Assembly (NCBI RefSeq): GCF_001625325.1
Contig: NZ_JRQQ01000007.1
Coordinates: forward strand, 124,001-188,000
Direction of reading: 5' to 3'
DNA length: 64,000 nucleotides
Source of the DNA: Croceicoccus estronivorus
Lineage (GTDB): Bacteria; Pseudomonadota; Alphaproteobacteria; Sphingomonadales; Sphingomonadaceae
In this document: positions 1 through 64,000 of the stretch, in pieces
How the letters are laid out: each line of letters opens with the position of its first letter
Numbering within the stretch: the stretch's first letter is position 1
Made by a program: the position numbers and the translations under genes
Notes under the pieces: model-generated
Seen by the model: the letters and a program-made list of their open reading frames with translations, nothing else
Databases searched by the model: none
Told to the model about the DNA's origin: nothing

Positions 1-2
1 CC

Positions 3-791
3 GGCTATATACCAAACACGATCCAGGTGGCCGGATGGATGCTGGAAGCGATGCCGGGGGGCTGGGCCGCACCTGCCCCGCTACTGTTGCCGCTGCGTTC
101 CTGGGCAATGGCGGCAGAAGATATTGCCTGGCTGAACGCGCGCTTTCCGGGGCGGGTCGGTCTCGGGGTCGGGACAGGCTCGCTCGAAACAGACTTCGAC
201 ATCATGGGGCTGCCTAAGGAAGGCTATATCGACCGCTTCCTCGACGGGTTTGGGCATATTGCCGAGGCGCTGCGCGGGCGGCCCGATGGTGAACTGGCCA
301 AGGACCCGGCCATCAAGCGCTGTATCGAGCATCCCATTCCGATGCTGAGCGCCAGTGCGAGCCCGCGCGGTTGCCGTTTCGCTGCCAAGATGGGTGCAGG
401 GCTGTTGTTCGAATCCCTGACGCCACCGCCGCGGCTGCGCGAACTTGCGCAAATGTATTACGATGCGGGTGGCCCTGGTCCGATCATCCTGATCCGGCGC
501 GTGTGGGTGGGCGAGGGTACCTTCGAGCGACAGGAACGCCAGGTTGGTGTCTATCGCAGCTATGGCAATCAGGATCTGATGAAGCATTGGGGTGAGCAAA
601 ACCAGCTCATCAACGGGTCCGCTCAGGAAGTTGCCGAGCGGCTGGCTGAGGCAGCGCACGAGGTTGGCGCCGATGCGATCAACTTGCGCATTCATGTGCC
701 GGGCGTACAGCCCGAAGAGATAATGTCGCAGATTGGCGCGCTGGAGCCTATGCTCCCCATACTGCGCGGCATTTACCCTTGGAAGGGATGA
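3..791 (+). CDS. LLM-class (luciferase-like) flavin-dependent oxidoreductase, C-terminal part
   Basis: The reading frame is open from the left edge, so the N-terminus lies outside the window; 262 residues are visible. The segment with GVGTGSLETDFDIMG, then a region of PILxSASxPRGCRFAAKMGAG type, fits the bacterial luciferase-like TIM-barrel family, in which a strand ending in GVG and a later 'AAxxGDG'-like loop contact FMN or F420. The C-terminus, with NQLINGSAQEVAERL, is the usual 'G(S/T)PxxVAExL' region. Family members oxidise small organic substrates using reduced flavin. The substrate cannot be told. It stands upstream of a non-coding stretch and is probably the last gene of an operon that begins outside. 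Confidence 0.8.
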   Translation, partial: GYIPNTIQVAGWMLEAMPGGWAAPAPLLLPLRSWAMAAEDIAWLNARFPGRVGLGVGTGSLETDFDIMGLPKEGYIDRFLDGFGHIAEALRGRPDGELAKDPAIKRCIEHPIPMLSASASPRGCRFAAKMGAGLLFESLTPPPRLRELAQMYYDAGGPGPIILIRRVWVGEGTFERQERQVGVYRSYGNQDLMKHWGEQNQLINGSAQEVAERLAEAAHEVGADAINLRIHVPGVQPEEIMSQIGALEPMLPILRGIYPWKG

Positions 792-1019
792 TACGTTGTC
801 GGCCATCAAGCTGTTGCCGGAGTGTTACGGCAAGGTCGAGATGCCGGTCAGGGACAGATAGCCAGATAGACGGTGGGGGAATTTCGCACGTTCCGTTCCA
901 GTAGGAGATTGTGCCAAGACTGGGAGTGAAGCGGTGCCGCGCCTGGTAGGTCTGCTCGGCGCCCTCTTCACAGTGCGTGATTTCAAGGGCTTGTTTCTAC
1001 AGGGGGGAAGTCAAGGCCT

Positions 1020-1063
1020 GCCGCTCTGAGGCGGAGTTGGTTCTATTTCCGCCCCTGAGCGGC
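1020..1063. repeat. GC-rich imperfect inverted repeat (hairpin)
   Basis: Arms at 1020-1035 and 1048-1063 pair at 14 of 16 positions around a 12-nt loop. No T-run follows on either strand, so it is not a classic intrinsic terminator. It may be an RNA-stabilising structure or a REP-like element. Confidence 0.5.
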
Positions 1064-1213
1064 CCTTGGTGCTGGTGATATTGCGGGAGCTCTGATTTTC
1101 CCCGTTGTCGAGGCGGTCACTTCTGATCGATCAATTTCGGCGAGGAACGGGGCTGTCGCAAAATTATGGACTGCTGTTGGATTTTATAACATTTATTAAT
1201 CCTGTTCGGAGTG

Positions 1214-1256
1214 ATAACACTTCTATTTGAATAGAATTTCTAAATAGAAGCGTTAT
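1214..1256. promoter_or_regulatory. Candidate operator: long palindrome abutting the start codon
   Basis: Arms ATAACACTTCTATTT (1214-1228) and AAATAGAAGCGTTAT (1242-1256) match at 14 of 15 positions around a 13-nt centre. The centre carries another AATAGAA copy, so TTCTATT-type half-sites occur three times, two of them face to face with a 2-bp gap (1221-1236). The right arm ends on the base before the ATG at 1257 and covers the ribosome-binding area. Binding of a dimeric regulator, or an RNA hairpin over the start, could control both following genes. Confidence 0.6.
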
Positions 1257-1748
1257 ATGCCTGATAATTTACTTCAAATTTATCACATAAATATAAATTG
1301 CACGGATCTTGGTAGGACAGTTTCTTTCTATGAACTGATCGGGTTTCAGATCAGTACCGATCTTCGCGTTCCCGTGGCGGATCATCCCGTGGAATTTTCC
1401 GATATCGGCCTTGGCCCGCCATTAGGGCTGCCCGATGATCTGGCTGGTGCAGCGGTGCTGATGTCCGCAGGCTCTGATCCACGTGGTACGAAGCTGGATA
1501 TCATTCAGTGGAACCACCCGCTTCACGAAGGGAAGCAGAGGGTCAGCATGGCGCAGCCCGGCGTTGGCCGGATAGCGTTGAAAGTCAAAAATGCTCAGGC
1601 TGTTTTCGATGATCTTGTCGTGGCCGGGCATCAGCCCATCAGCGAACCGACGCGCGTGATACTGGGTGGCGTGCCTCTAATATTCTTCTGTGTTGAAGAC
1701 CCCAACGGCACAGTGATTGAAATCATGCAGTTCGCGATCAAAAAATGA
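1257..1748 (+). CDS. VOC-family (glyoxalase/extradiol dioxygenase fold) protein
   Basis: The 163-residue protein opens with a strand-turn-helix typical of the VOC fold (YHININCTDLGRTVSFYE near residues 9-26) and ends with the partner half carrying FFCVEDPNGTVIEIMQF, where the final Glu is the usual metal ligand. The metal-binding His of the first half corresponds to H11. VOC proteins are metal-dependent dioxygenases, lyases or epimerases, so the reaction cannot be fixed. The start codon sits directly behind a long palindrome. The stop overlaps the start of the next gene by four bases, which makes co-translation with the alcohol dehydrogenase likely. Confidence 0.8.
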   Translation: MPDNLLQIYHININCTDLGRTVSFYELIGFQISTDLRVPVADHPVEFSDIGLGPPLGLPDDLAGAAVLMSAGSDPRGTKLDIIQWNHPLHEGKQRVSMAQPGVGRIALKVKNAQAVFDDLVVAGHQPISEPTRVILGGVPLIFFCVEDPNGTVIEIMQFAIKK

Positions 1749-2845
1749 GAGCTGCAATTCTATTCAATCACAATTCCGAGCTCCAACTGGTTGATGATCT
1801 GGAAGTTGAACAGCCGCGGGCAGGTTATGTGCGCGTGCGCATAACCCACTGCGGTTTATGCCATTCAGACCTCTATACGATGGAGGGGCACTTCGGGGAT
1901 GCCTTGCCTATCATCCCCGGCCATGAGGCTGCGGGCATTGTCGATGCGGTAGGTGAGGGCGTTACGCATGTTCGCGTTGGCGAACCTGTCGCTATTACGC
2001 CGATGCCGGCGTGTGGCCGCTGCACTTACTGCTGCAACGGCAATCCGGCCTGTTGCGATGAGGCCCGAATATGGATGTCCGGCCGGTTCGTTGATGGAAC
2101 GACACCATTTCGTTGGCATGGGCAGGAAGTCATGAAGGGAAACGGTGTCGGCGGCTGGTCGGAAATGACAGTGCTGCCGGCTGCAGGCGTTGTTCCTGTG
2201 CCGGAAGAGACGCCTCTGGTTTATGCCTGCCTGCTTGCCTGTTCGATCCAGACTGGCGTTGGTGCCGTGTTCAACACCGCAAAGGTGGAAGCCGGCGATC
2301 ATGTGCTGGTCATGGGGCTGGGCGGTGTGGGACAGGCTATCGTGCAAGGCGCCCGGATTGCCGGTGCGACACGTATTATTGCCTGCGATCCGATCCAATC
2401 GAGACGGGAGACTGCGCGAGCTCTGGGCGCGACAGATGTTCTGGATCCCAACTCCTGCGATGTGCTGCGAGAGGTTCGTGGCTTAACGGGCGGACGCGGC
2501 GTGCGTCATGCTTTTGATGCTGTGGGTGTACCTGACCTGGTGAATTTGGCGGTCAAGGCAACCATGCCTGGCGGTGCGATCATTCTGGTCGGGGCGTTCC
2601 GACCGGAGGACCGGCTATCCGGCGTTTCCCCCAATCAGCTTATCGGGCAGGAAAAGCGTATCATGGGATGTAATGTCGGCACGGCATATGCGCCTCGCGA
2701 TTATCCGCGATACATGGAGATGTGGTGTGCCGGGCTCTTGCGTATGGAACCAATGGTTACGCAGACGCGCCCGTTTGCAGAAATCGACCTGGCATTGAAT
2801 GACCTTCGTGCCGGCAAAGGTATCCGCACGGTTCTGGAATTCTAG
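1745..2845 (+). CDS. Zinc-dependent alcohol dehydrogenase (medium-chain dehydrogenase/reductase)
   Basis: The 366-residue protein has the complete MDR layout. The catalytic zinc site is C39 with H60-E61 in the GHEAAG motif, and a later Cys lies in LLACSIQTGVGA. The structural zinc loop carries Cys at about 90, 93, 96/97 and 103/104. The Rossmann domain has MGLGGVGQAIVQGA. This is the class III/benzyl-alcohol-dehydrogenase-like branch, which oxidises primary alcohols or glutathione/mycothiol adducts with NAD. The start overlaps the VOC gene by ATGA. Product aldehyde fate is unknown; no aldehyde dehydrogenase is adjacent. Confidence 0.9.
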   Translation: MRAAILFNHNSELQLVDDLEVEQPRAGYVRVRITHCGLCHSDLYTMEGHFGDALPIIPGHEAAGIVDAVGEGVTHVRVGEPVAITPMPACGRCTYCCNGNPACCDEARIWMSGRFVDGTTPFRWHGQEVMKGNGVGGWSEMTVLPAAGVVPVPEETPLVYACLLACSIQTGVGAVFNTAKVEAGDHVLVMGLGGVGQAIVQGARIAGATRIIACDPIQSRRETARALGATDVLDPNSCDVLREVRGLTGGRGVRHAFDAVGVPDLVNLAVKATMPGGAIILVGAFRPEDRLSGVSPNQLIGQEKRIMGCNVGTAYAPRDYPRYMEMWCAGLLRMEPMVTQTRPFAEIDLALNDLRAGKGIRTVLEF

Positions 2846-2897
2846 CTGGCGAGTTCGGCTCTATTCGGGGAGGTCATTTTCGGCGATATTGCACGCA

Positions 2898-3287
2898 ATG
2901 ACCGAGATACCCGGAACAGCGGCCATAGAGCGCCTTGCGCATGACGCAATCCGGAAGCTCCCAAAGGAATTCCGTGATTACCTGGCGGATGTTGTCATTC
3001 GCGTGGAAGAGTTTGCCGACGAGGAGACATTGCATTCGGTAGGGTTGACCAATCCGTGGAGCTTGATCGGACTGTATCACGGGCACCCGCTCGGCAAGCA
3101 GTCGATCTGGTCATCGGGCGATATGCCGAGCACCATTACACTGTTCCGGCGTCCATTGATAAACGAGTGGCGGGAAACAGGTGCCGCGCTGGAAGATGTT
3201 GTGAACCATGTCGTCGTGCATGAGGTGGGCCATCATTTCGGTTTGTCCGATCAACAGATCTATACAATCGAGGATGAGCCGGACTGA
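2898..3287 (+). CDS. Metallopeptidase-family protein (zincin-like, PF06262 type)
   Basis: A 129-residue protein whose C-terminal HEVGHHFGLSD (H108, E109, H112) is the HExxH zinc motif of the small cytosolic zincin-like family, followed by the usual Asp. The family is widespread in alphaproteobacteria and its substrates are unknown. ATG 2898 is chosen because it gives family length. The nearest purine-rich ribosome-binding stretch (about 2867-2874) is 23 bases away, so an in-frame TTG at 2889 is also possible. It lies in the space between the dehydrogenase and the converging GntR gene. Confidence 0.8.
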   Translation: MTEIPGTAAIERLAHDAIRKLPKEFRDYLADVVIRVEEFADEETLHSVGLTNPWSLIGLYHGHPLGKQSIWSSGDMPSTITLFRRPLINEWRETGAALEDVVNHVVVHEVGHHFGLSDQQIYTIEDEPD

Positions 3288-3363
3288 GAGGCACTCCCTT
3301 GCGATATGGTATCGAATTCGCGAAGAATGTGGCTTGCCGTCGCTTGCACGTCACCTAGCGCAA

Positions 3364-4038
3364 TCACCTGTCGATCCTGGAGCCGGCCAATTGCTCGATC
3401 ACGATCGCCCGCACATTTTCAACATGACGAATGCCGGCCTGCTCGGCAGACAATGAATCTCGATTGCGAACGGCCGCAATCATCTCTTCATAGTCTGCCA
3501 ATCTAATTCCGCGCAATTTGGGTGTTGGAAACTGGGCATGGACGATATGCATGCCAATCGCAGGATACAGTCGCTGTAACTCGCGGTTGCCGCCTATCTC
3601 CAAAAACGCTCGGTAGAGTTTTCGGCGGGCACGGCTGAATTGCGGTATTTCATCCTCCGCTGCTGCGGTCGCAATCGCGATCTGCGCTCGATTTAAGGTT
3701 TGATCGTGGCGCGCCATATCGAAGCGTTTTGCGGCGACTTTCAGAACGAAGGCAGTCATGTCTTCCGCCACATCCAGCACGTCCATGGTTTCATCCGCGC
3801 TGAAACGCCGAATCCTGGGTGAACGGTTGGGCGATGGGTCAATCACGCCTCGCCCTGCAAGGAGTTGTATCGCCTCCCTCACGGCGTTTCGGCCTGCGTG
3901 GAAAGTTTCGGCCAGTTCAGTTTCGACAAGGCGTTGCCCTGGCACCATCGAGCCCGTCTCTAACCCCAAGAGAACTCCGCGAAATACACGTTGAACGGGG
4001 CCAAGCGCGTTTTGTGTCTCACTGTCGTTGGTCATCAT
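3364..4038 (-). CDS. GntR-family transcriptional regulator (FadR/FCD subfamily)
   Basis: The 224-residue protein has an N-terminal winged helix (RLVETELAETFHAGRNAVREAIQLLAGRGVI) followed by an all-helical FCD-type effector domain. Two adjacent ATG codons at 4036-4038 and 4033-4035 are possible starts; a G-run stands just before them. The reading frame is open far upstream, but that extension runs antisense through the acyl-CoA dehydrogenase gene and was discarded. It is divergent from the dehydrogenase/kinase/SDR operon with 90 bp between starts. A textbook FadR-type half-site pair in that gap suggests it represses the operon and itself, with an acyl-CoA or hydroxy acid as a likely ligand. 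Confidence 0.85.
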   Translation of the reverse strand: MMTNDSETQNALGPVQRVFRGVLLGLETGSMVPGQRLVETELAETFHAGRNAVREAIQLLAGRGVIDPSPNRSPRIRRFSADETMDVLDVAEDMTAFVLKVAAKRFDMARHDQTLNRAQIAIATAAAEDEIPQFSRARRKLYRAFLEIGGNRELQRLYPAIGMHIVHAQFPTPKLRGIRLADYEEMIAAVRNRDSLSAEQAGIRHVENVRAIVIEQLAGSRIDR

Positions 4039-4081
4039 CCCCGATTTGAACCGAACACTTTCAAGGGGCAACCCTGTGTTG

Positions 4082-4099
4082 ATTGTTCTACAATATTGT
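4082..4099. promoter_or_regulatory. Candidate GntR/FadR-type operator
   Basis: ATTGT-TCT-ACAAT at 4082-4094 is a perfect inverted repeat matching the FadR-subfamily pattern GTnnnAC. It overlaps a second palindrome, ACAATATTGT, at 4090-4099. It lies between the divergent GntR (start 4038) and acyl-CoA dehydrogenase (start 4129) genes. Confidence 0.65.
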
Positions 4100-4128
4100 T
4101 CCATGAAGTGTGTGGAGGTGAAATCACA

Positions 4129-5292
4129 GTGACTGAACGCGCTATTGCAATTGCAGAGAGAGTGGAGCGGTTCGTCCGCAACACCATCGTCCCGTATGAG
4201 CGAGATCCCCGCGCCAGAGGAGAACATGGTCCAGCGGATGAACTCGTCGCTGAAATGCGAGAGAAAGCGCGGGCTGCAGGTGTGCTTACTCCCCACATCC
4301 TCGACAATGGCGAGCATCTGACGCAACGGGAAACGGCCACTGTCCTGATCCGATCGGGACTGAGTCCACTGGGGCCACTGGCCTGCAATACGATGGCGCC
4401 TGACGAGGGTAACATCTATCTTCTGGGCAAGAAGGGCACGGAAACTCAGAAGGCTCGCTTTCTCGAACCTTTGGTTGCCGGAACGGTTCGCTCGGCTTTC
4501 CTCATGACTGAACCTGCCGATATAGGTGGCGCAGGTTCCGATCCTTCGATGATGAAGACGACATGCTATCGTGATGGCGATCACTGGGTTCTGAACGGAC
4601 GGAAACGCTTCATCACCGGGTATGAAGGCGCCAAAGTGGGCATTGTTATGGCCAAGTCCGAGGATGGGGCCTGCATGTTTCTGATCGATTTGCCGGATCC
4701 GGCAATCACTGTGGAGGACATTCCTCATACCATTGATAGTTCGATGCCGGGCGGCCACGCGTCGCTCTTGCTCGAAAACTTGAGAGTCCCGGCTGACCAG
4801 ATGCTGGGCGAAAGTGGTGAGGGCTTCGTCTATGCGCAGGTCCGGCTCGCGCCTGCCCGTCTTTCCCATTGCATGCGCTGGTTAGGTGGCTGCATCCGCG
4901 CGCACGAGATCGCATCGGACTATGCCTGCAAACGGGAAGCATTCGGCAAGCTGCTGATTGATCACGAAGGCGTGGGCTTCCTTCTCGCCGAAAACCAGAT
5001 TCTTCTCAAGCAGAGCGAGTTGATGATCGACTGGTGCGCAAGTGTGCTGGACGATGGCTCTTTCGGAACCGTTGAAAGCTCCATGACGAAAGTCGCTGTG
5101 AGCGAAGCGCTGATGAAAATTGCCGACAATTGTGTTCAGGTCATGGGGGGAACCGGCGTAACCGATGACACGATTGTGGAGCAGATGTTCCGTGAAGTGC
5201 GCGCCTTCCGCATCTATGACGGGCCAACCGAAGTTCACAAATGGAGCCTTGCAAAAAAGATAAAGAAATCTGTCCTCGCGGGGCGTGAATGA
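4129..5292 (+). CDS. Acyl-CoA dehydrogenase, ACAD10/11 or LvaC-like
   Basis: The 387-residue flavoprotein has the acyl-CoA dehydrogenase sequence FLMTEPADIGGAGSD in the mid domain and a C-terminal helical bundle with QVMGGTGVTDDT and then DGPTEVHKWSLAKKI. A DGPxEVH ending is typical of the ACAD10/11 branch rather than the straight-chain enzymes. GTG 4129 is preferred over an upstream ATG because a GGAGGTG sequence sits eight bases before it. Its last four bases overlap the kinase-like gene. In LvaC and ACAD11 this enzyme turns a 4-phosphoacyl-CoA into an enoyl-CoA; the same role here is inferred from the pairing. Confidence 0.85.
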   Translation: MTERAIAIAERVERFVRNTIVPYERDPRARGEHGPADELVAEMREKARAAGVLTPHILDNGEHLTQRETATVLIRSGLSPLGPLACNTMAPDEGNIYLLGKKGTETQKARFLEPLVAGTVRSAFLMTEPADIGGAGSDPSMMKTTCYRDGDHWVLNGRKRFITGYEGAKVGIVMAKSEDGACMFLIDLPDPAITVEDIPHTIDSSMPGGHASLLLENLRVPADQMLGESGEGFVYAQVRLAPARLSHCMRWLGGCIRAHEIASDYACKREAFGKLLIDHEGVGFLLAENQILLKQSELMIDWCASVLDDGSFGTVESSMTKVAVSEALMKIADNCVQVMGGTGVTDDTIVEQMFREVRAFRIYDGPTEVHKWSLAKKIKKSVLAGRE

Positions 5293-6374
5293 CGGACATA
5301 GGCAGCAATGAAAATGCCAATACAGGCACAACCGAAATCCGCGAAGGTCACGAAATCAATCGGGAAAGCCTGTCTGCATGGATGCGTGACAATATACCGG
5401 ATTTTGAGGGGATCTCGGATGTCAGGCAGTTCAAGGGCGGTCAGTCCAACCCGACATACAAATTGCTCGCCGCAGAGCGAAATTATGTCCTGCGGCGCAA
5501 GCCTCCCGGGAAATTGCTGAAGGGTGCGCATGCGATCGAGCGCGAAGCGAAGGTACTGACCTGTCTGGGAGGTACAGGCTTTCCAGTGCCGCAGGTTTAC
5601 GGCCTTTGTGAGGATGAGAGCATCATTGGATCTCCCTTCTATGTCATGGAAATGGTGGATGGCCGGGTCATCTGGGATGCGTCGATTCCCGATGTAACCA
5701 ACGCTGAGCGGGCTGCGATGTACGATGCGATGAACGAGGTCATCGCCCGGTTGCACTGCATTGATTACACATCGATCGGTCTGGCCGACTACGGCAGATC
5801 AGGTAATTTCTTTGCCCGTCAGATTGACCGGTGGAGCCGCCAGTACCGCGACGATGTGGATGCTGGCCGTGATGAGACCCTGGAACGTGTGATCGAATGG
5901 CTGCGGGAAAACATTCCTGCCGCAGACGACATGACTTCGATCGTGCATGGGGATTTTCGCATCGATAACATGAAATTTCACGCGACCGAGCCGCGTGTCG
6001 TTGCGGTATTGGACTGGGAACTGTCCACGCTGGGCCATCCGGGTGCCGACTTTGCATATCACGCGATGATGTACCGAATGCCGCCCCATATCGTGGCGGG
6101 ACTGTCTGAAACGAATATTGCAGAGCTTGGTATTCCAACGGAAGAGGAATATCTCGCGAGTTACTGCCGCCGTACGGGCCGCAATGGAATGCCGGCGTAT
6201 GAATATTACCTCGCATTCAATTTCTTTCGGCTGGCCGCGATTTTCCACGGCATCAAGGGGCGGGTGATCCGCGGCAACGCCTCAAGCGCGCAGGCGAGGC
6301 AACGGGTTCAAATTCTGCCGGAACTGGTCGATCTTGCATGGCGTCAGGTGGTGAAAGCAGGCAGGCAGGCCTGA
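5289..6374 (+). CDS. Phosphotransferase-family protein (aminoglycoside-phosphotransferase fold), LvaA-like
   Basis: The 361-residue protein has the kinase-like fold. A glycine-rich loop (FKGGQSNPTYKL near 48-59), a lysine/arginine region with YVLRRKPPGKLL, the catalytic HGDFRIDN (H220, D222, N227) and the metal-binding LDWELSTLG around 242-250 are all present. The family is better known for antibiotic kinases, but the branch fused or linked to acyl-CoA dehydrogenases phosphorylates 4-hydroxyacyl-CoA. The ATGA overlap with the dehydrogenase supports a shared substrate. An antibiotic resistance role is unlikely here. Confidence 0.85.
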   Translation: MTDIGSNENANTGTTEIREGHEINRESLSAWMRDNIPDFEGISDVRQFKGGQSNPTYKLLAAERNYVLRRKPPGKLLKGAHAIEREAKVLTCLGGTGFPVPQVYGLCEDESIIGSPFYVMEMVDGRVIWDASIPDVTNAERAAMYDAMNEVIARLHCIDYTSIGLADYGRSGNFFARQIDRWSRQYRDDVDAGRDETLERVIEWLRENIPAADDMTSIVHGDFRIDNMKFHATEPRVVAVLDWELSTLGHPGADFAYHAMMYRMPPHIVAGLSETNIAELGIPTEEEYLASYCRRTGRNGMPAYEYYLAFNFFRLAAIFHGIKGRVIRGNASSAQARQRVQILPELVDLAWRQVVKAGRQA

Positions 6375-6409
6375 ACTTGCCTGCCCTGGTTCTTGGGGAG
6401 GTATGAAGC

Positions 6410-7168
6410 ATGGGTGCGAATTTCGATCTTGCGGGGCGTATTGCGCTTGTAACCGGGGCATCCAGTGCCGGTTTCGGGGCGCATTTTGCAAAGGTACTGG
6501 CCGAGGCCGGTGCTGAAATAATTGTCGCTGCGCGGCGCCTCAACCTCCTGGAGCAGGTGATTGGTGATATTGAAGCGCGCGGGGGGAAAGCGCATGCGGT
6601 AGTGATGGACGTTACGGACAGCGCGTCAGTCAACGCTGCTTTTGAGGAGTTCGGTGTCCCCGACATTGTCGTGAACAATGCAGGGGTTGCGCGTTCGGCG
6701 ACGGCATTGGAACAGAGCGACTCAGACTTCGATCTGGTGATGAATACAAATCTGAAAGGTGTCTGGAATGTAAGCACAGCGGCGGCGAAAGCGATGGTCG
6801 CGGCTGAGCGGGGCGGCTCCGTTATAAACATTGCGTCAATTACCGGCATACGAAACGCAGGCGGAATTACGCCTTACGCAGTTTCGAAAGCGGGCGTCAT
6901 ACAGATGACGAAGCAGTTGGGGCTGGAGTGGGCGCGCTATGGGATCCGCGTGAACGCGCTGGCTCCTGGCTATTTCACAACGGATTTGAATCGCGAGTTT
7001 TTCGAGACTGGCTCTGGCCAAGCCATGTTGAAACGCATTCCGCAGAGACGAATGGGGGACTTATCCGATCTCGATGGGCCCCTGTTGCTGCTGGCATCGG
7101 ATGCATCGCGATACATGACGGGGAGTATCATCACAGTGGATGGCGGGCACATTCTGTCCACTCTGTAA
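6410..7168 (+). CDS. Short-chain dehydrogenase/reductase
   Basis: The 252-residue classical SDR has a slightly unusual cofactor motif (TGASSAGFGAHFAK rather than TGxxxGIG), NNAG at about 84-87, a serine in NIASITG and the YAVSK catalytic pair. The C-terminus ends with TGSIITVDGGH, as in FabG-like enzymes. A ribosome-binding GGGGAGG stands about nine bases before the ATG. As the third gene of the operon it probably oxidises the 3-hydroxyacyl-CoA formed after hydration, like LvaD in levulinate degradation, or handles another alcohol of the pathway. Confidence 0.85.
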   Translation: MGANFDLAGRIALVTGASSAGFGAHFAKVLAEAGAEIIVAARRLNLLEQVIGDIEARGGKAHAVVMDVTDSASVNAAFEEFGVPDIVVNNAGVARSATALEQSDSDFDLVMNTNLKGVWNVSTAAAKAMVAAERGGSVINIASITGIRNAGGITPYAVSKAGVIQMTKQLGLEWARYGIRVNALAPGYFTTDLNREFFETGSGQAMLKRIPQRRMGDLSDLDGPLLLLASDASRYMTGSIITVDGGHILSTL

Positions 7169-7376
7169 TTATCTGAATTTGCGAATAATTCTCTCGTACT
7201 TCCTTTCGGTTTGGGGGAGTGTATCGTTCCCGGTCCAGCGCAAGGCATCGGATGTTGCCCGAAGCCTGAAATACTAACCCTGCGCACGTCTCTGCTCTGG
7301 CTTTTGCGATCTGCCGATGAGGCCAGGGCCTTCCCCCATTGGGTCCCGGTGAGATAGGGTAAGGGAAAATAGCAAT

Positions 7377-7388
7377 GCAACTTGTTGC
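7377..7388. promoter_or_regulatory. Short inverted repeat upstream of the BCCT gene
   Basis: GCAAC-TT-GTTGC lies about 50 bp before the transporter start, in a 271-bp gap that otherwise shows no gene. It could be an operator half-site pair; no regulator can be assigned. Confidence 0.3.
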
Positions 7389-7439
7389 CATCCCGTTCGT
7401 TCCGGGAGTGAAGCTGGACACGATGAGCAGGGGAGAGCC

Positions 7440-9428
7440 ATGTCCGATCCCGTCCTTACGGAAGCCGCCACTATTGAGGAAAGCCGTCGGATAAAGGTCA
7501 ATCCACCTGTATTCTACACGTCCGCAGGCCTGATCCTGGCGTTCGCCCTGTTCGGGGCGCTGTTCCCAGCGCGGGCAGAGCGTACCTTCAGCGAGGTTCA
7601 GTCCTTTATCGTGCAGGACTTCGGCTGGTTTTACATTTCATCAGTCGCTGGCTTCCTGCTTTTCGTCATCTATCTGATGTTCAGCCGATACGGCGACATC
7701 AAGTTGGGCCCCGATGAGAGCGAGCCCGAATACAGCCACCTTTCATGGTTTGCGATGCTGTTCAGTGCGGGCATGGGGATCGGCCTAGTATTCTTCGGCG
7801 TGGCCGAACCGATCCAGCACTATGCATCCCCGCCAACCGGAAATCCCGGCACTGTGGAGGCGGCCAGGCAGGCGATGATGCTAACCTTTTTCCACTGGGG
7901 TCTGCACGCCTGGGCGATTTACATCGTTGTCGGCCTTTCACTGGCCTATTTCTCTTTCCGCCGGGGATTGCCGCTCACTATCCGGTCTGCGTTGTATCCC
8001 CTGATCGGCCACCGGATCGACGGACCGATCGGGCATGCAATCGACATTTTCGCGGTATTGGGCACCATGTTTGGCGTGGCGACTTCGCTGGGGCTCGGTG
8101 TGCTGCAGGTGAATGCCGGCTTTGGCTATCTGTTCGGGATCCCGATTGATACGCCGGTCCAACTGGTGCTGATCACGGTCATAACTCTTATGGCAGGGCT
8201 GTCAGTCTTTCTGGGGCTCGACAAGGGTGTGAAGCGGCTATCGGAACTGAACATCATTCTGGCGATCCTGCTGCTCGGCTTCGTGTTGTTCTCGGGCTCC
8301 ACAGTGTTTCTGCTGCAAGCTTTCGTGCAGAATGTCGGGACTTATCTGGGGTCGGTCATACCGCGAACTTTCCGTATGTACGCCTACGAGCCCAATCCCT
8401 GGCTGGCCGACTGGACCTTGTTCTATTGGGGCTGGTGGATCGCCTGGTCACCTTTCGTCGGCATGTTCATAGCGCGGATTTCCCATGGCCGGACGATCCG
8501 CGAATTTATCGGCGGGGTGCTGCTGGTCCCGGTGCTGTTCACCTTTCTCTGGATGACAGTCTTCGGGAACACGGCCATTTCACTCGACCTGTCGGGGACT
8601 GAGCCGATTGCGCAGACAGTGGCAAACAATATGCCGGTTGCGCTGTTTGAGACCTTGGCGGCGCTGCCGATGGGGGCTGTCACTTCGCTGATTGCGACTC
8701 TGCTCGTCATCACCTTCTTCGTCACTTCCGCCGATTCCGGGGCGCTGGTCATCGACATGATCACTTCGGGTGCGGCAGAAAATCCGCCGGTCTGGCAACG
8801 GCTCTTCTGGTCAATGTGTGCTGGCGGCATCGCAGCCGTACTGCTTGTGGCTGGCGGGCTCGAAGCGCTTCAGACCGCGGCGATTGCGAGTGCCCTGCCA
8901 TTCGCCGTGGTCATGATATTCATCTGTTACGGCCTTTATCGGGCACTGAGCATGGAAAGCCAGGGCACCTCGACCGATCTGCAATTGGCGGCGGCCGCGC
9001 CGCTCACCCCTGAACTCAGTTGGCAACAGAGGCTCACGTCCATCATGGGCCATTTCGGAAAAGATCACATCACCAGTTTTCTCTCGACGACCGCACGCCC
9101 GGCGTTGGAGGCGGTGTCTGAAGAAATGCAGGCAAGCGGCTTCGCGCCGGAACTTGTCGAGAAACCGGACTGTCTGGAACTCACTGTGCCGCATGGGGAG
9201 CGGGGCGCGTTTCGTTACACCCTGCGCAACCGCCCGTTTCTGCTCCCGAGCTTCGTCTGGGCGGAAACACGTAAGGCGCAAGATGCGGAACCGCGACACT
9301 ACCGTGCCATTGCTCACACATCCGAAAGCGAAACACCCCATGATGTGACTGGCTTTTCGAGGGAGCAGATAATCAACGATCTGCTGAATCGCTATGCTCG
9401 GTTCCGTCATTCCAGGCGCATCGCCTGA
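7440..9428 (+). CDS. BCCT-family transporter (betaine/carnitine/choline type)
   Basis: The 662-residue protein has about twelve membrane segments and the family signature around WTLFYWGWWIAWSPFVGMF, followed by the conserved FLWMTVFGNTA region. Aromatic residues there form the substrate box for trimethylammonium compounds. A hydrophilic tail of roughly 130 residues (from about 530) is similar to the long tails of BetT-like, osmotically regulated members. Energy is from Na+ or H+ gradients, or exchange. The gene stands alone on its strand between the GntR-controlled operon and a converging porin gene, so a link with either is only positional. Confidence 0.9.
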   Translation: MSDPVLTEAATIEESRRIKVNPPVFYTSAGLILAFALFGALFPARAERTFSEVQSFIVQDFGWFYISSVAGFLLFVIYLMFSRYGDIKLGPDESEPEYSHLSWFAMLFSAGMGIGLVFFGVAEPIQHYASPPTGNPGTVEAARQAMMLTFFHWGLHAWAIYIVVGLSLAYFSFRRGLPLTIRSALYPLIGHRIDGPIGHAIDIFAVLGTMFGVATSLGLGVLQVNAGFGYLFGIPIDTPVQLVLITVITLMAGLSVFLGLDKGVKRLSELNIILAILLLGFVLFSGSTVFLLQAFVQNVGTYLGSVIPRTFRMYAYEPNPWLADWTLFYWGWWIAWSPFVGMFIARISHGRTIREFIGGVLLVPVLFTFLWMTVFGNTAISLDLSGTEPIAQTVANNMPVALFETLAALPMGAVTSLIATLLVITFFVTSADSGALVIDMITSGAAENPPVWQRLFWSMCAGGIAAVLLVAGGLEALQTAAIASALPFAVVMIFICYGLYRALSMESQGTSTDLQLAAAAPLTPELSWQQRLTSIMGHFGKDHITSFLSTTARPALEAVSEEMQASGFAPELVEKPDCLELTVPHGERGAFRYTLRNRPFLLPSFVWAETRKAQDAEPRHYRAIAHTSESETPHDVTGFSREQIINDLLNRYARFRHSRRIA

Positions 9429-9472
9429 CCACATGTGATCCTCAGATTTGCCAAGTGCGACGGCAGGGTCTT

Positions 9473-10372
9473 TCAAAGGCTCCAGTCAAGGCCGATGCGG
9501 CCGACAACATCGTATTGATCGAGGCCGCTTTTGACTTCGCTGTTCGGCACCCACAGGTCGAAACCGCCGCTAAGAGTCAGCCCGGGGGCTGCTCTTGGCG
9601 CGGGCTTTCCCGAAACGATCATGCCAGTGCGGAAAAAGCCGAAAGTCTTTTTCCCGCCATCGGTCCCGTCATAGTATTCGTCGGATAGGCCGACAACGAT
9701 CGGGAAAGCCAGATTGATCTTCGTGTTGCCTAGTCGCGTGTCGAAGGAAGGCGTGAGCGAAGGCTGAATATACAGCGCGTCTTTTCGACCGGGGCGTCCG
9801 GCTTCCTGAACTAGCCGCAAGGAAGGGGACAGGCTGAAGGCTGGTGAAATGTTGTTGTCCCACATGCCTGTGTCGTCGAAGGAGACAATCACTTCAAAAT
9901 CATTGTAGCCGGCAAATGAATTACCCAGTGATTCATAACGATAGTAGGTGCCCGAAACGGCCCACCTGTCAGCCAGTTCAATCGCAGCTCCCGCATAGAG
10001 ATCGGTTTCATAAAAGCGGGTCAGCCTTCCTCCCGATCCCGATGGGACGGGTCCCAGTTTGATGCTGCTCCAGCTTCCGACGAAGACATTTGCCCCGGTA
10101 ATTGCTCCGCCCTCTAGCGAAGGCAGGTCCAGCGTCACTGTGATTTGGGGTTGTAGGCTGACTTCCTTGGCAAACAGCACCCCTCGCGAAATGTACTCGG
10201 TCACGAGACCGGTACCGACATTGGCCGACAGTCGATTGCTCTGCTTAACCGAGTTATCCGGCAGAGTGACGGCGGCTGTGGCTTCGATTTCCGCAGGCGG
10301 TTCGCTTTCCTGTGCCGCCAGTGGCGCGGCAAACCCCGGCGCCAGGGCGATGACTGGAAGGAGATACTTCAC
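9473..10372 (-). CDS. TorF-family putative outer-membrane porin
   Basis: The 299-residue protein has a signal peptide (MKYLLPVIALAPGFAAPLAAQ) and then alternating short amphipathic strands, beginning with SANVGTGLVTEYISRGVLF, and ends on an aromatic-rich strand (RIGLDWSL), as beta-barrels do. The opening strand with 'TEYxxRG' is typical of the TorF group of putative porins. GTG 10372 has GGAG eight bases upstream. It lies behind the acyl-CoA synthetase gene on the same strand, 82 bases apart, so it may help substrate entry for that pathway. Confidence 0.7.
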   Translation of the reverse strand: MKYLLPVIALAPGFAAPLAAQESEPPAEIEATAAVTLPDNSVKQSNRLSANVGTGLVTEYISRGVLFAKEVSLQPQITVTLDLPSLEGGAITGANVFVGSWSSIKLGPVPSGSGGRLTRFYETDLYAGAAIELADRWAVSGTYYRYESLGNSFAGYNDFEVIVSFDDTGMWDNNISPAFSLSPSLRLVQEAGRPGRKDALYIQPSLTPSFDTRLGNTKINLAFPIVVGLSDEYYDGTDGGKKTFGFFRTGMIVSGKPAPRAAPGLTLSGGFDLWVPNSEVKSGLDQYDVVGRIGLDWSL

Positions 10373-10400
10373 GTTCTTCTCCAGATCGTTGAAACAGACT

Positions 10401-10423
10401 TTGATCCGGAATCAACGGATTCC
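10401..10423. promoter_or_regulatory. Nested inverted repeats upstream of the TorF-like gene
   Basis: GGAATC-AACG-GATTCC (10408-10423) overlaps TTGAT-CCGGA-ATCAA (10401-10415). Both lie in the 82-bp gap before the porin start and could be an operator or a processing hairpin. Confidence 0.35.
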
Positions 10424-10454
10424 AAATGTGCTTGTTCCAAAAAGCCGGCTCACT

Positions 10455-12059
10455 TCAAAAGGCTGCCGGGCTGGCCCTCAAGGCGAGCATCTGGCGAAGC
10501 TCCGTCTTGACCACTTTGCCGTTCAGGTTCCGCGGCAATGGAACGTGGCCGATAGTATAGCTTTCGGGCTGTTTGTAGTCGGTCATTCTCGTTGAACAAT
10601 ACTCGGTCAGTTCGTGTTGGCTGACTGTGCCGGTATCTTCCGAGAGCGTGATAAAGGCGTGCACGCGCTCGCCGAGAATGGCGCAGGGTTTGGCGATGAC
10701 CGCTGCTTCCAGAACAGCCGGATGTTCCATCAGAATACTTTCGACCTCGGCGGTGAATATTTTGTACCCGCCGCGGTTAATCATGTCCTTCAGTCGGTCG
10801 AGAACGTGGACAAATCCGTCTTGGTCGAGAAAGCCGAGATCGCCTGAACGCCAGAATCCGTCAATCAGATTGATGGCTGTCGCTTCCGTATTGCGCCAAT
10901 AGCCGGGAGTAATGGTGGGGCCACTGATCCACAGTTCACCGGTTTCGCCCGCAGGAAGGTCATTACCCGTGTCGTCAACTATACGGATTGTCGTTCCCGG
11001 CACCGCCAGCCCGACAGAACCAGAACGCTCTTCCACGTAATCATGGGGCATGATTGTGGCTGCGCCGCTGATCTCCGTCGCCCCATAGACATTCATCAGT
11101 TGCAGCAGGGGTAACTGCCCCTTCAATTGGCGAATGGTCGGTATCGGCATCGGACTGCCGCCAAAGGCGCCTATGCGCCAGGCGGAAAGATCGAACTGCG
11201 ACAGATCAACCCGGTCCAGGATCAGGTTGTACATCGCTGGCACCATCAAGGTGTGAGTCATCCCCTCCTGTTCGGCGAGGGCGAGGAAAAGATCCGCTTT
11301 GAACTCCGGCACGATGATCAGGCAGGCTTGTGCATAGGCCATCGCGCACAGTTCGGCTGTGATACCGGTGATGTGAGATAGTGGAACTATGCAGATAGAG
11401 CGGTCTTGCTCGCTCAGCTTCATGCAGGTGGCGTAAGTTGCGCTCATGTGCGTCAGGGCCAGGTGAGACGAAATTGCGCCTTTCGGTCTCCCTGTCGTGC
11501 CGGAAGTGTACATGATCAGTGCCGCGTCATCATCTTGGGGCGGATGGATCGGAGCTGGAGTTTGCGGGTCGGCAAAGGATGCGATGAATGTGCGAGTGTC
11601 GGTTTCGCCGATCGCCACCGCATCAGTTCCCTGTGGGAGCAGGTGTGCGAGCGAAGCTTCGTGCAGGATCAAGCTCGCACCGGACTGCTCGACAATATAG
11701 GCGAGGCCTGGAGCCTGTTCACGTATCCCGACCGGCACTGCAACCGCGCCGATGCGCATGATTGCATAGAGTGTGATGACGAATTCCGGTCGGTTGCCCA
11801 GGAAGAGCACGACCCTGTCACCCGGCTTTATGCCGCGTGCGACCATGCCTGTCGCGAATGCCTGTGAAAGGGTGTGGAGTTCCTGCCAGGTGCAGCGGAA
11901 ATCTCCGCAGACAAGGGCTTCGCTGTTAGGACGGGCCGATACGGCGTTTTCCAGCATCGCGTACAGCGAGGCAGGCCGATGGCGGAGACAGGGCACCGCA
12001 TGGTCTCCATAATGTGTTTCCATGCGGAACTGCCCTTCGGCAACTGGCCAGCTTGGCAT
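10455..12059 (-). CDS. AMP-dependent acyl-CoA synthetase (ANL superfamily)
   Basis: The 534-residue enzyme carries the P-loop IMYTSGTTGRPKGA, the VYGATEISGA adenylate motif, the RSGDLGFLDQDGFVHVLDRLKDMINRGGYKI hinge region split over A7/A8, and a C-terminal lysine in LNGKVVKTEL. It activates a carboxylic acid to acyl-AMP and then acyl-CoA. ATG 12059 follows GAGGGG by twelve bases and is preferred to TTG 12098. The substrate is unknown. It may supply CoA esters to the dehydrogenase/kinase/SDR operon 5 kb away, as LvaE does for LvaACD, but that is an inference. Confidence 0.85.
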   Translation of the reverse strand: MPSWPVAEGQFRMETHYGDHAVPCLRHRPASLYAMLENAVSARPNSEALVCGDFRCTWQELHTLSQAFATGMVARGIKPGDRVVLFLGNRPEFVITLYAIMRIGAVAVPVGIREQAPGLAYIVEQSGASLILHEASLAHLLPQGTDAVAIGETDTRTFIASFADPQTPAPIHPPQDDDAALIMYTSGTTGRPKGAISSHLALTHMSATYATCMKLSEQDRSICIVPLSHITGITAELCAMAYAQACLIIVPEFKADLFLALAEQEGMTHTLMVPAMYNLILDRVDLSQFDLSAWRIGAFGGSPMPIPTIRQLKGQLPLLQLMNVYGATEISGAATIMPHDYVEERSGSVGLAVPGTTIRIVDDTGNDLPAGETGELWISGPTITPGYWRNTEATAINLIDGFWRSGDLGFLDQDGFVHVLDRLKDMINRGGYKIFTAEVESILMEHPAVLEAAVIAKPCAILGERVHAFITLSEDTGTVSQHELTEYCSTRMTDYKQPESYTIGHVPLPRNLNGKVVKTELRQMLALRASPAAF

Positions 12060-12289
12060 AATGGCTTTTATCCCCTCAGTTCTTATCGGATTGGGCAACC
12101 GCTAACCGCGCTTGCAGGCCAATCACTCTATCTCCGGCTTATGGCCGCAACATCCTATCCCGATGCCCATCAAACGGAAATATCGCTACAGATTCAACTT
12201 CTACGTTCCGTGCCGATCCAGAAATTCGTTAACCATATCTAAGGTGAACATGTGAAAGTCTGGCTCCCGCGTAAGTGGGAGTGCGATGA

Positions 12290-15200
12290 GTGAAGGTTCT
12301 TGAGCGGGACAGGGCGCCGGGTGGCTCGACGGTTGTGTTCGGCACTCTGCTGATTGCCGCCGGATTTGCCTTTTTTGCCTGGCTCGGGATTACGCTTACC
12401 CGTGATGTTGGCCGTATTGCTGCCGTCTGGTTGCCGAACGCGATGCTGGTGGCGGCAATTCTGCAGGACGACTGGCGGCGGGCCTTCCCAAAAATGGTGG
12501 CCTGCAACCTTGCGAATGTCGCGGTTGGCCTTGCAATGGGAGACGGGCCGACAATCGCCATCGCTCTTGCGGCCTGCAACACGGTAGAAGTGGCCATCGT
12601 CTATTTCGCGGTTCGCCGGCTCGCGGGGGCGCAGCCCGAACTGACGGATATCAAGGCACTGGCCTGGTTCTCGTTAATTGGCGGGTTGGTAGCGCCCACG
12701 GTTTCCGCGAGTATTGCCACCATGGCGCTGATCCTGGCGGGCATAGGCAGGACATTCGATACGTGGATGACCTGGCTGGCTGCGGACGGGCTGGGGATGC
12801 TTGTAGGAACGCCGTTGTTCGTCGTGCTTTTCCGGGCCTTGCAAGGAACCGTGAAGTTTCAGCGAAAGGAGGCGGTTCAATGGCTTGCCGTAATGGGCAT
12901 CGGGACATTCGGGACTGCGTTGGTATTTGCGCAATCCAGCTATCCGTTCCTGTTCATGGCGTCACTGTTCGTTCTGTTCGCGGCCTTCCGCTTGGGAATG
13001 ACGGGCGCAGCGGCTGCAACTGCTATTGTCGCAATACTCGCAATGGTCGCAACGGCCAATGACGTGGGCCCGATCCATCTGGTTCACGGCGATCTGAAGT
13101 CCAGGGTTCTCGTTCTCCAGATATTCCTTGCGTTTACGTTTGCCGGGGCGATCCCCGTTGCAGCAGTCCTGGCGAGCCGGGATCAATTTGAAAAAGAACT
13201 GACGAAGAGCCGGGATTATGCCCGGTCGATCCTCAACAACATGAGGGAAATCATCTTTCGCACCGATATGGATGGGCGGTGGACTTTCCTGAACCCTGCG
13301 TGGGAGAAACTGACGGGCTATTCCATTGCCGAAAGTCTGGGGCAGCACGTTTCCGTTTTACTGCTGCCGGAAGAGCAGGCACGTGCGCACGAGCAATATG
13401 CGCGCCTGTTTCGCGGAGAAGTGGAAGATCTCGTCCTGCAGCAGAAGTTTCGGCGTGCGGATGGGGCCACGCGTTATGTGGAAGTAAACATCCGCGCGAT
13501 CCGGGATGAAAATAACTGGTTCGTAGGGAGCACGGGCAACATCCGGGACGTGACGGAAGCACGAGAGGCCCAGCACGCATTGGGAGAGAGTGAAAAGCGC
13601 TTCCAGCAGTTGGCCAATCTTTCCCCAGCAGGCGTTTTCCGGACCGCTCTCAATGGTGAATGCACTTACGTAAATGCTGCCTGGATGGGTTTTGCCGGTA
13701 TGCGGTTCGAAGACGCAATGGGCGATGGATGGGTGCAGGGGCTGCATCCGGGCGATGCGGAGCGGCTGGGGCAGCGCTGGCAAGTCTCGGTGGAGACCGG
13801 GGCTCCGTTCAGAGAGGAATTCCGCTTTCGCAGGCCGGACGGACATATCACCCCGGTCATGGCTGTTGCGGCAGCGGAAGTGGACGAGGATGGCAATACC
13901 ACCGGCCATATCGGCGTCGTACTGGATTTCAGCGATGTGGTGGAAGCTCGCCGCGAACTGGAGGAGGAACGCGGCCGGTTCAAATATCTGGCCGAAAATG
14001 CGACTGATGCGATTATTTCCGCGGGCCCGGACGGCATTTGTCGATTTGTGTCTCAGGCAATCTACGACCTGACCGGTTACACACCGGAAGAAGTCATCGG
14101 CAAGCCCGTATACGTTCTGCCAGGCGAGGAGGATGCCGTAGAGCTCAAGGCGGCTTATGAGGGGCTTTTTGGCGGAGAGTTTGAGCGGACCAAGCTGGCA
14201 TACCGCATCGAACACAAGACAAAGGGATGGCGTTGGCATGAATCGCATATCCGGCTGATCCGCAATCTCGAAACGGGGGAGCCACTGGAAACCATCGCCT
14301 CCGTGCGTGATATTACGGAGCGTGTTGCGCTGGAAGAACAGCTCCGCCGTGCGCGTGACGCCGCGGAACAGGCCGCTCAGGCCAAATCCAGCTTTCTGGC
14401 TAATATGAGCCACGAAATCCGAACGCCGATGAACGGAGTGAACGGATTTGCGGATCTGCTGCTGGAAACGAATCTGGACCCGCTTCAGCGCCAATATGCC
14501 GAACTGATTGCGGAGTCAGGTCAATCCATGGTGGCGTTGATCAACGATATTCTCGATCTTTCCAAGATCGATGCCGGTCAACTGACGATTGCTACCGATC
14601 CGATGGATCTGCGGCACACGGTCGAGGGTACCTTGCGCCTGATGCGTGCCGCTGCGACAAAAAAAGGGCTTTCGATAGAGGCGGACTACGATCCGGCCAT
14701 CGGCAAGGCTATAATCGGGGACCGCCTGCGGCTGCGCCAGATCATTTCCAATCTTGTCGGGAATGCTATCAAATTCACGGATGAGGGCTCCGTAAAAGTC
14801 AGCGCCATGCTTCGGGACGGGGATGACGTTCCGCAATTGCGGCTGGACGTTACCGATACCGGAATCGGCATCGCCAAGGGCCGACAGGAAGCGATATTCG
14901 ATGAGTTTGTCCAGGCAGACGGTTCCACGGTTCGCAAATATGGCGGCACTGGTTTGGGCCTGGCCATCAGCCGTCGCCTGGCGGAACTGATGGGTGGATC
15001 GCTGTCTGTCCGCAGCAGCTTGGGTAAGGGTGCGACGTTCACGCTGACGATCCCTTATCGTCCCACCTCCAGAAAGGTTCCTCGCCGGGACGAGCGGAAC
15101 GCTGAACGGCGCAGCGTGCCTCGTGCGGAAGTGGACGAGCGGTGCGTTCTGCTGGCGGAAGATCACGAGATCAATCGCCTCTTGCTCACCGCCCTGATCG

Positions 15201-15838
15201 ACAAGGCGGGCTATCGCTTCGAGATTGCCGAGGACGGGCTGGAGGCTGTGCGTAAAGTCAGGGAGGCGGCTAAGGCAGGCACGCCCTATGCGATGGTTTT
15301 GATGGATATCCAGATGCCCAATCTCGACGGCTTCGATGCAACCCGCCGTATCCGCGAGATGGGCTTTTCAGCCGACGATCTGCCAATCGTGGCGATTACG
15401 GCCAATGCATATCAATCGGACGTGGAGCAATGTCTGGCAGCCGGCATGCAAGGACATTTGGCCAAGCCGGTCCAGATGGATCAACTCGGCAGGATATTCG
15501 ATGCCTGGTTGCCGAAACGCCGGGACGACGACCATCCCGATGGTGCTGACGACAGCGTTGTGGCACTGCGCCCGCGCTATGAACGCTTCAAGCGGGAAAC
15601 GCTGGATCAGCTGGAGAAATGTTTCCAGAGGCTGCCTCGGCCCGATACGGAAGATCTCGCTGAACTGAAGCGGCTGATGCACAAGCTTTCCGGATCTGCC
15701 GCGATGTTCGGTGACGAGGCCCTGGGGGACCTGGCGCGCGAACTTGAAGACGCGATCGAAGCCATGGAACAGGGGGCGGCCGAAGGCAGGATCGAGGATG
15801 TCATCACCGATGCCCATCGGCGGGCAGGGGGCCTTTGA
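12290..15838 (+). CDS. MASE1-PAS-PAS-PAS hybrid histidine kinase with receiver and HPt domains
   Basis: The 1182-residue protein begins with about eight membrane segments of MASE1 type (residues 18-300), then three PAS/PAC units (about 305-425, 430-555, 560-685), a HisKA domain with H708 in MSHEIRTPMNG, an HATPase with NLVGNAIKF, DTGIGI and GGTGLGLAISRRL, a receiver with D1006 in LMDIQMP, and a C-terminal HPt with H1131 in HKLSGS. All phosphorelay residues are present. GTG 12290 follows GGGAG by eight bases. It converges on the response-regulator/polysaccharide operon, whose single-domain regulator is a natural phosphoryl acceptor; this link is inferred. Confidence 0.9.
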   Translation: MKVLERDRAPGGSTVVFGTLLIAAGFAFFAWLGITLTRDVGRIAAVWLPNAMLVAAILQDDWRRAFPKMVACNLANVAVGLAMGDGPTIAIALAACNTVEVAIVYFAVRRLAGAQPELTDIKALAWFSLIGGLVAPTVSASIATMALILAGIGRTFDTWMTWLAADGLGMLVGTPLFVVLFRALQGTVKFQRKEAVQWLAVMGIGTFGTALVFAQSSYPFLFMASLFVLFAAFRLGMTGAAAATAIVAILAMVATANDVGPIHLVHGDLKSRVLVLQIFLAFTFAGAIPVAAVLASRDQFEKELTKSRDYARSILNNMREIIFRTDMDGRWTFLNPAWEKLTGYSIAESLGQHVSVLLLPEEQARAHEQYARLFRGEVEDLVLQQKFRRADGATRYVEVNIRAIRDENNWFVGSTGNIRDVTEAREAQHALGESEKRFQQLANLSPAGVFRTALNGECTYVNAAWMGFAGMRFEDAMGDGWVQGLHPGDAERLGQRWQVSVETGAPFREEFRFRRPDGHITPVMAVAAAEVDEDGNTTGHIGVVLDFSDVVEARRELEEERGRFKYLAENATDAIISAGPDGICRFVSQAIYDLTGYTPEEVIGKPVYVLPGEEDAVELKAAYEGLFGGEFERTKLAYRIEHKTKGWRWHESHIRLIRNLETGEPLETIASVRDITERVALEEQLRRARDAAEQAAQAKSSFLANMSHEIRTPMNGVNGFADLLLETNLDPLQRQYAELIAESGQSMVALINDILDLSKIDAGQLTIATDPMDLRHTVEGTLRLMRAAATKKGLSIEADYDPAIGKAIIGDRLRLRQIISNLVGNAIKFTDEGSVKVSAMLRDGDDVPQLRLDVTDTGIGIAKGRQEAIFDEFVQADGSTVRKYGGTGLGLAISRRLAELMGGSLSVRSSLGKGATFTLTIPYRPTSRKVPRRDERNAERRSVPRAEVDERCVLLAEDHEINRLLLTALIDKAGYRFEIAEDGLEAVRKVREAAKAGTPYAMVLMDIQMPNLDGFDATRRIREMGFSADDLPIVAITANAYQSDVEQCLAAGMQGHLAKPVQMDQLGRIFDAWLPKRRDDDHPDGADDSVVALRPRYERFKRETLDQLEKCFQRLPRPDTEDLAELKRLMHKLSGSAAMFGDEALGDLARELEDAIEAMEQGAAEGRIEDVITDAHRRAGGL

Positions 15839-15848
15839 TTGCTGCGGG

Positions 15849-17270
15849 TCAGTTAAAGCCGATGCGTGGGACGGCCGACCAGCCCGTTTCCTTGCGCAGA
15901 AACCGGGCAACGCCGCTCAGCCGAAAAACCAGGTTTGCCTGACGGTATCCGAAGTTTTCGATGATCGCGGCCAAGGCGATCTTGAAAAGATCGCGTGCGC
16001 TGGAAGTGCGTTTCAATTGTGCCTCTTCCAAAGCCAGTGTGCCGAAACTCAAAGCAGTGCCGAAAACGAACGTCAGCGCCAGGAAAGCAAGCGCAAGCTC
16101 TGGTGAAAGGATCCCCAGCGCCCATGCCGCCGGTATCACGAGGTAGCCGATCAATTCGGCAGGCGGTCCGATAACGTCCTCGATCACCAATTGCGGCAGC
16201 ATGAGCATGCCGATCTTCCCGTAGCGCGGATTGAAAATCATGCGCTTGTGGGCCTGCAGTGTTTCCAGCGCGCCCTGTTGCCATCGTGCGCGCTGGTTCC
16301 GAAGGCCGACGAGCGAGATGGGGGCTTCCGTCCAGCACACGATTTCGGGCACGAAGCCGATATGGTAGGGAATGCCGCGTTCGCGGCAATGCCGATGGAT
16401 GCGCAGGACGACTTCCAGATCCTCGCCCACCGTGTCGTGCCGGTAGCCTCCGATTTCGACCAGTATGGAGCGTCGAAAGAGGCCAAAGGCACCGGAAATC
16501 AGCAACAGCGCATTGAACTCCGCATTGGCGACGCGGGCAGTGAGAAATGCGCGCAGATATTCCACCACCTGGAAACGCGCGAGCCACTCACGCGGAATAC
16601 CGATCCGCTGCAAGGAGCCGCCACGCACTTCGCAGCCATTGACCACACGAATGGCGCCGCCAACCGCCATGAGTTTCCCTTCATCCATCATGAAGGGTTC
16701 GGCCGCCCGCAGCAGGCCGTCGGTCTCGATGATCGAATCTGCGTCTATAACGCAGACAAGCGGTGTCTGGGCGAAACCGATCCCCGCATTCACGGCGTCG
16801 GCTTTTCGCCCGTTTTCCTTGTCGACGACAATCAGATTGCGATGTGTCTGGGAACGGTAAACGCCCAGAATTTTTGTTTTCTGTAACTGTGCAATCTGTG
16901 GCCGATCGACAGGGATGAGTTCGAAGTCCTGTATCAGCTGTTTCAGCGTCTGGTCGCCCGACCCGTCATTGACCACGATTACTTCATGTTCGGGATACTC
17001 CAACGCCAGCAATGCGCGCACGCTTTGCGTGATCGACAGTTCTTCGTTGTAGGCTGGCGCGATCACCGAGATCGGCAGGGCCAGGTCCACACCGCGCGAC
17101 CAGAGGTCGATCAGTTTTGAAGTGGGTCGGGGGCGTGACCAGAACACCCAACCGGCAACGGCCAGTTGGATGACACTGACCAGATTGCGGATCAACACGA
17201 TCAGGAAACATCCCCAGGCGAGCCAAAGTATGCCGGTGGCGGCCAGGCCGAGCCATTCGTCCGCTGTCAT
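15849..17270 (-). CDS. Processive GT2 glycosyltransferase, integral membrane
   Basis: The 473-residue protein has an N-terminal membrane segment (8-45), a GT2 domain with APAYNEE, NDGSGDQT (101-108), the IDADS metal site (D176, D178), GEDLE near 282-286 and QRARW at 326-330, and several C-terminal membrane segments (about 350-430). The D,D,D,QxxRW set marks processive polysaccharide synthases such as PgaC, NodC and cellulose synthases. No PilZ domain is attached. The start overlaps the HEAT-repeat gene by ATGA. It is the last gene of a four-gene operon with an outer-membrane barrel, so polymer made here is probably exported. Confidence 0.9.
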   Translation of the reverse strand: MTADEWLGLAATGILWLAWGCFLIVLIRNLVSVIQLAVAGWVFWSRPRPTSKLIDLWSRGVDLALPISVIAPAYNEELSITQSVRALLALEYPEHEVIVVNDGSGDQTLKQLIQDFELIPVDRPQIAQLQKTKILGVYRSQTHRNLIVVDKENGRKADAVNAGIGFAQTPLVCVIDADSIIETDGLLRAAEPFMMDEGKLMAVGGAIRVVNGCEVRGGSLQRIGIPREWLARFQVVEYLRAFLTARVANAEFNALLLISGAFGLFRRSILVEIGGYRHDTVGEDLEVVLRIHRHCRERGIPYHIGFVPEIVCWTEAPISLVGLRNQRARWQQGALETLQAHKRMIFNPRYGKIGMLMLPQLVIEDVIGPPAELIGYLVIPAAWALGILSPELALAFLALTFVFGTALSFGTLALEEAQLKRTSSARDLFKIALAAIIENFGYRQANLVFRLSGVARFLRKETGWSAVPRIGFN

Positions 17271-18220
17271 GCCTTGCGTCCTTCGAGCAATGACAGTGCA
17301 TCTCTGGCGCGGATCTGTACCCAGATCGAGCCTTCCTGCGCCAGCTCTTCAAGCTTTGGACGGGCATTCTGGAAACGCAGCTTTGCGACAGTCTGTGCCG
17401 CCTGCATGCGCACGAAATCGACAGGGTCCGATAGCAACCGCAGTACATAGGGTTCACAGCGCGGATCGCCGATATGCCGCGCCGCGCGCATCGTCGCCGC
17501 ACGTACTTCGGCATCGGGATCGTTTGCCGCGCGTTCGAGTTCTGCGACGTCATGCAAATCGCCACTGTTGGAGAGCGCTTCGATCAACATCGCCCGCATG
17601 GCTCCGCTTGGCTCGTCTTCGAGAAGCTGGCGGATCTGTTCGGGATGCGATGCTGCAATGGAAGAAAACAACGCCAGATGCAGGCGTGTTGGCCGTTCGC
17701 TGCTGATCGACAACAGGGAAATGATGTCGCGGACGGAGGGCAGGGCTTCCAGACGGGCCAGCGCGCTTGCCGCCTCCAGGCGAATGGACATATGCGGTTC
17801 GTTCGCCAACAGTTCGTTCAATGCCCTGATGCACTGAGGGCTGCCGAACTGTTCGAGTGTCAGGATCGCTTCGGACCGCTGCGCGGCACGACCGTTCCTG
17901 GCAGTCTTCACGGCCTTTTCAAACAGTCTCTCCTCATCCGCCAGCGCCAGCAGCTTCTCCCGGTGTTCCCCACGCACGAGGCGCATCAGATGGGCGACGG
18001 CCTCCAGCCTCACGGCAAGGGGGAGATGATCGGTCAATGCCGCGACACTCTCTTCCTGACCTTCGACGCGCGTGAGGTAGGCTTGTACGGCGGAACGTCT
18101 CAGGTCTTTCCGTTTGTCACGGAGATGTTCGTCAAACCAGCGATGCGCGATCAGTCCTGCCAGCAGGCAGCCCATGACCGCCAGCGACAGAAGGGAGATC
18201 TGCAAGATGAAAGAGGCCAC
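17267..18220 (-). CDS. Membrane-anchored HEAT-repeat protein
   Basis: The 317-residue protein has one N-terminal membrane helix (4-26) followed at once by a basic stretch, which places the rest in the cytoplasm. From about residue 60 it is built of helical pairs with the HEAT pattern, for example VRAATMRAARHIGDPRCEPYVLRLLSD. HEAT solenoids are scaffolds with no catalytic activity. GTG 18220 is three bases from the end of the YaiO-type gene; the C-terminus overlaps the glycosyltransferase start. A role as adaptor for the synthase or for the response regulator is inferred from operon position only. Confidence 0.75.
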   Translation of the reverse strand: MASFILQISLLSLAVMGCLLAGLIAHRWFDEHLRDKRKDLRRSAVQAYLTRVEGQEESVAALTDHLPLAVRLEAVAHLMRLVRGEHREKLLALADEERLFEKAVKTARNGRAAQRSEAILTLEQFGSPQCIRALNELLANEPHMSIRLEAASALARLEALPSVRDIISLLSISSERPTRLHLALFSSIAASHPEQIRQLLEDEPSGAMRAMLIEALSNSGDLHDVAELERAANDPDAEVRAATMRAARHIGDPRCEPYVLRLLSDPVDFVRMQAAQTVAKLRFQNARPKLEELAQEGSIWVQIRARDALSLLEGRKA

Positions 18221-18223
18221 GGC

Positions 18224-19306
18224 TCACTCGCCAAATCGCCAGCCAAGACTGATGGTCGCGGCCTTGCGTTTGTAGGTTTGCGCCCGTTCCTCATATTCCA
18301 GGGCCCCGCGCAGTGTCAGCTTTTGCGAAAGCGGCAGCGATATTCCGGTGAAGATGGAACGGACCTGACGAGTCACGCCTGCTTCCGTATCCGGATAGGT
18401 CGCAGCGCCCAGGAAGAGATTCCCTTCGTCAGCCAGCCGATAATCAGCGCGCCCGGATGCGCCGCTGCGGTGGCCGCCATCGCTCTGAAACAGATTGATC
18501 CATTGGGCGGTGAGAGAGAGCCGGTCGGTGGCATTGAAGCGCAGGGCCGGGCGCACGACGACGACCTCGTTCTGCGCGTATTCAGCGTAGCGGGCGTCCG
18601 CAATCACTGTGACCTTTTCTGATAAAGGCAGCTCGCCACCGGCCGCGAGGCTCCACTTTTCGCGAAAGTTCGCGCCTGGCGTTACCGATGCCGCCACAAA
18701 GGCGGTGCCCGAGCCGATGCGGTGATCCAGTCGCAAGCCTAGCCGTGTGTCCGAAACGCTCCGCTTCTCATAGTCGGCGCTGGCCGCCAGTGTAGTTGCG
18801 TCGTTAAGTTTGCCATACAGGCTCGCGCCCGCACTCCGCCACGTCGCGGATCTGCCGTTTGTGAAATCGATACCGGACAGTCCGGCATAGACGGCCATCC
18901 CGCCTTTCCATCCGCCGGTGTCGCCTGCCTTCGCACGATCCAGTGCTTGTTGCAGCTCGGCCAGTCCCGGATAACCCGGTGCGCGGGCCTGCAGCGTGGA
19001 AGCCTGTCTTGCGGCGGCCTCCTGTCGCCCGATCCAAAGAAGTATGTAGCCGCGCACCAGCAGGAGGTCGTTGTCTTGCGGAGCAAGGGCTATGGCCCGA
19101 TCGATCGTTGCCAGTGCCCCGTTCAGATTGCCCTCAGCCGCTTGGGCCTGCGCCAGCCGTCGCATGATGTCGGTGTTCTGCGGGTCATTCGCAGCCTGAG
19201 CAGCGAGTGACTCGATCGTTTCATGCTGGCTGGCATCCTGTGCATGAACAGCTTCGGGCGCCGCGGAGAGAACCGCCGCTATCAGAAGCGTTCTAGCGCG
19301 CGGCAC
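18224..19306 (-). CDS. TPR plus YaiO-type outer-membrane beta-barrel protein
   Basis: GTG 19306 gives a 360-residue protein with a direct signal peptide (VPRARTLLIAAVLSAAPEAVHAQ region), and overlaps the response-regulator gene by 14 bases; AGGG stands six bases before it. A longer upstream frame was rejected because it would precede the signal peptide. Residues about 30-130 form tetratricopeptide helices (NGALATIDRAIALAPQDNDLLLVRGYILL), and 140-360 are barrel strands ending in ISLGWRFGE. A TPR domain joined to an outer-membrane barrel recalls PgaA, BcsC and NfrA, which export polysaccharide, and YaiO. Confidence 0.8.
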   Translation of the reverse strand: MPRARTLLIAAVLSAAPEAVHAQDASQHETIESLAAQAANDPQNTDIMRRLAQAQAAEGNLNGALATIDRAIALAPQDNDLLLVRGYILLWIGRQEAAARQASTLQARAPGYPGLAELQQALDRAKAGDTGGWKGGMAVYAGLSGIDFTNGRSATWRSAGASLYGKLNDATTLAASADYEKRSVSDTRLGLRLDHRIGSGTAFVAASVTPGANFREKWSLAAGGELPLSEKVTVIADARYAEYAQNEVVVVRPALRFNATDRLSLTAQWINLFQSDGGHRSGASGRADYRLADEGNLFLGAATYPDTEAGVTRQVRSIFTGISLPLSQKLTLRGALEYEERAQTYKRKAATISLGWRFGE

Positions 19307-19682
19307 GGCTGGCCCTGTACTGGCGCAGCAAGGCTTCGACACGGGCGGCCAATTCCTGCGGGCGGAAAGGCTTGGTGATATATTCGTTCGCACCCAGGTT
19401 CAGGGCATTTACGACATCGCTTTCGCCCTTGCGGGAGGTCAGCATCATGATCGGCAGATCCTGAGTAGCACCATTCTCCCGCAGGAGGCGCAACGCTTCG
19501 ACGCCGCTTAGGATGGGCATCATGGCGTCCAGAATGATGAGATCGGGCTTCTCGCTCTGGGCAAGCCGAACGGCAGTCTCGCCATCGTTTGCGACGAGAA
19601 AGCTGTGCCCATCACTTTCGAGGCGGTGACGGACCAAATCGACGAGAATATCATCGTCGTCGGCGAGGAGGATCAAAGCCAT
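19293..19682 (-). CDS. Single-domain response regulator (CheY-like receiver)
   Basis: The 129-residue protein is a receiver domain only: acidic pocket DDDD at 8-11, phosphorylation site D52 in LIILDAMMP, Thr/Ser in MLTSRKG and K104 in TKPF. There is no output domain. It is the first gene of the operon with the YaiO-type barrel, HEAT-repeat protein and glycosyltransferase, so it may control the export machine through protein contact instead of transcription. The hybrid kinase encoded on the other side of the operon could phosphorylate it through its HPt domain. Confidence 0.9.
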   Translation of the reverse strand: MALILLADDDDILVDLVRHRLESDGHSFLVANDGETAVRLAQSEKPDLIILDAMMPILSGVEALRLLRENGATQDLPIMMLTSRKGESDVVNALNLGANEYITKPFRPQELAARVEALLRQYRASRAAR

Positions 19683-20049
19683 GGGTAATTTATTCGGATG
19701 TGTAACGAAACTTGTAAAGGCTGATGGTGTTGAGATTTGTGAGAATTCATAGTTTTATCCCCCTAATCTCGACGAACTGAGATATTTGAACGCTCACTGA
19801 AAGCAGATTTCAGACCTGAACAACGATGCGGTAAAGGGAAGATGACGCAGCGGGTCGAGCTGTTTCAGAGCCTTGACACATCGTTTCGCATTCTCTGTTG
19901 TCCCGGACAGGAATGATCCAAAAACCCCCGCAGGTGTTTCTCTTCGATCTTCACACGGTGGCTTCACCGGTTTAGTCGCATGACGAACCTGTCGGATCAC
20001 GCTGCGCAATTGCGATCGGTTGTTTTCCACAATCGGAGGGAGAGGAATA
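19683..20049. other. 367-bp divergent intergenic region
   Basis: No gene is seen. The region lies between the response-regulator operon (minus strand) and an SDR gene (plus strand), so it should hold two promoters. The part next to the regulator is AT-rich (about 19683-19780). No clear palindrome or RNA element was identified. Confidence 0.5.
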
Positions 20050-20802
20050 ATGAAACTACTCGAGGATCGGATTGCTTTTGTGACAGGTGGAGCCAGCGGT
20101 ATCGGGCATGCTGCGGCATTGGCCTTCATGCGACAGGGGGCGTGGGTTGCGATAGCGGACAACAACAGCGAAGCGGCCCGTCAGGTCACATCCGAACTGG
20201 AATCTGCAGGCGGCAAGGCGATGGCGATCACGCTGGATGTTACTGATGCCGATGCTGTGAACATGGCCGTGGACCAAGTTGTCGGCGAATGGGGCGGCAT
20301 CGATTGTGCGTTCAATAATGCCGGTATTGCTCTGGAAGATACCACTACCCCATGGGGCGATCATGCGATTTATGACCGGGTGGTTTCCATCAATCAGCGG
20401 GGCGTGCTCAATTGCATGACTGCGGAGCTCAAGCACATGGCCGCTGCGGGCAAGGGGGCAATCGTCAATACCGCGTCGATTGCGGGTGTCGCGGGAACGC
20501 CGACCGCTGCCTATTGTGCCAGCAAGCATGCCGTGGTCGGGCTGACCCGTTCGGCGGCATTGCAATACGCGGCCGCAGGCATTCGCATCAATGCCGTTTG
20601 TCCGGGGGCCATTGAGACACCCTTGCTGGCAGAATCCATGAAAGATCCGGAGTCTGCCCGCATCATCTCTTCGATGCATCCGATGAACCGGCTGGGACAA
20701 CCGCATGAAGTGGCGGATGCGGTCATTTTCCTCTGTTCCGAATGGGCGAGCTTCGTAACCGGGCACATGCTGGCCGTGGATGGCGGCTACCTTGCGCGAT
20801 AG
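20050..20802 (+). CDS. Short-chain dehydrogenase/reductase (FabG-like)
   Basis: The 250-residue classical SDR has TGGASGIGHAAA, NNAG near 86-89, the catalytic serine in NTASIAGVAG, YCASK, and a C-terminus with TGHMLAVDGGY. ATG 20050 is chosen because GGAGGGAGAGG lies immediately upstream; the frame is open about 30 bases further. It stands alone on its strand. Enzymes of this branch oxidise secondary alcohols, including steroid and cyclic hydroxyls, with NAD(P); no specific substrate can be read from the sequence. Confidence 0.85.
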   Translation: MKLLEDRIAFVTGGASGIGHAAALAFMRQGAWVAIADNNSEAARQVTSELESAGGKAMAITLDVTDADAVNMAVDQVVGEWGGIDCAFNNAGIALEDTTTPWGDHAIYDRVVSINQRGVLNCMTAELKHMAAAGKGAIVNTASIAGVAGTPTAAYCASKHAVVGLTRSAALQYAAAGIRINAVCPGAIETPLLAESMKDPESARIISSMHPMNRLGQPHEVADAVIFLCSEWASFVTGHMLAVDGGYLAR

Positions 20803-20895
20803 CCTATAGTCATCGGGATGGCGGCACTGGCCGTGAGTCTGGCTGGTCGCTGCCGATGGTTTGCGCCACTTTTCGGTGAATTGGATTTCGGGTAA

Positions 20896-21699
20896 TCAGA
20901 ATCCTTGCGCTGCAATGACTACCAGCCATGCGGCTGGCAGAAACAGGAGTTGGGCTATCACGGTGCCGGCAATGCGGCTCAATGAAAGCCAGACGATAGT
21001 ACGGCGGAAAATCGGCTCGCTGACTTTCCCGGCGATCACATCGTCGGTCATGACCGAGAGTTGGGGATCGATAAGGATGAAAAGCATCAAGGTGGCAAGA
21101 CCGTTCACTATTGCAGATAGTTGCGAGGCCGTGACCCGGTATTCCGGATAGAGATAGCCAGCGTAGAGTGAAGCGATGACGCCAACCGTGAGCAACGCCT
21201 GCGCCAGGACATTGAGCACGATAACCTGCCACGATACGCCACGAGGCTTGGTCAGATCCTTGATATGGGTGAGGTGCGGGGCAGTTGCCGTTTTTCGCAG
21301 ATAACTCACGCCGCCGCGCGCAAATGCGTGAAGCAGCAGGCGTGAGATTGAACGATGTTCCTGAAACTGTCCGATTGCGCTGCAAAACCACCGCTGGGCA
21401 GTAGGGATCAGCAAAGTGCCAGCAATTGTTGCGCCCGTTGCGGATAGCAGGACAAGTCTGAAATCGCCAAGCAAGTGCTCTCCTGTCCCCTGAGCCAGCG
21501 CGCTTTCGATACGGCTTGCCAGAAACGGCCCAAGGAAACCGTTTGAGAGACGCGAAAGCAGGACCAGCACGTTAAACAGCGCAAACGACATTGCGATCCG
21601 TCCGGTTCTGATGCCTGCAATGCGGGCGGCATAGGCCAGTGCCCCGATCAACTGAATCGCGAAAGTGAGGCTGCAGATGACGGCCAACTGGATATCCAC
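20896..21699 (-). CDS. amj: Amj-type lipid II flippase (DUF2837)
   Basis: The 267-residue protein has about six membrane segments. The first part, with LIGALAYAARIAGIRTGRIAMS and then FNVLVLLSRLSNGFLGPFLA, matches the conserved N-terminal block of the Amj/YdaH family, which flips the peptidoglycan precursor lipid II across the inner membrane and can replace MurJ in Bacillus subtilis. A cytoplasmic loop lies about residues 130-165. The gene stands alone, between an SDR that converges on it and a divergent SLC13-type permease. Whether the organism also has MurJ cannot be seen here. Confidence 0.75.
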   Translation of the reverse strand: MDIQLAVICSLTFAIQLIGALAYAARIAGIRTGRIAMSFALFNVLVLLSRLSNGFLGPFLASRIESALAQGTGEHLLGDFRLVLLSATGATIAGTLLIPTAQRWFCSAIGQFQEHRSISRLLLHAFARGGVSYLRKTATAPHLTHIKDLTKPRGVSWQVIVLNVLAQALLTVGVIASLYAGYLYPEYRVTASQLSAIVNGLATLMLFILIDPQLSVMTDDVIAGKVSEPIFRRTIVWLSLSRIAGTVIAQLLFLPAAWLVVIAAQGF

Positions 21700-21826
21700 C
21701 GGGACTCACTCTTCTTAACCGATAGGGAAACTAGGTTTTAGACGCTTGGTGTGTTTATAGCTATTGGTCACAAGTACCCGATGGATGGCAGGCACGCGTG
21801 ATTCCCGATTTCGGACAGACCCCATC

Positions 21827-23566
21827 ATGACATTCGCACAGGTGGCGATCATCGCAATCCTGGTCGGCATGCTGATTGCCTACGCGATGGAGCGGATCCG
21901 GGTGGAACTGGTTGCCCTCTGCGGTCTCGGGCTCGGCTTCTTGACCGGCGTTGTTCCGATGCAGAACGTCTTTGCGGGTTTTTCGAGTTCCGCGGTGATA
22001 ACCGTCATCGAAATTCTGCTGGTTGTGTCGGCATTATCGCGGACGCGAGTGATCGACGGTTTTGCTCGGCGGATTGTTTCACGCGTTCAAGGGGAACGGC
22101 CGGTCTTGACGGTATTGTGCCTGTCCGGTGCCGTCGTTTCCATATTCATGAACAATATCGGCGCGCTCGCGCTGCTGTTCCCGGTTGCGATGTCCATTTG
22201 CCAGCGGCTGGATTTGCCCCCCGCGCGCGTGCTCATGCCGCTGAGCTTTGCGACTTTGCTGGGCGGCATGTGGTCGCTTACCGGGACACCGGCCAACCTG
22301 GTAGTCAATCAGTGGCTGATCGGCGATACGGGCAGAGCCTTTGGATATTTCGAACTGGCCCTGCTCGGGGCGCCGCTCACACTGGCTGGCCTGATATGGA
22401 TCATAGCAGCTGCACCGCGAGCCTTCGCGGGGTTCTCCGACAGCCCGCGATCTGCCGCTTATGCCCCACCTCAGATCGTGGCTGAACGCCGTATTCCTGC
22501 TGGCTCGTCACTCATCGGCAAATCACTTCCCTGGCTGGAGGAAGAACGCGGCCTGTTCGTGCATGGGGTCTTGCGTCAGGACGTCCACGTATTCGCGCGA
22601 CGAGCGGATATTGCGCTGGCCGCAGGCGATGTGGTTCTGTTGGAGGCCGACCTGGCCCTGCTCGACGATCTTGAGCAGGCAGGGGTGCTGGAAGCGGTAC
22701 ATGCCGCCGGAGAAACGGCGGAACGGCAGGAATACATAATCATGCCGGAGAGTCTCTTGCTCGGCTCTCGTATCGGCAGCGTCCATTCCTTTGCGGAGCA
22801 TTCACTGGATGTGGTTGGCCTGACAAGCAGGCGAGGCAGGATTGAAGGGCGCTTCGAAGAATTGCAGATCGGAATCGGCGACGTGCTCGTCCTGGCGGGC
22901 GAACGTGAAAGTCTGCGTCAGGTCGAAATTGAATGCGGCCTTCTGCCGCTGTCATCGCGCACGTTCGCGCGGCTCAGCGGGCCAGCGGGGCGCAGCGTTG
23001 CAATCTTTGCCGCAGGCGTGTTGTTGACCGCCTTCAATCTCGTTCCTCCGGAAATCGCCTTCGGGGCGGTAGTACTGGCTCTGGCCCTTGCCGGAAGCTT
23101 GAATCTGCGCACCGCGCTACAGGATGTGAACTGGAGTATCGTGATCCTGCTCGCTTGCATGATCCCGTTGGGGCTGGCCGTGGAGGATACGGGCGCGGCG
23201 CGCGTCATCGCCAACGAAATTGCGGTCTATCTTCCGGCAACGCATCCGTTGGTGGTTGCCGTTACCATGCTGCTGCTGGCGGTTATCATCACGCCATTCA
23301 TCGACAACGTATCGACTGCAGTCGTGCTGAGCCCGATCGCGACAGGTCTGGCATCGCGGATGGGCGCCCCGGTCGAACCGTTGCTTATGGCTGTGGCGAT
23401 CGGGGCCTCTCTCGATTTCATGACCCCCTTCGGCCATCACAACAATACGATCGTCATGGGTGCGGGGGGCTATCGGTTCGTTGACTTTCCCCGTTTCGGT
23501 TTCCCACTGACGATCCTTTGCCTGGTGGTTGCCATCATCGTTCTGTCTTTCATGTTACCCGGATGA
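21827..23566 (+). CDS. SLC13/DASS-family permease with two RCK_C (TrkA-C) domains
   Basis: From ATG 21827 the protein has 579 residues. Two membrane halves surround a soluble insert of two TrkA-C-like domains (about 210-370). Paired motifs GGMWSLTGTPANLVVNQ in the first half and DFMTPFGHHNNTIV in the second correspond to the SNT-type substrate and sodium loops of the DASS family. An in-frame GTG at 21764 gives a longer N-terminus, but the membrane start fits ATG 21827; the ribosome-binding signal is weak. Substrates in the family are dicarboxylates or sulfate. Location upstream of a sulfate ABC operon makes an inorganic or organic sulfate substrate a reasonable guess. Confidence 0.8.
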   Translation: MTFAQVAIIAILVGMLIAYAMERIRVELVALCGLGLGFLTGVVPMQNVFAGFSSSAVITVIEILLVVSALSRTRVIDGFARRIVSRVQGERPVLTVLCLSGAVVSIFMNNIGALALLFPVAMSICQRLDLPPARVLMPLSFATLLGGMWSLTGTPANLVVNQWLIGDTGRAFGYFELALLGAPLTLAGLIWIIAAAPRAFAGFSDSPRSAAYAPPQIVAERRIPAGSSLIGKSLPWLEEERGLFVHGVLRQDVHVFARRADIALAAGDVVLLEADLALLDDLEQAGVLEAVHAAGETAERQEYIIMPESLLLGSRIGSVHSFAEHSLDVVGLTSRRGRIEGRFEELQIGIGDVLVLAGERESLRQVEIECGLLPLSSRTFARLSGPAGRSVAIFAAGVLLTAFNLVPPEIAFGAVVLALALAGSLNLRTALQDVNWSIVILLACMIPLGLAVEDTGAARVIANEIAVYLPATHPLVVAVTMLLLAVIITPFIDNVSTAVVLSPIATGLASRMGAPVEPLLMAVAIGASLDFMTPFGHHNNTIVMGAGGYRFVDFPRFGFPLTILCLVVAIIVLSFMLPG

Positions 23567-23626
23567 CCGATTGCAATAAATGCTTTTGCGCTCTAAATGT
23601 CGACTTTATAAGTAGGGAATTGATCT

Positions 23627-24085
23627 GTGATTTCGAACAAGGCGAAATATGCTTTTCGGGCACTTCTGACCGTTGCCGCAGCTCCGGAGGGAGAGGCGTT
23701 GACCAGCACCGAAATCGCCCGCCGTCATGCAATTCCCCATAAGTTTCTCGAACAGATACTGCTCGACCTCAAGAAGGCGGGTATCCTCGAAAGCCGCCGG
23801 GGGAAGAGTGGTGGTTACATCATGCTTCGCCCCGCAGACACTATTACTTTTGGCGAAGTTCTGAGGATTTTTGAAGGTCCACTTGCGCCATTGCCCTGCC
23901 TTTCACGGCAAAGCTATCGCCGCTGTGAGGACTGTGCCAGCGAGGCGAACTGCGAGATCAGGCGCGAATTCGCGCGCGCATATGATGCCAGTCGTCAGGT
24001 GCTCGATTCACGCACTATTGCAGATGCCCTCGCCAATGTTCCCTACGACGATACAGGGGAGGATCAGCAGCGTCTCGCAGGCTGA
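23627..24085 (+). CDS. Rrf2-family transcriptional regulator next to sulfate transport genes
   Basis: The 152-residue protein begins with the Rrf2 winged helix (KAKYAFRALLTVAAA, then IPHKFLEQILLDLKKAGILESRRGKSGGY). It has four Cys at about 91, 100, 103 and 109, a spacing that could hold an iron-sulfur cluster, although CymR-like sulfur regulators of this family work without one. The start is GTG 23627. It lies 100 bp upstream of the sulfate-binding protein gene on the same strand, so control of sulfate uptake in response to sulfur or redox state is likely. Confidence 0.85.
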   Translation: MISNKAKYAFRALLTVAAAPEGEALTSTEIARRHAIPHKFLEQILLDLKKAGILESRRGKSGGYIMLRPADTITFGEVLRIFEGPLAPLPCLSRQSYRRCEDCASEANCEIRREFARAYDASRQVLDSRTIADALANVPYDDTGEDQQRLAG

Positions 24086-24188
24086 ATCAAGAGAGGTCTT
24101 GCATATCCCTATTTAGCAGGTAGAGATAAGGGGGATTGTCCTCCGGCTCTTGGACAAGTGCGTCCGGCCTGAACAGGGAGAATGCGAA

Positions 24189-25241
24189 GTGAAGATTTCC
24201 GGAAAGTGCCTGCCGTTCACTGTTGCGCTGCTTGGCGCTGCCCTGCTGGCCGGCTGCTCAGGTGGCGCCTCGCGAGGTGAGGCTGGCGAAGGCGGCAGCA
24301 AACGGATCGAGATACTGAACGTATCCTATGATCCCACGCGTGAACTCTACGAGGAGATCAACCCGAAGTTTCAAGCCCGATGGAAGGCCGAAACCGGAGA
24401 GGATGTCACTATCAACATGAGCCACGGCGGTGCGGGCAAGCAGGCGCGAGCGATCATGGATGGTCTTGATGCCGATGTGGCCACTTTGGCCCTTGCCTAT
24501 GATATTGATGAGATTGCGGAAAAGACACCGGCTCTGTCAAAGGGCTGGCAAACGCGGCTCCCCAACAACAGCGCACCTTATACTTCTACGATCGTCTTCC
24601 TTGTGCGCAAGGGCAATCCGAAGGGGGTTTCCGACTGGAACGACCTGATAAAGCCGGGCGTCGCCGTGATTACGCCTAATCCGAAAACCAGTGGTGGCGC
24701 CCGATGGAATTTCCTCGCCGCCTGGGCGTTTGCCAAGGGCAAGTATGGTTCAGATACGGCAGCGCAGGATTTCGTCAAAAAGCTCTACGCCCATGTTCCG
24801 GTGCTCGACAGCGGTGCCCGTGGTGCGACCACTACGTTTGCTGAACGGGGGATTGGCGACGTTTTGCTTACGTGGGAAAACGAAGCCTTTCTCGCTCGGA
24901 AGGAACTGGGCGAGGACAAGTTCGATATCGTGGTTCCTTCGCTCTCCATTCTGGCGGAGCCGCCGGTCACAGTGCTTGACGGAAACGCAAAACGGCACGG
25001 GACGGAGAAAGTGGCGGAAGCCTATCTGCGGTTCCTTTATACGCCTGAAGCTCAGGATATTATTGGAAAAAATTACTACCGCCCGGTCGATCCGGCTGCT
25101 CAGAAGAAATTCGCCGATGTCTTTCCGAAGGTGAATCTGGTGACGGTCGATCAGGCTTTTGGTGGCTGGCAGGCCGCGCAGAAGCGCTTCTTCAGTGACG
25201 GCGGCATATTCGACCGGATTTTCGCCGATGGTCGAAAGTGA
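24189..25241 (+). CDS. Sulfate ABC transporter substrate-binding protein
   Basis: GTG 24189 with an AGGGAGA box gives 350 residues. An N-terminal signal with LLAGC (C23) suggests a lipoprotein, which is unusual because the enterobacterial proteins Sbp and CysP are soluble in the periplasm. The sulfate-binding protein signature [15 protein letters not shown] follows at about 40, and later segments [28 protein letters not shown] and ENEAFLA match the family. It begins the operon with cysT, cysW, cysA and a YezD-like gene. Confidence 0.93.
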
Positions 25242-25247
25242 GCCGTG

Positions 25248-26135
25248 ATGGAAATCGCATTGAAAGAACCTTTCGCAGCGCGGCGCACACATGCGCAGCC
25301 AATGGCCACGCGCACCAGAAAGTCCATCATTCCAGGGTTCGGCCTGACCATGGGTTTCACATTGGCATGGCTGTCTTTGATTGTCCTGCTGCCGCTCAGC
25401 GCCTTGTTTCTAAGGGCGGCAGGCCTGGGCTGGAGCGACTTCAAGGCGGTCGGTTTTTCTGATCGCGCGATGGCTGCCTACATCGTCAGTTTCGGCACTG
25501 CCTTTGCCGCTGCAATCGTCAATGGTGTGTTCGGCCTGCTAACGGCTTGGGTTTTCGTGCGCTATGACTTTCCCGGCAAACGCCTGTTGAATGCGATGGT
25601 CGACTTGCCATTCGCGCTGCCAACGGCGGTGGCGGGCATTGCGTTGACTACTCTCTATGCCACCAACGGTTGGATCGGGCAGTTCCTCGATCCGCTTGGA
25701 ATACAGGTCGCCTATACGCCACTTGGCATTACGGTCGCTCTCATCTTCGTAGGTCTGCCTTTCATCGTGCGTTCGGTCGAACCGGTGCTCGCCGACCTCA
25801 GCGTTGAAGTGGAGGAAGCGGCTCTCTCACTGGGCGCGCGGCCCTGGCAGGTTTTTCGCTACGTCATCCTGCCGGCCATCACGCCTGCACTGCTGACTGG
25901 TTTCGCGCTCGCTCTGGCCCGTGGGATTGGGGAGTATGGCTCCGTCATCTTCATCGCGGGCAATATGCCCTACAAGTCCGAAATCGCTCCTCTCCTGATC
26001 GTTACGCAGCTGGAACAGTTCGACTACGGCGCGGCGACAGCCATCGCCACCGTCATGCTGCTCGCATCTTTCGGAGTGCTTCTGCTCATAAATGTGGCGC
26101 AGGCGTGGAGCCGGCGAAAGGTGGTGAACTCATGA
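25248..26135 (+). CDS. cysT: Sulfate ABC transporter permease CysT
   Basis: The 295-residue protein has six membrane segments and the EAA loop around [24 protein letters not shown], which contacts the ATPase. The sequence after residue 25 ([24 protein letters not shown]) is characteristic of CysT/CysU. GTG 25245 and ATG 25248 are adjacent; ATG is taken. The stop overlaps cysW by ATGA. It pairs with CysW to form the sulfate/thiosulfate channel. Confidence 0.93.
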
Positions 26136-26974
26136 GCGTCTCTGTCCCATTTCGCGGGGACCGGATGGTCCGGATCGCGTTGACCCTTGCCGCAACTGCG
26201 TTTGTAGCGCTTTTTCTGCTCCTGCCGCTGATCGCAGTGTTCGTGGAGGCTTTGTCCAAGGGAGTGGCGGTGTTCGTCGCCGCGCTGACCGAACCGGATG
26301 CTCTCGCCGCGATCAAGCTGACGCTGCTGGTGGCCGGGATCAGTGTACCGCTCAACGTCATTTTCGGGATTTGCGCCGCTTGGGCAATCACCAAGTTCGA
26401 TTTTCCCGGTAAAAGCTTGCTTATCACATTCATCGACCTGCCGTTTTCCGTTTCGCCGGTGGTCGTGGGCCTTGTCTATGTCCTGCTGTTCGGCGCGCAG
26501 GGCTGGTTCGGCCCATGGCTGATCGAGCACGGAATCCGTATCATTTTTGCGGTCCCTGGCATTGTGATGGCGACAGTGTTCGTGACGTTTCCCTTCATTG
26601 CGCGCGAGCTTATACCGCTGATGGCGGAACAGGGACGTGACGACGAGGAAGCGGCCCTTTCGCTGGGGGCTGGAGGTTTGCAGACGTTCCTGCGCGTCAC
26701 CTTGCCCAACATCCGCTGGGGCCTGCTCTATGGCGTCCTGCTCTGCAATGCCCGGGCCATGGGAGAGTTCGGGGCGGTATCGGTGGTGTCCGGCCACTTG
26801 CGCGGACTGACCAATACCATGCCGTTGCATGTGGAGATCCTCTACAACGAGTACAACTTTACGGCCGCTTTCGCAGTTGCGTCGCTCCTGGCCCTGCTGG
26901 CGCTGCTGACGCTCGTCCTCAAATCCACGCTCGAATGGAAATTCGACTATTCGCATGGGAGTGTCCGGCATTGA
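26132..26974 (+). CDS. cysW: Sulfate ABC transporter permease CysW
   Basis: The 280-residue protein has six membrane segments and an EAA loop at [25 protein letters not shown]. The segment [36 protein letters not shown] is characteristic of CysW. ATG 26132 overlaps the cysT stop, and its own stop overlaps the TTG start of cysA, so the permeases and ATPase are translationally coupled. Confidence 0.93.
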
Positions 26975-28023
26975 TCGCCTTGCATAATATTTCCAAACGC
27001 TTCGGTACGTTCGCTGCCCTGAATGGCGTAGATCTGACGGTTCGGGACGGAGAGTTTCTCGCGTTGCTGGGGCCTTCCGGGTCGGGCAAGACCACGCTTC
27101 TGCGGATCATGGCAGGGCTGGCCTTCCCGGATCAGGGACAGGTGCGTTTTCACGGAGAGGATGTGACTGCCCTTGGGGTCGCGGACCGCAAGGTTGGTTT
27201 CGTGTTCCAGCACTATGCGCTGTTCAAGCACATGACCGTCCTCGACAATGTCGGCTTCGGGCTTTCGGTGCGGCCCCGTAAAGAACGTCCGCCAAAGGCT
27301 AAAATCCGGTCACGCGCGCGTGAGCTTCTCGAACTGGTCCAGCTCGGTGGTTTGGGGGACCGTTATCCTGCGCAGCTTTCCGGCGGCCAGCGTCAGCGGG
27401 TTGCACTGGCGCGCGCCCTTGCCGTCGAGCCGCAATTGCTGCTGCTGGATGAGCCCTTCGGAGCGCTCGATGCGAAAGTTCGCAAGGAATTACGGCGCTG
27501 GCTCCGCCAACTGCACGAGCAGATGGGGCTGACGTCGATATTCGTCACGCATGATCAGGAGGAGGCGCTGGAGCTTGCCGATCGGGTGGTCGTGATGGAG
27601 CAGGGGACAATCGAGCAGGTAGGTTCGCCGGAAGAAGTCTACATGACACCGAGCAGCGGGTTCGTCTCGCGTTTTGTGGGCGACAGCAACAGCTTGCCGG
27701 TGGATCTGTTCGAAGGGAGCGCATATTTCCACGAACGGCCTATCTACCGACTGTCCGGAGAGACCGGAAATGGCGGAGCGCGGCTTGATTTTCGGCCTCA
27801 CGACGTGGTGCTCGATGCCGGTGGGGCGGACGCCCTGCCGTTGCTCGTGACGGGAGTCTATCGACGCGGCGGGAGTTGGCGGGTCGAGGGCACGGTGGAT
27901 GGTTCCAGCCGCATCGTGGAAGTCGACGTTGTCGCTGACGCCGCTCCGCCGGCGATCGGCAGCCGTCTTGGTTTGTCTATCAAACGTGCACGCCTGTTCG
28001 CTGCAAATGGTGCGCCACAATGA
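26971..28023 (+). CDS. cysA: Sulfate/thiosulfate import ATP-binding protein CysA
   Basis: TTG 26971 overlaps the cysW stop (TTGA) and has GGGAG nine bases upstream; it gives 350 residues. Walker A (GPSGSGKTT), Q-loop, signature LSGGQRQR, Walker B ([11 protein letters not shown]) and the switch His in VTHDQEEAL are intact. A regulatory C-terminal domain follows residue 240, with RPHDVVL typical of CysA. It energises sulfate import from the periplasmic binding protein. An alternative upstream ATG would lie inside cysW and was not used. Confidence 0.93.
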
Positions 28024-28190
28024 CGGAGTTTTCGCAATCAGACGCCAAAGGCAAAAACCTGGAAGAGAGCTTGGGCGAGTTGCGGAAAGCGCTTCTGGGA
28101 CTTCGCTATGGCAATGTCGCCGTCACGGTCCATGAAGGACGGGTGGTGCAGATAGACGTTACCGAAAAGAAGCGCCTCGGAGCTTTTTGA
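28020..28190 (+). CDS. YezD-like small protein (DUF2292 family)
   Basis: A 56-residue protein that starts inside the end of cysA (ATGA overlap). The core, [25 protein letters not shown], matches the short conserved strand-turn-strand block of the YezD/DUF2292 family, which is often found with sulfate assimilation genes. No catalytic residues are visible. Coupling to cysA suggests a small accessory or regulatory role in sulfur metabolism; the function is not known. Confidence 0.8.
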
Positions 28191-28250
28191 GCGCTTTCGA
28201 CGCTGACCGGACCACCGGAGGCTTCGCGATCTTAGAGAAAGGATGAAAAG

Positions 28251-29636
28251 ATGATCGCACGCCTGTTATCCGGCCCATGCATCGCCGCGCTTGCCATTGT
28301 GGTCAGCCCGGCAGAGGTCCTGGCTGCCGATGAACCCTGGACGCTGCAGGAAGCGCTGGGTGATCCCGCCGATTTCAAGATCACCGCAAGTGTTCGTGTT
28401 CGCTTCGAAGCGTTGGCGAACCAGTTCCGTCCGGGGCTGGACGAGAATGCCGAATTGTTCACGATACGAACTGCGATCGCGGCGGAATACCGCACGGGAC
28501 CGGTCCGTATTGGCGGGGAATTGATCGATGCGCGAGCCTATGGCGCAAGCACTGGAAGCTCTGTCGGTACAGGTGAAGTCAACACGTTTGAACCGGTGCA
28601 GGCCTATATCGGTGCCGATTTCGGGCCTGTTTTCGGGCCGGGTAGTTCTGCCAGTCTGGATGTCGGGCGCTTCGTGCTCGATCTGGGAGGGCGACGGCTG
28701 GTCGGGCGCAATGGTTTTCGCAACACGACCAATGCATTTACAGGTCTGAAACTTGCGGTTCGCGGCAGCGCGAGGGAACAGCTCACGTTGTTCTATACCT
28801 ACCCCCAACAGCGCCGCCCTTCTGGCAAGGCCGACATTCTGAACAACAAGGTGCAATGGGATCGGGAGGGCCGCGATCTGCTTTTCTGGGGCGGAATCTT
28901 CAGCAAGGGGCAGGCCCTGGGGCCCAATAACCTGGACCTATATTTCTTCGCGCTCGATGAGGATGACCGGGCCGGCCGGAATACGCGTGATCGGCATCTC
29001 TTTACACCCGGTGTGCGGATCTATCGCGATCCGGCGCCGGGCGTGTTCGATTACGAGTTCGAGTATGCCTATCAGTTTGGTCACATCAGCGAGAACTCGT
29101 CTCCTGACGCGCGCAAGCAGGATGTGTCTGCCCATATGCTGCACGCTGAAGTCGGCTACAGTTTCTCCGGGCCGTGGCAACCGCGTCTGGCGCTCGAATA
29201 TGATGTGGCGACTGGTGACGGCCCTGATGGGAAATACGGCCGTTTCGACAGCCTGTATGGTCCGCGACGGTCCGATTATGGCCCAACCGGCATTTACGGA
29301 CCTCTGGGGCGCAGCAATATCAACTCACCGGGAATCCGCCTTGCGGTAAAGCCATCCAAACGATGGGATGGCTTCGTTTTCTATCGTGCAGCCTGGCTGG
29401 AGAGCGGGACTGACAGCTTCGCCAGTACGGGCATACGGGATGGATCGGGGGAATCAGGCAGGTTTGCAGGGCATCAGGTGGAAGCTCGTGTCCGCTATTG
29501 GCTTCTTCCCGGCACGTTGCGGCTTGAAGCCGGTGGTGCGGCGTTGATCCGTGGGCATTTCCTCAGGGAAGCGCCCAACCGCAATCGTTTCGGTGAAACA
29601 CTGTACAGTTATGTCGACGTGACACTGACGATATAA
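28251..29636 (+). CDS. Alginate-export-family outer-membrane protein
   Basis: The 461-residue protein has a signal peptide and then barrel strands throughout, ending on YSYVDVTLTI. The opening block (ADFKITASVRVRFEALANQFRPG) and the central GRNGFRNTTNAFTGLKLAVRG match the alginate_exp family (PF13372), a group of anion-selective porins. GGATGAAAAG precedes the ATG. It follows the sulfate operon by 60 bases on the same strand, so it may bring sulfate or a sulfated anion across the outer membrane; alginate itself is not implied. Confidence 0.8.
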   Translation: MIARLLSGPCIAALAIVVSPAEVLAADEPWTLQEALGDPADFKITASVRVRFEALANQFRPGLDENAELFTIRTAIAAEYRTGPVRIGGELIDARAYGASTGSSVGTGEVNTFEPVQAYIGADFGPVFGPGSSASLDVGRFVLDLGGRRLVGRNGFRNTTNAFTGLKLAVRGSAREQLTLFYTYPQQRRPSGKADILNNKVQWDREGRDLLFWGGIFSKGQALGPNNLDLYFFALDEDDRAGRNTRDRHLFTPGVRIYRDPAPGVFDYEFEYAYQFGHISENSSPDARKQDVSAHMLHAEVGYSFSGPWQPRLALEYDVATGDGPDGKYGRFDSLYGPRRSDYGPTGIYGPLGRSNINSPGIRLAVKPSKRWDGFVFYRAAWLESGTDSFASTGIRDGSGESGRFAGHQVEARVRYWLLPGTLRLEAGGAALIRGHFLREAPNRNRFGETLYSYVDVTLTI

Positions 29637-29677
29637 AGCAAACCGACGCAGTGCCGCCGCCGACAGGAGCATCCGGG

Positions 29678-30721
29678 CTATTTGGCGAGTGGCTGATGAC
29701 TTTCCCCTTCGCGGTCGAGAATACCTGTCAGCTTCAGCAGGCTTATCGAAGGGGCATCGTCGTTTTCGAGAGTGACCCATGCCAGATGGTCCATCTCGCC
29801 GGGGCCATGCTGGTGCGATACGGCTCCGGCCGTGCCCATGGTAATATAGTCGCGCCCGTTGCGCTGTTCGTAGGCATAATAGTGATTGTGACCGGCAATG
29901 ACTGTGTACCCTCGGTCGCCCAATGCGGTTTCTATCTCGGTGAACTGCGCTGAATTGAGTTTCCAGGCTGGTTTGTGCATCAATACGAACGTCCAGCGGG
30001 CGTCAGCGTGCCGGCGAAGGACGTCGATCGCCCATTGCACTTGTTTGTCGCTGAAACGTGCGCTTTCCATCGCTTTCATAGCAGGGTCGGAGGCCCCACT
30101 TGCGCGTTTGGCGTTAACGTCTGCCAGCGCTGCGCCGAGCTGTTCCTCCGCACCTTTCGGGTCGACTTTCATTGCGGCTGCCAGTTGATGAAATTGGGCG
30201 GCGAAAGCCGGAGGCATGTCAATAGGCGGATCTTCCGTGTCAAGTACGAGGAACAGGGCGCCTTTCCATGTGAAGGCATAATACGGCTCGCCCCGCTGCC
30301 GACGCCAGCTATCCAGCATCAACTGGTTGCCAAGATCGTGGTTGCCGGCAACGAAGAAAAACGGAGTGCGGGTTGCCGCGATGGCGGCGTCGATTTCGTT
30401 CCATTCGCGCGCCAATTCCGCCGCATCGGACGTGTAGCCTTCGATCAGATCGCCGACATTGATAACGAATTCCGGCCGCAATCCATCAGCCTGCTTTACA
30501 GCCTGTTCGAACACACCTGGTCGGGCGAGCCCGGTGCGGTCGCCGATTACGATAAACCGGATCGTATCGGGATCGGATCTGGGCGGCTCGGTCCAGCCGA
30601 CCGCCTCTTGCGCGGGGGCATCGGGCACAAAGGCAGGATGATCCGCGTGTGCCGCTGCGGATGTGGTCAAAGATGCCGCAGCCAGAGCCATAAGGCCCGT
30701 TTTCATGCATTTTGCTATCAT
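29678..30721 (-). CDS. Secreted metallophosphoesterase (calcineurin-like)
   Basis: The 347-residue protein has a signal peptide ending near AHA (about residue 27). Metal-site motifs are GDRTG (near 58), GDLIEG, GNHD and the C-terminal GHNH, all of the calcineurin-like phosphoesterase fold; the first motif is D-R-T instead of the usual D-x-H. The domain sits in the periplasm or outside. The substrate could be a nucleotide, sugar phosphate or phospholipid. It converges on the porin gene and is divergent from the double TetR gene. Confidence 0.85.
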   Translation of the reverse strand: MIAKCMKTGLMALAAASLTTSAAAHADHPAFVPDAPAQEAVGWTEPPRSDPDTIRFIVIGDRTGLARPGVFEQAVKQADGLRPEFVINVGDLIEGYTSDAAELAREWNEIDAAIAATRTPFFFVAGNHDLGNQLMLDSWRRQRGEPYYAFTWKGALFLVLDTEDPPIDMPPAFAAQFHQLAAAMKVDPKGAEEQLGAALADVNAKRASGASDPAMKAMESARFSDKQVQWAIDVLRRHADARWTFVLMHKPAWKLNSAQFTEIETALGDRGYTVIAGHNHYYAYEQRNGRDYITMGTAGAVSHQHGPGEMDHLAWVTLENDDAPSISLLKLTGILDREGESHQPLAK

Positions 30722-30836
30722 CTGGCCTATCCCTTTCTTCTTCCTGGCGGGGGTTTTGAGATTTGTTTTAGATTGGGCGTTGCTTAACGATACAATACAC
30801 TCGTTTCAATGTGGATTGTGCGTACCGGAGGGTAAT

Positions 30837-30855
30837 CCATATGGAATATTCCCAT
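30837..30855. promoter_or_regulatory. Overlapping palindromes in the divergent metallophosphoesterase/TetR promoter region
   Basis: CCATATGG (30837-30844) overlaps GGAATATTCC (30843-30852) within the larger ATGGAATATTCCCAT. A very similar ATGGAA-TAAT-TTCCAT is at 57325-57340. It could be a TetR operator in the 256-bp gap before the double TetR gene. Confidence 0.4.
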
Positions 30856-30977
30856 AGATCAGAGATAAATGTGAGGAAATACCTCGTGCAATCCGGCCTT
30901 CTGAGAAAATACAATACGAATGTTTTTCCGGCGCCGTGTATTTGGTGAGCTGAAGACTGTTCTGCTAGGGGCGAGCG

Positions 30978-32186
30978 ATGGCCACGACAAAGACGGTGGA
31001 TCTGATTCTGGATGCCGGCATGGCTCTGGTCGCCGGGGCTGGGCCTGATGGCGCCAGCGTTCGTGCGATTGCGGATCGGGCGGGTGTTTCGGCCCCTGCC
31101 GTGCAACATCACTTTCGCGCCAAGGAGAGTTTGCTGCACGGAATATATGCGCGGGCTGTGGATTGCCATTTGGAGGTTACCGCAGCAGCGTTGCTGCCTG
31201 TGGTTCTCCCGCATGCGGAACGCGTGGCAGAACCTGCCCGTCAGGGTGTAATCGTCGAAATGGCGACATCGGTCATGCAGGAATGGCTGCGTGAAGAAGG
31301 GCGCGCGACTCTTACGTCGGTGATCCTTCATCTTCTCGTCCATGCGGTCAGAGATGCGTCCTATGGTGATCTGGCCTCGCGGTGGCTGGCAGGAACGGTA
31401 ACCGCTTTCGAAAGTGTCGGAGTGGCGGGAACGGGTGATGCGCAGTTTCTTGTCGAGCTGCTGATCGGCGCTGCACTGGTGAGCGCGCCGGGGCGGTTCC
31501 GCTGCGAGAATGACATATTGAATCGCGAACTGTTTCGCTCTGCCTGCGGCGCACGCGATTGGGATGGTGGATTCTGGCTGGAACGGTACCGGACCAGGCA
31601 TGAAAGAACTCGTCCTGACAGTGACCCGTCGGGAGAAGGGGAAGGCCTGTACGCGCGTCTGCTGGACGTTTGCGTGGCCCTGACGGCTGAGGTGGGCGCG
31701 GATGCGTTGAGCTATCGGAAGATTGCCGCACGCGCCAAAGTGGCGCCTTCGTCGGTCTTGTATCATTTCCCGAACCGCACCGGATTACTGATGGCGCTTT
31801 ATCGAGAGGTCCACAGGCGCTTTATGTTGGCGGCGGGCACGGAGGAGGTCGAGCCACGCGCCCAGGCGGCCCCTGCGGCGGGTCTGTTTGCCAAGCTGAT
31901 CGTGGATGAGATGGCGGGTGAAGCGCCTCTGTTCCTTACATCGTGTGAATTGTTCCTGGCCAGTTGGCGTGAAATGGAATTGGCGCCTGATGCCCTGTTT
32001 ATGCGTCTTGAACGGGGAAAGATGCACGGGGTGCCTCAGTTGTCCCCAAGCGAGAGACAGCGGGCGCACTTGCACTCAATCTGGTCGCTGGGACTGGCGC
32101 TGACTCAATACTCCCACGCATCCTCTCATCGTTCGCGAGACGTCGAGCTGAGGTTGCGTGATGGAATGCGTTTCCTTGATGACTGA
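30978..32186 (+). CDS. Double-domain TetR-family regulator
   Basis: The 402-residue protein is about twice the usual TetR length and contains two complete TetR DNA-binding domains. The first is at about 5-60 (ASVRAIADRAGVSAPAVQHHF), the second at about 220-278 (LSYRKIAARAKVAPSSVLYHF). Each is followed by a helical ligand-domain-sized stretch (about 65-200 and 280-400). The single chain could act as a covalent dimer. It precedes the hydrolase/CoA ligase/side-chain operon on the same strand, so it is the best local candidate for regulator of that operon. Confidence 0.85.
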   Translation: MATTKTVDLILDAGMALVAGAGPDGASVRAIADRAGVSAPAVQHHFRAKESLLHGIYARAVDCHLEVTAAALLPVVLPHAERVAEPARQGVIVEMATSVMQEWLREEGRATLTSVILHLLVHAVRDASYGDLASRWLAGTVTAFESVGVAGTGDAQFLVELLIGAALVSAPGRFRCENDILNRELFRSACGARDWDGGFWLERYRTRHERTRPDSDPSGEGEGLYARLLDVCVALTAEVGADALSYRKIAARAKVAPSSVLYHFPNRTGLLMALYREVHRRFMLAAGTEEVEPRAQAAPAAGLFAKLIVDEMAGEAPLFLTSCELFLASWREMELAPDALFMRLERGKMHGVPQLSPSERQRAHLHSIWSLGLALTQYSHASSHRSRDVELRLRDGMRFLDD

Positions 32187-32193
32187 TCTCGTT

Positions 32194-32205
32194 CAAGTGC
32201 ACTTG
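32194..32205. promoter_or_regulatory. Perfect 12-bp palindrome after the double TetR gene
   Basis: CAAGTGCACTTG starts eight bases behind the regulator's stop codon. It may be an operator for the operon that begins at 32420. Confidence 0.4.
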
Positions 32206-32275
32206 CCAGCGTAGCGCATTCACCAGCGAGGGGCGGCCGTTTGCGAAGCGCTGGAACGATAAGGCGATTCCCAAT

Positions 32276-32295
32276 CATGCAATTTTTATTGCATG
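32276..32295. promoter_or_regulatory. Perfect inverted repeat upstream of the side-chain operon
   Basis: CATGCAAT-TTTT-ATTGCATG has 8-bp arms and a 4-nt centre, in the AT-rich part of the 233-bp gap between the TetR stop and the hydrolase start. TetR-type operator or hairpin; no T-run follows that would make it a clear terminator. Confidence 0.5.
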
Positions 32296-32419
32296 GGCCA
32301 ATTTTATGAAAAGAGCCCAAAGGTGGCCGTGACAGGCTGCGCCGCCTTGTTGCCTCCGGTGCGGTACTCTACCGTTTGCCCCAACAGAAGACGCCAAGCG
32401 TAGATATTCGGGTAGAGTG

Positions 32420-33304
32420 ATGCAGGCTGAAATCGTCAAATTTCCCGTTGCGGCGGGCATTTCGCTTCAGGCGGACCGGTTCGGTCCGCAAGATGGCTTG
32501 CCGGTAATCCTGCTGCACGGCGGCGGGCAGACGCGATGGTCGTGGGGCGCTACCGCACAACACCTGGCGCAGCATGGTGGCGGGCAGACGTTCTGTGTCT
32601 ATGCCGTAGACATGCGTGGCCATGGGCAAAGCGACTGGTGCCCCGACGGTCAATACTCACTCGATCATTTCGCCGACGATTTGCGCGCGCTTGCGCGACA
32701 GATGCCGGCCCCTCCAGTCATCGTGGGGGCCTCTCTTGGTGGCCTGTCGGCGATGTTGGCGTGTGGCGAGGATCCCCAGGCGCCGTGCGCCGGGCTCGTG
32801 CTGGTCGACATCGCTCCCAGGATGGAGGCGCACGGTACGCAGCGGGTCGGCACTTTCATGCGGGACACCATGGATGGATTCGATACTCTCGAAGAAGCAT
32901 CGGAGGCTGTCGCTGCCTATGCTCGCAACCGCGAACGGCCCAGCCGGCCGGAAGGCTTGTTGAAGAACCTGCGTCGCGATGACGATGGCCGCTACCGCTG
33001 GCACTGGGACCCGGCCTTCATGAGTGCGGGAAGCAAGCAGAAATGGGATCCGGAAGCTCTGGAGCGAAGGCTGATGACGGCAGTCGGGCGCATTCCCGGT
33101 CCGGTCATGGTGGTCCGCGGAAGCGAGAGCGATGTCGTCAGTCGCGAGACAATGGATCATCTCAAACAGGCGCTGCCGCATGTCGCGCAGGCCGAAATAT
33201 CTGGAGCCCGCCATATGATAGCCGGTGATGACAATGCCCGCTTCAATGAAGCGATCCTTCCGTTCCTGCTTGCAAATGCGGGTGGGCAGGAGGTTGGCCG
33301 ATGA
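32420..33304 (+). CDS. Alpha/beta hydrolase
   Basis: The 294-residue protein has the oxyanion-hole HGGG (33-36), the strand-4 VDMRGHGQSDW, the nucleophile elbow GASLGG with S105, an acid region at VVRGSESDVV and the catalytic His in ARHMIAGDD. The set is complete. It may hydrolyse an ester, lactone or CoA thioester. It is the first gene of the seven-gene operon; its stop overlaps the CoA-ligase start (ATGA). A GTG lies directly before the chosen ATG. Confidence 0.88.
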   Translation: MQAEIVKFPVAAGISLQADRFGPQDGLPVILLHGGGQTRWSWGATAQHLAQHGGGQTFCVYAVDMRGHGQSDWCPDGQYSLDHFADDLRALARQMPAPPVIVGASLGGLSAMLACGEDPQAPCAGLVLVDIAPRMEAHGTQRVGTFMRDTMDGFDTLEEASEAVAAYARNRERPSRPEGLLKNLRRDDDGRYRWHWDPAFMSAGSKQKWDPEALERRLMTAVGRIPGPVMVVRGSESDVVSRETMDHLKQALPHVAQAEISGARHMIAGDDNARFNEAILPFLLANAGGQEVGR

Positions 33305-35118
33305 GCGTCGATAGCCCGCGCCCTTCGCGCCAGGAAAGTATGGCCCGCTTCATGAAGGGCGCACAGCGCGTGGCAGGGTTCACTCGCGACATGCCCTACC
33401 TCGTTCCCGACCGGCTGGAGGAACGGGCCAAGGACAGCGCCGATGTGCCGTTCATCCTGTTCGAGGAGCAGCGCATTACTTACGCGGAGGCCAACCGCCG
33501 GGCCAACCGCATTGCGAATGCCGCACGCGCCCTGGGCTGGAAGCAGGGCGATGTGGTTTCGCTGCTGATGCTCAACCGGCCGGAATTCGTGCTGACTTGG
33601 CTGGGGCTGTCCAAGGCGGGAATCGTTACTGCGCTGATCAACACCAGCGCCACCGGCGAGGTGCTGCGCCATGCCATGACGCAAGTGAATTCGCAGGCGG
33701 TGATTGTCGACAGCGACCTGATCGGTGCGCTCGATACTCTGGACGGGCCGGTTGGCATTCCGGTGTTGGTGGATGTCGAGGCGGGCAAGGACTTCGCACC
33801 GGCTGATGGGCAGCAGGACTTTGCCCAGTTGGTAGCTGCCGCCTCCGATGAAAATCCGCCAGCGGAATGGCGCCAGGGCCTGGTTGCGGCAGACCCACTC
33901 TATCTCATCTTCACATCCGGCACGACCGGCCTGCCAAAGGCAGCGAAGATGAGCCACCTGCGCTTCCTCAATAGCGGGGAGATGATGGGTGGCCTGATGG
34001 AATTCAACAAGGACAGCGTATTCTACTGCGTCCTGCCGCTCTATCATGGCGCCGGGGGCATGGTCGTTCCTTCGGCCGCGCTGGCATTCGGTGTGCCGTT
34101 GCTGTTGCGGCGAAAGTTCAGCCGCTCAGGTTTCTGGCCGGATGTGCGGCGCCATCGAGTGACTGCGGCCTACTATATCGGCGAAATCATTCGCTACCTG
34201 ATGGCGAGCCCGCCGCAGCCGGACGATCGTGACCACACCTTGCGCAATATGGCGGGGGCCGGGCTGAAACCCGATATCTGGCGGGCATTCGTCGATCGCT
34301 TCGGGATCGAGAATATCTTCGAAGGTCTGGGTTCGACCGAGGCCAATTACGGAATTACCAACGTCGACAACATTGTCGGTTCGGTAGGGCGCATCCCCTA
34401 TCCGGAATACAGCAATATCCGGGTGCTTCGCTGGGACGTGGATGCCGGTGAGTATGTGCGGGATGCCGAGGGCCGCCCTGTGCTGGCGGGGCCGGATGAA
34501 GTTGGCGAACTGGTCGCCGAAGTGCTTTACGGCAACGATCCGGCCGGTTTTTTCGAAGGCTATACGTCTGCCGAAGCCACCGAAGCCAAGCTGCTGCGTG
34601 GTTTGTTCAAGCCTGACGATGCCTGGATGAAGTCAGGTGATCTCATCCGTATCGACGAAGACGGTTATGTGTTCTTCGTCGACCGGGTGGGCGACACGTT
34701 CCGGTGGAAGAGTGAGAATGTGTCCACTCAGGAACTGGAAAATGTCCTGTCCGCATTCCCGGGAATCGACATGGTCAACGTGTATGGCGTGCGGATACCG
34801 CAAACCGAAGGGCGCGCGGGCATGGCTGCGCTGACTTTCGAGGAGGGTTGTACTTTCGATCCGGCAGCCTTCTATGCCTTCGCGAGCGCAAGGCTGGCCT
34901 CTTATGCCGTGCCGGTCTTTGTTCGTCTGTCGGCCGCCGCAGACATGACCACCACTTACAAGCTCCGCAAGGGGCCGCTTCAACGGCAGGGCTATGACCC
35001 CGCGTTGACTGGCGAGCCTGTCTTTGTCGTCGACCCGGATGCGCGGACATATGTGCCGGTGACAGGCGAGGTGCTCGAACGCCTTGGCATCGCGCCGTTC
35101 GAACAGGAAGGAAACTGA
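33301..35118 (+). CDS. FATP-type acyl-CoA synthetase (possible steroid/very-long-chain CoA ligase)
   Basis: The 605-residue ligase has IFTSGTTGLPKAAK, GLGSTEANYG, and the region GDLIRIDEDGYVFFVDRVGD with FRWKSENVSTQELE, characteristic of the FATP/FadD6-FadD17-FadD19 branch rather than FadD of E. coli. Members activate bulky substrates such as very-long-chain or steroid carboxylates. It is coupled to the hydrolase upstream and followed three bases later by an acyl-CoA dehydrogenase, so it probably makes the CoA ester on which the rest of the operon acts. Confidence 0.88.
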   Translation: MSVDSPRPSRQESMARFMKGAQRVAGFTRDMPYLVPDRLEERAKDSADVPFILFEEQRITYAEANRRANRIANAARALGWKQGDVVSLLMLNRPEFVLTWLGLSKAGIVTALINTSATGEVLRHAMTQVNSQAVIVDSDLIGALDTLDGPVGIPVLVDVEAGKDFAPADGQQDFAQLVAAASDENPPAEWRQGLVAADPLYLIFTSGTTGLPKAAKMSHLRFLNSGEMMGGLMEFNKDSVFYCVLPLYHGAGGMVVPSAALAFGVPLLLRRKFSRSGFWPDVRRHRVTAAYYIGEIIRYLMASPPQPDDRDHTLRNMAGAGLKPDIWRAFVDRFGIENIFEGLGSTEANYGITNVDNIVGSVGRIPYPEYSNIRVLRWDVDAGEYVRDAEGRPVLAGPDEVGELVAEVLYGNDPAGFFEGYTSAEATEAKLLRGLFKPDDAWMKSGDLIRIDEDGYVFFVDRVGDTFRWKSENVSTQELENVLSAFPGIDMVNVYGVRIPQTEGRAGMAALTFEEGCTFDPAAFYAFASARLASYAVPVFVRLSAAADMTTTYKLRKGPLQRQGYDPALTGEPVFVVDPDARTYVPVTGEVLERLGIAPFEQEGN

Positions 35119-35121
35119 CCG

Positions 35122-36300
35122 ATGCGCGTCGAATATACGGATGAACAGCGCAGCATACGCGCGGAGTTTCGCGCTTATCTGGACAAGCTGGTCACGGATG
35201 AGGTTCGTGCGGAGACGCTGGGAGCCGAGGGGGGGCCGCTTTATCGTGAAACGATCCGCCAGATGGGCCGCGATGGCTGGCTGACCCCCGGCTGGCCGGC
35301 CGAATATGGTGGCAAGGGGCTGGACCCCCGCATGCAGAAGATCCTGCTGGAAGAGCTCGTTCTTGCTGCCGCGCCTTTTCCCTTCGTGACTGTCAATACC
35401 GTGGGGCCGGCGTTGATGCGGATGGGAACGGAAAAACAGAAGCAGACCATCTTGCCGAAGATAGCCGCAGGCGATCTGATTTTCGCCATTGGCTACTCCG
35501 AGCCGGGAGCGGGAACCGACCTTGCCGCGTTGAAGACCCGTGCAGTGCGGGAAGGGGACCAATACCGCATTAACGGGCAGAAGATCTTCACCAGCGGTGC
35601 GGAAGGCGCGGATTATGTGTTCCTTGCCTGTCGTACCGATCCGGACGCGCCGCCGCACAAGGGTATTTCGATCCTGATGGTCGATACGCGGGATCCGGGT
35701 TTCTCATTTTCGCCCATCGTCACTGTCGGCGGCATCCGTACCAATGTCAGCTACTATCAGGATGTGATGGTTCCGGCAGACATGCTCATCGGGCAGGAAA
35801 ACGGCGGCTGGCGGTTGATTGCCGAACAGCTCAATCATGAACGGATCGGGCTCGCAGCGCTGATCTATGCGGCGCACGGCCATTTCGACCGGGTCGTCGC
35901 GTGGGCGAAGGAAACGCCAGCCGGGGCAACCGGCGCCAAGGTAATCGACTTGCCCTGGGTGCAATCTGCATTGGCCGAAGCCTATGCCCAGTTGCTCGCC
36001 AGTGAAACGATGGGCAACCGCGTGGGCTGGGAAGTGGCTGAGGGCTCGACCAAGCCGGACCTTGCCGGCGGGGTAAAGGTGTTCGGCACCGAAGGCATGA
36101 TCAAGGTCATGCGTCTCCTGCTCGATGTTCTGGGTGCGGCCGGCCTCGTGCGGACGGGTTCGCCCGGTGCCTTGCTGCAAGGGCGGATCGAACGCGAATA
36201 CCGGCTTTGCCAGATCAACACATTCGGTGGCGGTGCGGTGGAAGTGCTGCGTGACATGGTTGCGCAGTTCGGGCTCGGCATGCCGCGTGCGCCGCGCTGA
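35122..36300 (+). CDS. Acyl-CoA dehydrogenase, ChsE2/FadE29-like
   Basis: The 392-residue flavoprotein has AIGYSEPGAGTDLAALKTRA in the mid domain, NGQKIFTSGAEGADY, and a C-terminal INTFGGGAVEVLRDMVAQFGLG. The FGGG(x)VEVLRD tail is as in the subunits of heterotetrameric sterol dehydrogenases, where one subunit type has the intact FAD contact. It is expected to pair with the dehydrogenase at 37283 as in ChsE1-ChsE2. Spacing to the MaoC-DUF35 gene is 16 bases. Confidence 0.87.
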   Translation: MRVEYTDEQRSIRAEFRAYLDKLVTDEVRAETLGAEGGPLYRETIRQMGRDGWLTPGWPAEYGGKGLDPRMQKILLEELVLAAAPFPFVTVNTVGPALMRMGTEKQKQTILPKIAAGDLIFAIGYSEPGAGTDLAALKTRAVREGDQYRINGQKIFTSGAEGADYVFLACRTDPDAPPHKGISILMVDTRDPGFSFSPIVTVGGIRTNVSYYQDVMVPADMLIGQENGGWRLIAEQLNHERIGLAALIYAAHGHFDRVVAWAKETPAGATGAKVIDLPWVQSALAEAYAQLLASETMGNRVGWEVAEGSTKPDLAGGVKVFGTEGMIKVMRLLLDVLGAAGLVRTGSPGALLQGRIEREYRLCQINTFGGGAVEVLRDMVAQFGLGMPRAPR

Positions 36301-36316
36301 GGAAGAGGTGATCGAA

Positions 36317-37279
36317 ATGAATGATGTGAGCGATCTTTACACCCGCGCCCGGACGTGGATCGGCAAGGAAGCCGGCAAGCCCACCATGGCGCGTGATGTG
36401 GTCAACGTGCCGATGATCCGCCGTTGGTGCGAGGCCATGGGCGAGGAAAATCCGATCTATGTCGATGCGGAAGCCGCCCAGGCCGAAGGGTTCCCGGGAC
36501 CGGTCAGCCCGCCCGCCATGCTGGAAGTATGGACCATGGCGCGTTATCGCCCCGGCGGACGCCTGCCTGAGGAGGGTATCCCGGTCCTGAACCTGTTCGA
36601 CGAGGCCGGTTACACCGGTGTCGTGGCGACCAATATCGAGCAGGAATATGATCGCTATCTGGTCGAGGGCGACCGGGTATCTTATACCGCGATTGTCGAT
36701 GATGTGTCTGAAGAAAAGCGCACCGGTCTCGGCATCGGGCATTTCATAACCATTCGCTATGAATTCACGGACCAGAACGGGGGTCCCGTGGGGCGGATGC
36801 TGTTCCGTGTGCTGAAGTTCAAACCCAATCTTGCGCAGGCGAAAGCCCCGGCGACCGAGAGTGCGGGCAATGAATTCCCGCACCCGCGCCCGGCAATCAC
36901 GCATGATAACGCCCATTATTGGGAAGGCATCGCGAAGCGCGAACTGCTGATCCAGAAATGCAGCGATTGCGGCCATCTTCGCCACCCGCCGGGCCCCGGC
37001 TGCCCGCAGTGCCAGTCGCTGGAATGGGAAACCGTAAAGGCGTCTGGCAAGGGTACGCTTTACAGCCATGTGACCATGCATCACCCCCGGCTGCCGACAT
37101 TCGACTATCCTCTGCCGGTACTGCTGGTGGAACTGGAAGAAGGCGTGCGGATCGTAGCCAATGGCATTGATCTGCCTGCAAGCGATCTGACCATTGGCAT
37201 GCCGTTGGAACTGGACTTCGTGGAAGTCGAACCGGGTTATCTGCTGCCGGGCTTTCGGCCCGCCAGGACGGGGGGCTGA
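36317..37279 (+). CDS. MaoC-DUF35 fusion protein, ChsH2-like
   Basis: The 320-residue protein joins an N-terminal hotdog hydratase domain (about 10-175) to a C-terminal DUF35/OB domain (about 195-315) with a zinc ribbon CSDCG...CPQC. In the hydratase motif the catalytic Asp and His are replaced (GEENPIY, E43 and Y48), as expected for the non-catalytic half in ChsH1-ChsH2. The DUF35 domain of ChsH2 binds the aldolase Ltp2. ATG 36317 has an AAGAGGTG box. The frame open upstream lies antiparallel to nothing known but overlaps the dehydrogenase, so it was not used. Confidence 0.88.
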   Translation: MNDVSDLYTRARTWIGKEAGKPTMARDVVNVPMIRRWCEAMGEENPIYVDAEAAQAEGFPGPVSPPAMLEVWTMARYRPGGRLPEEGIPVLNLFDEAGYTGVVATNIEQEYDRYLVEGDRVSYTAIVDDVSEEKRTGLGIGHFITIRYEFTDQNGGPVGRMLFRVLKFKPNLAQAKAPATESAGNEFPHPRPAITHDNAHYWEGIAKRELLIQKCSDCGHLRHPPGPGCPQCQSLEWETVKASGKGTLYSHVTMHHPRLPTFDYPLPVLLVELEEGVRIVANGIDLPASDLTIGMPLELDFVEVEPGYLLPGFRPARTGG

Positions 37280-37282
37280 TCC

Positions 37283-38437
37283 ATGGAATTTGCTCTCAAC
37301 AGCGATCAGGAAGCGATCGTCGAACTCGCCCGGAATATTCTGAGGGACCTTTGCGGGGATGAACAGCTGCGGGCTTTTGCTGCATCGGCGCAATCCTACG
37401 ATGCGGACCTGTGGAGTTTGTTGGCAGAAGCAGGGCTTACCGGCCTTGGCATTGAGGAAGATCTCGGCGGCACCGGTTTCGGCATGATCGAAACGGCGTT
37501 TCTGCTTGAGCAGGCAGGGGCCACGCTGGCTCCGGTGCCGTTGCGCGAAACGCTTGTCTGCGCACAGACGCTTGCCATGGTTGGTGGCGCGCATGCGGCG
37601 CTGATTGGCGAGGCCGCAGCGGGCCGGGCCATTCTGGCAAGTGCCTGCGATGAAATCGGTGCAGCATGGCAAGCGCCTGAAACTCTCGCCACGCGCGATG
37701 GCAATGGCTGGCGTCTGTCTGGCGTGAAGTCGGCCGTCGCCTGGGGGATGGAAGCAACTGCAATTCTGCTGTCCGCTCGTCTTGAAAATGAAGGCGGAGT
37801 CGGCCTGTTCGTGGTTCCTGCGGATAGTGCAGGATTGCGTCGGGACGCGCAGACCGGGACGGACCTGACCCCGCTTGCCTTGCTCAATCTCGAAAATGTG
37901 CATGTTTCCGGTGATGCGTTGCTTGATGCAGGGGAAGGGGCCGCCGATCTGCTGCGCTGGCATCTGGGCCGGATGCGGGTTGCTTTGTCAGCCAGCCAAT
38001 TGGGAATTGCAGCGGAGGCTTTGCGGCGAACAGCCGCCTACACATCCGAGCGTATACAGTTCGGGCGTCCCATCGGTTCGATGCAGGCCGTCCAGCAACG
38101 TGCCGCGGATGGTTACATCGATGTCGAGGCGATGCGCTCCACCACGTGGCGTGCGGCATGGTTGATCGACCAGGGCATTTGCGACGATGCGGAAATTCTC
38201 GCCGCCAAATACTGGGCTGCCATCGGCGGACACCGGGTGACGCACACAGCGCAACACCAGCATGGCGGGATGGGAGCAGACATTACTTATCCTATTCATC
38301 GCTTTTTCCTGGCCGCGAAGGCGGTCGAATCCGCTCTCGGTGGTGCGCAGCCGATGCTCGCTGAACTGGGTGCAGCCATTGCCGCGGGCCGTGCCCGCCC
38401 GCTTTCGGCCATTGGTGGAGGTTTCGATGCAGTTTGA
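37283..38437 (+). CDS. Acyl-CoA dehydrogenase, ChsE1/FadE28-like
   Basis: The 384-residue protein has the acyl-CoA dehydrogenase fold, with RIQFGRPIGSMQAVQQRAADGYIDVEAMR in the C-terminal bundle and HQHGGMGADITYPIHRFFLAAK near the end. The mid domain lacks the common 'TEPxxGSD' flavin-binding motif (it reads LASACDEIGAA), which fits a partner subunit in an alpha2beta2 enzyme. Its end overlaps the next MaoC gene by 11 bases. It is expected to form a complex with the product of 35122-36300. Confidence 0.87.
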   Translation: MEFALNSDQEAIVELARNILRDLCGDEQLRAFAASAQSYDADLWSLLAEAGLTGLGIEEDLGGTGFGMIETAFLLEQAGATLAPVPLRETLVCAQTLAMVGGAHAALIGEAAAGRAILASACDEIGAAWQAPETLATRDGNGWRLSGVKSAVAWGMEATAILLSARLENEGGVGLFVVPADSAGLRRDAQTGTDLTPLALLNLENVHVSGDALLDAGEGAADLLRWHLGRMRVALSASQLGIAAEALRRTAAYTSERIQFGRPIGSMQAVQQRAADGYIDVEAMRSTTWRAAWLIDQGICDDAEILAAKYWAAIGGHRVTHTAQHQHGGMGADITYPIHRFFLAAKAVESALGGAQPMLAELGAAIAAGRARPLSAIGGGFDAV

Positions 38438-38843
38438 ACAGATCACGGAAGGCGCCGCGCTGCCTGAATTGGAATTTCCGGTTACGGCGTCGGCCATTGT
38501 TGCCGGGGCATTGGCCACAAACGATTATGAGAACGTCCACCACGACAAGGCCGCCGCAGAGGCGACCGGCGTGCCGGATATCTTCATGAACATCCTGACG
38601 ACCAATGGGCTGGTCCAGCGCTATGTCGGCCAGTGGGCAGGGCGCAGTGCGCGCGTGCGGAAAATCGCAATCAAGCTGGGCGCACCGAACTTCGTGGGCG
38701 ATACCATGCGGATCAACGGCTCTGTGAGCCATGTCGACCAGGCCAAGCGTGAAGTCGCTGTGACCGTTTCCGGTCGAAACCGGATCGGCGAGCATGTCGG
38801 CGCCACCGTTACTCTTCATTTCCCTGAAAGGAATGCGGCATGA
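38427..38843 (+). CDS. MaoC-family enoyl-CoA hydratase, ChsH1-like
   Basis: A 138-residue single hotdog domain with D33 and H38 in NDYENVHHD, the catalytic pair of the hydratase-2 motif at the right spacing. This makes it the active half to the degenerate hydratase domain of the MaoC-DUF35 protein. ATG 38427 has GGTGGAGG just upstream; the frame continues further back inside the dehydrogenase gene, which was rejected. The stop overlaps the aldolase gene (ATGA). Confidence 0.87.
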   Translation: MQFEQITEGAALPELEFPVTASAIVAGALATNDYENVHHDKAAAEATGVPDIFMNILTTNGLVQRYVGQWAGRSARVRKIAIKLGAPNFVGDTMRINGSVSHVDQAKREVAVTVSGRNRIGEHVGATVTLHFPERNAA

Positions 38844-40009
38844 ACGCTCTCTCGGGCAAGGCAGCCATCACCGGGATTGGCGCGACCGAATTTTCCAAGA
38901 ACAGCGGGCGCTCCGAACTGCGCCTTGCGGTCGAGGCCACGCTGGCGGCATTGGCCGATGCCGGAATCGATCCGGAGGAAGTCGATGGGCTGTCCACCTA
39001 TACGATGGACAACAATCCGGAAATCGAGCTGTTTCGGAACATCGGCGGACGGGACCTGAAGTTCTTCAGCCGTATCCATTATGGCGGTGGCGCGGCCTGT
39101 GCGCCGATCATGCATGCGGCGATGGCAGTGGCGACGGGCGTGGCCGAAGTGGTCGTCTGCTACCGTGCGATGAACGAACGGTCTCAATATCGCTTCGGCG
39201 CCGGTTTTGCGCCGGATGCAACGCCGACCGCGGAAATCGCGCATTATGGCTATTATGTGCCGTTCGGCCTGATGTCGCCGGCCAGCTGGGTGGCGATGTC
39301 TGCCCGGCGCTATATGCACGAATATGGCGTAACGTCGGAAGACTTCGGCCGGATTGCGGTCGGTTTCCGGGATTTCGCGGCGACCAATCCGAATGCGTGG
39401 TTCTATCAACAGCCGATTACGCTGGAGCAGCATCAGGCATCGCGTTGGATTGTCGAGCCGCTACATCTGCTGGATTGCTGCCAGGAATCTGACGGGGCAG
39501 TGGCAGTGGTCGTTACTTCCGCTGAACGTGCGCGAAAATTGCGGCAGCCGCCGGTCATCATCAATGCTGCGGCTCAGGGGGCCTGCGACGATCAACAGAT
39601 GATGACCAGTTATTACAGGCCTGACGTGGCGCGCCTTTCCGAAATGGATCTGGTCGCCAATCAGCTTTACGCGATGGCAGGGTTGGGGCCTGATGATATT
39701 CAGGCGGCAATCCTCTACGATCACTTCTCTCCGTTCGTTCTACCCCAGATCGAAGCCTTCGGGTTCGCTCCGCAGGGGCAGGCAGCGGACTTCGTGCGTG
39801 AAGGGAACATCGCGCGGGGTGGCCGGTTGCCGGTGAATACCAATGGCGGCCAGTTGGGCGAAGCATATATCCACGGACTTAACGGCGTGGCCGAGGGCGT
39901 CAGGCTGGTGCGCGGGCAAAGCGTCAATCAACCTGGCGATTGCCGTAATGTCGTCGTGACGGCAGGAACCGGTGTGCCAACGTCCGGACTGATCCTGACT
40001 GCCGGTTGA
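38840..40009 (+). CDS. Thiolase-fold lipid-transfer protein / aldolase, Ltp2-like
   Basis: The 389-residue protein belongs to the SCPx-thiolase-like group: AAITGIGATEFSKNSGRS at the start, HYGGGAACAPIMHAAMAVATG near 78-98 and NTNGGQLGEAYIHGLNGVAEGVR at about 333. In Mycobacterium, Ltp2 is a retro-aldolase that, bound to the DUF35 domain of ChsH2, cleaves 17-hydroxy-pregnene-carboxyl-CoA to the 17-ketosteroid and propionyl-CoA. Its position as last gene, overlapping the ChsH1-like gene, matches that set. Other branched tertiary-hydroxy CoA substrates remain possible. Confidence 0.87.
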   Translation: MNALSGKAAITGIGATEFSKNSGRSELRLAVEATLAALADAGIDPEEVDGLSTYTMDNNPEIELFRNIGGRDLKFFSRIHYGGGAACAPIMHAAMAVATGVAEVVVCYRAMNERSQYRFGAGFAPDATPTAEIAHYGYYVPFGLMSPASWVAMSARRYMHEYGVTSEDFGRIAVGFRDFAATNPNAWFYQQPITLEQHQASRWIVEPLHLLDCCQESDGAVAVVVTSAERARKLRQPPVIINAAAQGACDDQQMMTSYYRPDVARLSEMDLVANQLYAMAGLGPDDIQAAILYDHFSPFVLPQIEAFGFAPQGQAADFVREGNIARGGRLPVNTNGGQLGEAYIHGLNGVAEGVRLVRGQSVNQPGDCRNVVVTAGTGVPTSGLILTAG

Positions 40010-40056
40010 TTCGGGTGCTATGAATTGCGGATCGTTTTGCAATCGCCGGATGGGAT

Positions 40057-40950
40057 GTGAATCAGACGCCAGCAACGCCATCTGCCTTTGATACGAGAAT
40101 CGATGTCAGTGTTTCGACATCGGTTCTCGTAGCGCAACTTGCCACGCATGTTTCGCCCGGGCAGGCGGACTTCATTTTGGACGAGAAAGTCCATACCCTG
40201 TCTCTGCAACTTCAATTACAGCAGAGCCTTTCCGTAGGACGGTTCGAGACGCCCGATGCGCCGGGCGAGTTTCTCGATATCGGGCGTGCGATATTCGTGC
40301 CTGCCGGCGTTCCCCTGCGAATTCGCTCCGACGGGGTGGTGACGAATACGATCCGGTGTTTCTTCCGCCCGCCTGTGCTGGAGGACTTGCTGGGCGAGGA
40401 GATCGATCAGTCGCGTAACCGGCTCAATTCCTGTCTTAATGTCAAGCGCCCGGCAATCCGCGATCTGATGCTCCGAATTGCGCGAGAGATCGAGACGCCA
40501 GGTTTTGCCTCTTCCCAAATGCTTGACGCTTTGGGCGAGACGTTACTGGTGGAACTGGTCCGCTATTTGCGGGAGACACCGGCCGATGGCAATCTTCGTG
40601 GCGGCTTGTCCAGAGCCGCCTACCGCAAGGTCATCCGCAGACTGGAAGGGGGTGGCCCCCCGCCTACGCTGGAGGAACTCGCCGCGCTGGCAGAATTGAG
40701 TAAACGTCACCTGACCCGCGCTTTCCACGAGACCACGGGGATGACTATCCATCAGCAATTGGACGAACTGCGTTTCAAGCGTGCGACGTCACTGTTGGAT
40801 GATCCTGCCTTGTCCATTGGCGAGATAGCAGGCCTTGTGGGCTTTCAGTCGGGCTCGGCTTTTTCGACTGCGTTCACGCGTTGGAGCGGGAGAAGCCCCA
40901 GGCGCTATCGGCATGAACTGGCGCAGATGCGGCAACCGGATCAGCAATGA
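40057..40950 (+). CDS. AraC-family transcriptional regulator
   Basis: The 297-residue protein ends in the two-helix-turn-helix AraC domain (about 195-290): LEELAALAELSKRHLTRAFHETTGMTIHQQL and IAGLVGFQSGSAFSTAFTRWSGRSPRRYR. An N-terminal sensor domain of about 170 residues contains a cupin-like start. GTG 40057 follows GGATGGG. It follows the side-chain operon by 47 bases on the same strand. It is clearly related to the AraC genes at 53788 and 63460 (shared block VELVRYLRE...LRGGLSR before the DNA-binding domain). Confidence 0.88.
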   Translation: MNQTPATPSAFDTRIDVSVSTSVLVAQLATHVSPGQADFILDEKVHTLSLQLQLQQSLSVGRFETPDAPGEFLDIGRAIFVPAGVPLRIRSDGVVTNTIRCFFRPPVLEDLLGEEIDQSRNRLNSCLNVKRPAIRDLMLRIAREIETPGFASSQMLDALGETLLVELVRYLRETPADGNLRGGLSRAAYRKVIRRLEGGGPPPTLEELAALAELSKRHLTRAFHETTGMTIHQQLDELRFKRATSLLDDPALSIGEIAGLVGFQSGSAFSTAFTRWSGRSPRRYRHELAQMRQPDQQ

Positions 40951-40994
40951 TGCTAACGAAATTTCCATAGGATCGGGGGCGTCGGACTGATTGG

Positions 40995-41705
40995 CTAGCG
41001 CACGATGGCGCGCCTGTAGCCGGCTGCCTGCGCCTCTGCCTCTGTGCAGAACAGGTCTTCGGGACGGGTCGCGTCATAATATGGCATGCCCGGCAGGTGG
41101 TAGATCCATTCCCCCTTGCGGTTGCGATTGCCTTTGATCGCGCAGCCAAAATGGTTCCGATAAACACGCTGCGCGCGCTGCGGCGGACGGGTGGCCTGTA
41201 AAGTGGGCGTCGGTTTCGGTTCGCTATCTGGATGCGCAGCGCGCCACAAGGCCGGTTCCGTGAACTCTGAACTCCAGATGCCCAGCTTGAACTGCTTTGC
41301 CCTGGCAGCCGGCATGGCATAGTCCTGAGTTTCCGCAGGCAATGCCAGGGCCAGCCCCGCACTCGCGAGAGCCTGGGCAAGGTCGATCTCTCCTGCCGTG
41401 CACACTGCTACGATGTGTCCCGAACGATCGCTGCCCTGCTGTTGGCAATATATCTGTTTGCCGTCGACCAGTGCGGCCAATTGTTGTTTGGCTTCTCTAC
41501 CGCATGGCCAATCGATGCCGTCTCTTTGGCAGGTCTGCTTTTCTTCCGGGGCGTCAATGCCGAGCAACCGGATAACTGTGCCCGTCATGGAAAGAGTGTC
41601 CCCGTCAATGGCTGTGGCGCTACCCTCAATTGCCTGAGCGTGTCCGCCCTGCGGCATTATCGCCAGGAGGCCAGCCAGGCCGGTGATCCATAAAGGCCGT
41701 GTCAT
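40995..41705 (-). CDS. Thermonuclease-family (SNase-like) protein
   Basis: From ATG 41705 the protein has 236 residues with a signal peptide (about 1-25) and an OB-fold nuclease domain: [19 protein letters not shown] and the REAKQQL segment. The Arg, Asp and Glu positions of staphylococcal nuclease are recognisable (D in IDGD, R in IRLLGID, E in APEEK). A C-terminal tail of roughly 75 residues carries [32 protein letters not shown], as in the extracellular Ca-binding (excalibur-like) neighbours. Probably exported DNA/RNA cleavage. Confidence 0.8.
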
Positions 41706-41796
41706 AGACCCTTTTTGACAAGGCAATGTTTACGGAAGTCTTAGCCTTGTGATTGCAACCGATAACCGGTTGGAATGTAGCTTCGTTTTTGTCAGA

Positions 41797-42222
41797 CTAT
41801 TTTGCCGTGACGTGAAGCAGGTGCGTAAAATCGCCCTTTCGTGCCAGAACATCGGCGAGCGAATAGCGATCCAGAACGGAGAAGAAAGCATCCAATGCTT
41901 CGTCAAGCACGCTGGTCAGGCCACAGGCCGGGGCAATGATGCATGAACCGCATTCGACCAGATCGAAATCGTCTTCCGTATGCCGGATCAATTGCCCGAT
42001 GTTGATTGCGTCTGCCGACCTTGCCAGTCGAATGCCGCCCGATCTGCCTCTCACGCTTTCGAGATAGCCTGAATTCACCAGATCGTTGACGATTTTCATC
42101 AAGTGATTTTGCGAGATCCCATATGCTGTCGCGATCTCGGAAATGGAGCAAAGGCGATCCGTTCGCGCCGCGAGATAAAGCAGCACGCGTACCGCGTAGT
42201 CTGTGTAGCGAGTGAGCCGCAT
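41797..42222 (-). CDS. nsrR: NsrR, nitric-oxide-sensing Rrf2 repressor
   Basis: The 141-residue protein has the Rrf2 fold (RYTDYAVRVLLYLAAR, ISQNHLMKIVNDLVNSGYLESVRGRSGG) and three Cys at 91, 94 and 100, which hold the NO-sensitive iron-sulfur cluster. The C-terminus (LDRYSLADVLA) is typical of NsrR. It is divergent from the flavohaemoglobin gene, its classic target, and two NsrR-like boxes lie between them. Confidence 0.92.
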   Translation of the reverse strand: MRLTRYTDYAVRVLLYLAARTDRLCSISEIATAYGISQNHLMKIVNDLVNSGYLESVRGRSGGIRLARSADAINIGQLIRHTEDDFDLVECGSCIIAPACGLTSVLDEALDAFFSVLDRYSLADVLARKGDFTHLLHVTAK

Positions 42223-42240
42223 CGATAGATCACCTCAATG

Positions 42241-42294
42241 ATGCATTGTTGTTGCATGTTTCTGTGTGTGGAAATAGATGTATCAACAATACAT
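42241..42294. promoter_or_regulatory. Two candidate NsrR boxes
   Basis: ATGCA-n7-TGCAT (42241-42257) and ATGTAT-CAACA-ATACAT (42278-42294) both span 17 bp and fit the core of the NsrR inverted repeat ATGCAT/ATGCAT. They are placed between nsrR (start 42222) and hmp (start 42378), so binding could repress both genes until NO destroys the cluster. Confidence 0.65.
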
Positions 42295-42377
42295 GATTTG
42301 AGTCGTGCCCATCTGACGGTTCGATCTCATTCCATTTGCGCCATTCCCGTTTGCAAATGCCACCATAGGAGACGTTG

Positions 42378-43589
42378 ATGTCCAAGACACTCGATGAGCA
42401 GACAATTGCGCTCGTCAAGGCGACTGTTCCCGCTCTCGAAGCCCACGGGCTCGACATTGTGCGGGAGATGTATGCCCGTATGTTTGAAAACCCCGATATT
42501 CGCGATCTCTTCAATCAATCGCATCACGGCGACGCCGGATCTCAGCCGAGAGCGTTGACCGGTGCGATCCTCGCCTATGCGAGCAATATCGAAAATCTCG
42601 CAGCACTGGCCCCTGCCGTCGAGCGCATCGCCCAAAAGCATGTCGGGCTGCAAATCCTGCCGGAGCACTATCCCCATGTAGGGGCGGCTTTGCTGGGTGC
42701 TATCAAGACCGTTCTGGGCGATGCCGCGACGCCGGAGATACTGGATGCCTGGGCAAAGGCTTATGGCTTCCTGGCCGATATTTTGATCGCACGAGAAAGC
42801 GTGGTTTATCATGAGCAGCGGGATGCTGAGGGCGGCTGGAACGGCTGGCGTGAATTTCGGATCGAGAAGATCGTCAGGGAAAGCAGTGTTATCACATCAT
42901 TCGTTCTACGCCCGGCTGACGGGCGAAGCGTCATGCGTCATTTACCCGGCCAATATCTCACTTTCTGGTTTGAGATTGCCGGCCATCCGGCGATCAAGCG
43001 CAATTATTCCATATCCAGTGCGGCCAATGGCGAGACTTATCGCATTTCGGTCAAGCGAGAGCCGCAGGGGCTGGCATCCGGTTGGCTGCATGATGAGGCA
43101 GCAATCGGCACGATCCTGAAAGTTGCGCCGCCAGCGGGCGAATTCTTCCTTGAGGGCAAGCCTGAACGCCCGGTGGTGCTCCTGTCGGGCGGTGTTGGTC
43201 TGACGCCGATGGTTGCCATGCTGGAAACCCTGGCGTTGCAGGATGAGTTACCCTCGGTGCAATATATCCACGGCACGCATGATCGCGAGACTCACGCGAT
43301 GCGCGATCACGTTCGCGAGCTTGCCGCACGCAACCCGGCTATTTCCGTTACCGATTTTCACCAGACTCCTCTCGCAGACGAAGTTGAGGGAGGGGATTTC
43401 GATTTGGCAGGCATCATCACGGACGACTGGTTGATTGCCAACACTCCGGTAGAGCACGCTGATTTTTATATCTGCGGCCCCCGCCCTTTCTTGAGAGCGG
43501 CGGTTTCGGCCCTGTCATTGGCGGGCGTTGCCTCGCAGCGCATCCATTACGAGTTTTTCGGCCCAGCTGACGAATTGTTGGCGGCCTAA
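42378..43589 (+). CDS. hmp: Flavohaemoglobin, nitric oxide dioxygenase
   Basis: The 403-residue protein has a globin domain (1-137) with the proximal His at about 88 in RIAQKHVGL, then an FAD domain with the RNYSISS motif (about 211-218) and an NAD domain with VLLSGGVGLTPMVAML and the C-terminal CGPRPFLRA. It oxidises NO to nitrate with O2 and NADH. TTG 42375 precedes the ATG; AGGAGA is the ribosome-binding site. It stands opposite nsrR. Confidence 0.95.
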   Translation: MSKTLDEQTIALVKATVPALEAHGLDIVREMYARMFENPDIRDLFNQSHHGDAGSQPRALTGAILAYASNIENLAALAPAVERIAQKHVGLQILPEHYPHVGAALLGAIKTVLGDAATPEILDAWAKAYGFLADILIARESVVYHEQRDAEGGWNGWREFRIEKIVRESSVITSFVLRPADGRSVMRHLPGQYLTFWFEIAGHPAIKRNYSISSAANGETYRISVKREPQGLASGWLHDEAAIGTILKVAPPAGEFFLEGKPERPVVLLSGGVGLTPMVAMLETLALQDELPSVQYIHGTHDRETHAMRDHVRELAARNPAISVTDFHQTPLADEVEGGDFDLAGIITDDWLIANTPVEHADFYICGPRPFLRAAVSALSLAGVASQRIHYEFFGPADELLAA

Positions 43590-43620
43590 GGACGCAAGCT
43601 CCTGCAAGGCCCTCTTTCCA

Positions 43621-44835
43621 CTAAACGGACTGAGGGCCTTCAGTCCCGTGTGACGCCTCAATCAGCCCAAGGCGCCGCATCAGACCCGGCATTGTCAGTC
43701 CCTGAATGAAGATCGAAAATGCAACCACGGCGAACGCTACGGGGATAATTTCGTTTCGTTCCGGCAGGGATGTGGGAAGGGCAAGTGCCAGTGCGAGAGC
43801 CAGGGCGCCTTTCAGCCCACCCCAGACCAATACGTGTTTGTATTTCCAGGGAACTGCCAAGCCTGTTCTGGCGAAAAGACCTGCGACGGGGTAGATCGCA
43901 ACTGCGCGCCCGAGCAATGACAGAGCGGTTGCGGCCATTGCTGCGCCGATTACCGGAATGAAGCTTTGCTGCGCTTCGCGCCCTCCGATTAGGATGAAGA
44001 TCAAGCTGTTGACCAGGAATGCGGCATATTCCCAGAAGTTCACGACCGCCGGGTGTCCTTCATCCGAAATCGATCCCATGAAGCCGTAATTTCCAACGAT
44101 AAGGCCGGCAGTCAGCGTCGCAAGAACCCCCGAAAAGTGGAAATGTTCGGCAAACAGGAAGCTGCCATAGGCAATCAGCGTGGTAAGCGTGACCTCGACG
44201 AGGCGGTCGGTTGTCCGACCGGCAATCAGTATCAAAGGAACCGCGATCAGGGCGCCAGAGGCAACCCCGCCAAGGACCGTGGTGAAAAGCTGGGTAGAGA
44301 TCATGCCTGCGGTCGGCTCCGTGCCGCGGGCTACGATCAACAGGATGGCAAAACCGACTGCCGCCACCCCGTCATTAAGCAGGCTTTCGGCTTCGACCAG
44401 AAGATGCAGCCTTTCCGGCACTTTGACCGTCTTGAACATGGCGATAACGGAAACCGGATCGGTTGCGGCAATCAGTATCCCGAAGAACGCCGCCCCCAGC
44501 CAACTCCAACCGACCAGATAATGCATCCCGCCAGCTACCACCGCCGCCGCCAGAACCACCCCCAGAGTGACCAGCATAAGCAGCAGTGGCATCTCCCGGC
44601 GGAATGGTTTCCAGGCTATCTGGATTGCAGCCTCGAATACCAGTGGCGGCAGGAACACCTCGAATACCAGTTCGGGCGTCAGCGGCATAGGCAGGCCGAC
44701 TGGCAGAAATGCAAGGGCAATTCCGGCAGATACCAGCCCGACCGAATAAGGGACTCCAAGTCTCCGGGTGAGCATCGCGACCAGGGAAGCGACGAACAGC
44801 ATGAGCCCCAGTGTGGAGAAATCGAGTGTTGGCAT
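43621..44835 (-). CDS. Na+/H+ antiporter (CPA1 family)
   Basis: The 404-residue protein has about twelve membrane segments. The ion-site region ATDPVSVIAMFKT and the LLNDGVAAVGFAIL segment contain the CPA1 Asp and Glu/Asn positions. It swaps sodium or potassium for protons across the inner membrane. It lies end to end with hmp and shares with it a small inverted repeat (43606-43613 and 43633-43640), possibly a two-way terminator. Confidence 0.9.
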   Translation of the reverse strand: MPTLDFSTLGLMLFVASLVAMLTRRLGVPYSVGLVSAGIALAFLPVGLPMPLTPELVFEVFLPPLVFEAAIQIAWKPFRREMPLLLMLVTLGVVLAAAVVAGGMHYLVGWSWLGAAFFGILIAATDPVSVIAMFKTVKVPERLHLLVEAESLLNDGVAAVGFAILLIVARGTEPTAGMISTQLFTTVLGGVASGALIAVPLILIAGRTTDRLVEVTLTTLIAYGSFLFAEHFHFSGVLATLTAGLIVGNYGFMGSISDEGHPAVVNFWEYAAFLVNSLIFILIGGREAQQSFIPVIGAAMAATALSLLGRAVAIYPVAGLFARTGLAVPWKYKHVLVWGGLKGALALALALALPTSLPERNEIIPVAFAVVAFSIFIQGLTMPGLMRRLGLIEASHGTEGPQSV

Positions 44836-45154
44836 GGTGCCAGACCATAGCGGCTTTCCCCTTCAACCCAAATGCCGCTCATATTGACGGACTATTCATG
44901 AATGGGAGAGCCATTTGCGGCTTGTGAGCAAATGCCGCCTACTTGACTGCGGATATTGGATGCGCGCGGCGTCATATCAGCATGCTCAAGCATTTCTCAT
45001 CCCGCCGATCCCTGATTTCAGATGTTCCCCATACTCGGCCAGGGCCATTGTGCGGGCCGGGATGGGGCGTGATGCGACCGGGCGCCGATCTCTCCATGGG
45101 CCGCTGCATTCGCCATATTTCTGTATGGAAATGGCCCTTGAGCGGAGCTTGCCG
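44836..45154. other. 319-bp divergent intergenic region with repeats
   Basis: No good gene is seen. The frame of the next protein is open back to 44915, but ribosome-binding site and membrane start favour ATG 45155. Noted are a perfect palindrome ATTCATGAAT (44894-44903) and two copies of AAATGCCGC at 44870-44878 and 44930-44938, exactly 60 bp apart. Confidence 0.45.
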
Positions 45155-45919
45155 ATGACCGCTGACAGAATGGGCAATAATGAGCTGGCCTGTGCGAAAG
45201 TGCCAGCGGTCACACTCGGTTTCTGGATCATCAAGATTCTGGCGACGACCTTTGGCGAAACCGCCGGCGACACGTTAAGCATGTCATTCAATTACGGCTA
45301 TCTGGCGAGCAGTGCGATCTTTGGTGTTATCCTTGCCGTGTTGGTCGGTCTGCAAATCGTCGCTAGAGCTTTCCATCCATTGCTTTATTGGGCGACGATC
45401 ATAGCATCTACCACGGCTGGCACGACACTGGCCGATTTCGCCACCCGTTCGCTCGGCTTGGGATACGCTGGCGGTTCATTCCTTCTCTTGTGTACGGTTT
45501 TGCTGTCACTTGCGGTGTGGCACCGCAGCATGGGAAGCGTTTCCATCACCACGGTACGATCTCGTCGAGCTGAGATTTTCTACTGGGCGACTATCACTTT
45601 CTCACAGACGCTGGGCACTGCCCTGGGTGACTGGGTAGCGGACAGCGCCTTGGGCTACCTTGGTGCCGCTGTCATTTTCGGCGGGCTGCTTGCCATCATC
45701 GCCGCCGCCTATTTTCGATCCGCAATCAGCCATGTCGCGTTGTTTTGGGCGGCCTTCATCTTGACGCGGCCGCTAGGGGCAGTGGTCGGGGATTTTCTCG
45801 ACAAGCCGGTGGCTCACGGCGGGCTGGAACTCAGCCGCGGCGGTGCCTCGGCGGCCTTGGCCCTGGCAATTATCACGCTCATTCTCACTCTGCCACAGCG
45901 CGCGGGCAAAGCACATTGA
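45155..45919 (+). CDS. Membrane protein of the DUF347/COG4705 repeat type
   Basis: From ATG 45155 (GGAG eight bases before) the protein has 254 residues and about eight membrane segments built from four similar units, each with a pattern like FW...TxGTxxGD near its membrane entry (TTFGETAGDTLS, STTAGTTLADFA, SQTLGTALGDWVAD, TRPLGAVVGDFLD). The family is of unknown function, with some members linked to metal tolerance. The repeated T/G/D motif looks like a transport site. The next gene on the same strand encodes a small exported DUF2141 protein. Confidence 0.75.
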   Translation: MTADRMGNNELACAKVPAVTLGFWIIKILATTFGETAGDTLSMSFNYGYLASSAIFGVILAVLVGLQIVARAFHPLLYWATIIASTTAGTTLADFATRSLGLGYAGGSFLLLCTVLLSLAVWHRSMGSVSITTVRSRRAEIFYWATITFSQTLGTALGDWVADSALGYLGAAVIFGGLLAIIAAAYFRSAISHVALFWAAFILTRPLGAVVGDFLDKPVAHGGLELSRGGASAALALAIITLILTLPQRAGKAH

Positions 45920-45971
45920 ATAGCTGGCGGCCAGGGAGTTGCGGGATGCAGACGTTGCGGAGATTGGCATC

Positions 45972-46424
45972 ATGAAGAAATCGGCACTGGCGTTGGTTGC
46001 GATCGCTGCGACTGGATTGGCAGGGTCGGTTCCCTTGGCGGCCCAGACGCCGCAGTCCCCGACATTTCAGGTAACTGTTGCGGGGTTGCGAACTGTCGAG
46101 GGGCAACTCATCATCTGTTTGTGGAAGGATAAGGCGGGCTTTCCAAACTGCGAAAAAAGCCAGTCAGCCGTTCGGAAGGTCGTGTCTGTCAAGGCGGGGA
46201 CAATGACGATTGCCCTGCCGCTTCCGGTTCCCGGAAACTACGCGATAACAGTGGTCCACGACGAAGATGGCAATGGCCGGACCAAGCACAATTTCATCGG
46301 CATGCCGGTGGAAGGTGTGGGGATCTCCAATAATCCCGGCGGGATGCCGGGTTTCGACAAGTCTCTGGTGAATTTGGCTCCGGGGAATACGGTTACGATC
46401 AGAATGAAGTACCTGTTCGGGTAG
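45972..46424 (+). CDS. Exported DUF2141-family protein
   Basis: The 150-residue protein has a signal peptide (MKKSALALVAIAATGLAGSVPLAAQ) and one DUF2141 beta domain: VTVAGLRTVEGQLIICLW, then NYAITVVHDEDGNGRTKHNFIGMPVEGVGISNNP. This family is found in the periplasm or outside of many sphingomonads and Bacteroidetes and has no known function. It lies 52 bases after the DUF347 gene and 15 before a CxxCH lipoprotein. Confidence 0.85.
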   Translation: MKKSALALVAIAATGLAGSVPLAAQTPQSPTFQVTVAGLRTVEGQLIICLWKDKAGFPNCEKSQSAVRKVVSVKAGTMTIALPLPVPGNYAITVVHDEDGNGRTKHNFIGMPVEGVGISNNPGGMPGFDKSLVNLAPGNTVTIRMKYLFG

Positions 46425-46439
46425 TCAGGTAGCTATCCA

Positions 46440-46970
46440 ATGCATTTTGAGAGGATATCCCTTGCGATCCGCGACGTGTTTCTGGCGCTCTTCACGGCGA
46501 CCTTGCTCGCGGGGTGCGGAAATCGTGTGGAAGATCGACAAGGCCGCGGTGATCCCCCGGCGTATGTCGCGGGGTTGGGCGAAATCATGGGGCTCAACCA
46601 GATGCGGCATGCAAAGCTGTGGTTCGCCGGAAAGGCGGAGAACTGGCCGCTGGCAGCATATGAGATTGATGAAATTCGTGAAGGCTTTGGCGATGCCGAG
46701 CGTTACCATCCGAGACACAAGACCGTGCCGGAGCCGATGCGCCAGATGATTGAAGAATATGTCGATGGCCCACTGGCTCACCTCGATGGGGCAGTGCGAA
46801 AACAGGACAATGTGGCTTTTATCACTGCTTTCGATGACCTGACCCAAGGTTGCAATGCTTGTCACAGGGCTTCTGGCTTCGGATACAACGTAGTTACCCG
46901 GCCGACTTCGCCTCCATATTCCAATCAGTCATTCGCGCCGGCCGAGGCTGACGCCAATGGCACCGGCTAG
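46440..46970 (+). CDS. Lipoprotein with one CxxCH haem site (cytochrome c-like)
   Basis: The 176-residue protein has a lipobox LLAGC (C26), a mostly helical middle, and a single CNACH at 138-142, the covalent haem c site. A haem site near the end of a helical domain is the arrangement of cytochrome c' and related four-helix proteins; the similarity elsewhere is weak. It could carry electrons or bind NO or O2 at the membrane. It follows the DUF2141 gene by 15 bases. Confidence 0.6.
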   Translation: MHFERISLAIRDVFLALFTATLLAGCGNRVEDRQGRGDPPAYVAGLGEIMGLNQMRHAKLWFAGKAENWPLAAYEIDEIREGFGDAERYHPRHKTVPEPMRQMIEEYVDGPLAHLDGAVRKQDNVAFITAFDDLTQGCNACHRASGFGYNVVTRPTSPPYSNQSFAPAEADANGTG

Positions 46971-46997
46971 ATTGCATTTTGCGAAGACTGAGAGAAG

Positions 46998-47351
46998 TCA
47001 GGGCTGCATCGCGTGCATCGGTTGCGCATCAATACACGCGGAAATGTCTGTGCTCACTGAAACAAACTCCAGGAGTTTTCCAGTCGCGAAATAGGCGGAC
47101 CCGGCGGGGACAGAGGTATTTCCGTCGCTGTCCTGCGGATTATCGATATTGAACAAGATCGGGAGTGTGTTCACGCTCGGATCCAGGGAAATCGAAATCA
47201 GAACGGGTACATCGGTATCGATAAGCGTGTGGCGGACTTGGTTTTTTCTGAGGCGTACGGGTGCCGCACCGGTTTTCAGGCAGGTCAGTTCATATTCGCT
47301 GAGCGTGGGCGAGGCGCTGGTGATAGCGGCAGCCAGTAATATCGACAACAT
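46998..47351 (-). CDS. Small exported protein of unknown function
   Basis: The 117-residue protein begins with a short signal peptide (MLSILLAAAITSASP). The mature part has two Cys (near 24 and 106) that could form a disulfide, and a beta-rich pattern. It matches no family I recognise. ATG 47351 has GAGG at about nine bases. It converges on the CxxCH lipoprotein gene and is divergent from the ECF sigma operon. Confidence 0.6.
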   Translation of the reverse strand: MLSILLAAAITSASPTLSEYELTCLKTGAAPVRLRKNQVRHTLIDTDVPVLISISLDPSVNTLPILFNIDNPQDSDGNTSVPAGSAYFATGKLLEFVSVSTDISACIDAQPMHAMQP

Positions 47352-47670
47352 AGACTAATCCCTCAAAAGACATCGGCAATATTATGATATGAATTTTATT
47401 ATCATCAATGGATTTTTTTGGAGGGAACTGTGATTTTATTTAATTCCTGGAACACAGGTTCACGAGTAGCGAACCACTCGAAACGCCGTATTTTCGGAAA
47501 ATATTCTTGATACGGAAGTGTGTCGTATGCGGTCGCCAGCGGCGCTGAGGCGATTGCAGGAGGGAGGCCGAAGGATTCAGCGAATTTCCCAAATGACGCA
47601 TGATTGACTGAGGAAAGTATCCGTTCAATCGTCTAGCGTGAGGACGAGTGTGAGTTTGAAAGGGGGCGTG
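47352..47670. other. Intergenic region with AT-rich promoter zone before the ECF sigma operon
   Basis: No protein-coding gene is supported. The first 100 bases are AT-rich and hold an inverted repeat ATGATA (47384-47389) / TATCAT (47400-47405), which has the look of a Fur- or Irr-type box. The rest has mixed composition and leads into a short leader frame at 47671. Confidence 0.45.
47384..47405. promoter_or_regulatory. AT-rich inverted repeat, possible iron/metal operator
   Basis: ATGATA-n10-TATCAT within an AT-rich block between two divergent genes. It resembles half of a Fur-type sequence, but the spacing is not canonical. Confidence 0.3.
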
Positions 47671-47736
47671 ATGCAGGAGGCGATCCGAACGGGCCGGGCG
47701 GCGGCACACCCCGATTCCTCGGACGGCGACGTTTGA
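47671..47736 (+). CDS. Possible 21-residue leader peptide coupled to the ECF sigma gene
   Basis: ATG 47671 follows a GGGGG box by four bases and opens a 21-codon frame whose TGA (47734-47736) overlaps the TTG start of the sigma factor. The peptide (MQEAIRTGRAAAHPDSSDGDV, given here over 47671-47733) has no known motif. It may exist only to bring ribosomes to the weak TTG start. Confidence 0.4.
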   Translation: MQEAIRTGRAAAHPDSSDGDV

Positions 47737-48236
47737 CAAACCGAAACAAGCCTTCTGGTCGCGGCCCATTGGACTGGCGTCGCATCGCGGCCCGGATCGC
47801 GCGCATCACCGGAAGACCGGAGCGTGCCGAAGATCTGTTGCATTCGGCCTTTCTCAGAATGGAAGAATATCGCGTGCATACGCAAGTTGCCCAACCTGAA
47901 GCCTTTCTGGTGAAAGTCGCCATGAACATCGCCCGTGATGAAGGGCGGCACACGCAGATCAGGGCTGAATTGCCATGCTCTGTCTATGATTTGATAGATT
48001 TGCCCGATGACCGGCCCTTGCAGGACGAGGTGGCGCAAGTACGCGAACGGCTGGAACGAGTAAGCAAGGGGTTGGACAAGCTCAGCCCTCGCACGCGTGA
48101 AATCTTCCTGATGCATCGTATTGACGGGATGAAATACCGGGAAATTGCAGAGGAAGCGGGAATAACGGTCAGCGCGGTGGAAAAGCATATCGCGAAAGCC
48201 GTCCTGTTTCTCGCTGACTGGGCGGAAGGCTGGTGA
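47733..48236 (+). CDS. ECF sigma factor, FecI-like
   Basis: The 167-residue protein has sigma-2 (about 10-75, with AEDLLHSAFLRM) and sigma-4 (about 105-160, LSPRTREIFLMHRIDGMKYREIAEEAGITVSAVEKHI) regions, as in FecI-type factors. TTG 47733 is the only start in a frame that is closed at 47634, and it lacks a strong ribosome-binding site; the overlap with the leader frame may supply ribosomes. Next to fecR-like and TonB-receptor genes it should respond to ligand at the outer membrane. Confidence 0.87.
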   Translation: MTNRNKPSGRGPLDWRRIAARIARITGRPERAEDLLHSAFLRMEEYRVHTQVAQPEAFLVKVAMNIARDEGRHTQIRAELPCSVYDLIDLPDDRPLQDEVAQVRERLERVSKGLDKLSPRTREIFLMHRIDGMKYREIAEEAGITVSAVEKHIAKAVLFLADWAEGW

Positions 48237-48237
48237 G

Positions 48238-49206
48238 ATGACTCGAGCTGGTTCCCAGCCCCACAATCGCGACGATCTGGCCGAAGCGGCAACATGGCTC
48301 GCGCGGCTGCGTTCGGATGAACGAACCGGGCAAGACGAACTCGCCTTCCGATCATGGCTGGCGGAGGATGAAGCCCATGCGGCTGCGTTCCTGCATGTGA
48401 CCGACGTCTGGGAAGCCTCTGCCAATATGAGTGTGCATCAGCGCCGGGCGTCTGGTGACTACAAACATAGCCGCCGCAAGGTTCTGGCAGGTTCACTCGC
48501 GGTTTTGACGGCAACCGCAGGTGGAACTGCGGCATGGATGCTTAGTGGGAAGCAGACCTATTCCACCCGCGTTGGTGAACGCAGGCGCGTGGCATTGGAG
48601 GACGGGTCTTCGCTGCTGCTCGATACCGACAGTCTCGCCACGGTGCGCATGAGTGCCGAAAGGCGCGAGATCGAACTGGTGAGGGGAAGGGCGCATTTCG
48701 CCGTGGCCAAGGATGTCTCCAGGCCTTTCATGGTGCGGGCGGGCAGCCAGCAGGTTATCGCGTTAGGCACTGCTTTCGATGTGGATCGCGCCGACGAAGA
48801 AACGACTGTCGTGCTGGTCGAAGGCCAGGTGGTCGTGCGGTCGGTAGATCAGTTGTCGATCGCGCCGGAAAAGGTCATGTCGCCGGGAGACCGCCTCGTA
48901 TTTCTGGGAGAGGAGCTGGCGGTGGCGGATCGGCCTGACATGGCGGCGATGTCGGCATGGCAATCTGGCAGGCTGGTCTTCGCGCAGGAAACGCTCCTCT
49001 CTGCGATTGCGGAGTTCAACCGTTATAACAAGCGGAAGCTGTCTGTTGGCGATCCGGCTCTTGCCGCTATTCAGGTCAGCGGCGTTTATGATGCCAACGA
49101 TCCCGAAGGTTTCGCCAGATCCCTCGGGCTTTTGTTGCCAGTGGCTTCACGGATCGACGGAGACAGGATCGTACTCGATCTGAACGAGGAGAGAAAAAAG
49201 AACTGA
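48238..49206 (+). CDS. FecR-family anti-sigma/sigma regulator
   Basis: The 322-residue protein has an N-terminal cytoplasmic region (DUF4880-like, WLARLRSDERTGQDELAFRSWLAEDEAHAAAF), a membrane helix near 82-100 and a periplasmic FecR domain (about 115-210, VGERRRVALEDGSSLLLDTDS...RGRAHFAVAKD), then a C-terminal STN-like segment. It receives the signal from the TonB receptor and sets sigma activity. It begins one base after the sigma gene. Confidence 0.9.
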   Translation: MTRAGSQPHNRDDLAEAATWLARLRSDERTGQDELAFRSWLAEDEAHAAAFLHVTDVWEASANMSVHQRRASGDYKHSRRKVLAGSLAVLTATAGGTAAWMLSGKQTYSTRVGERRRVALEDGSSLLLDTDSLATVRMSAERREIELVRGRAHFAVAKDVSRPFMVRAGSQQVIALGTAFDVDRADEETTVVLVEGQVVVRSVDQLSIAPEKVMSPGDRLVFLGEELAVADRPDMAAMSAWQSGRLVFAQETLLSAIAEFNRYNKRKLSVGDPALAAIQVSGVYDANDPEGFARSLGLLLPVASRIDGDRIVLDLNEERKKN

Positions 49207-49230
49207 GGAAAAATCGGTCTCGTCCGTCTC
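49207..49230 (+). promoter_or_regulatory. Candidate ECF-type promoter before the TonB receptor
   Basis: GGAA (49207-49210) and GTCTC (49226-49230) are 15 bases apart, close to the spacing of ECF promoters, in the 68-bp gap before the receptor gene. The match is short and needs testing. Confidence 0.3.
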
Positions 49231-49274
49231 CACAATGCATCTTGCAAAAACGATAAATTCGGAAGGGGAGAGAT

Positions 49275-51938
49275 ATGAGGGGATTCAGGGCTGTTCGGTC
49301 TGTCATGCTGGCTGGCTGCGCAATGGGCATGCTGCCGATAACGGCAACGCCTGCATTGGCGGGTGAAGCTACGGCAACGATCAGGATGCCTTCCATGCCG
49401 TTGGACGCGGCGTTGACTGAACTCGCTCGAAAGACCGGGGCAAACATACTGTTTCTGCCCGATGCAGTTCGTGGGATGAATTCACACCCGGTCGACAATG
49501 CGATGTCAGTCGATGACGCACTTCGGGGGATGGTCGCAGGCAAGCCTCTGGACGTGGTGCGCGACCCTTCAGGGGCCTTGATCGTAAGGAAACGGCCTGC
49601 GTCGCTGCTTCGCCCGATCGCCTCGCAAGAGCCGGCCTTGAGCCGCAGGGCAGCAGCACCTGAACCTGCGCCTTCCAACGATGCCAGCGCGTCTGGTATC
49701 GATGCGATCGTCGTTACTGCGCGTCGCCGGGCGGAAAATGCGCAGGATGTTCCGATTGCCGTTACCGCGCTGAATAATGAACAGGTGGCAGTGCCTGGAT
49801 CGGTCGGTCTGACGCAGGTCGCCCAGCTCGCCCCCAGTCTGCAGATTACATCGACCAATGCCCGGCAAACGAACATCAATATTCGGGGTCTAGGTGCGAC
49901 CCCTGCTTTCGCCAGTCTTGGTCTGGAGTATGGGGTCGGCGTCTATGTAGATCAGGTCTATTATAGCCGGCCGGCCCAGGCGGCGTTCGATCTCTACGAT
50001 CTGGAGCAGGTCGAAGTTCTGCGGGGGCCGCAGGGCACGCTGTTCGGCAAGAACACGACTGCGGGTGCTATACATATCACTTCCCAAGCCCCGACATTCG
50101 ATCCGGAATTCCGTGGCGAGGTGAGCGTCGGCAACTACCGGTCGCTACAGGTTCGCGCCACAGGATCCGCCCCGATCAATGACAAGGTGGCAGTGCGCCT
50201 GACAGTCTCGGATACGGAACGCGACAAGGGCTTCTTGAAGAATGTCTATGACGGCAAGAGATTGTCCGATCTCCATACTCTGTCCGTCCGCGGGCAAGTG
50301 CTATTCAAGCCGACGGATGTGTTCTCCCTGAGAGTCATTGGAGATTACAGCGAGTACAAACAAAATTGCTGCATCGGCACGACCACGACCGTTCGCACCA
50401 CTCGGGCCGACGGGAGTGTATTGCCCAACAATTTCTATGTTCGCGCGGCGCGGTTCGGTTACGATCCTCTCCCTGTCGATCCCTTTTCTCGCGAACTGGA
50501 CCTGAACCGGCCCGTCAATCTTAACCTGAAGACGCACGGGGTTACGGCAATCGCAGACTACGATCTTGGTTCTGCAACGATTACTTCGGTTACAGGCTGG
50601 CGGTCGCTCAAGTACCTGCCGACGATCGATGCTGACCTTGCTCCTCTCGACATTTTCATCGATGCCGGAATTGACGAGAAGCAGCGCCAGTTCAGCCAGG
50701 AAATTCGTATTGCGTCGAATGGTGGAAATGCGGTCGATTACGTCGCGGGACTGTACTATTTCAACCAGCGGATCGACGACAAGATTTTCGTCAAGTACGG
50801 TCCCGATGCCGCCTTGTGGGTTCTCGGGCCCGCGCAGGGTAGTTCGCAAGCTTCCGTTGGTGGACAGGCTGCCCTGAACGGTTTGTTCGTTGACGGTACC
50901 GCTCGTGCGGACACGAAGAGCTACGCGGCGTTCGGTCAGATCGTTTGGCATGTGTCGGACGCGTTCGATGTCACTGCTGGCGTGCGTTATACGAAAGAAA
51001 AGAAAACAGGCTTCTTTGAGCAAGTTCAGCGCGGGCCGACACTCACTTCAACCGAAATTGCGTTTGGAGCGCAGGCTATCCGGAATGCCTTTGGCGCCGA
51101 TATTCCGCGATACACGGCCAAGACGAAGGAAGACAACATCTCGGGCGGTTTGACCTTGTCCTACAAGGTCACGCCGGATGTGATGGTCTACGGCACGTTC
51201 TCGAAAGGTTACAAGTCCGGGGGACTTAATCTCAATGCCACAGGCGCACCGCCTGTCATCGACCCGGAAAAGGTCGATAACTACGAGGCCGGGATCAAGA
51301 CGACATTGTTCGACCGGGCAATGACCCTCAATCTCGCGGCTTTCCATACGAAGATACGGAACTATCAAAGCCAGCAGATCGATATCGGGGGGGCTCTTAC
51401 GGCATACATCGCCAATGTCGGAACAGTCCGTACACAGGGATTGGAATTCGACGCATCCTTGCGGCCGATGCGCAATCTCAGCCTGTTCGCCTCGGGCAGC
51501 TATGTCGATGCCATTTACAAGGACTATCAGAATGCACCTTGCCCGGTGGAATATCTGGGCCTGCAAACTTCGTGTGACCTGAGTGGGCGTCATCTGCCGG
51601 GTGTTTCCCGCTATTCATTGTCTCTTGGCGGAGAATACGCGGCAGAAGTATCCTCTTCGGCAGAAGTTTATCTCAGTGGAAACTATAGCTATCGTTCGAA
51701 GTTCAACGGCACTTACAACCTAGCTGAAGATGCGGTGATCGACGGTTATGGTGTAACAAACCTGCGTATTGGCTTGCGTCACGTGGATGGCCAGTGGGAT
51801 ATCTCCCTTTATGCTCGCAACCTGTTCAATACCAAGTATTATAATTCCATAAACGCAGCAGCATTTAATACTGGTCAGTATAGCGGCGGTCCCGGCGATC
51901 CTCGGACATACGGCGTCACCTTGCGTACATCGCTGTAA
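49275..51938 (+). CDS. TonB-dependent receptor with N-terminal STN signalling domain
   Basis: The 887-residue protein has a signal peptide (about 1-29), an STN domain (35-100, MPLDAALTELARKTGANILFL), a TonB-box/plug region (about 138-260, IDAIVVTARRRAENAQDVPIAVTAL and LRGPQGTLFGKNTTAGAIHI) and a barrel ending in RTYGVTLRTSL. The STN domain passes ligand signal to FecR. It lies between fecR and a sulfatase, which suggests import of a sulfated organic molecule and not of an iron chelate. Confidence 0.93.
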   Translation: MRGFRAVRSVMLAGCAMGMLPITATPALAGEATATIRMPSMPLDAALTELARKTGANILFLPDAVRGMNSHPVDNAMSVDDALRGMVAGKPLDVVRDPSGALIVRKRPASLLRPIASQEPALSRRAAAPEPAPSNDASASGIDAIVVTARRRAENAQDVPIAVTALNNEQVAVPGSVGLTQVAQLAPSLQITSTNARQTNINIRGLGATPAFASLGLEYGVGVYVDQVYYSRPAQAAFDLYDLEQVEVLRGPQGTLFGKNTTAGAIHITSQAPTFDPEFRGEVSVGNYRSLQVRATGSAPINDKVAVRLTVSDTERDKGFLKNVYDGKRLSDLHTLSVRGQVLFKPTDVFSLRVIGDYSEYKQNCCIGTTTTVRTTRADGSVLPNNFYVRAARFGYDPLPVDPFSRELDLNRPVNLNLKTHGVTAIADYDLGSATITSVTGWRSLKYLPTIDADLAPLDIFIDAGIDEKQRQFSQEIRIASNGGNAVDYVAGLYYFNQRIDDKIFVKYGPDAALWVLGPAQGSSQASVGGQAALNGLFVDGTARADTKSYAAFGQIVWHVSDAFDVTAGVRYTKEKKTGFFEQVQRGPTLTSTEIAFGAQAIRNAFGADIPRYTAKTKEDNISGGLTLSYKVTPDVMVYGTFSKGYKSGGLNLNATGAPPVIDPEKVDNYEAGIKTTLFDRAMTLNLAAFHTKIRNYQSQQIDIGGALTAYIANVGTVRTQGLEFDASLRPMRNLSLFASGSYVDAIYKDYQNAPCPVEYLGLQTSCDLSGRHLPGVSRYSLSLGGEYAAEVSSSAEVYLSGNYSYRSKFNGTYNLAEDAVIDGYGVTNLRIGLRHVDGQWDISLYARNLFNTKYYNSINAAAFNTGQYSGGPGDPRTYGVTLRTSL

Positions 51939-51963
51939 TGCGTGCGGAACAGAGGAGGAAACT

Positions 51964-53619
51964 ATGAAAATGCTTCACCTCATGCTGGCGGCTTCGGCCA
52001 TGACCGGCATTGCAGCCTCGGTGGCCAAGGCGGAAGAGGCCCGGCCCAACATCGTGGTCATTCTGGTCGACGATATGGGCTTTTCGGACATCGGTGCATT
52101 TGGCGGGGAAATTCGCACGCCCAATCTGGATGCTCTGGCGAACAAGGGCGTGAAATTTACAAACTTTCACGCCACCCCGGTTTGTGCGCCAACCCGGGCA
52201 GAGCTGCTGACCGGGATCGATCATCATCAGACGGGGATCGGCAATTTTCCGGAATTACGTCAGGATAATCAGGTCGATAAGCCAGGTTACGAAGGCTATC
52301 TGAATGACCGTGTGGTGACGATTGCCGAGCGTCTGAAAGATGCGGGCTATGCCACTTTCCAATCAGGCAAATGGCACCTGGGTTATGACCCCCGGGCCAA
52401 TCCGGCTGCACGGGGTTTCGATCATTCTTTCACCATGCTGGGTGGTGGACATAACCACTTTGGTGCGGATCAAGGGCGTGAGCGGCCCGATCTTCCCAAT
52501 GTGGGTCTGGTTTACACACAGGATGGAAAGGAAGTCTCTATCCCGGCGAAATTCTATTCGACGGATTATTTCACGGACAAATTCATTTCGTTCCTTCCTG
52601 ATGGCAAGAGCAAGCAACCCTTCTTTGGCTATCTTGCCCTGACTGCGCCACATTATCCGATTCAGGCTCCTGCCGAAGACATCAAGCGCTATCACGGCAA
52701 ATATGACGCGGGCTATGATGTCCTGCGTCAGGAGCGGCTCAAGCGGTTGAAGGACCTCAAACTTGTGCCGCAGGACGTCAAGGCGCACGAACCAAGTTCG
52801 TCGAAGCGATGGACTGATTTGACGGAAGATGAAAAGCGCATCGAAGCGCGCACGATGGAAGCCTATGCCGCGATGGTCGATCGGATCGACCAGAACGTCG
52901 GCCGGTTGATCAGTGAACTGAAGAAGCGCGGGGAATACGACAATACGGTCATTCTGTTCTTCTCGGACAATGGGCCGGAAGGACATGAACTGGACAAGTC
53001 GTTCATCATTCCCGAAGCTGGCAAGGCAATGCTGGCGAGCGCGGACAACAGCCTGGATTCCATCGGCACTGCAAAGTCCTATGTCTGGTACAAGTCGAAC
53101 TGGGCAGAAGCGGGTTCCGCACCGTCACGGCTCTACAAATCCTTCCCAACGGAAGGGGGAACACGGGTCGTTTCTTTCCTGAGCTATCCGGGGCATGCCC
53201 GCACCGGGATAGAGCCCAGCTACATTTCCGTTCGCGATGTATTGCCGACGGTGCTCGATCTGGCTCATGCCAAGGTCGACAATCCGGAAGAATACAACGG
53301 CAAGCCGGTGATCGCCCCGCAAGGCACTTCTTTCGCCCAGCGGATTTTCCCTGGTGCCCCGGCTCCGCAGATTTCGCCCGAGTTTGCGGCAGGCGAGATG
53401 TTCGGCCGACGCTATGTTCGCGAAGGACGCTGGAAAGCAGTTCACATTCCGCCGCCTACCGGCAGTGGCCACTGGGAATTGTTCGACATGGAAGCGGACC
53501 CGGGTGAAACGAACAATCTTGCGCGGCAAAATTCGGATCAATTGGCCAAGATGGTCAAGGACTGGAACAAATATGCCGATGAGAAGGGAGTTGTTCCGCC
53601 AATCATCCCTGGCAATTAA
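51964..53619 (+). CDS. Exported arylsulfatase-type sulfatase
   Basis: The 551-residue protein has a signal peptide (1-23), the metal-binding ILVDDMGF, the formylglycine site CAPTR (C74-R78), GKWHLG near 136 and a later FFSDNGPE. C74 must be turned into formylglycine by a maturation enzyme not seen in this window. It hydrolyses sulfate esters and releases sulfate in the periplasm. It lies 25 bases after the TonB receptor gene, in the sigma/anti-sigma operon. Confidence 0.92.
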   Translation: MKMLHLMLAASAMTGIAASVAKAEEARPNIVVILVDDMGFSDIGAFGGEIRTPNLDALANKGVKFTNFHATPVCAPTRAELLTGIDHHQTGIGNFPELRQDNQVDKPGYEGYLNDRVVTIAERLKDAGYATFQSGKWHLGYDPRANPAARGFDHSFTMLGGGHNHFGADQGRERPDLPNVGLVYTQDGKEVSIPAKFYSTDYFTDKFISFLPDGKSKQPFFGYLALTAPHYPIQAPAEDIKRYHGKYDAGYDVLRQERLKRLKDLKLVPQDVKAHEPSSSKRWTDLTEDEKRIEARTMEAYAAMVDRIDQNVGRLISELKKRGEYDNTVILFFSDNGPEGHELDKSFIIPEAGKAMLASADNSLDSIGTAKSYVWYKSNWAEAGSAPSRLYKSFPTEGGTRVVSFLSYPGHARTGIEPSYISVRDVLPTVLDLAHAKVDNPEEYNGKPVIAPQGTSFAQRIFPGAPAPQISPEFAAGEMFGRRYVREGRWKAVHIPPPTGSGHWELFDMEADPGETNNLARQNSDQLAKMVKDWNKYADEKGVVPPIIPGN

Positions 53620-53682
53620 GGGCTGATCGGATCGATCGTAGTGTCAGGAGAAGCCGCGTGCGGAACTCCTGGCAATACGTTG

Positions 53683-53709
53683 GCGGCTTACGGTTAGACC
53701 GTAAGCCGC
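53683..53709. terminator. Perfect hairpin between convergent genes
   Basis: GCGGCTTACGGT (53683-53694), loop TAG, ACCGTAAGCCGC (53698-53709), then TTTG. The 12-bp perfect stem lies between the sulfatase and the converging AraC gene and probably stops transcription from both sides, although the T-run is short. Confidence 0.75.
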
Positions 53710-53787
53710 TTTGACATGGGCGCCGGCAGACGAAGGGATCGGGTCTGCAGATCGGGCGATTGCGATGAGCTTGGCGCTTCCGCCAGC

Positions 53788-54693
53788 CTAATGCGTGTAT
53801 GCAGAGGCTATGAGTTTGCTGCCTGACCGTTTGATGCGCTTCCGATAATCCTGCGGAGATTCTCCGGCAAGTTTGCGGAACGCGACCGTAAAGCTGCTGG
53901 CGCAGGAAAAACCGAGACGGAAAGCGATATCCTTCACGAGAAGGTCGGTATCCGCCAGCAAACATCGTGCCTTCTCGAACCGTACCTGTTCGATATAGGC
54001 ATAGACTGTCATCCCGGTGGATTCCTTGAAGCTGCGCGTCAGATGACGCAGGCTGACACCGGTCAACTCGCTCAGTTCCGAGAGGGATGGGCAACTCCGC
54101 TGGCCCTCCACTGCTGCGGTTATGATGTTCAAATGGCGGCGGGACAGCCCTCCGCGATAGACCATTTCACCCTTGGGGCATTCACGGACATACCGGGCAA
54201 ACTGGATGAGCAGGGCCATGCCGAGGGATTCGATGACGACGTTGCTGCCAAAGCCCGGCGCGCGCAGTTCGCTGCCCAGCATGTTGAGGATTTCTTCGAT
54301 TTCCCGATGTCTGAAGTTGAGTAGTGAAGACAGGACGCTGCTTTCCAGCAAGTCGCCTTCCTCCCCATATTCGTCAAACACTTCCTGCGTGAAAAGACAG
54401 CGCACGACTTCATCGGGGCGCTCCGTCGTGCAGATTTCCAGCGGGACGCTGGCGGGCACAACCAGCAAGCGACCGATATTGTGGAAGTCCGGACGCAGGT
54501 TCGGCAGGTGGTAACGCCCCTGACAGGTATAGGATGGCTGTCGCTGCTGCAACGCGACGATGTGCAAAGGCTCTTCGAAGACTTCACCCGGTTTCGGTTC
54601 ACCTGGATGAGTAATCAGTTCTGCCACGACATGCGCAGTGTTCACCCTGGCCAGGCATTCAGGTTCATGTGCCCGCATCACACACACTCTCAC
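53788..54693 (-). CDS. AraC-family transcriptional regulator
   Basis: The 301-residue protein ends in the AraC DNA-binding domain (about 195-290: LSELSELTGVSLRHLTRSFKESTGMTVYAYI and IAFRLGFSCASSFTVAFRKLAGESPQDYRKR). The N-terminal half is a sensor domain. It is most similar in this window to the AraC proteins at 40057 and 63460. Its gene follows the molybdopterin oxidoreductase gene on the same strand with 198 bases between, where an inverted repeat GCAATAT (54725-54731) / ATATTGC (54749-54755) lies close to its start. Confidence 0.88.
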   Translation of the reverse strand: MRVCVMRAHEPECLARVNTAHVVAELITHPGEPKPGEVFEEPLHIVALQQRQPSYTCQGRYHLPNLRPDFHNIGRLLVVPASVPLEICTTERPDEVVRCLFTQEVFDEYGEEGDLLESSVLSSLLNFRHREIEEILNMLGSELRAPGFGSNVVIESLGMALLIQFARYVRECPKGEMVYRGGLSRRHLNIITAAVEGQRSCPSLSELSELTGVSLRHLTRSFKESTGMTVYAYIEQVRFEKARCLLADTDLLVKDIAFRLGFSCASSFTVAFRKLAGESPQDYRKRIKRSGSKLIASAYTH

Positions 54694-54724
54694 CAGATTT
54701 CAGTTATGCTTTTCATATTCTTAC

Positions 54725-54755
54725 GCAATATCGAAAAAACATACGTCCATATTGC
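54725..54755. promoter_or_regulatory. Inverted repeat upstream of the AraC gene
   Basis: GCAATAT-n17-ATATTGC, about 30 bases before the AraC start, in AT-rich DNA. It may be an operator for self-control. Confidence 0.35.
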
Positions 54756-54891
54756 ATTCCAATTCAAGTCCTTCTGAGCATACCTGTCGCCCGTATTCGG
54801 TGCGATAAATGTCGCATGCTTGTGAATTTGCGCGAGATTTCGGGCGATAGGAGGCCAATCCTTTTTTTGGTCCTGCGAGAAATTGGGTGGA

Positions 54892-57042
54892 TTAACTCCG
54901 TTGTGCCTTCCGTTCGACATGAACGGGCAGGCCCGTCATTCGTGGCATTGCGTTGATGGTTTCGCGGCGGACGTCGGCCAGGAGGAGATTGGTGGAAACA
55001 CCGTCCTGATAATAACCCCGATTGTTGTGACTGTCCGGCAAACCGCCAAAACCGTGAGCAATGGAGACAACCCGCCTGCGGACGGTCGGGTCCGGTTCCG
55101 CCACTGCCATGATTTCCCCGTGAGCTGAGCGTATTACCACCTCATCTGCCCTGCTGATCCCACGAGAATTCATGTCTTGTGGGTTGAGATAGGCTCTGTT
55201 GAACGGTTGGCGCTTGCGTGTGGCAGGTAGATCGCGCCCTACTGAATTGAATGTTTCGCGGAGCCGACGCACAGCAAGCCGGAATTCGTTGCTGCCGTCT
55301 TCGGCCTTTTGTCGAATATCTTCCACGACTTCGCTCAATTCTGCCCGAACATCTTCCGGCATCAGGGTGAAGCGGCCTGTCCAGCCTAGTTCTGCCGGCT
55401 CGGCATATTGAGGCAGGGAATTCACCACCGCGCCGCGGGAGTGTTGTTGCAACTGGCTGAATTCCAGTTCGCAGTTGCCTGCAATGAGGGCAAGGATATC
55501 GTCGGTCGTTGGCTGCTCCTCCATGTTGAGCGGCACGCCATTGACCTGCAATTCCACGCCTAACCGGCGAGCGAGCGACCAGAAGACATACCAGTCATCG
55601 GTCAGTTCAGACTGTTCGGGGACATCGGCGTGAGCGGGAGTGTAACGGGCAAACGCACTGTCACGGTAGATCATGAACTCGTACAGCCAGAAGTGCAGGT
55701 CCGGCCGTTCATACTGCATTTTCGGCGGCAGGATGTAGTCAGCGAGTTCTGCTGTCACGGACATGACCGGATCGATGCAGACCAGCAGATCGAGCGAGCG
55801 TAGCGCCTTCACGATCTTTCGCTGATCCGGGACCGACGAGGCCGGATTGCCTCCGTGGACAATCAGGGCGCGGACCTGGCCACCGCCCGGCATGAGGATT
55901 TCATCGCTCAATACGCCGGTCATCATCTCGTCCATCAGCATGCCAGAGCCGTCGATCCTGCTCTTCGGGCCTTGCTCCCACCAACGACCGGCGGGCGTAA
56001 CCTGGGCATGCCGCGGATAACGTGGGAGAATAGCGCCCGGATTGGGGATCTCTTCCCCTTCACGAATGAAGGCTCCCATCAGTACATTGAGGCTTTCGAT
56101 CAGGTGTTCTGCAAGATTGGAATGCGGCCCCATGTCCGGGCCGGTCGAACTACCTGCCAGACCCTTCAGGCCCGATCCCCCGAGAAGCCTGGCTGCCTCG
56201 ATTATCTGTTCGGCTGGAACATCTGCGCGGGTCGAGACGAGTTCTGGCGTGAACGGCTCTACAGCTTCGCGTAACAGGTCAAGATCGGCCACATGGGCAT
56301 CGCAAAAGGGCCGATCGTACCAACCATTGTCGAGCATCGCCCGGATGATGCCTGCAAACAGGGTGGGGTCCTCACCGGGCAGAGGCTGAATGAAAAGGTC
56401 GGCAAACTGCGCGGTTTCGGTTTCGCGGGGATCAACGACGATCAATTTCATGCCGCGTTTACGGGCCTCCTTCATCCGCTTCACCGGGTTGCGCGTGTCG
56501 AAGGGAGGATTGACGGACACCATGGGATTGGTCCCCGCCAGCAGCATTATGTCGCATTTGTCATTGGGTATGCGACCGGGGCCCCATGTGCCCATGCGAC
56601 CTGCCGTAACCGCCTTGGCAGATTGGTCGATCGTTGCCGAACTGAATGTCTTCGGGGAGCCTAGCGCACGCAGAAAATCGTTCAACATGACTGCGGCGGA
56701 GGCAGTGAAGAATGCGCCGCCGCCCTTGTAGCCGGCGATGGCCTCGGCACCATTTTCCTTCCGGACTGCCGAGAGCTTCGAGGCGATTTCATCGAGCGCC
56801 TGCTCCAGCGGAATTTCGACATGGGACCCGTCCGGCATTCGCTTGAGCGGGCGGAGGATGCGGTTTGGGCTGTTATGGGCATCGACTGCCTGCAGACCTT
56901 TGAAGCAGGCAAAGCCCAGCGTTTGCGGATCCTCTCGGTCAGCACGAATGGCCTTGAGGCGATTGTCTTCGCCCAAGGTCAACACCATGCCGCAACTACC
57001 CATGCAAATTCGGCAAAACGAATTTGCTTCCCGGTCGGCCAT
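54892..57042 (-). CDS. Molybdopterin-dependent oxidoreductase (formate dehydrogenase/DMSO reductase family)
   Basis: The 716-residue protein has an N-terminal [4Fe-4S] site (C10, C13, C17, C46), a molybdopterin-binding central region (MLLAGTNPMVSVNPPF, VVDPRETETAQFADLFI, VHGGNPASSVPDQ, CIDPVMSVTAELADYILPP) and a C-terminal molydopterin-dinucleotide domain (RGISRADEVVIRSAHGEI). There is no Tat signal, so it is likely cytoplasmic, and no selenocysteine is apparent. The length and form are of the two-subunit-free 'molybdopterin-containing oxidoreductase' group. The substrate is unknown. It is divergent from the second TonB receptor. Confidence 0.88.
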   Translation of the reverse strand: MADREANSFCRICMGSCGMVLTLGEDNRLKAIRADREDPQTLGFACFKGLQAVDAHNSPNRILRPLKRMPDGSHVEIPLEQALDEIASKLSAVRKENGAEAIAGYKGGGAFFTASAAVMLNDFLRALGSPKTFSSATIDQSAKAVTAGRMGTWGPGRIPNDKCDIMLLAGTNPMVSVNPPFDTRNPVKRMKEARKRGMKLIVVDPRETETAQFADLFIQPLPGEDPTLFAGIIRAMLDNGWYDRPFCDAHVADLDLLREAVEPFTPELVSTRADVPAEQIIEAARLLGGSGLKGLAGSSTGPDMGPHSNLAEHLIESLNVLMGAFIREGEEIPNPGAILPRYPRHAQVTPAGRWWEQGPKSRIDGSGMLMDEMMTGVLSDEILMPGGGQVRALIVHGGNPASSVPDQRKIVKALRSLDLLVCIDPVMSVTAELADYILPPKMQYERPDLHFWLYEFMIYRDSAFARYTPAHADVPEQSELTDDWYVFWSLARRLGVELQVNGVPLNMEEQPTTDDILALIAGNCELEFSQLQQHSRGAVVNSLPQYAEPAELGWTGRFTLMPEDVRAELSEVVEDIRQKAEDGSNEFRLAVRRLRETFNSVGRDLPATRKRQPFNRAYLNPQDMNSRGISRADEVVIRSAHGEIMAVAEPDPTVRRRVVSIAHGFGGLPDSHNNRGYYQDGVSTNLLLADVRRETINAMPRMTGLPVHVERKAQRS

Positions 57043-57421
57043 TACCTCTCCCGTGTCATCCGCCCGATGAATTTCGGCTTTGTTCGGGAACCATTAAAGC
57101 AGGTCTTGCGCCTTATGCGAGCCGTGCGTCCGCGCTGATTTGGCCAAAATATGCAATCCGGCCAACGGTTGGGCGGCAACCGCCCGGTAGGTCTGTCGCA
57201 CCCCATGGGTTCATTCTATGCAAGCGTCAACTTGAGAGGAGAACTGCCGTCCTACGAAGGATCCGCAGAATGTACTGCATCAGCCATTGCTCCGGCCAGT
57301 GAATGGGGGGCTATTGGAGTGATGATGGAATAATTTCCATAGCTATTTCAGATTTTTACATTGGATGGAAATGTCTTGGCCAATGTATTTACTAAAGAAA
57401 AGCACGAGGGAGGGAAATCGC
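57043..57421. other. 379-bp divergent intergenic region
   Basis: No gene is supported. It separates the molybdopterin oxidoreductase (minus) and the second TonB receptor (plus) and should hold two promoters. The part next to the receptor is AT-rich and carries the palindrome at 57325-57340. Confidence 0.5.
57325..57340. promoter_or_regulatory. Palindrome upstream of the second TonB receptor
   Basis: ATGGAA-TAAT-TTCCAT, arms perfect, about 80 bases before the receptor start. It closely resembles the palindrome at 30841-30855 before the double TetR gene. Confidence 0.45.
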
Positions 57422-59764
57422 ATGAAGTACGAACTACGATCTACCGTTTGTCTCGCCAGCCTTGTCGGTGCGATGACATTGTGCAGCGCGCCCGCACTCG
57501 CCGCGTCAGATGCACAAACAACCGCCCCAGCAGAGAACGCGCGAGATGACGGCGGATTGGAAACGATTGTGGTTACAGCGCGCCGCAGCGCGGAAAACCT
57601 CCAGGATACGCCCGTGTCGGTAACCGCGTTCTCCAGTGAAAGGCTGGAGGCAATGAACGTGCAGGAAGTGTCCAAGCTGGCCAATTTCACCCCTGGTCTG
57701 GAACTCGTGCCTTCGGGCACCACGCAGGGCGTTGGTGTATCCATTCGCGGTATTGCCACATACGATCCGATCCTGACCAATGAACCGTCGGTCGCGATGT
57801 ATATCGACGGCATTTATGTGAATGCCCTTTCCTATGGTCAGTTCGACACGTTGGATCTGGAACGGGTCGAGGTCTTGCGCGGACCGCAGGGAACGTTGTT
57901 TGGCCGGAATACCACCGGTGGTGCAATCAACATCATTACCCGGCGGCCGGCTGATGAATTCGGTGTCGAACTCAAGGGCATGTATGCCACCCATGACGAA
58001 TTTGTCGGCAAGGTGCGTCTCGACACCGGCGAAATAGCCGAGGGGATCAAGGCATCCTTGAGTTATCAATATCGTGTTCGCGACGGCTATGTGGACGATA
58101 TTACCCGGCCGGACCGGCGTGACCCCGGGGCATCGGAAGCGCATGCGTTGCGTGCCGCACTGCACGCGGGCAGCGGCCCGCTCACTCTCGACTATACGTT
58201 TGACATGGTTCGCCGCCGTGACGATGGCTACCATAACCAGTGGGCACTGGTTACCGATGCTTACCGGGATTTTGTCTCGCAATCGCCGCTCTACGGCGGG
58301 GATATTCTCCGGTATTCCGACAAGCGTCTAGGGACTGTCAATTCCTACGATGCCCCCCGGGCGCGCAACAACAGTTATAATCACGCGCTGACGATTGAAT
58401 ATCAGGCATCGGACAACCTGACGTTCAAGTCGATCACGGGGCACCGCAAGTGGCATAGTGCGGAAATACAGCCGTTCGGTTCATCCAGCGATCTGCGACT
58501 GCCGCTGATTACCGATTTTTCGACATACCCATTCGGTACTACGGTCACGACCATCGACCCTTACATCGGCGGCGGGATGAAGCGCTTGAAGCAATTTACT
58601 GAAGAGCTTCAGCTTCTCGGTAGCTTCGATCATGTCAAATTTGTCGCTGGCGGATACTATTACAATGCGCATTATGCGGAAGATAACCCGCAGACATATC
58701 TCTACGTCGGTGACTTCACTGGAGACAGCGTGGTGGATGGCGGGCTCGCTTCCGCAGGGCGGCTTGCTTATCAGGGGCAGACCAAGTCCTACGCCGTATT
58801 CGGTCAGGTCAGCTATACGCCGGCCATCTTGCAGGAAAATCTCGAGTTGACCGGCGGTATTCGATACACGGTCGACAAGAAGTCTGTGGACACGCAAGTC
58901 TATAGCGGCGGGGTACCGCCCGCAGTGGAAAGCGATCAGTCCAAGACCTTCAAGAACACGTCATTCAACATTACCGTGAATTACAAGCTGACACCGGATA
59001 TCTCGGCCTACGTTCGTTACGGTACGAGCTATCGGGCGGGCGGTTTCTCGCCACGCGGGTTCGATGGCCCGGCCTATGCACCTGAAAAAGCGAAAGTCTA
59101 TGAATTCGGCATCAAGTCGGAACTTTTCGACCGGCGGTTGCGTGCCAACATGGCAGCGTTCCGCACCGACTACAGCAATTTGCAGATCACTCAGCCGGGC
59201 TTCAGTGACGATGCTGGCTTTGTCAGCAATGTCGTCAACGCCGGTAAGGCAACCTATCAGGGTTTCGAGTTTGAACTCACGGCCGTACCCGCCCGTGGCC
59301 TGACGCTGATCTTCGACGCAAGCTATGTCGACCCGAAGTACAAGCAGTTCCTGTTCCTGGGGCAGGATCTGAAGGACGAGGCCAAATTCGGCTACGTTTC
59401 CAAGTGGTCGACACATGTCGGCATGGCCTACAAGTTTGATGCGACTTCCTTTGGCGTTCCTTCGATCACGCTGGATTACAGCTACAAGAGCAAGCGTGTC
59501 TTTGAATCCCTGTCGTCCGATCCTGTCGGGCTGCCGAATGCTCGCGACGAGCTTGGTAGTGGAGGGCGCAACGACCTGAGCGGGCGTATCGCATTGTCGG
59601 AAATTCCATTGGCCGGCGGCCAATTGATGCTGGCCGTCTTTGGCGAAAACCTGCTCAACGAACACTATCGTGTCAGCACGATCGACTTCGGCGCGCTGGG
59701 CTTCGGAACCGCGATATACAATCGTCCACGGGTATTGGGAGTTGAGGCGAAGATGGAATTCTGA
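57422..59764 (+). CDS. TonB-dependent receptor
   Basis: From ATG 57422 the protein has 780 residues: signal peptide ending ALA (about 1-28), TonB box/plug (about 48-170, LETIVVTARRSAENLQDTPVSVTAF and LRGPQGTLFGRNTTGGAINI) and a barrel ending in VLGVEAKMEF. The frame is open to 57365, but the signal peptide fixes the start. There is no STN domain, so there is no direct sigma signalling. It is of the sphingomonad type that imports organic substrates. It is divergent from the molybdopterin oxidoreductase. Confidence 0.93.
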   Translation: MKYELRSTVCLASLVGAMTLCSAPALAASDAQTTAPAENARDDGGLETIVVTARRSAENLQDTPVSVTAFSSERLEAMNVQEVSKLANFTPGLELVPSGTTQGVGVSIRGIATYDPILTNEPSVAMYIDGIYVNALSYGQFDTLDLERVEVLRGPQGTLFGRNTTGGAINIITRRPADEFGVELKGMYATHDEFVGKVRLDTGEIAEGIKASLSYQYRVRDGYVDDITRPDRRDPGASEAHALRAALHAGSGPLTLDYTFDMVRRRDDGYHNQWALVTDAYRDFVSQSPLYGGDILRYSDKRLGTVNSYDAPRARNNSYNHALTIEYQASDNLTFKSITGHRKWHSAEIQPFGSSSDLRLPLITDFSTYPFGTTVTTIDPYIGGGMKRLKQFTEELQLLGSFDHVKFVAGGYYYNAHYAEDNPQTYLYVGDFTGDSVVDGGLASAGRLAYQGQTKSYAVFGQVSYTPAILQENLELTGGIRYTVDKKSVDTQVYSGGVPPAVESDQSKTFKNTSFNITVNYKLTPDISAYVRYGTSYRAGGFSPRGFDGPAYAPEKAKVYEFGIKSELFDRRLRANMAAFRTDYSNLQITQPGFSDDAGFVSNVVNAGKATYQGFEFELTAVPARGLTLIFDASYVDPKYKQFLFLGQDLKDEAKFGYVSKWSTHVGMAYKFDATSFGVPSITLDYSYKSKRVFESLSSDPVGLPNARDELGSGGRNDLSGRIALSEIPLAGGQLMLAVFGENLLNEHYRVSTIDFGALGFGTAIYNRPRVLGVEAKMEF

Positions 59765-59865
59765 TCGCTCTCAATATGGGGGAAGGCTGCGGGGTAAACC
59801 GTTCGACTTGAAAAAGCGGACGGGCTGCCCCGCAGTCATATCATACAGGCGCACATTGCAACTGC

Positions 59866-59892
59866 GGAAAAAAGGGGGCGCCGGGCCCCCTT
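59866..59892 (-). terminator. Rho-independent terminator of the SDR gene (minus strand)
   Basis: Arms AAGGGGGC (59872-59879) and GCCCCCTT (59885-59892) with a 5-nt loop; read on the minus strand the stem is followed by six T (59873-59868). It lies just after the stop of the gene at 59899. Confidence 0.75.
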
Positions 59893-59898
59893 GGAACA

Positions 59899-60669
59899 TC
59901 AGACACCGTACCCGCCGGAAACAGAAATTGTCTGGCCGGTAATGTAGTTGGCTGCGTTGGAGGCGAGAAAAGTCACTGCCGTGCCGATGTCTTCTGTTTT
60001 ACCCCAGCGCTTGAGGCAGAGATTCTTCTGCACTTCGTCGGTCCAGGCCTGATCGAAAACGCCCTGTTCCCTCAGTTCGAGAAACATTCCTGCCTCGATC
60101 ACACCGACGAGCACGGTATTGGCACGGATATTGTGCTTGCCCTGCTCCTTCGCGATACCGCGGATCAGCGCATCGTTGGTGGCCTTCGGTGCGACTGAAA
60201 GCCCGTCAAGTTCAGGCCAGAGGTCGTCGCCTGCCGATCCGAGGTGCACGAAAGAGCCGCCTCCCTTTGCACGGAAATGGGGCAGGGCGGCCCGTGTCGC
60301 GTTGAAGAAGCCGAACACCTCGATTTCAATTGCCCGCCGCCATTGCTGCGGCGTCACGTCAGCCAACGGCACCTGATCGACCAGCGGGCCAGCCCCCCAT
60401 ACCACAGTGTGCACGCGGCCATGGGCCGCAGCTGCTTCGTCGAACACCTGTTGCACCTGATCGATGTCCTGAACATCGACGCGATGTGCAGTTGCCTTAA
60501 CCCCCAATGCGGCCATTTCCTGACAGGCTTCTTCCGCAGCTTCCTTCTTGGAGTGATAGCAAATGGCAACGTTGCTCTTCGCTTGCGCCAGGCTGGCTGC
60601 AATTCCGCGGCCAAGGCCGCCGCTACCGCCAAATACGATGGCGGCGCCTTCAGGGAACGTCATGGTCAT
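59899..60669 (-). CDS. Divergent SDR-family protein without the catalytic tyrosine
   Basis: The 256-residue protein has the SDR fold with altered motifs: VFGGSGGLGRGIA for the cofactor site, WGAG in place of NNAG, and a serine in LGSAG; but 13 residues later, where the catalytic Tyr should be, the sequence is LSVAPK, with Ser replacing Tyr and the Lys kept. The end (ITGQTISVSGGY) is normal. Either the enzyme uses another residue or it is not an oxidoreductase. ATG 60669 follows GGAGAG. It follows the SDR at 60892 on the same strand. Confidence 0.82.
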   Translation of the reverse strand: MTMTFPEGAAIVFGGSGGLGRGIAASLAQAKSNVAICYHSKKEAAEEACQEMAALGVKATAHRVDVQDIDQVQQVFDEAAAAHGRVHTVVWGAGPLVDQVPLADVTPQQWRRAIEIEVFGFFNATRAALPHFRAKGGGSFVHLGSAGDDLWPELDGLSVAPKATNDALIRGIAKEQGKHNIRANTVLVGVIEAGMFLELREQGVFDQAWTDEVQKNLCLKRWGKTEDIGTAVTFLASNAANYITGQTISVSGGYGV

Positions 60670-60891
60670 GGTCTTTCTCTCCGCTGTTTTGGATATCTTC
60701 CCTGCACCAGCTCTCATCATGGCTGGCACCAGTTCAGGGCTTGTCCATGGCCTGCCGCCTGTTGCCCGACAAGGCGAAGCTCATTCCGCGGCGGGCCGGG
60801 CGGTGCGTTGATGGCCGGATTGTGTGAGACGGCCAAGTGGACAAACTTTGAACACGTAGAATCGTCATGCTGCGGAGAGAGCTTGGGGCGA

Positions 60892-61656
60892 TCAGCCGAA
60901 ATTCGCCATGCCGCCGTCAACGGGCAGAGTAACCCCGTTCACATAGCGCGCCATGTCGCTGACAAGGAAGAGCACAGCCTGCCCGATATCGGTGACCGGG
61001 TCACCGAACCGTCCCAGTGGCACCTGGCGCATGATGTCCGCAGCCTGTTCGGGCTGGTCCTTGCACCATTGTTCGAACGCGGGGCTGGTTGCGATCGGCG
61101 CGACCGTGTTGACCCGGATATTGTCGCTTCCCCATTCGTCCGCTGCCGCCTTGCTCAGAGAGCGGATTGCCTGTTTCGCCGCGGCATATGGGCCATATCC
61201 CTGCATGTCCCATCGTTCAGACGCGGCAGTGCAGAAGTTGACGATGGCTCCACCACCGCGTGCCTTCAGGTTGGGATGGGCGGCTTTCATGTACCGAAAC
61301 GTGGCCAGTGGGCCGCTGTCGAACATCTCGCCGATCTGGCTATCGGATGTGTCGAGCAACATGCTGTTCGTATAGACGATCTGGGCGTTGTTAACGAGGA
61401 TGTCGATGCCACCGAACCGTTCGACCGTCTGAGCGATGTTCGCATCGATATCTGCGGGAATGGTGACGTCGGCGCGCATCGCCTCCACCTGCGCACCCTT
61501 TTCACGCAGCTCCCTGGCGGCAGTTATGACTTTCGCTTCCGTTCGGCCGGACAGCATAAGGCTGGCGCCTTCCGTGGCGAATATTTCCGCTATGCCGCGA
61601 CCGACACCTTGCCCTGCGCCTGTTATCAGCGCCACTTTGCCGTCAAGCAGGCCCAT
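60892..61656 (-). CDS. Short-chain dehydrogenase/reductase
   Basis: From ATG 61656 (GGAGAGAG upstream) the protein has 254 residues with TGAGQGVGRGIAEIF, NNAQ near 88-91 in place of NNAG, and YAAAK as catalytic pair. The end (VNGVTLPVDGGM) is typical. The frame runs further upstream antisense to nothing needed, and the start at 62046 was rejected because it lies in the NTF2 gene. It belongs to the minus-strand group with the SnoaL-like and extended SDR genes. Confidence 0.83.
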   Translation of the reverse strand: MGLLDGKVALITGAGQGVGRGIAEIFATEGASLMLSGRTEAKVITAARELREKGAQVEAMRADVTIPADIDANIAQTVERFGGIDILVNNAQIVYTNSMLLDTSDSQIGEMFDSGPLATFRYMKAAHPNLKARGGGAIVNFCTAASERWDMQGYGPYAAAKQAIRSLSKAAADEWGSDNIRVNTVAPIATSPAFEQWCKDQPEQAADIMRQVPLGRFGDPVTDIGQAVLFLVSDMARYVNGVTLPVDGGMANFG

Positions 61657-61727
61657 CTCACTCTCTCCTCGTCGTTGTTTATCTCTGCGGCATGAGGCTT
61701 TGCTGCGGCCGCAGGCAGCTCTTTTCT

Positions 61728-62261
61728 CTAGTTGTCTTGCCCGCCGGCAGCCTGGCCGAAGGCCGTCTGCGTTTGTTCGCCCAGGCCGACCACTTTGCGG
61801 ACGCCTTCCGCGTCCACTTCGTCCATCAGGAAGGACAGGCGACGGGACTTGCTCCGGTTCATCAGCCATTTCCCGTTTTGCCGGACAAAGCTGTCTTCGT
61901 AGGAGGACGCGAGTTGGATGAGTGTGCGGGCCGCCGTGTCGATCTGGAAGAAATAGAGATCGAACAGGCCTGTTGCCGTGTCTGGCCCGGTGAATTCTAT
62001 GACCGGGTTTTGCATGTGATGCATGTCGAGCACGTTGGGGACGCACCCATGCTCGGCATAGAGGGCGACGAATGGATCGGGATCGTCAAATACCGGGAAG
62101 CCTTCGAAATCGATCACTGCGTCGTCAGTGAAGCAGCTGCGCACTACATCTGGCTGCTTGCGATCGCATGCCCGCAGATAGCGGATCTTCAACTGCGTGA
62201 TTGCGGCGGTATCTTCGATTGTCTGAACGCGTTGAGCCAGACTTTCCAATGTATCGTTCAT
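61728..62261 (-). CDS. SnoaL-like/NTF2-fold protein
   Basis: ATG 62261 gives 177 residues. The sequence AITQLKIRYLRACDRKQPDVVRSCFTDDAVIDFEG near 18-52 is the classic start of the SnoaL/steroid-isomerase-like fold, a cone-shaped pocket with Asp and Tyr/Arg positions. Members are isomerases, cyclases or dehydratases for small hydrophobic molecules, including steroids. The start overlaps the extended SDR stop (ATGA). Confidence 0.82.
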   Translation of the reverse strand: MNDTLESLAQRVQTIEDTAAITQLKIRYLRACDRKQPDVVRSCFTDDAVIDFEGFPVFDDPDPFVALYAEHGCVPNVLDMHHMQNPVIEFTGPDTATGLFDLYFFQIDTAARTLIQLASSYEDSFVRQNGKWLMNRSKSRRLSFLMDEVDAEGVRKVVGLGEQTQTAFGQAAGGQDN

Positions 62262-63298
62262 CCGTTTGCTTCTTTCGTTAGATTGCCGGCCTGTGTGCTT
62301 CGCCGGGCCTGATAAAATGCTGCTGCGGCGCGGATTGAATCCTCGACCGGGGCAGGCTGCCATCCCAATTCGCGCCGTGCCCTGCTGCTGTCCATGTCAT
62401 TCATGATATGGCTGAGCCGCACGGACTCAACAGACAGTTGGCTTTCGCGCTTGCGTACCCTGGCCACAAGATCAGAGACGAAGCCGATGATGTAAAGTAG
62501 CGGCAGAGGCAGTGTCCGCAATTTCACATTGGTGCCTGCCTGTGCGATTGCGATTTCATAGAGCCGTCTCTGTTCAAGCCATTTTTCGGAAACGATATAA
62601 CGTTCGCCAACACGGCCTTTCTGCTCTGCCAGCACCATCGCATCGGCGGCATCTGTTATCCCCACACAGGCAAGCCCGGCGTTTATGGTGAAAGGGGCAT
62701 CGCCGAACATTACCGCGCAAAGGAGCCGCCCATGCGGTGTCAATGCGAAATCGCCCGCTCCATAGGTATTGGCGACATTCATTGCGATTCCAGGCAGGCC
62801 ACGATTGTGTACGTATTCGAAAAAGCGTCGCTCGGCCTCAACCCGGCAGCGGACATAAGGCCCCGCCCGATCGGCATAATTGAAAGTGTCTTCTTCGGTG
62901 GAGACACCCGCTTTGTTCAGGCCGATAGTCGCGATTGTACTGGTCATTACAAAACGCCGGACGTCATGTGTCAGGGCGGCCTCCATGACATTGATCAGCC
63001 CTTCGACATTGACCCGATACATCGGTGCCGGGTCCCGCAGCCAGGCCTGGGTGTTGACGACGCAATGGATGATGCTTCCGCAATCGGAAACCGCCCGCTC
63101 CACAGCCGCAGGGTCGGTGATGTCGCCATAATGCCATTCAACCGGCAGCCCCGCTATTCCCTCCACATTTGTCGTCTGGCGAACGATGACCCTGACCTTG
63201 CGTCTATCGGCAAGCAGACGCTTGACGACATGGCTCCCAAGAAAGCCTCCGGCCCCGGTGACAAGAACGGGGCGGTCTGCGCTGTCGAGCATTTCCAT
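62258..63298 (-). CDS. Extended SDR (NAD-dependent epimerase/3-beta-HSD-like) with altered active-site lysine
   Basis: The 346-residue protein has LVTGAGGFLGSHVVKRLL and the DIT(D)PAAV motif of extended SDRs. In the active site, the Tyr is in GPYVRCRVEAERRF, where YxxxK has become YxxxR (Lys replaced by Arg). A serine is present in MTSTIATIG. Related enzymes oxidise or epimerise steroid and sugar hydroxyls. Its stop overlaps the SnoaL-like gene. Confidence 0.82.
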   Translation of the reverse strand: MEMLDSADRPVLVTGAGGFLGSHVVKRLLADRRKVRVIVRQTTNVEGIAGLPVEWHYGDITDPAAVERAVSDCGSIIHCVVNTQAWLRDPAPMYRVNVEGLINVMEAALTHDVRRFVMTSTIATIGLNKAGVSTEEDTFNYADRAGPYVRCRVEAERRFFEYVHNRGLPGIAMNVANTYGAGDFALTPHGRLLCAVMFGDAPFTINAGLACVGITDAADAMVLAEQKGRVGERYIVSEKWLEQRRLYEIAIAQAGTNVKLRTLPLPLLYIIGFVSDLVARVRKRESQLSVESVRLSHIMNDMDSSRARRELGWQPAPVEDSIRAAAAFYQARRSTQAGNLTKEANG

Positions 63299-63459
63299 TC
63301 CCCGGATTTGCCAATTAGCACGCCAATGAGATGACGTTTGTGCAGGGATAAGTGCAAGGCGCGTGCCTGAACAAGGATCAGGCCAAGGCTTCGGTCAATC
63401 TATTGGCCGGATCGGTTGATCCAGCCATTTTTGACAAGCCAACGTAATCGATAAGCCCA

Positions 63460-64000
63460 TTATTCGCGCGCTGCGTCTGATTGCACACGGCGGCGGAAGT
63501 CCCCCGGTGTTTCACCTGTGGCGCGGGCAAAGAACACGCAAAAGGTTCCTGCACTGCCAAAGCCGATTTTCTCTGCGATATCCTTGATCAGGGCCGATGT
63601 ACCGGCAAGCAGTTCCATGGCGCGCTTCAGGCGAACTTCGGCCATGTATTGTGACAGGGTTTGGCCGGTGCTTTCCTTGAAGGCACGGCTGAGATGCCGT
63701 TCGCTGACAGTGGTCACGCGGCTGAGTTCGCTCAGTGTCACTGCGCCATTGCGATTGTCGATGTATTCGCAAACCTGACGCAGTGTGCGCCTTGCCAGTC
63801 CGCCGCGGTGCAACCCGCCCGGACGTTGCGTATCTGCCAGATGGCGAGTGAGTTCGATGATTACGGTAGTGCCGAGCGCGTCGATCATCGCGGGGGAGAG
63901 CGGACCGGGATTTTCCACCTCTGCAGCAAGTTTGGTCAGTGTCTGTGCGATATGGGGCGAACGGATGTTGAGACAGGCCAGCGCATCCTGCGGGGCAATT
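63460..64000 (-). CDS. AraC-family transcriptional regulator, C-terminal part
   Basis: The frame is open to the right edge, so the N-terminus is outside. About 180 residues are visible: the tail of the sensor region (TTVIIELTRHLADTQRPGGLHRGGL) and the complete AraC DNA-binding domain (LSELSRVTTVSERHLSRAFKESTGQTLSQYM and IAEKIGFGSAGTFCVFFARATGETPGDFRRR). It resembles the AraC proteins at 40057 and 53788. Between it and the extended SDR is a 161-bp gap on the same strand. Confidence 0.85.
   Translation of the reverse strand, partial: IAPQDALACLNIRSPHIAQTLTKLAAEVENPGPLSPAMIDALGTTVIIELTRHLADTQRPGGLHRGGLARRTLRQVCEYIDNRNGAVTLSELSRVTTVSERHLSRAFKESTGQTLSQYMAEVRLKRAMELLAGTSALIKDIAEKIGFGSAGTFCVFFARATGETPGDFRRRVQSDAARE

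Follow-up and report, generated by a model that had tools for sequence, protein, structure and literature searches.

In Mycobacterium tuberculosis and other Actinobacteria, the igr operon encodes ChsE1E2, ChsH1H2 and Ltp2. It lies in a context of Cyp125 and FadA5, and in actinobacterial cholesterol catabolism a thiolase hands over the side chain as a CoA ester. For Comamonas testosteroni TA441, the sections of PMC12502768 on the igr-equivalent set assign it experimentally: the chs/ltp2 genes ORF40-44 encode the same five enzymes including a MaoC-DUF35 fusion, when the equivalent genes are knocked out, C22 intermediates build up as expected, and the mutants reveal removal of the C3 chain from bile acids, with cholate and lithocholate as substrates. 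In Caenibius tardaugens an 'igr-like operon' (EGO55_03105-03125) has been named and deleted; several Sal-type genes including the igr-like Ltp2 gene EGO55_03105 showed low expression and no induction by cholate in the data presented there (PMC12882949), so that, as far as this account goes, no steroid is known to switch the igr-like operon on. Sal/Shy of Proteobacteria, the C5 steroid aldolase and hydratase, also place a thiolase-fold retro-aldolase on a DUF35 domain.

We analysed a 64,000 nucleotide stretch of the Croceicoccus estronivorus genome (contig NZ_JRQQ01000007.1, positions 124,001 to 188,000; hereafter the window). It contains seven ORFs at 32420-40009, all intact and on the plus strand, in the following surroundings:

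30978-32186, plus strand: 402-aa protein, two TetR_N domains; lies upstream of the operon
32276-32295, unstranded: perfect 8+8 nt inverted repeat around a 4-nt spacer, in the interval from the upstream regulator to the operon
32346-32380, plus strand: upstream non-coding element CTTGTTGCYNCNGRTGCGGT..., a pattern derived from three same-genus upstream regions
32420-33304, plus strand: alpha/beta-hydrolase (esterase-like), first operon gene; Ser105 in GASLGG, His265; Pfam Abhydrolase_1/6
33301-35118, plus strand: FATP-type acyl-CoA ligase, proposed activator of a steroid C22 (side-chain) free acid; matches the FATP2 structure and NF006134
35122-36300, plus strand: ChsE2-like acyl-CoA dehydrogenase (ACAD) subunit; Glu240 in LNHERI, ChsE2 clade, structure match
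36317-37279, plus strand: ChsH2-like fusion of MaoC and DUF35 with a C-x2-C/C-x2-C zinc ribbon; Tyr where the hydratase His is expected
37283-38437, plus strand: ChsE1-like acyl-CoA dehydrogenase subunit; lacks the helix-G Glu, ChsE1 clade
38427-38843, plus strand: ChsH1-like MaoC hydratase subunit; D-x4-H (NDYENVHHD)
38840-40009, plus strand: Ltp2-like retro-aldolase; its Tyr293 (in YDHF) and Tyr343 correspond in the alignment to Tyr294 and Tyr344 of TcLtp2
40057-40950, plus strand: AraC-family regulator, directly downstream of the operon

The ORFs confirmed the coordinates and the seven-gene order proposed in the first-pass annotation (hydrolase, FATP-type CoA ligase, ChsE2, ChsH2, ChsE1, ChsH1, Ltp2). 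Two junctions are 4-nt overlaps of the ATGA type (hydrolase/ligase, 33301-33304; ChsH1/Ltp2, 38840-38843), ChsE1 and ChsH1 overlap by 11 nt, and the other genes are separated by gaps of 3, 16 and 3 nt. Two ACAD subunits, a MaoC-DUF35 protein, a MaoC protein and Ltp2 are thus united in one operon, the composition of an igr-type module. The order ligase-ChsE2-ChsH2-ChsE1-ChsH1-Ltp2 was kept in all 21 untruncated loci examined, the window included, and because it recurs throughout this lineage it is not a product of chance. Most Actinomycetota loci that we found have the order ChsE1-ChsE2-ChsH2-ChsH1-Ltp2, unlike the window, and in contrast to the actinobacterial igr operon the window operon contains a ligase and lacks the Cyp125 and FadA5 context. 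The TA441 genes are numbered ChsH2-ChsE1-ChsH1-Ltp2-ChsE2 in the sections describing them, whereas in the window ChsE2 is the first of the five and the operon also takes in a FATP ligase and a hydrolase.

Searches with phmmer revealed as best solved relatives 6ok1_A for Ltp2 (577 bits), Tcur3483 6wy8_B (401 bits) and 4x28_A (381 bits) for ChsE2, 6wy8_A (227 bits) and 4x28_D (187 bits) for ChsE1, 4wnb_B (109 bits) for ChsH1, and 4wnb_A (145 bits) and the ChsH2 DUF35 domain 6ok1_B (139 bits) for ChsH2. The ChsH2 fusion is composed of the Pfam domains FAS1_DH_region, zf-ChsH2 and OB_ChsH2_C. In a quick ACAD tree of 73 rows, the window ChsE2 falls inside a ChsE2 clade of 27 rows and the window ChsE1 inside a ChsE1 clade of 26 rows (SH-aLRT 100 for both), and actinobacterial igr rows sit inside both clades. 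ChsE2 keeps the Glu (E240, LNHERI) that ChsE1 has lost (LGRMRV); ChsH1 keeps the Asp/His pair (NDYENVH) that ChsH2 has lost (GEENPIY). We take these positions to be the catalytic Glu of the dehydrogenase and the Asp/His of the hydratase, roles assigned from general knowledge. The window Ltp2 is 63-68% identical to the Ltp2 of the Actinomycetota loci found, and its two tyrosines align with those of TcLtp2 in structure 6ok1. Membership of the predicted Ltp2, ChsE1 and ChsE2 in their own families is supported by tree, best structure match and residues, that of ChsH1 and ChsH2 by best structure match and residues; the trees cover the first three proteins. The earlier view of the central five genes as an igr set was therefore borne out, and clustering outside the igr clades, which had been named as a check on it, was not seen for Ltp2, ChsE1 and ChsE2. 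A Sal-type C5 aldolase was ruled out: Sal carries YDCY and Gln, whereas the window protein has YDHF and Tyr343 (residue roles from the part of PMC12329534 treating these motifs).

The igr-like knock-out primers printed for C. tardaugens match the same-genus genome G139 exactly, where they flank a seven-gene ortholog with 72-93% protein identity to the window operon. Judged by sequence, the window operon and the published igr-like operon are orthologs; they share the order of their genes, the AraC neighbour and the upstream element. The published operon belongs to another species and its name spans five genes; by position, ligase and hydrolase are the next two genes of the run. In C. tardaugens the operon has a KstD homolog at a distance of about 3 kb, and the 5 kb or so upstream hold KstD-homolog, FAD-enzyme and SDR genes, whereas in the genome studied here the comparable block is found about 24-35 kb beyond the operon. 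The first-pass annotation had stressed the Gram-negative context. This setting is not new, as igr-type sets are already published for TA441 (PMC12502768) and C. tardaugens (PMC12882949); the enzymes belong to the C3-side-chain set known from earlier work, and a sister species has a published ortholog of the operon.

The AraC neighbour is kept at the operon in C. tardaugens and in the third same-genus genome (78% each) and is more distant at other operon loci (Acidocella 42%, L009 41%, L012 55%). Scanning 4.7 Mb of the window and the compared loci on both strands, we found exact matches to the CTTGTTGCYNCNGRTGCGGT-type pattern only at the three same-genus upstream regions, and we infer a putative promoter or operator at 32346-32380. 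The inverted repeat, possibly an operator, has no second copy below 4 mismatches, whether in the window or at loci L159 and L161. The 402-aa TetR_N protein is absent beside the operon in the other loci compared, and its tie to the operon is uncertain.

The ligase matched the FATP2 structure 9vzp_A with 398 bits and NF006134 with 688 bits, above the cut-off of 625. A CasI-type steroid ligase (steroid-22-oyl-CoA synthetase) was ruled out by NCBIfam, as the score of 230 bits is far under the cut-off of 900, a point that counts against a steroid substrate. Ser105 and His265 of the hydrolase are invariant in an alignment of 13 orthologs, and its AlphaFold model (mean pLDDT 84) has the esterase Rv0045c and acetamidomethylene-succinate hydrolase as nearest folds. 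The hydrolase had been described as an addition to the set; this holds, but it was detected in 14 of the 21 loci (in one of them as a tail at a contig edge), the CoA ligase in 21 of 21.

These data argue that the operon is probably a module for removing the C3 side chain of steroid 22-oic acids. The hydrolase may first free such an acid from an ester, and the FATP-type ligase would convert the free acid (pregnane-20-carboxylate type) to its CoA thioester. The ChsE1-ChsE2 flavoenzyme would then desaturate C17-C20, ChsH1-ChsH2 would hydrate the product to the tertiary 17-hydroxy thioester, and Ltp2, bound to the ChsH2 DUF35 domain, would cleave it in a retro-aldol reaction to propionyl-CoA and a 17-ketosteroid. 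The three core steps have been shown for homologs in other organisms and are predicted here from family membership and residues. Because the operon has its own ligase, the substrate would arrive as a free acid and not as a CoA ester delivered by a thiolase.

The 17-ketosteroid would be passed on to a ring-degradation pathway whose genes lie outside the window. The KshA_C family has 11 matches in the host genome, 10 of them with at least 58 bits, and the KstD model has five (459-553 bits, curated cut-off 788). HsaC and HsaD scored 265 (cut-off 450) and 254 (cut-off 400), respectively, and HsaC-, HsaD-, KshA- and KstD-like genes are clustered at about 599-605 kb of contig C1. As the KstD, HsaC and HsaD scores are below the cut-offs, ring degradation by the strain can only be inferred. 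Of the 149 family genomes, 16 have a close KstD homolog, defined by an E-value limit of our own choice, and the 8 with a close Ltp2 are all among them; up to 9 (KstD) or 12 (Ltp2) first-look candidates were scored per genome, so single misses are possible. One-sided Fisher tests gave p 2.6e-9 over genomes, 2.5e-6 when the genus of the host was left out and 2.1e-5 by genus.

Alternatively, the operon could take the last three carbons in a full cholesterol or plant sterol pathway that starts with a CYP125-type P450 and continues by beta-oxidation. A whole-genome search detected no P450 inside the window, in agreement with the earlier statement that Cyp125 is missing there, and 15 P450 frames elsewhere. 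Nevertheless, the contig also encodes a P450 of the CYP125/124/268 clan, at a distance of about 120 kb (C23:284633-285886). Its PDB matches are led by CYP125MRCA (372 bits), presumably a reconstructed ancestor, followed by CYP125 5dqn (271), CYP268 (264) and CYP124 (257), and nine thiolase matches with at least 137 bits in the host genome would also suit the sterol pathway. However, at E 1e-90 this P450 was found in 3 of the 149 family genomes, two of them operon-bearing, and not in 6 of the 8 operon-bearing ones, C. tardaugens among them; it is not tied to the operon. The CoA ligase would be superfluous if a thiolase delivered the CoA ester, and cholesterol was metabolised by none of four Proteobacteria in the tests reported in PMC4810484. 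We regard a role in a full sterol pathway as unlikely.

Still less probable is a non-steroid substrate, another ring compound or a terpenoid whose side chain is a 2-substituted propionate. Ibuprofen is an example of such a compound, its route in sphingomonads relying on plasmid-borne IpfD-type aldolases. The pIBU218 aldolase of Rhizorhabdus wittichii MPO218, which we take to be IpfD (the record itself says lipid-transfer protein), resembles the window protein in its Ltp2 family, YDHF motif and neighbouring OB-fold (DUF35-type) protein. In other sphingomonads AtuA (acyclic terpene utilisation) adjoins the operon (L017, L019-L022, L177) and PhyH does so once (L015), neighbours that might hint at a branched isoprenoid acid. 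Yet the pIBU218 protein is 57% identical and forms a separate clade of 6 rows (SH-aLRT 100), and the stretch fetched consists of a CoA-transferase, the DUF35 protein and the aldolase, without ChsE/ChsH; an IpfD-type 2-arylpropionyl-CoA aldolase was ruled out by this clade and by the full ChsE/ChsH set of the window. The close KstD homolog of all 8 operon-bearing family genomes also speaks against a non-steroid substrate, as does the gene neighbourhood: in C. tardaugens the operon is accompanied by KstD, FAD-enzyme, SDR and P450 genes, in genome G067 by genes of the last three kinds.

Bile-acid side-chain degradation, an option raised in the first-pass annotation and served by the same five enzymes in TA441 (ORF40-44, PMC12502768), is disfavoured and very improbable, since in the growth experiments of PMC12882949 deletion of the ortholog, around whose seven genes the printed primers map, left growth of C. 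tardaugens on cholate and deoxycholate intact, refuting an essential role there, and Sphingomonadaceae bile-acid degraders seem to use another side-chain route according to the relevant section of a review (PMC8399759).

The loci with the six-gene order make up one lineage in sphingomonads and Acidocella; the Acidocella copy, outside Sphingomonadales, is nested within Sphingomonadaceae-type sequences. One six-gene copy is carried by a conjugative plasmid of Novosphingobium sp. ES2-1, and pTHN, also conjugative, holds a truncated remnant. This distribution fits a mobile trait.

The dedicated CoA ligase in all 21 untruncated loci narrows the candidate substrates to free steroid acids, and a claim that looked surprising is replaced by one that can be tested. 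Tentatively, and with the balance still against it, the operon may scavenge C22 steroid acids (pregnane-20-carboxylates, bisnorcholanoic acids) leaked by other sterol or bile-acid degraders, which would explain the built-in ligase, the hydrolase and the undisturbed growth of the deletion strain on whole bile acids. If true, scavenging would connect leaked C22 intermediates with a degrader trait that is specialised and in part plasmid-borne.

All seven genes listed in the first-pass annotation were found on the + strand, in the order and at the coordinates it had given, and no overlap or gap between neighbours in the run exceeds 16 nt.

Genes of the operon and adjoining genes (window coordinates)
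30978-32186: regulator of 402 aa whose single chain carries two TetR_N domains, precedes the operon
32420-33304, + strand: alpha/beta-hydrolase, first operon gene
33301-35118, + strand: FATP-type CoA ligase
35122-36300, + strand: ChsE2
36317-37279, + strand: ChsH2
37283-38437, + strand: ChsE1
38427-38843, + strand: ChsH1
38840-40009, + strand: Ltp2
40057-40950: AraC-family gene, directly after the operon

In related loci, the two-TetR_N regulator was not found adjoining the operon. A perfect 8+8 inverted repeat (32276-32295) was seen only here; a separate element upstream of the operon (32346-32380) is common to three same-genus genomes, compared as an IUPAC pattern built from those same three. 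Promoter-like sites (3 versus 3.5, sd 1.9, in shuffles) and terminator-like sites (13 versus 9.6, sd 3.6) were about as frequent as in shuffled sequence.

The assignment of the core proteins to the ChsE, ChsH and Ltp2 families proved right. In phmmer searches, the best PDB matches of all five were ChsE/ChsH/Ltp2-type structures. The glutamate at LNHERI, which we take to be an ACAD motif, is found in ChsE2 and absent from ChsE1; Asp-x4-His, presumably the hydratase motif, is found in ChsH1, with a Tyr at that place in ChsH2, which carries a four-Cys zinc ribbon. The alignment of Ltp2 with T. curvata Ltp2 (6ok1) spans the whole protein and places its Tyr293 (in YDHF) and Tyr343 on Tyr294 and Tyr344 of 6ok1, for which catalytic roles are described in PMC12329534. 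In the hydrolase, the Ser/His pair is intact and the fold resembles that of esterases; the nearest folds to its AlphaFold model are general esterase, hydrolase and lactonase folds. Among NCBIfam models, only general ligase and lipid-transfer models scored over cut-off for the operon proteins.

Phylogeny against igr proteins, which had been suggested as a check, agreed with this assignment for Ltp2, ChsE1 and ChsE2, the proteins covered by our two trees, which were computed by a fast method and carry no bootstrap values. In the Ltp2 tree (113 rows, after removal of 6 of 119 as duplicate or partial: L016, L083, L065_1, L135, L148, L155), which flags long branches among distant paralogs, the window protein falls inside the Ltp2 family in a 25-row, mainly sphingomonad lineage (SH-aLRT 90), separate from a 6-row clade (SH-aLRT 100) with the protein of the Rhizorhabdus wittichii plasmid pIBU218. 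In the ACAD tree (73 rows, drawn from 28 chosen loci, none from L110), ChsE2 and ChsE1 fall into clades of 27 and 26 rows (SH-aLRT 100 each), both of which also contain actinobacterial igr subunits.

The order ligase-ChsE2-ChsH2-ChsE1-ChsH1-Ltp2 was constant in all 21 untruncated loci (the window, L009, L010, L013-L015, L017-L022, L025, L029, L030, L159, L161, L175-L177 and L183); the truncated loci L011, L012 and L182 were excluded from this count, and L016 (3.4-kb contig, Ltp2 90%) lies outside the locus table. Unlike this sphingomonad-type order, gammaproteobacterial loci (n=23) show ChsH2-ChsE1-ChsH1-Ltp2-ChsE2, and the actinobacterial order also differs. The five core genes occur in the same order without the ligase in an actinomycetotal MAG (L074) and a deltaproteobacterial MAG (L083), so the ligase rather than the five-gene order marks the lineage. 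The hydrolase is present in 14 of the 21 loci (in L009 the contig edge leaves just its tail) and absent from L010, L014, L015, L025, L029, L030 and L183. Directly 5' of the hydrolase, L013:2825-3631 and L176:16511-17320 encode proteins of ~268 aa that are similar by eye; the L013 protein matched no Pfam family at E 1e-5.

Copies of the lineage are also found on plasmids. In Novosphingobium sp. ES2-1, a six-gene copy lies on p3, a conjugative plasmid, with ETF genes and a P450 as neighbours. On pTHN of Novosphingobium sp. THN1 (L182), typed as conjugative, the operon is reduced to ltp2 and araC, and the Ltp2 encoded there (90% identity) is identical to that of the MAG locus L009; pTHN thus holds a decayed plasmid-borne operon copy. 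Small genes resembling toxin-antitoxin genes by eye adjoin ltp2/araC on this plasmid. Outside Sphingomonadales, Acidocella sp. KAb 2-4 has a six-gene copy without hydrolase, its Ltp2 is nested among Caenibius and Novosphingobium sequences, and the G+C of both flanking stretches is below that of the remaining locus. This suggests acquisition by horizontal transfer, contamination of the assembly being another possibility; a literature search on Acidocella with steroid returned nothing useful. No second Ltp2 at E 1e-170 was detected among 385 class genomes, with at most 4 candidates evaluated in each, and close copies beyond the family look rare.

Within the family, 18 of 149 genomes have an Ltp2 match with an E-value of 1e-80 or lower, and 8 have one of at least 79% identity. 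KstD homologs with E-values of 1e-120 or lower, a limit chosen by us, occur in 16. All 8 genomes with the closer Ltp2 fall among these 16 (Fisher 2.6e-9; 2.5e-6 with the own genus excluded; 2.1e-5 by genera), with the caveats that related genomes do not count as independent observations and that no more than 9 or 12 first-look candidates were scored in each genome; of the remaining 10 genomes with weaker Ltp2-like matches, 4 do so. In Caenibius tardaugens, ~3 kb separate the operon from a KstD homolog, with one FAD_binding_2 gene and one SDR gene in between. In G067, another family genome, a FAD_binding_2 gene, SDR genes (one by likeness only), a P450 and a ferredoxin-like gene (by eye) adjoin the operon, and the KstD homologs are elsewhere, the nearest ~50 kb off. 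A comparable block of the own genome (C23 ~188.4-198.8 kb; P450 61% identical, two FAD_binding_2 proteins, SDRs) lies ~24-35 kb beyond the operon, just outside the window.

Other neighbours allow a different reading, in which a branched isoprenoid acid is the possible substrate. AtuA lies upstream beside the operon in six loci (L017, L019-L022, L177), called by a PF07287 scan in L020 and by sequence clustering or N-terminal likeness in the other five, and one locus has a PhyH (PF05721) gene (L015:3482-4282). Our literature search on AtuA together with steroid side chains found nothing useful.

The operon was also considered as part of a sterol pathway. The own genome has 15 P450 frames, none over an NCBIfam cut-off among the 10 scanned; the one at C23:284633-285886 is closest to CYP125, and a CYP125-like P450 at E 1e-90 was found only in this genome, G090 and G018 among the 149. 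Judged from gene content, steroid ring degradation by this strain is likely: there are 11 matches to the KshA_C family (10 at at least 58 bits), five to the KstD model (459-553 bits; curated cut-off 788), a best HsaD match of 254 (cut-off 400) and HsaC-like genes at 265 and 216 (cut-off 450), and HsaC-, HsaD-, KshA- and KstD-like genes are grouped at C1 ~599-605 kb.

Bile acids, which had been put forward as a substrate, are disfavoured by published work on an ortholog. The window is C23:124001-188000 of the own genome (G000, 3.67 Mb). No 16S rRNA gene was found in this genome, so its placement relies on kinship labels and on a primer match. Genome G139 is labelled as the same genus as the own genome. 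Three different igr-deletion primers of PMC12882949 match exactly in G139:C1:640001-660000 (7670 +, 15932 +, 16624 -), which identifies G139 as C. tardaugens or a strain nearly identical to it. The region enclosed by these primers contains an operon orthologous to that of the window (hydrolase 72-73% identity, ligase 83%, ChsE2 91%, ChsH2 83%, ChsE1 79%, ChsH1 86%, Ltp2 93%, followed by AraC, 78%). The left deletion edge is not exactly readable, because the inner primer of both fragments is printed with identical letters in PMC12882949; with fragments of ~700 bp, we infer that the deletion must cover nearly all seven genes. C. tardaugens grows on estrogens, androgens, pregnenolone, progesterone, cholate and deoxycholate, according to PMC12239570. 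According to PMC12882949, the deletion left growth on cholate and deoxycholate unaffected and cholate did not induce the Ltp2-homolog gene; its authors propose other steroids or fatty acids as substrates, and our search found nothing further on the substrate of this operon. Equivalent C. testosteroni genes take the propionyl residue off bile acids, as mutants show (PMC12502768). With C. testosteroni TA441 and C. tardaugens as precedents, the Gram-negative setting is not the novelty it had been taken for. We rejected an essential bile-acid role on the published deletion of the ortholog, a Sal-type C5 aldolase on the Ltp2 residues and an IpfD-type arylpropionate system on tree and gene content.

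Further Ltp2-like proteins are encoded outside the window. One, in the stretch C22:79433-83468 (L162:9433-13468), is 52% identical to that of the window and has YENF replacing YDHF. Its neighbours are a DUF35 protein that stands alone and a CoA-transferase family III protein of 830 aa, matched in two stretches, a layout resembling the CoA-transferase/DUF35/aldolase arrangement of pIBU218. Two others (43%) lie at C1:610908-612047, beside an acyl-CoA dehydrogenase gene, and at C1:29474-30607, near DUF35, P450 and KstD-like genes; the former has YDAF, which contains neither the Ltp2 His nor the Sal Cys, and groups with family genomes in a clade of 8 rows. Inside the window, consecutive FecR-like, TonB-dependent receptor and sulfatase genes (48238-53619) might allow a sulfated compound, such as a steroid sulfate, to be taken up and desulfated. 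A second AraC-family gene (53788-54693) is 36-37% identical to the operon-adjacent AraC of C. tardaugens and the window, and has a 76% ortholog near the operon-adjacent P450 in G067 (L161:177-1058). An NAD-dependent epimerase/3-beta-HSD-like protein is encoded at 62258-63298 (PF01073 70 bits, PF01370 104 bits).

For removal of a C3 side chain from a steroid acid, the ligase would convert a free C22 acid to its CoA ester; by the roles of the named families, ChsE1E2 would then desaturate C17-C20, ChsH1H2 would hydrate the product, and Ltp2 with DUF35 would perform the retro-aldol cleavage to propionyl-CoA and a 17-ketosteroid. The hydrolase might, at a guess, release the C22 acid from an ester. 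Of all features, the presence of a ligase among the operon genes is the most informative about the substrate. Actinobacterial cholesterol degradation obtains the CoA ester directly from a thiolase. In Sal bile-acid degraders, an aldehyde arises first in the C5-to-C3 step and a free acid follows, which requires a second ligase (PMC8399759, PMC12882949). A free C22 acid made elsewhere fits a deletion without effect on bile acids.
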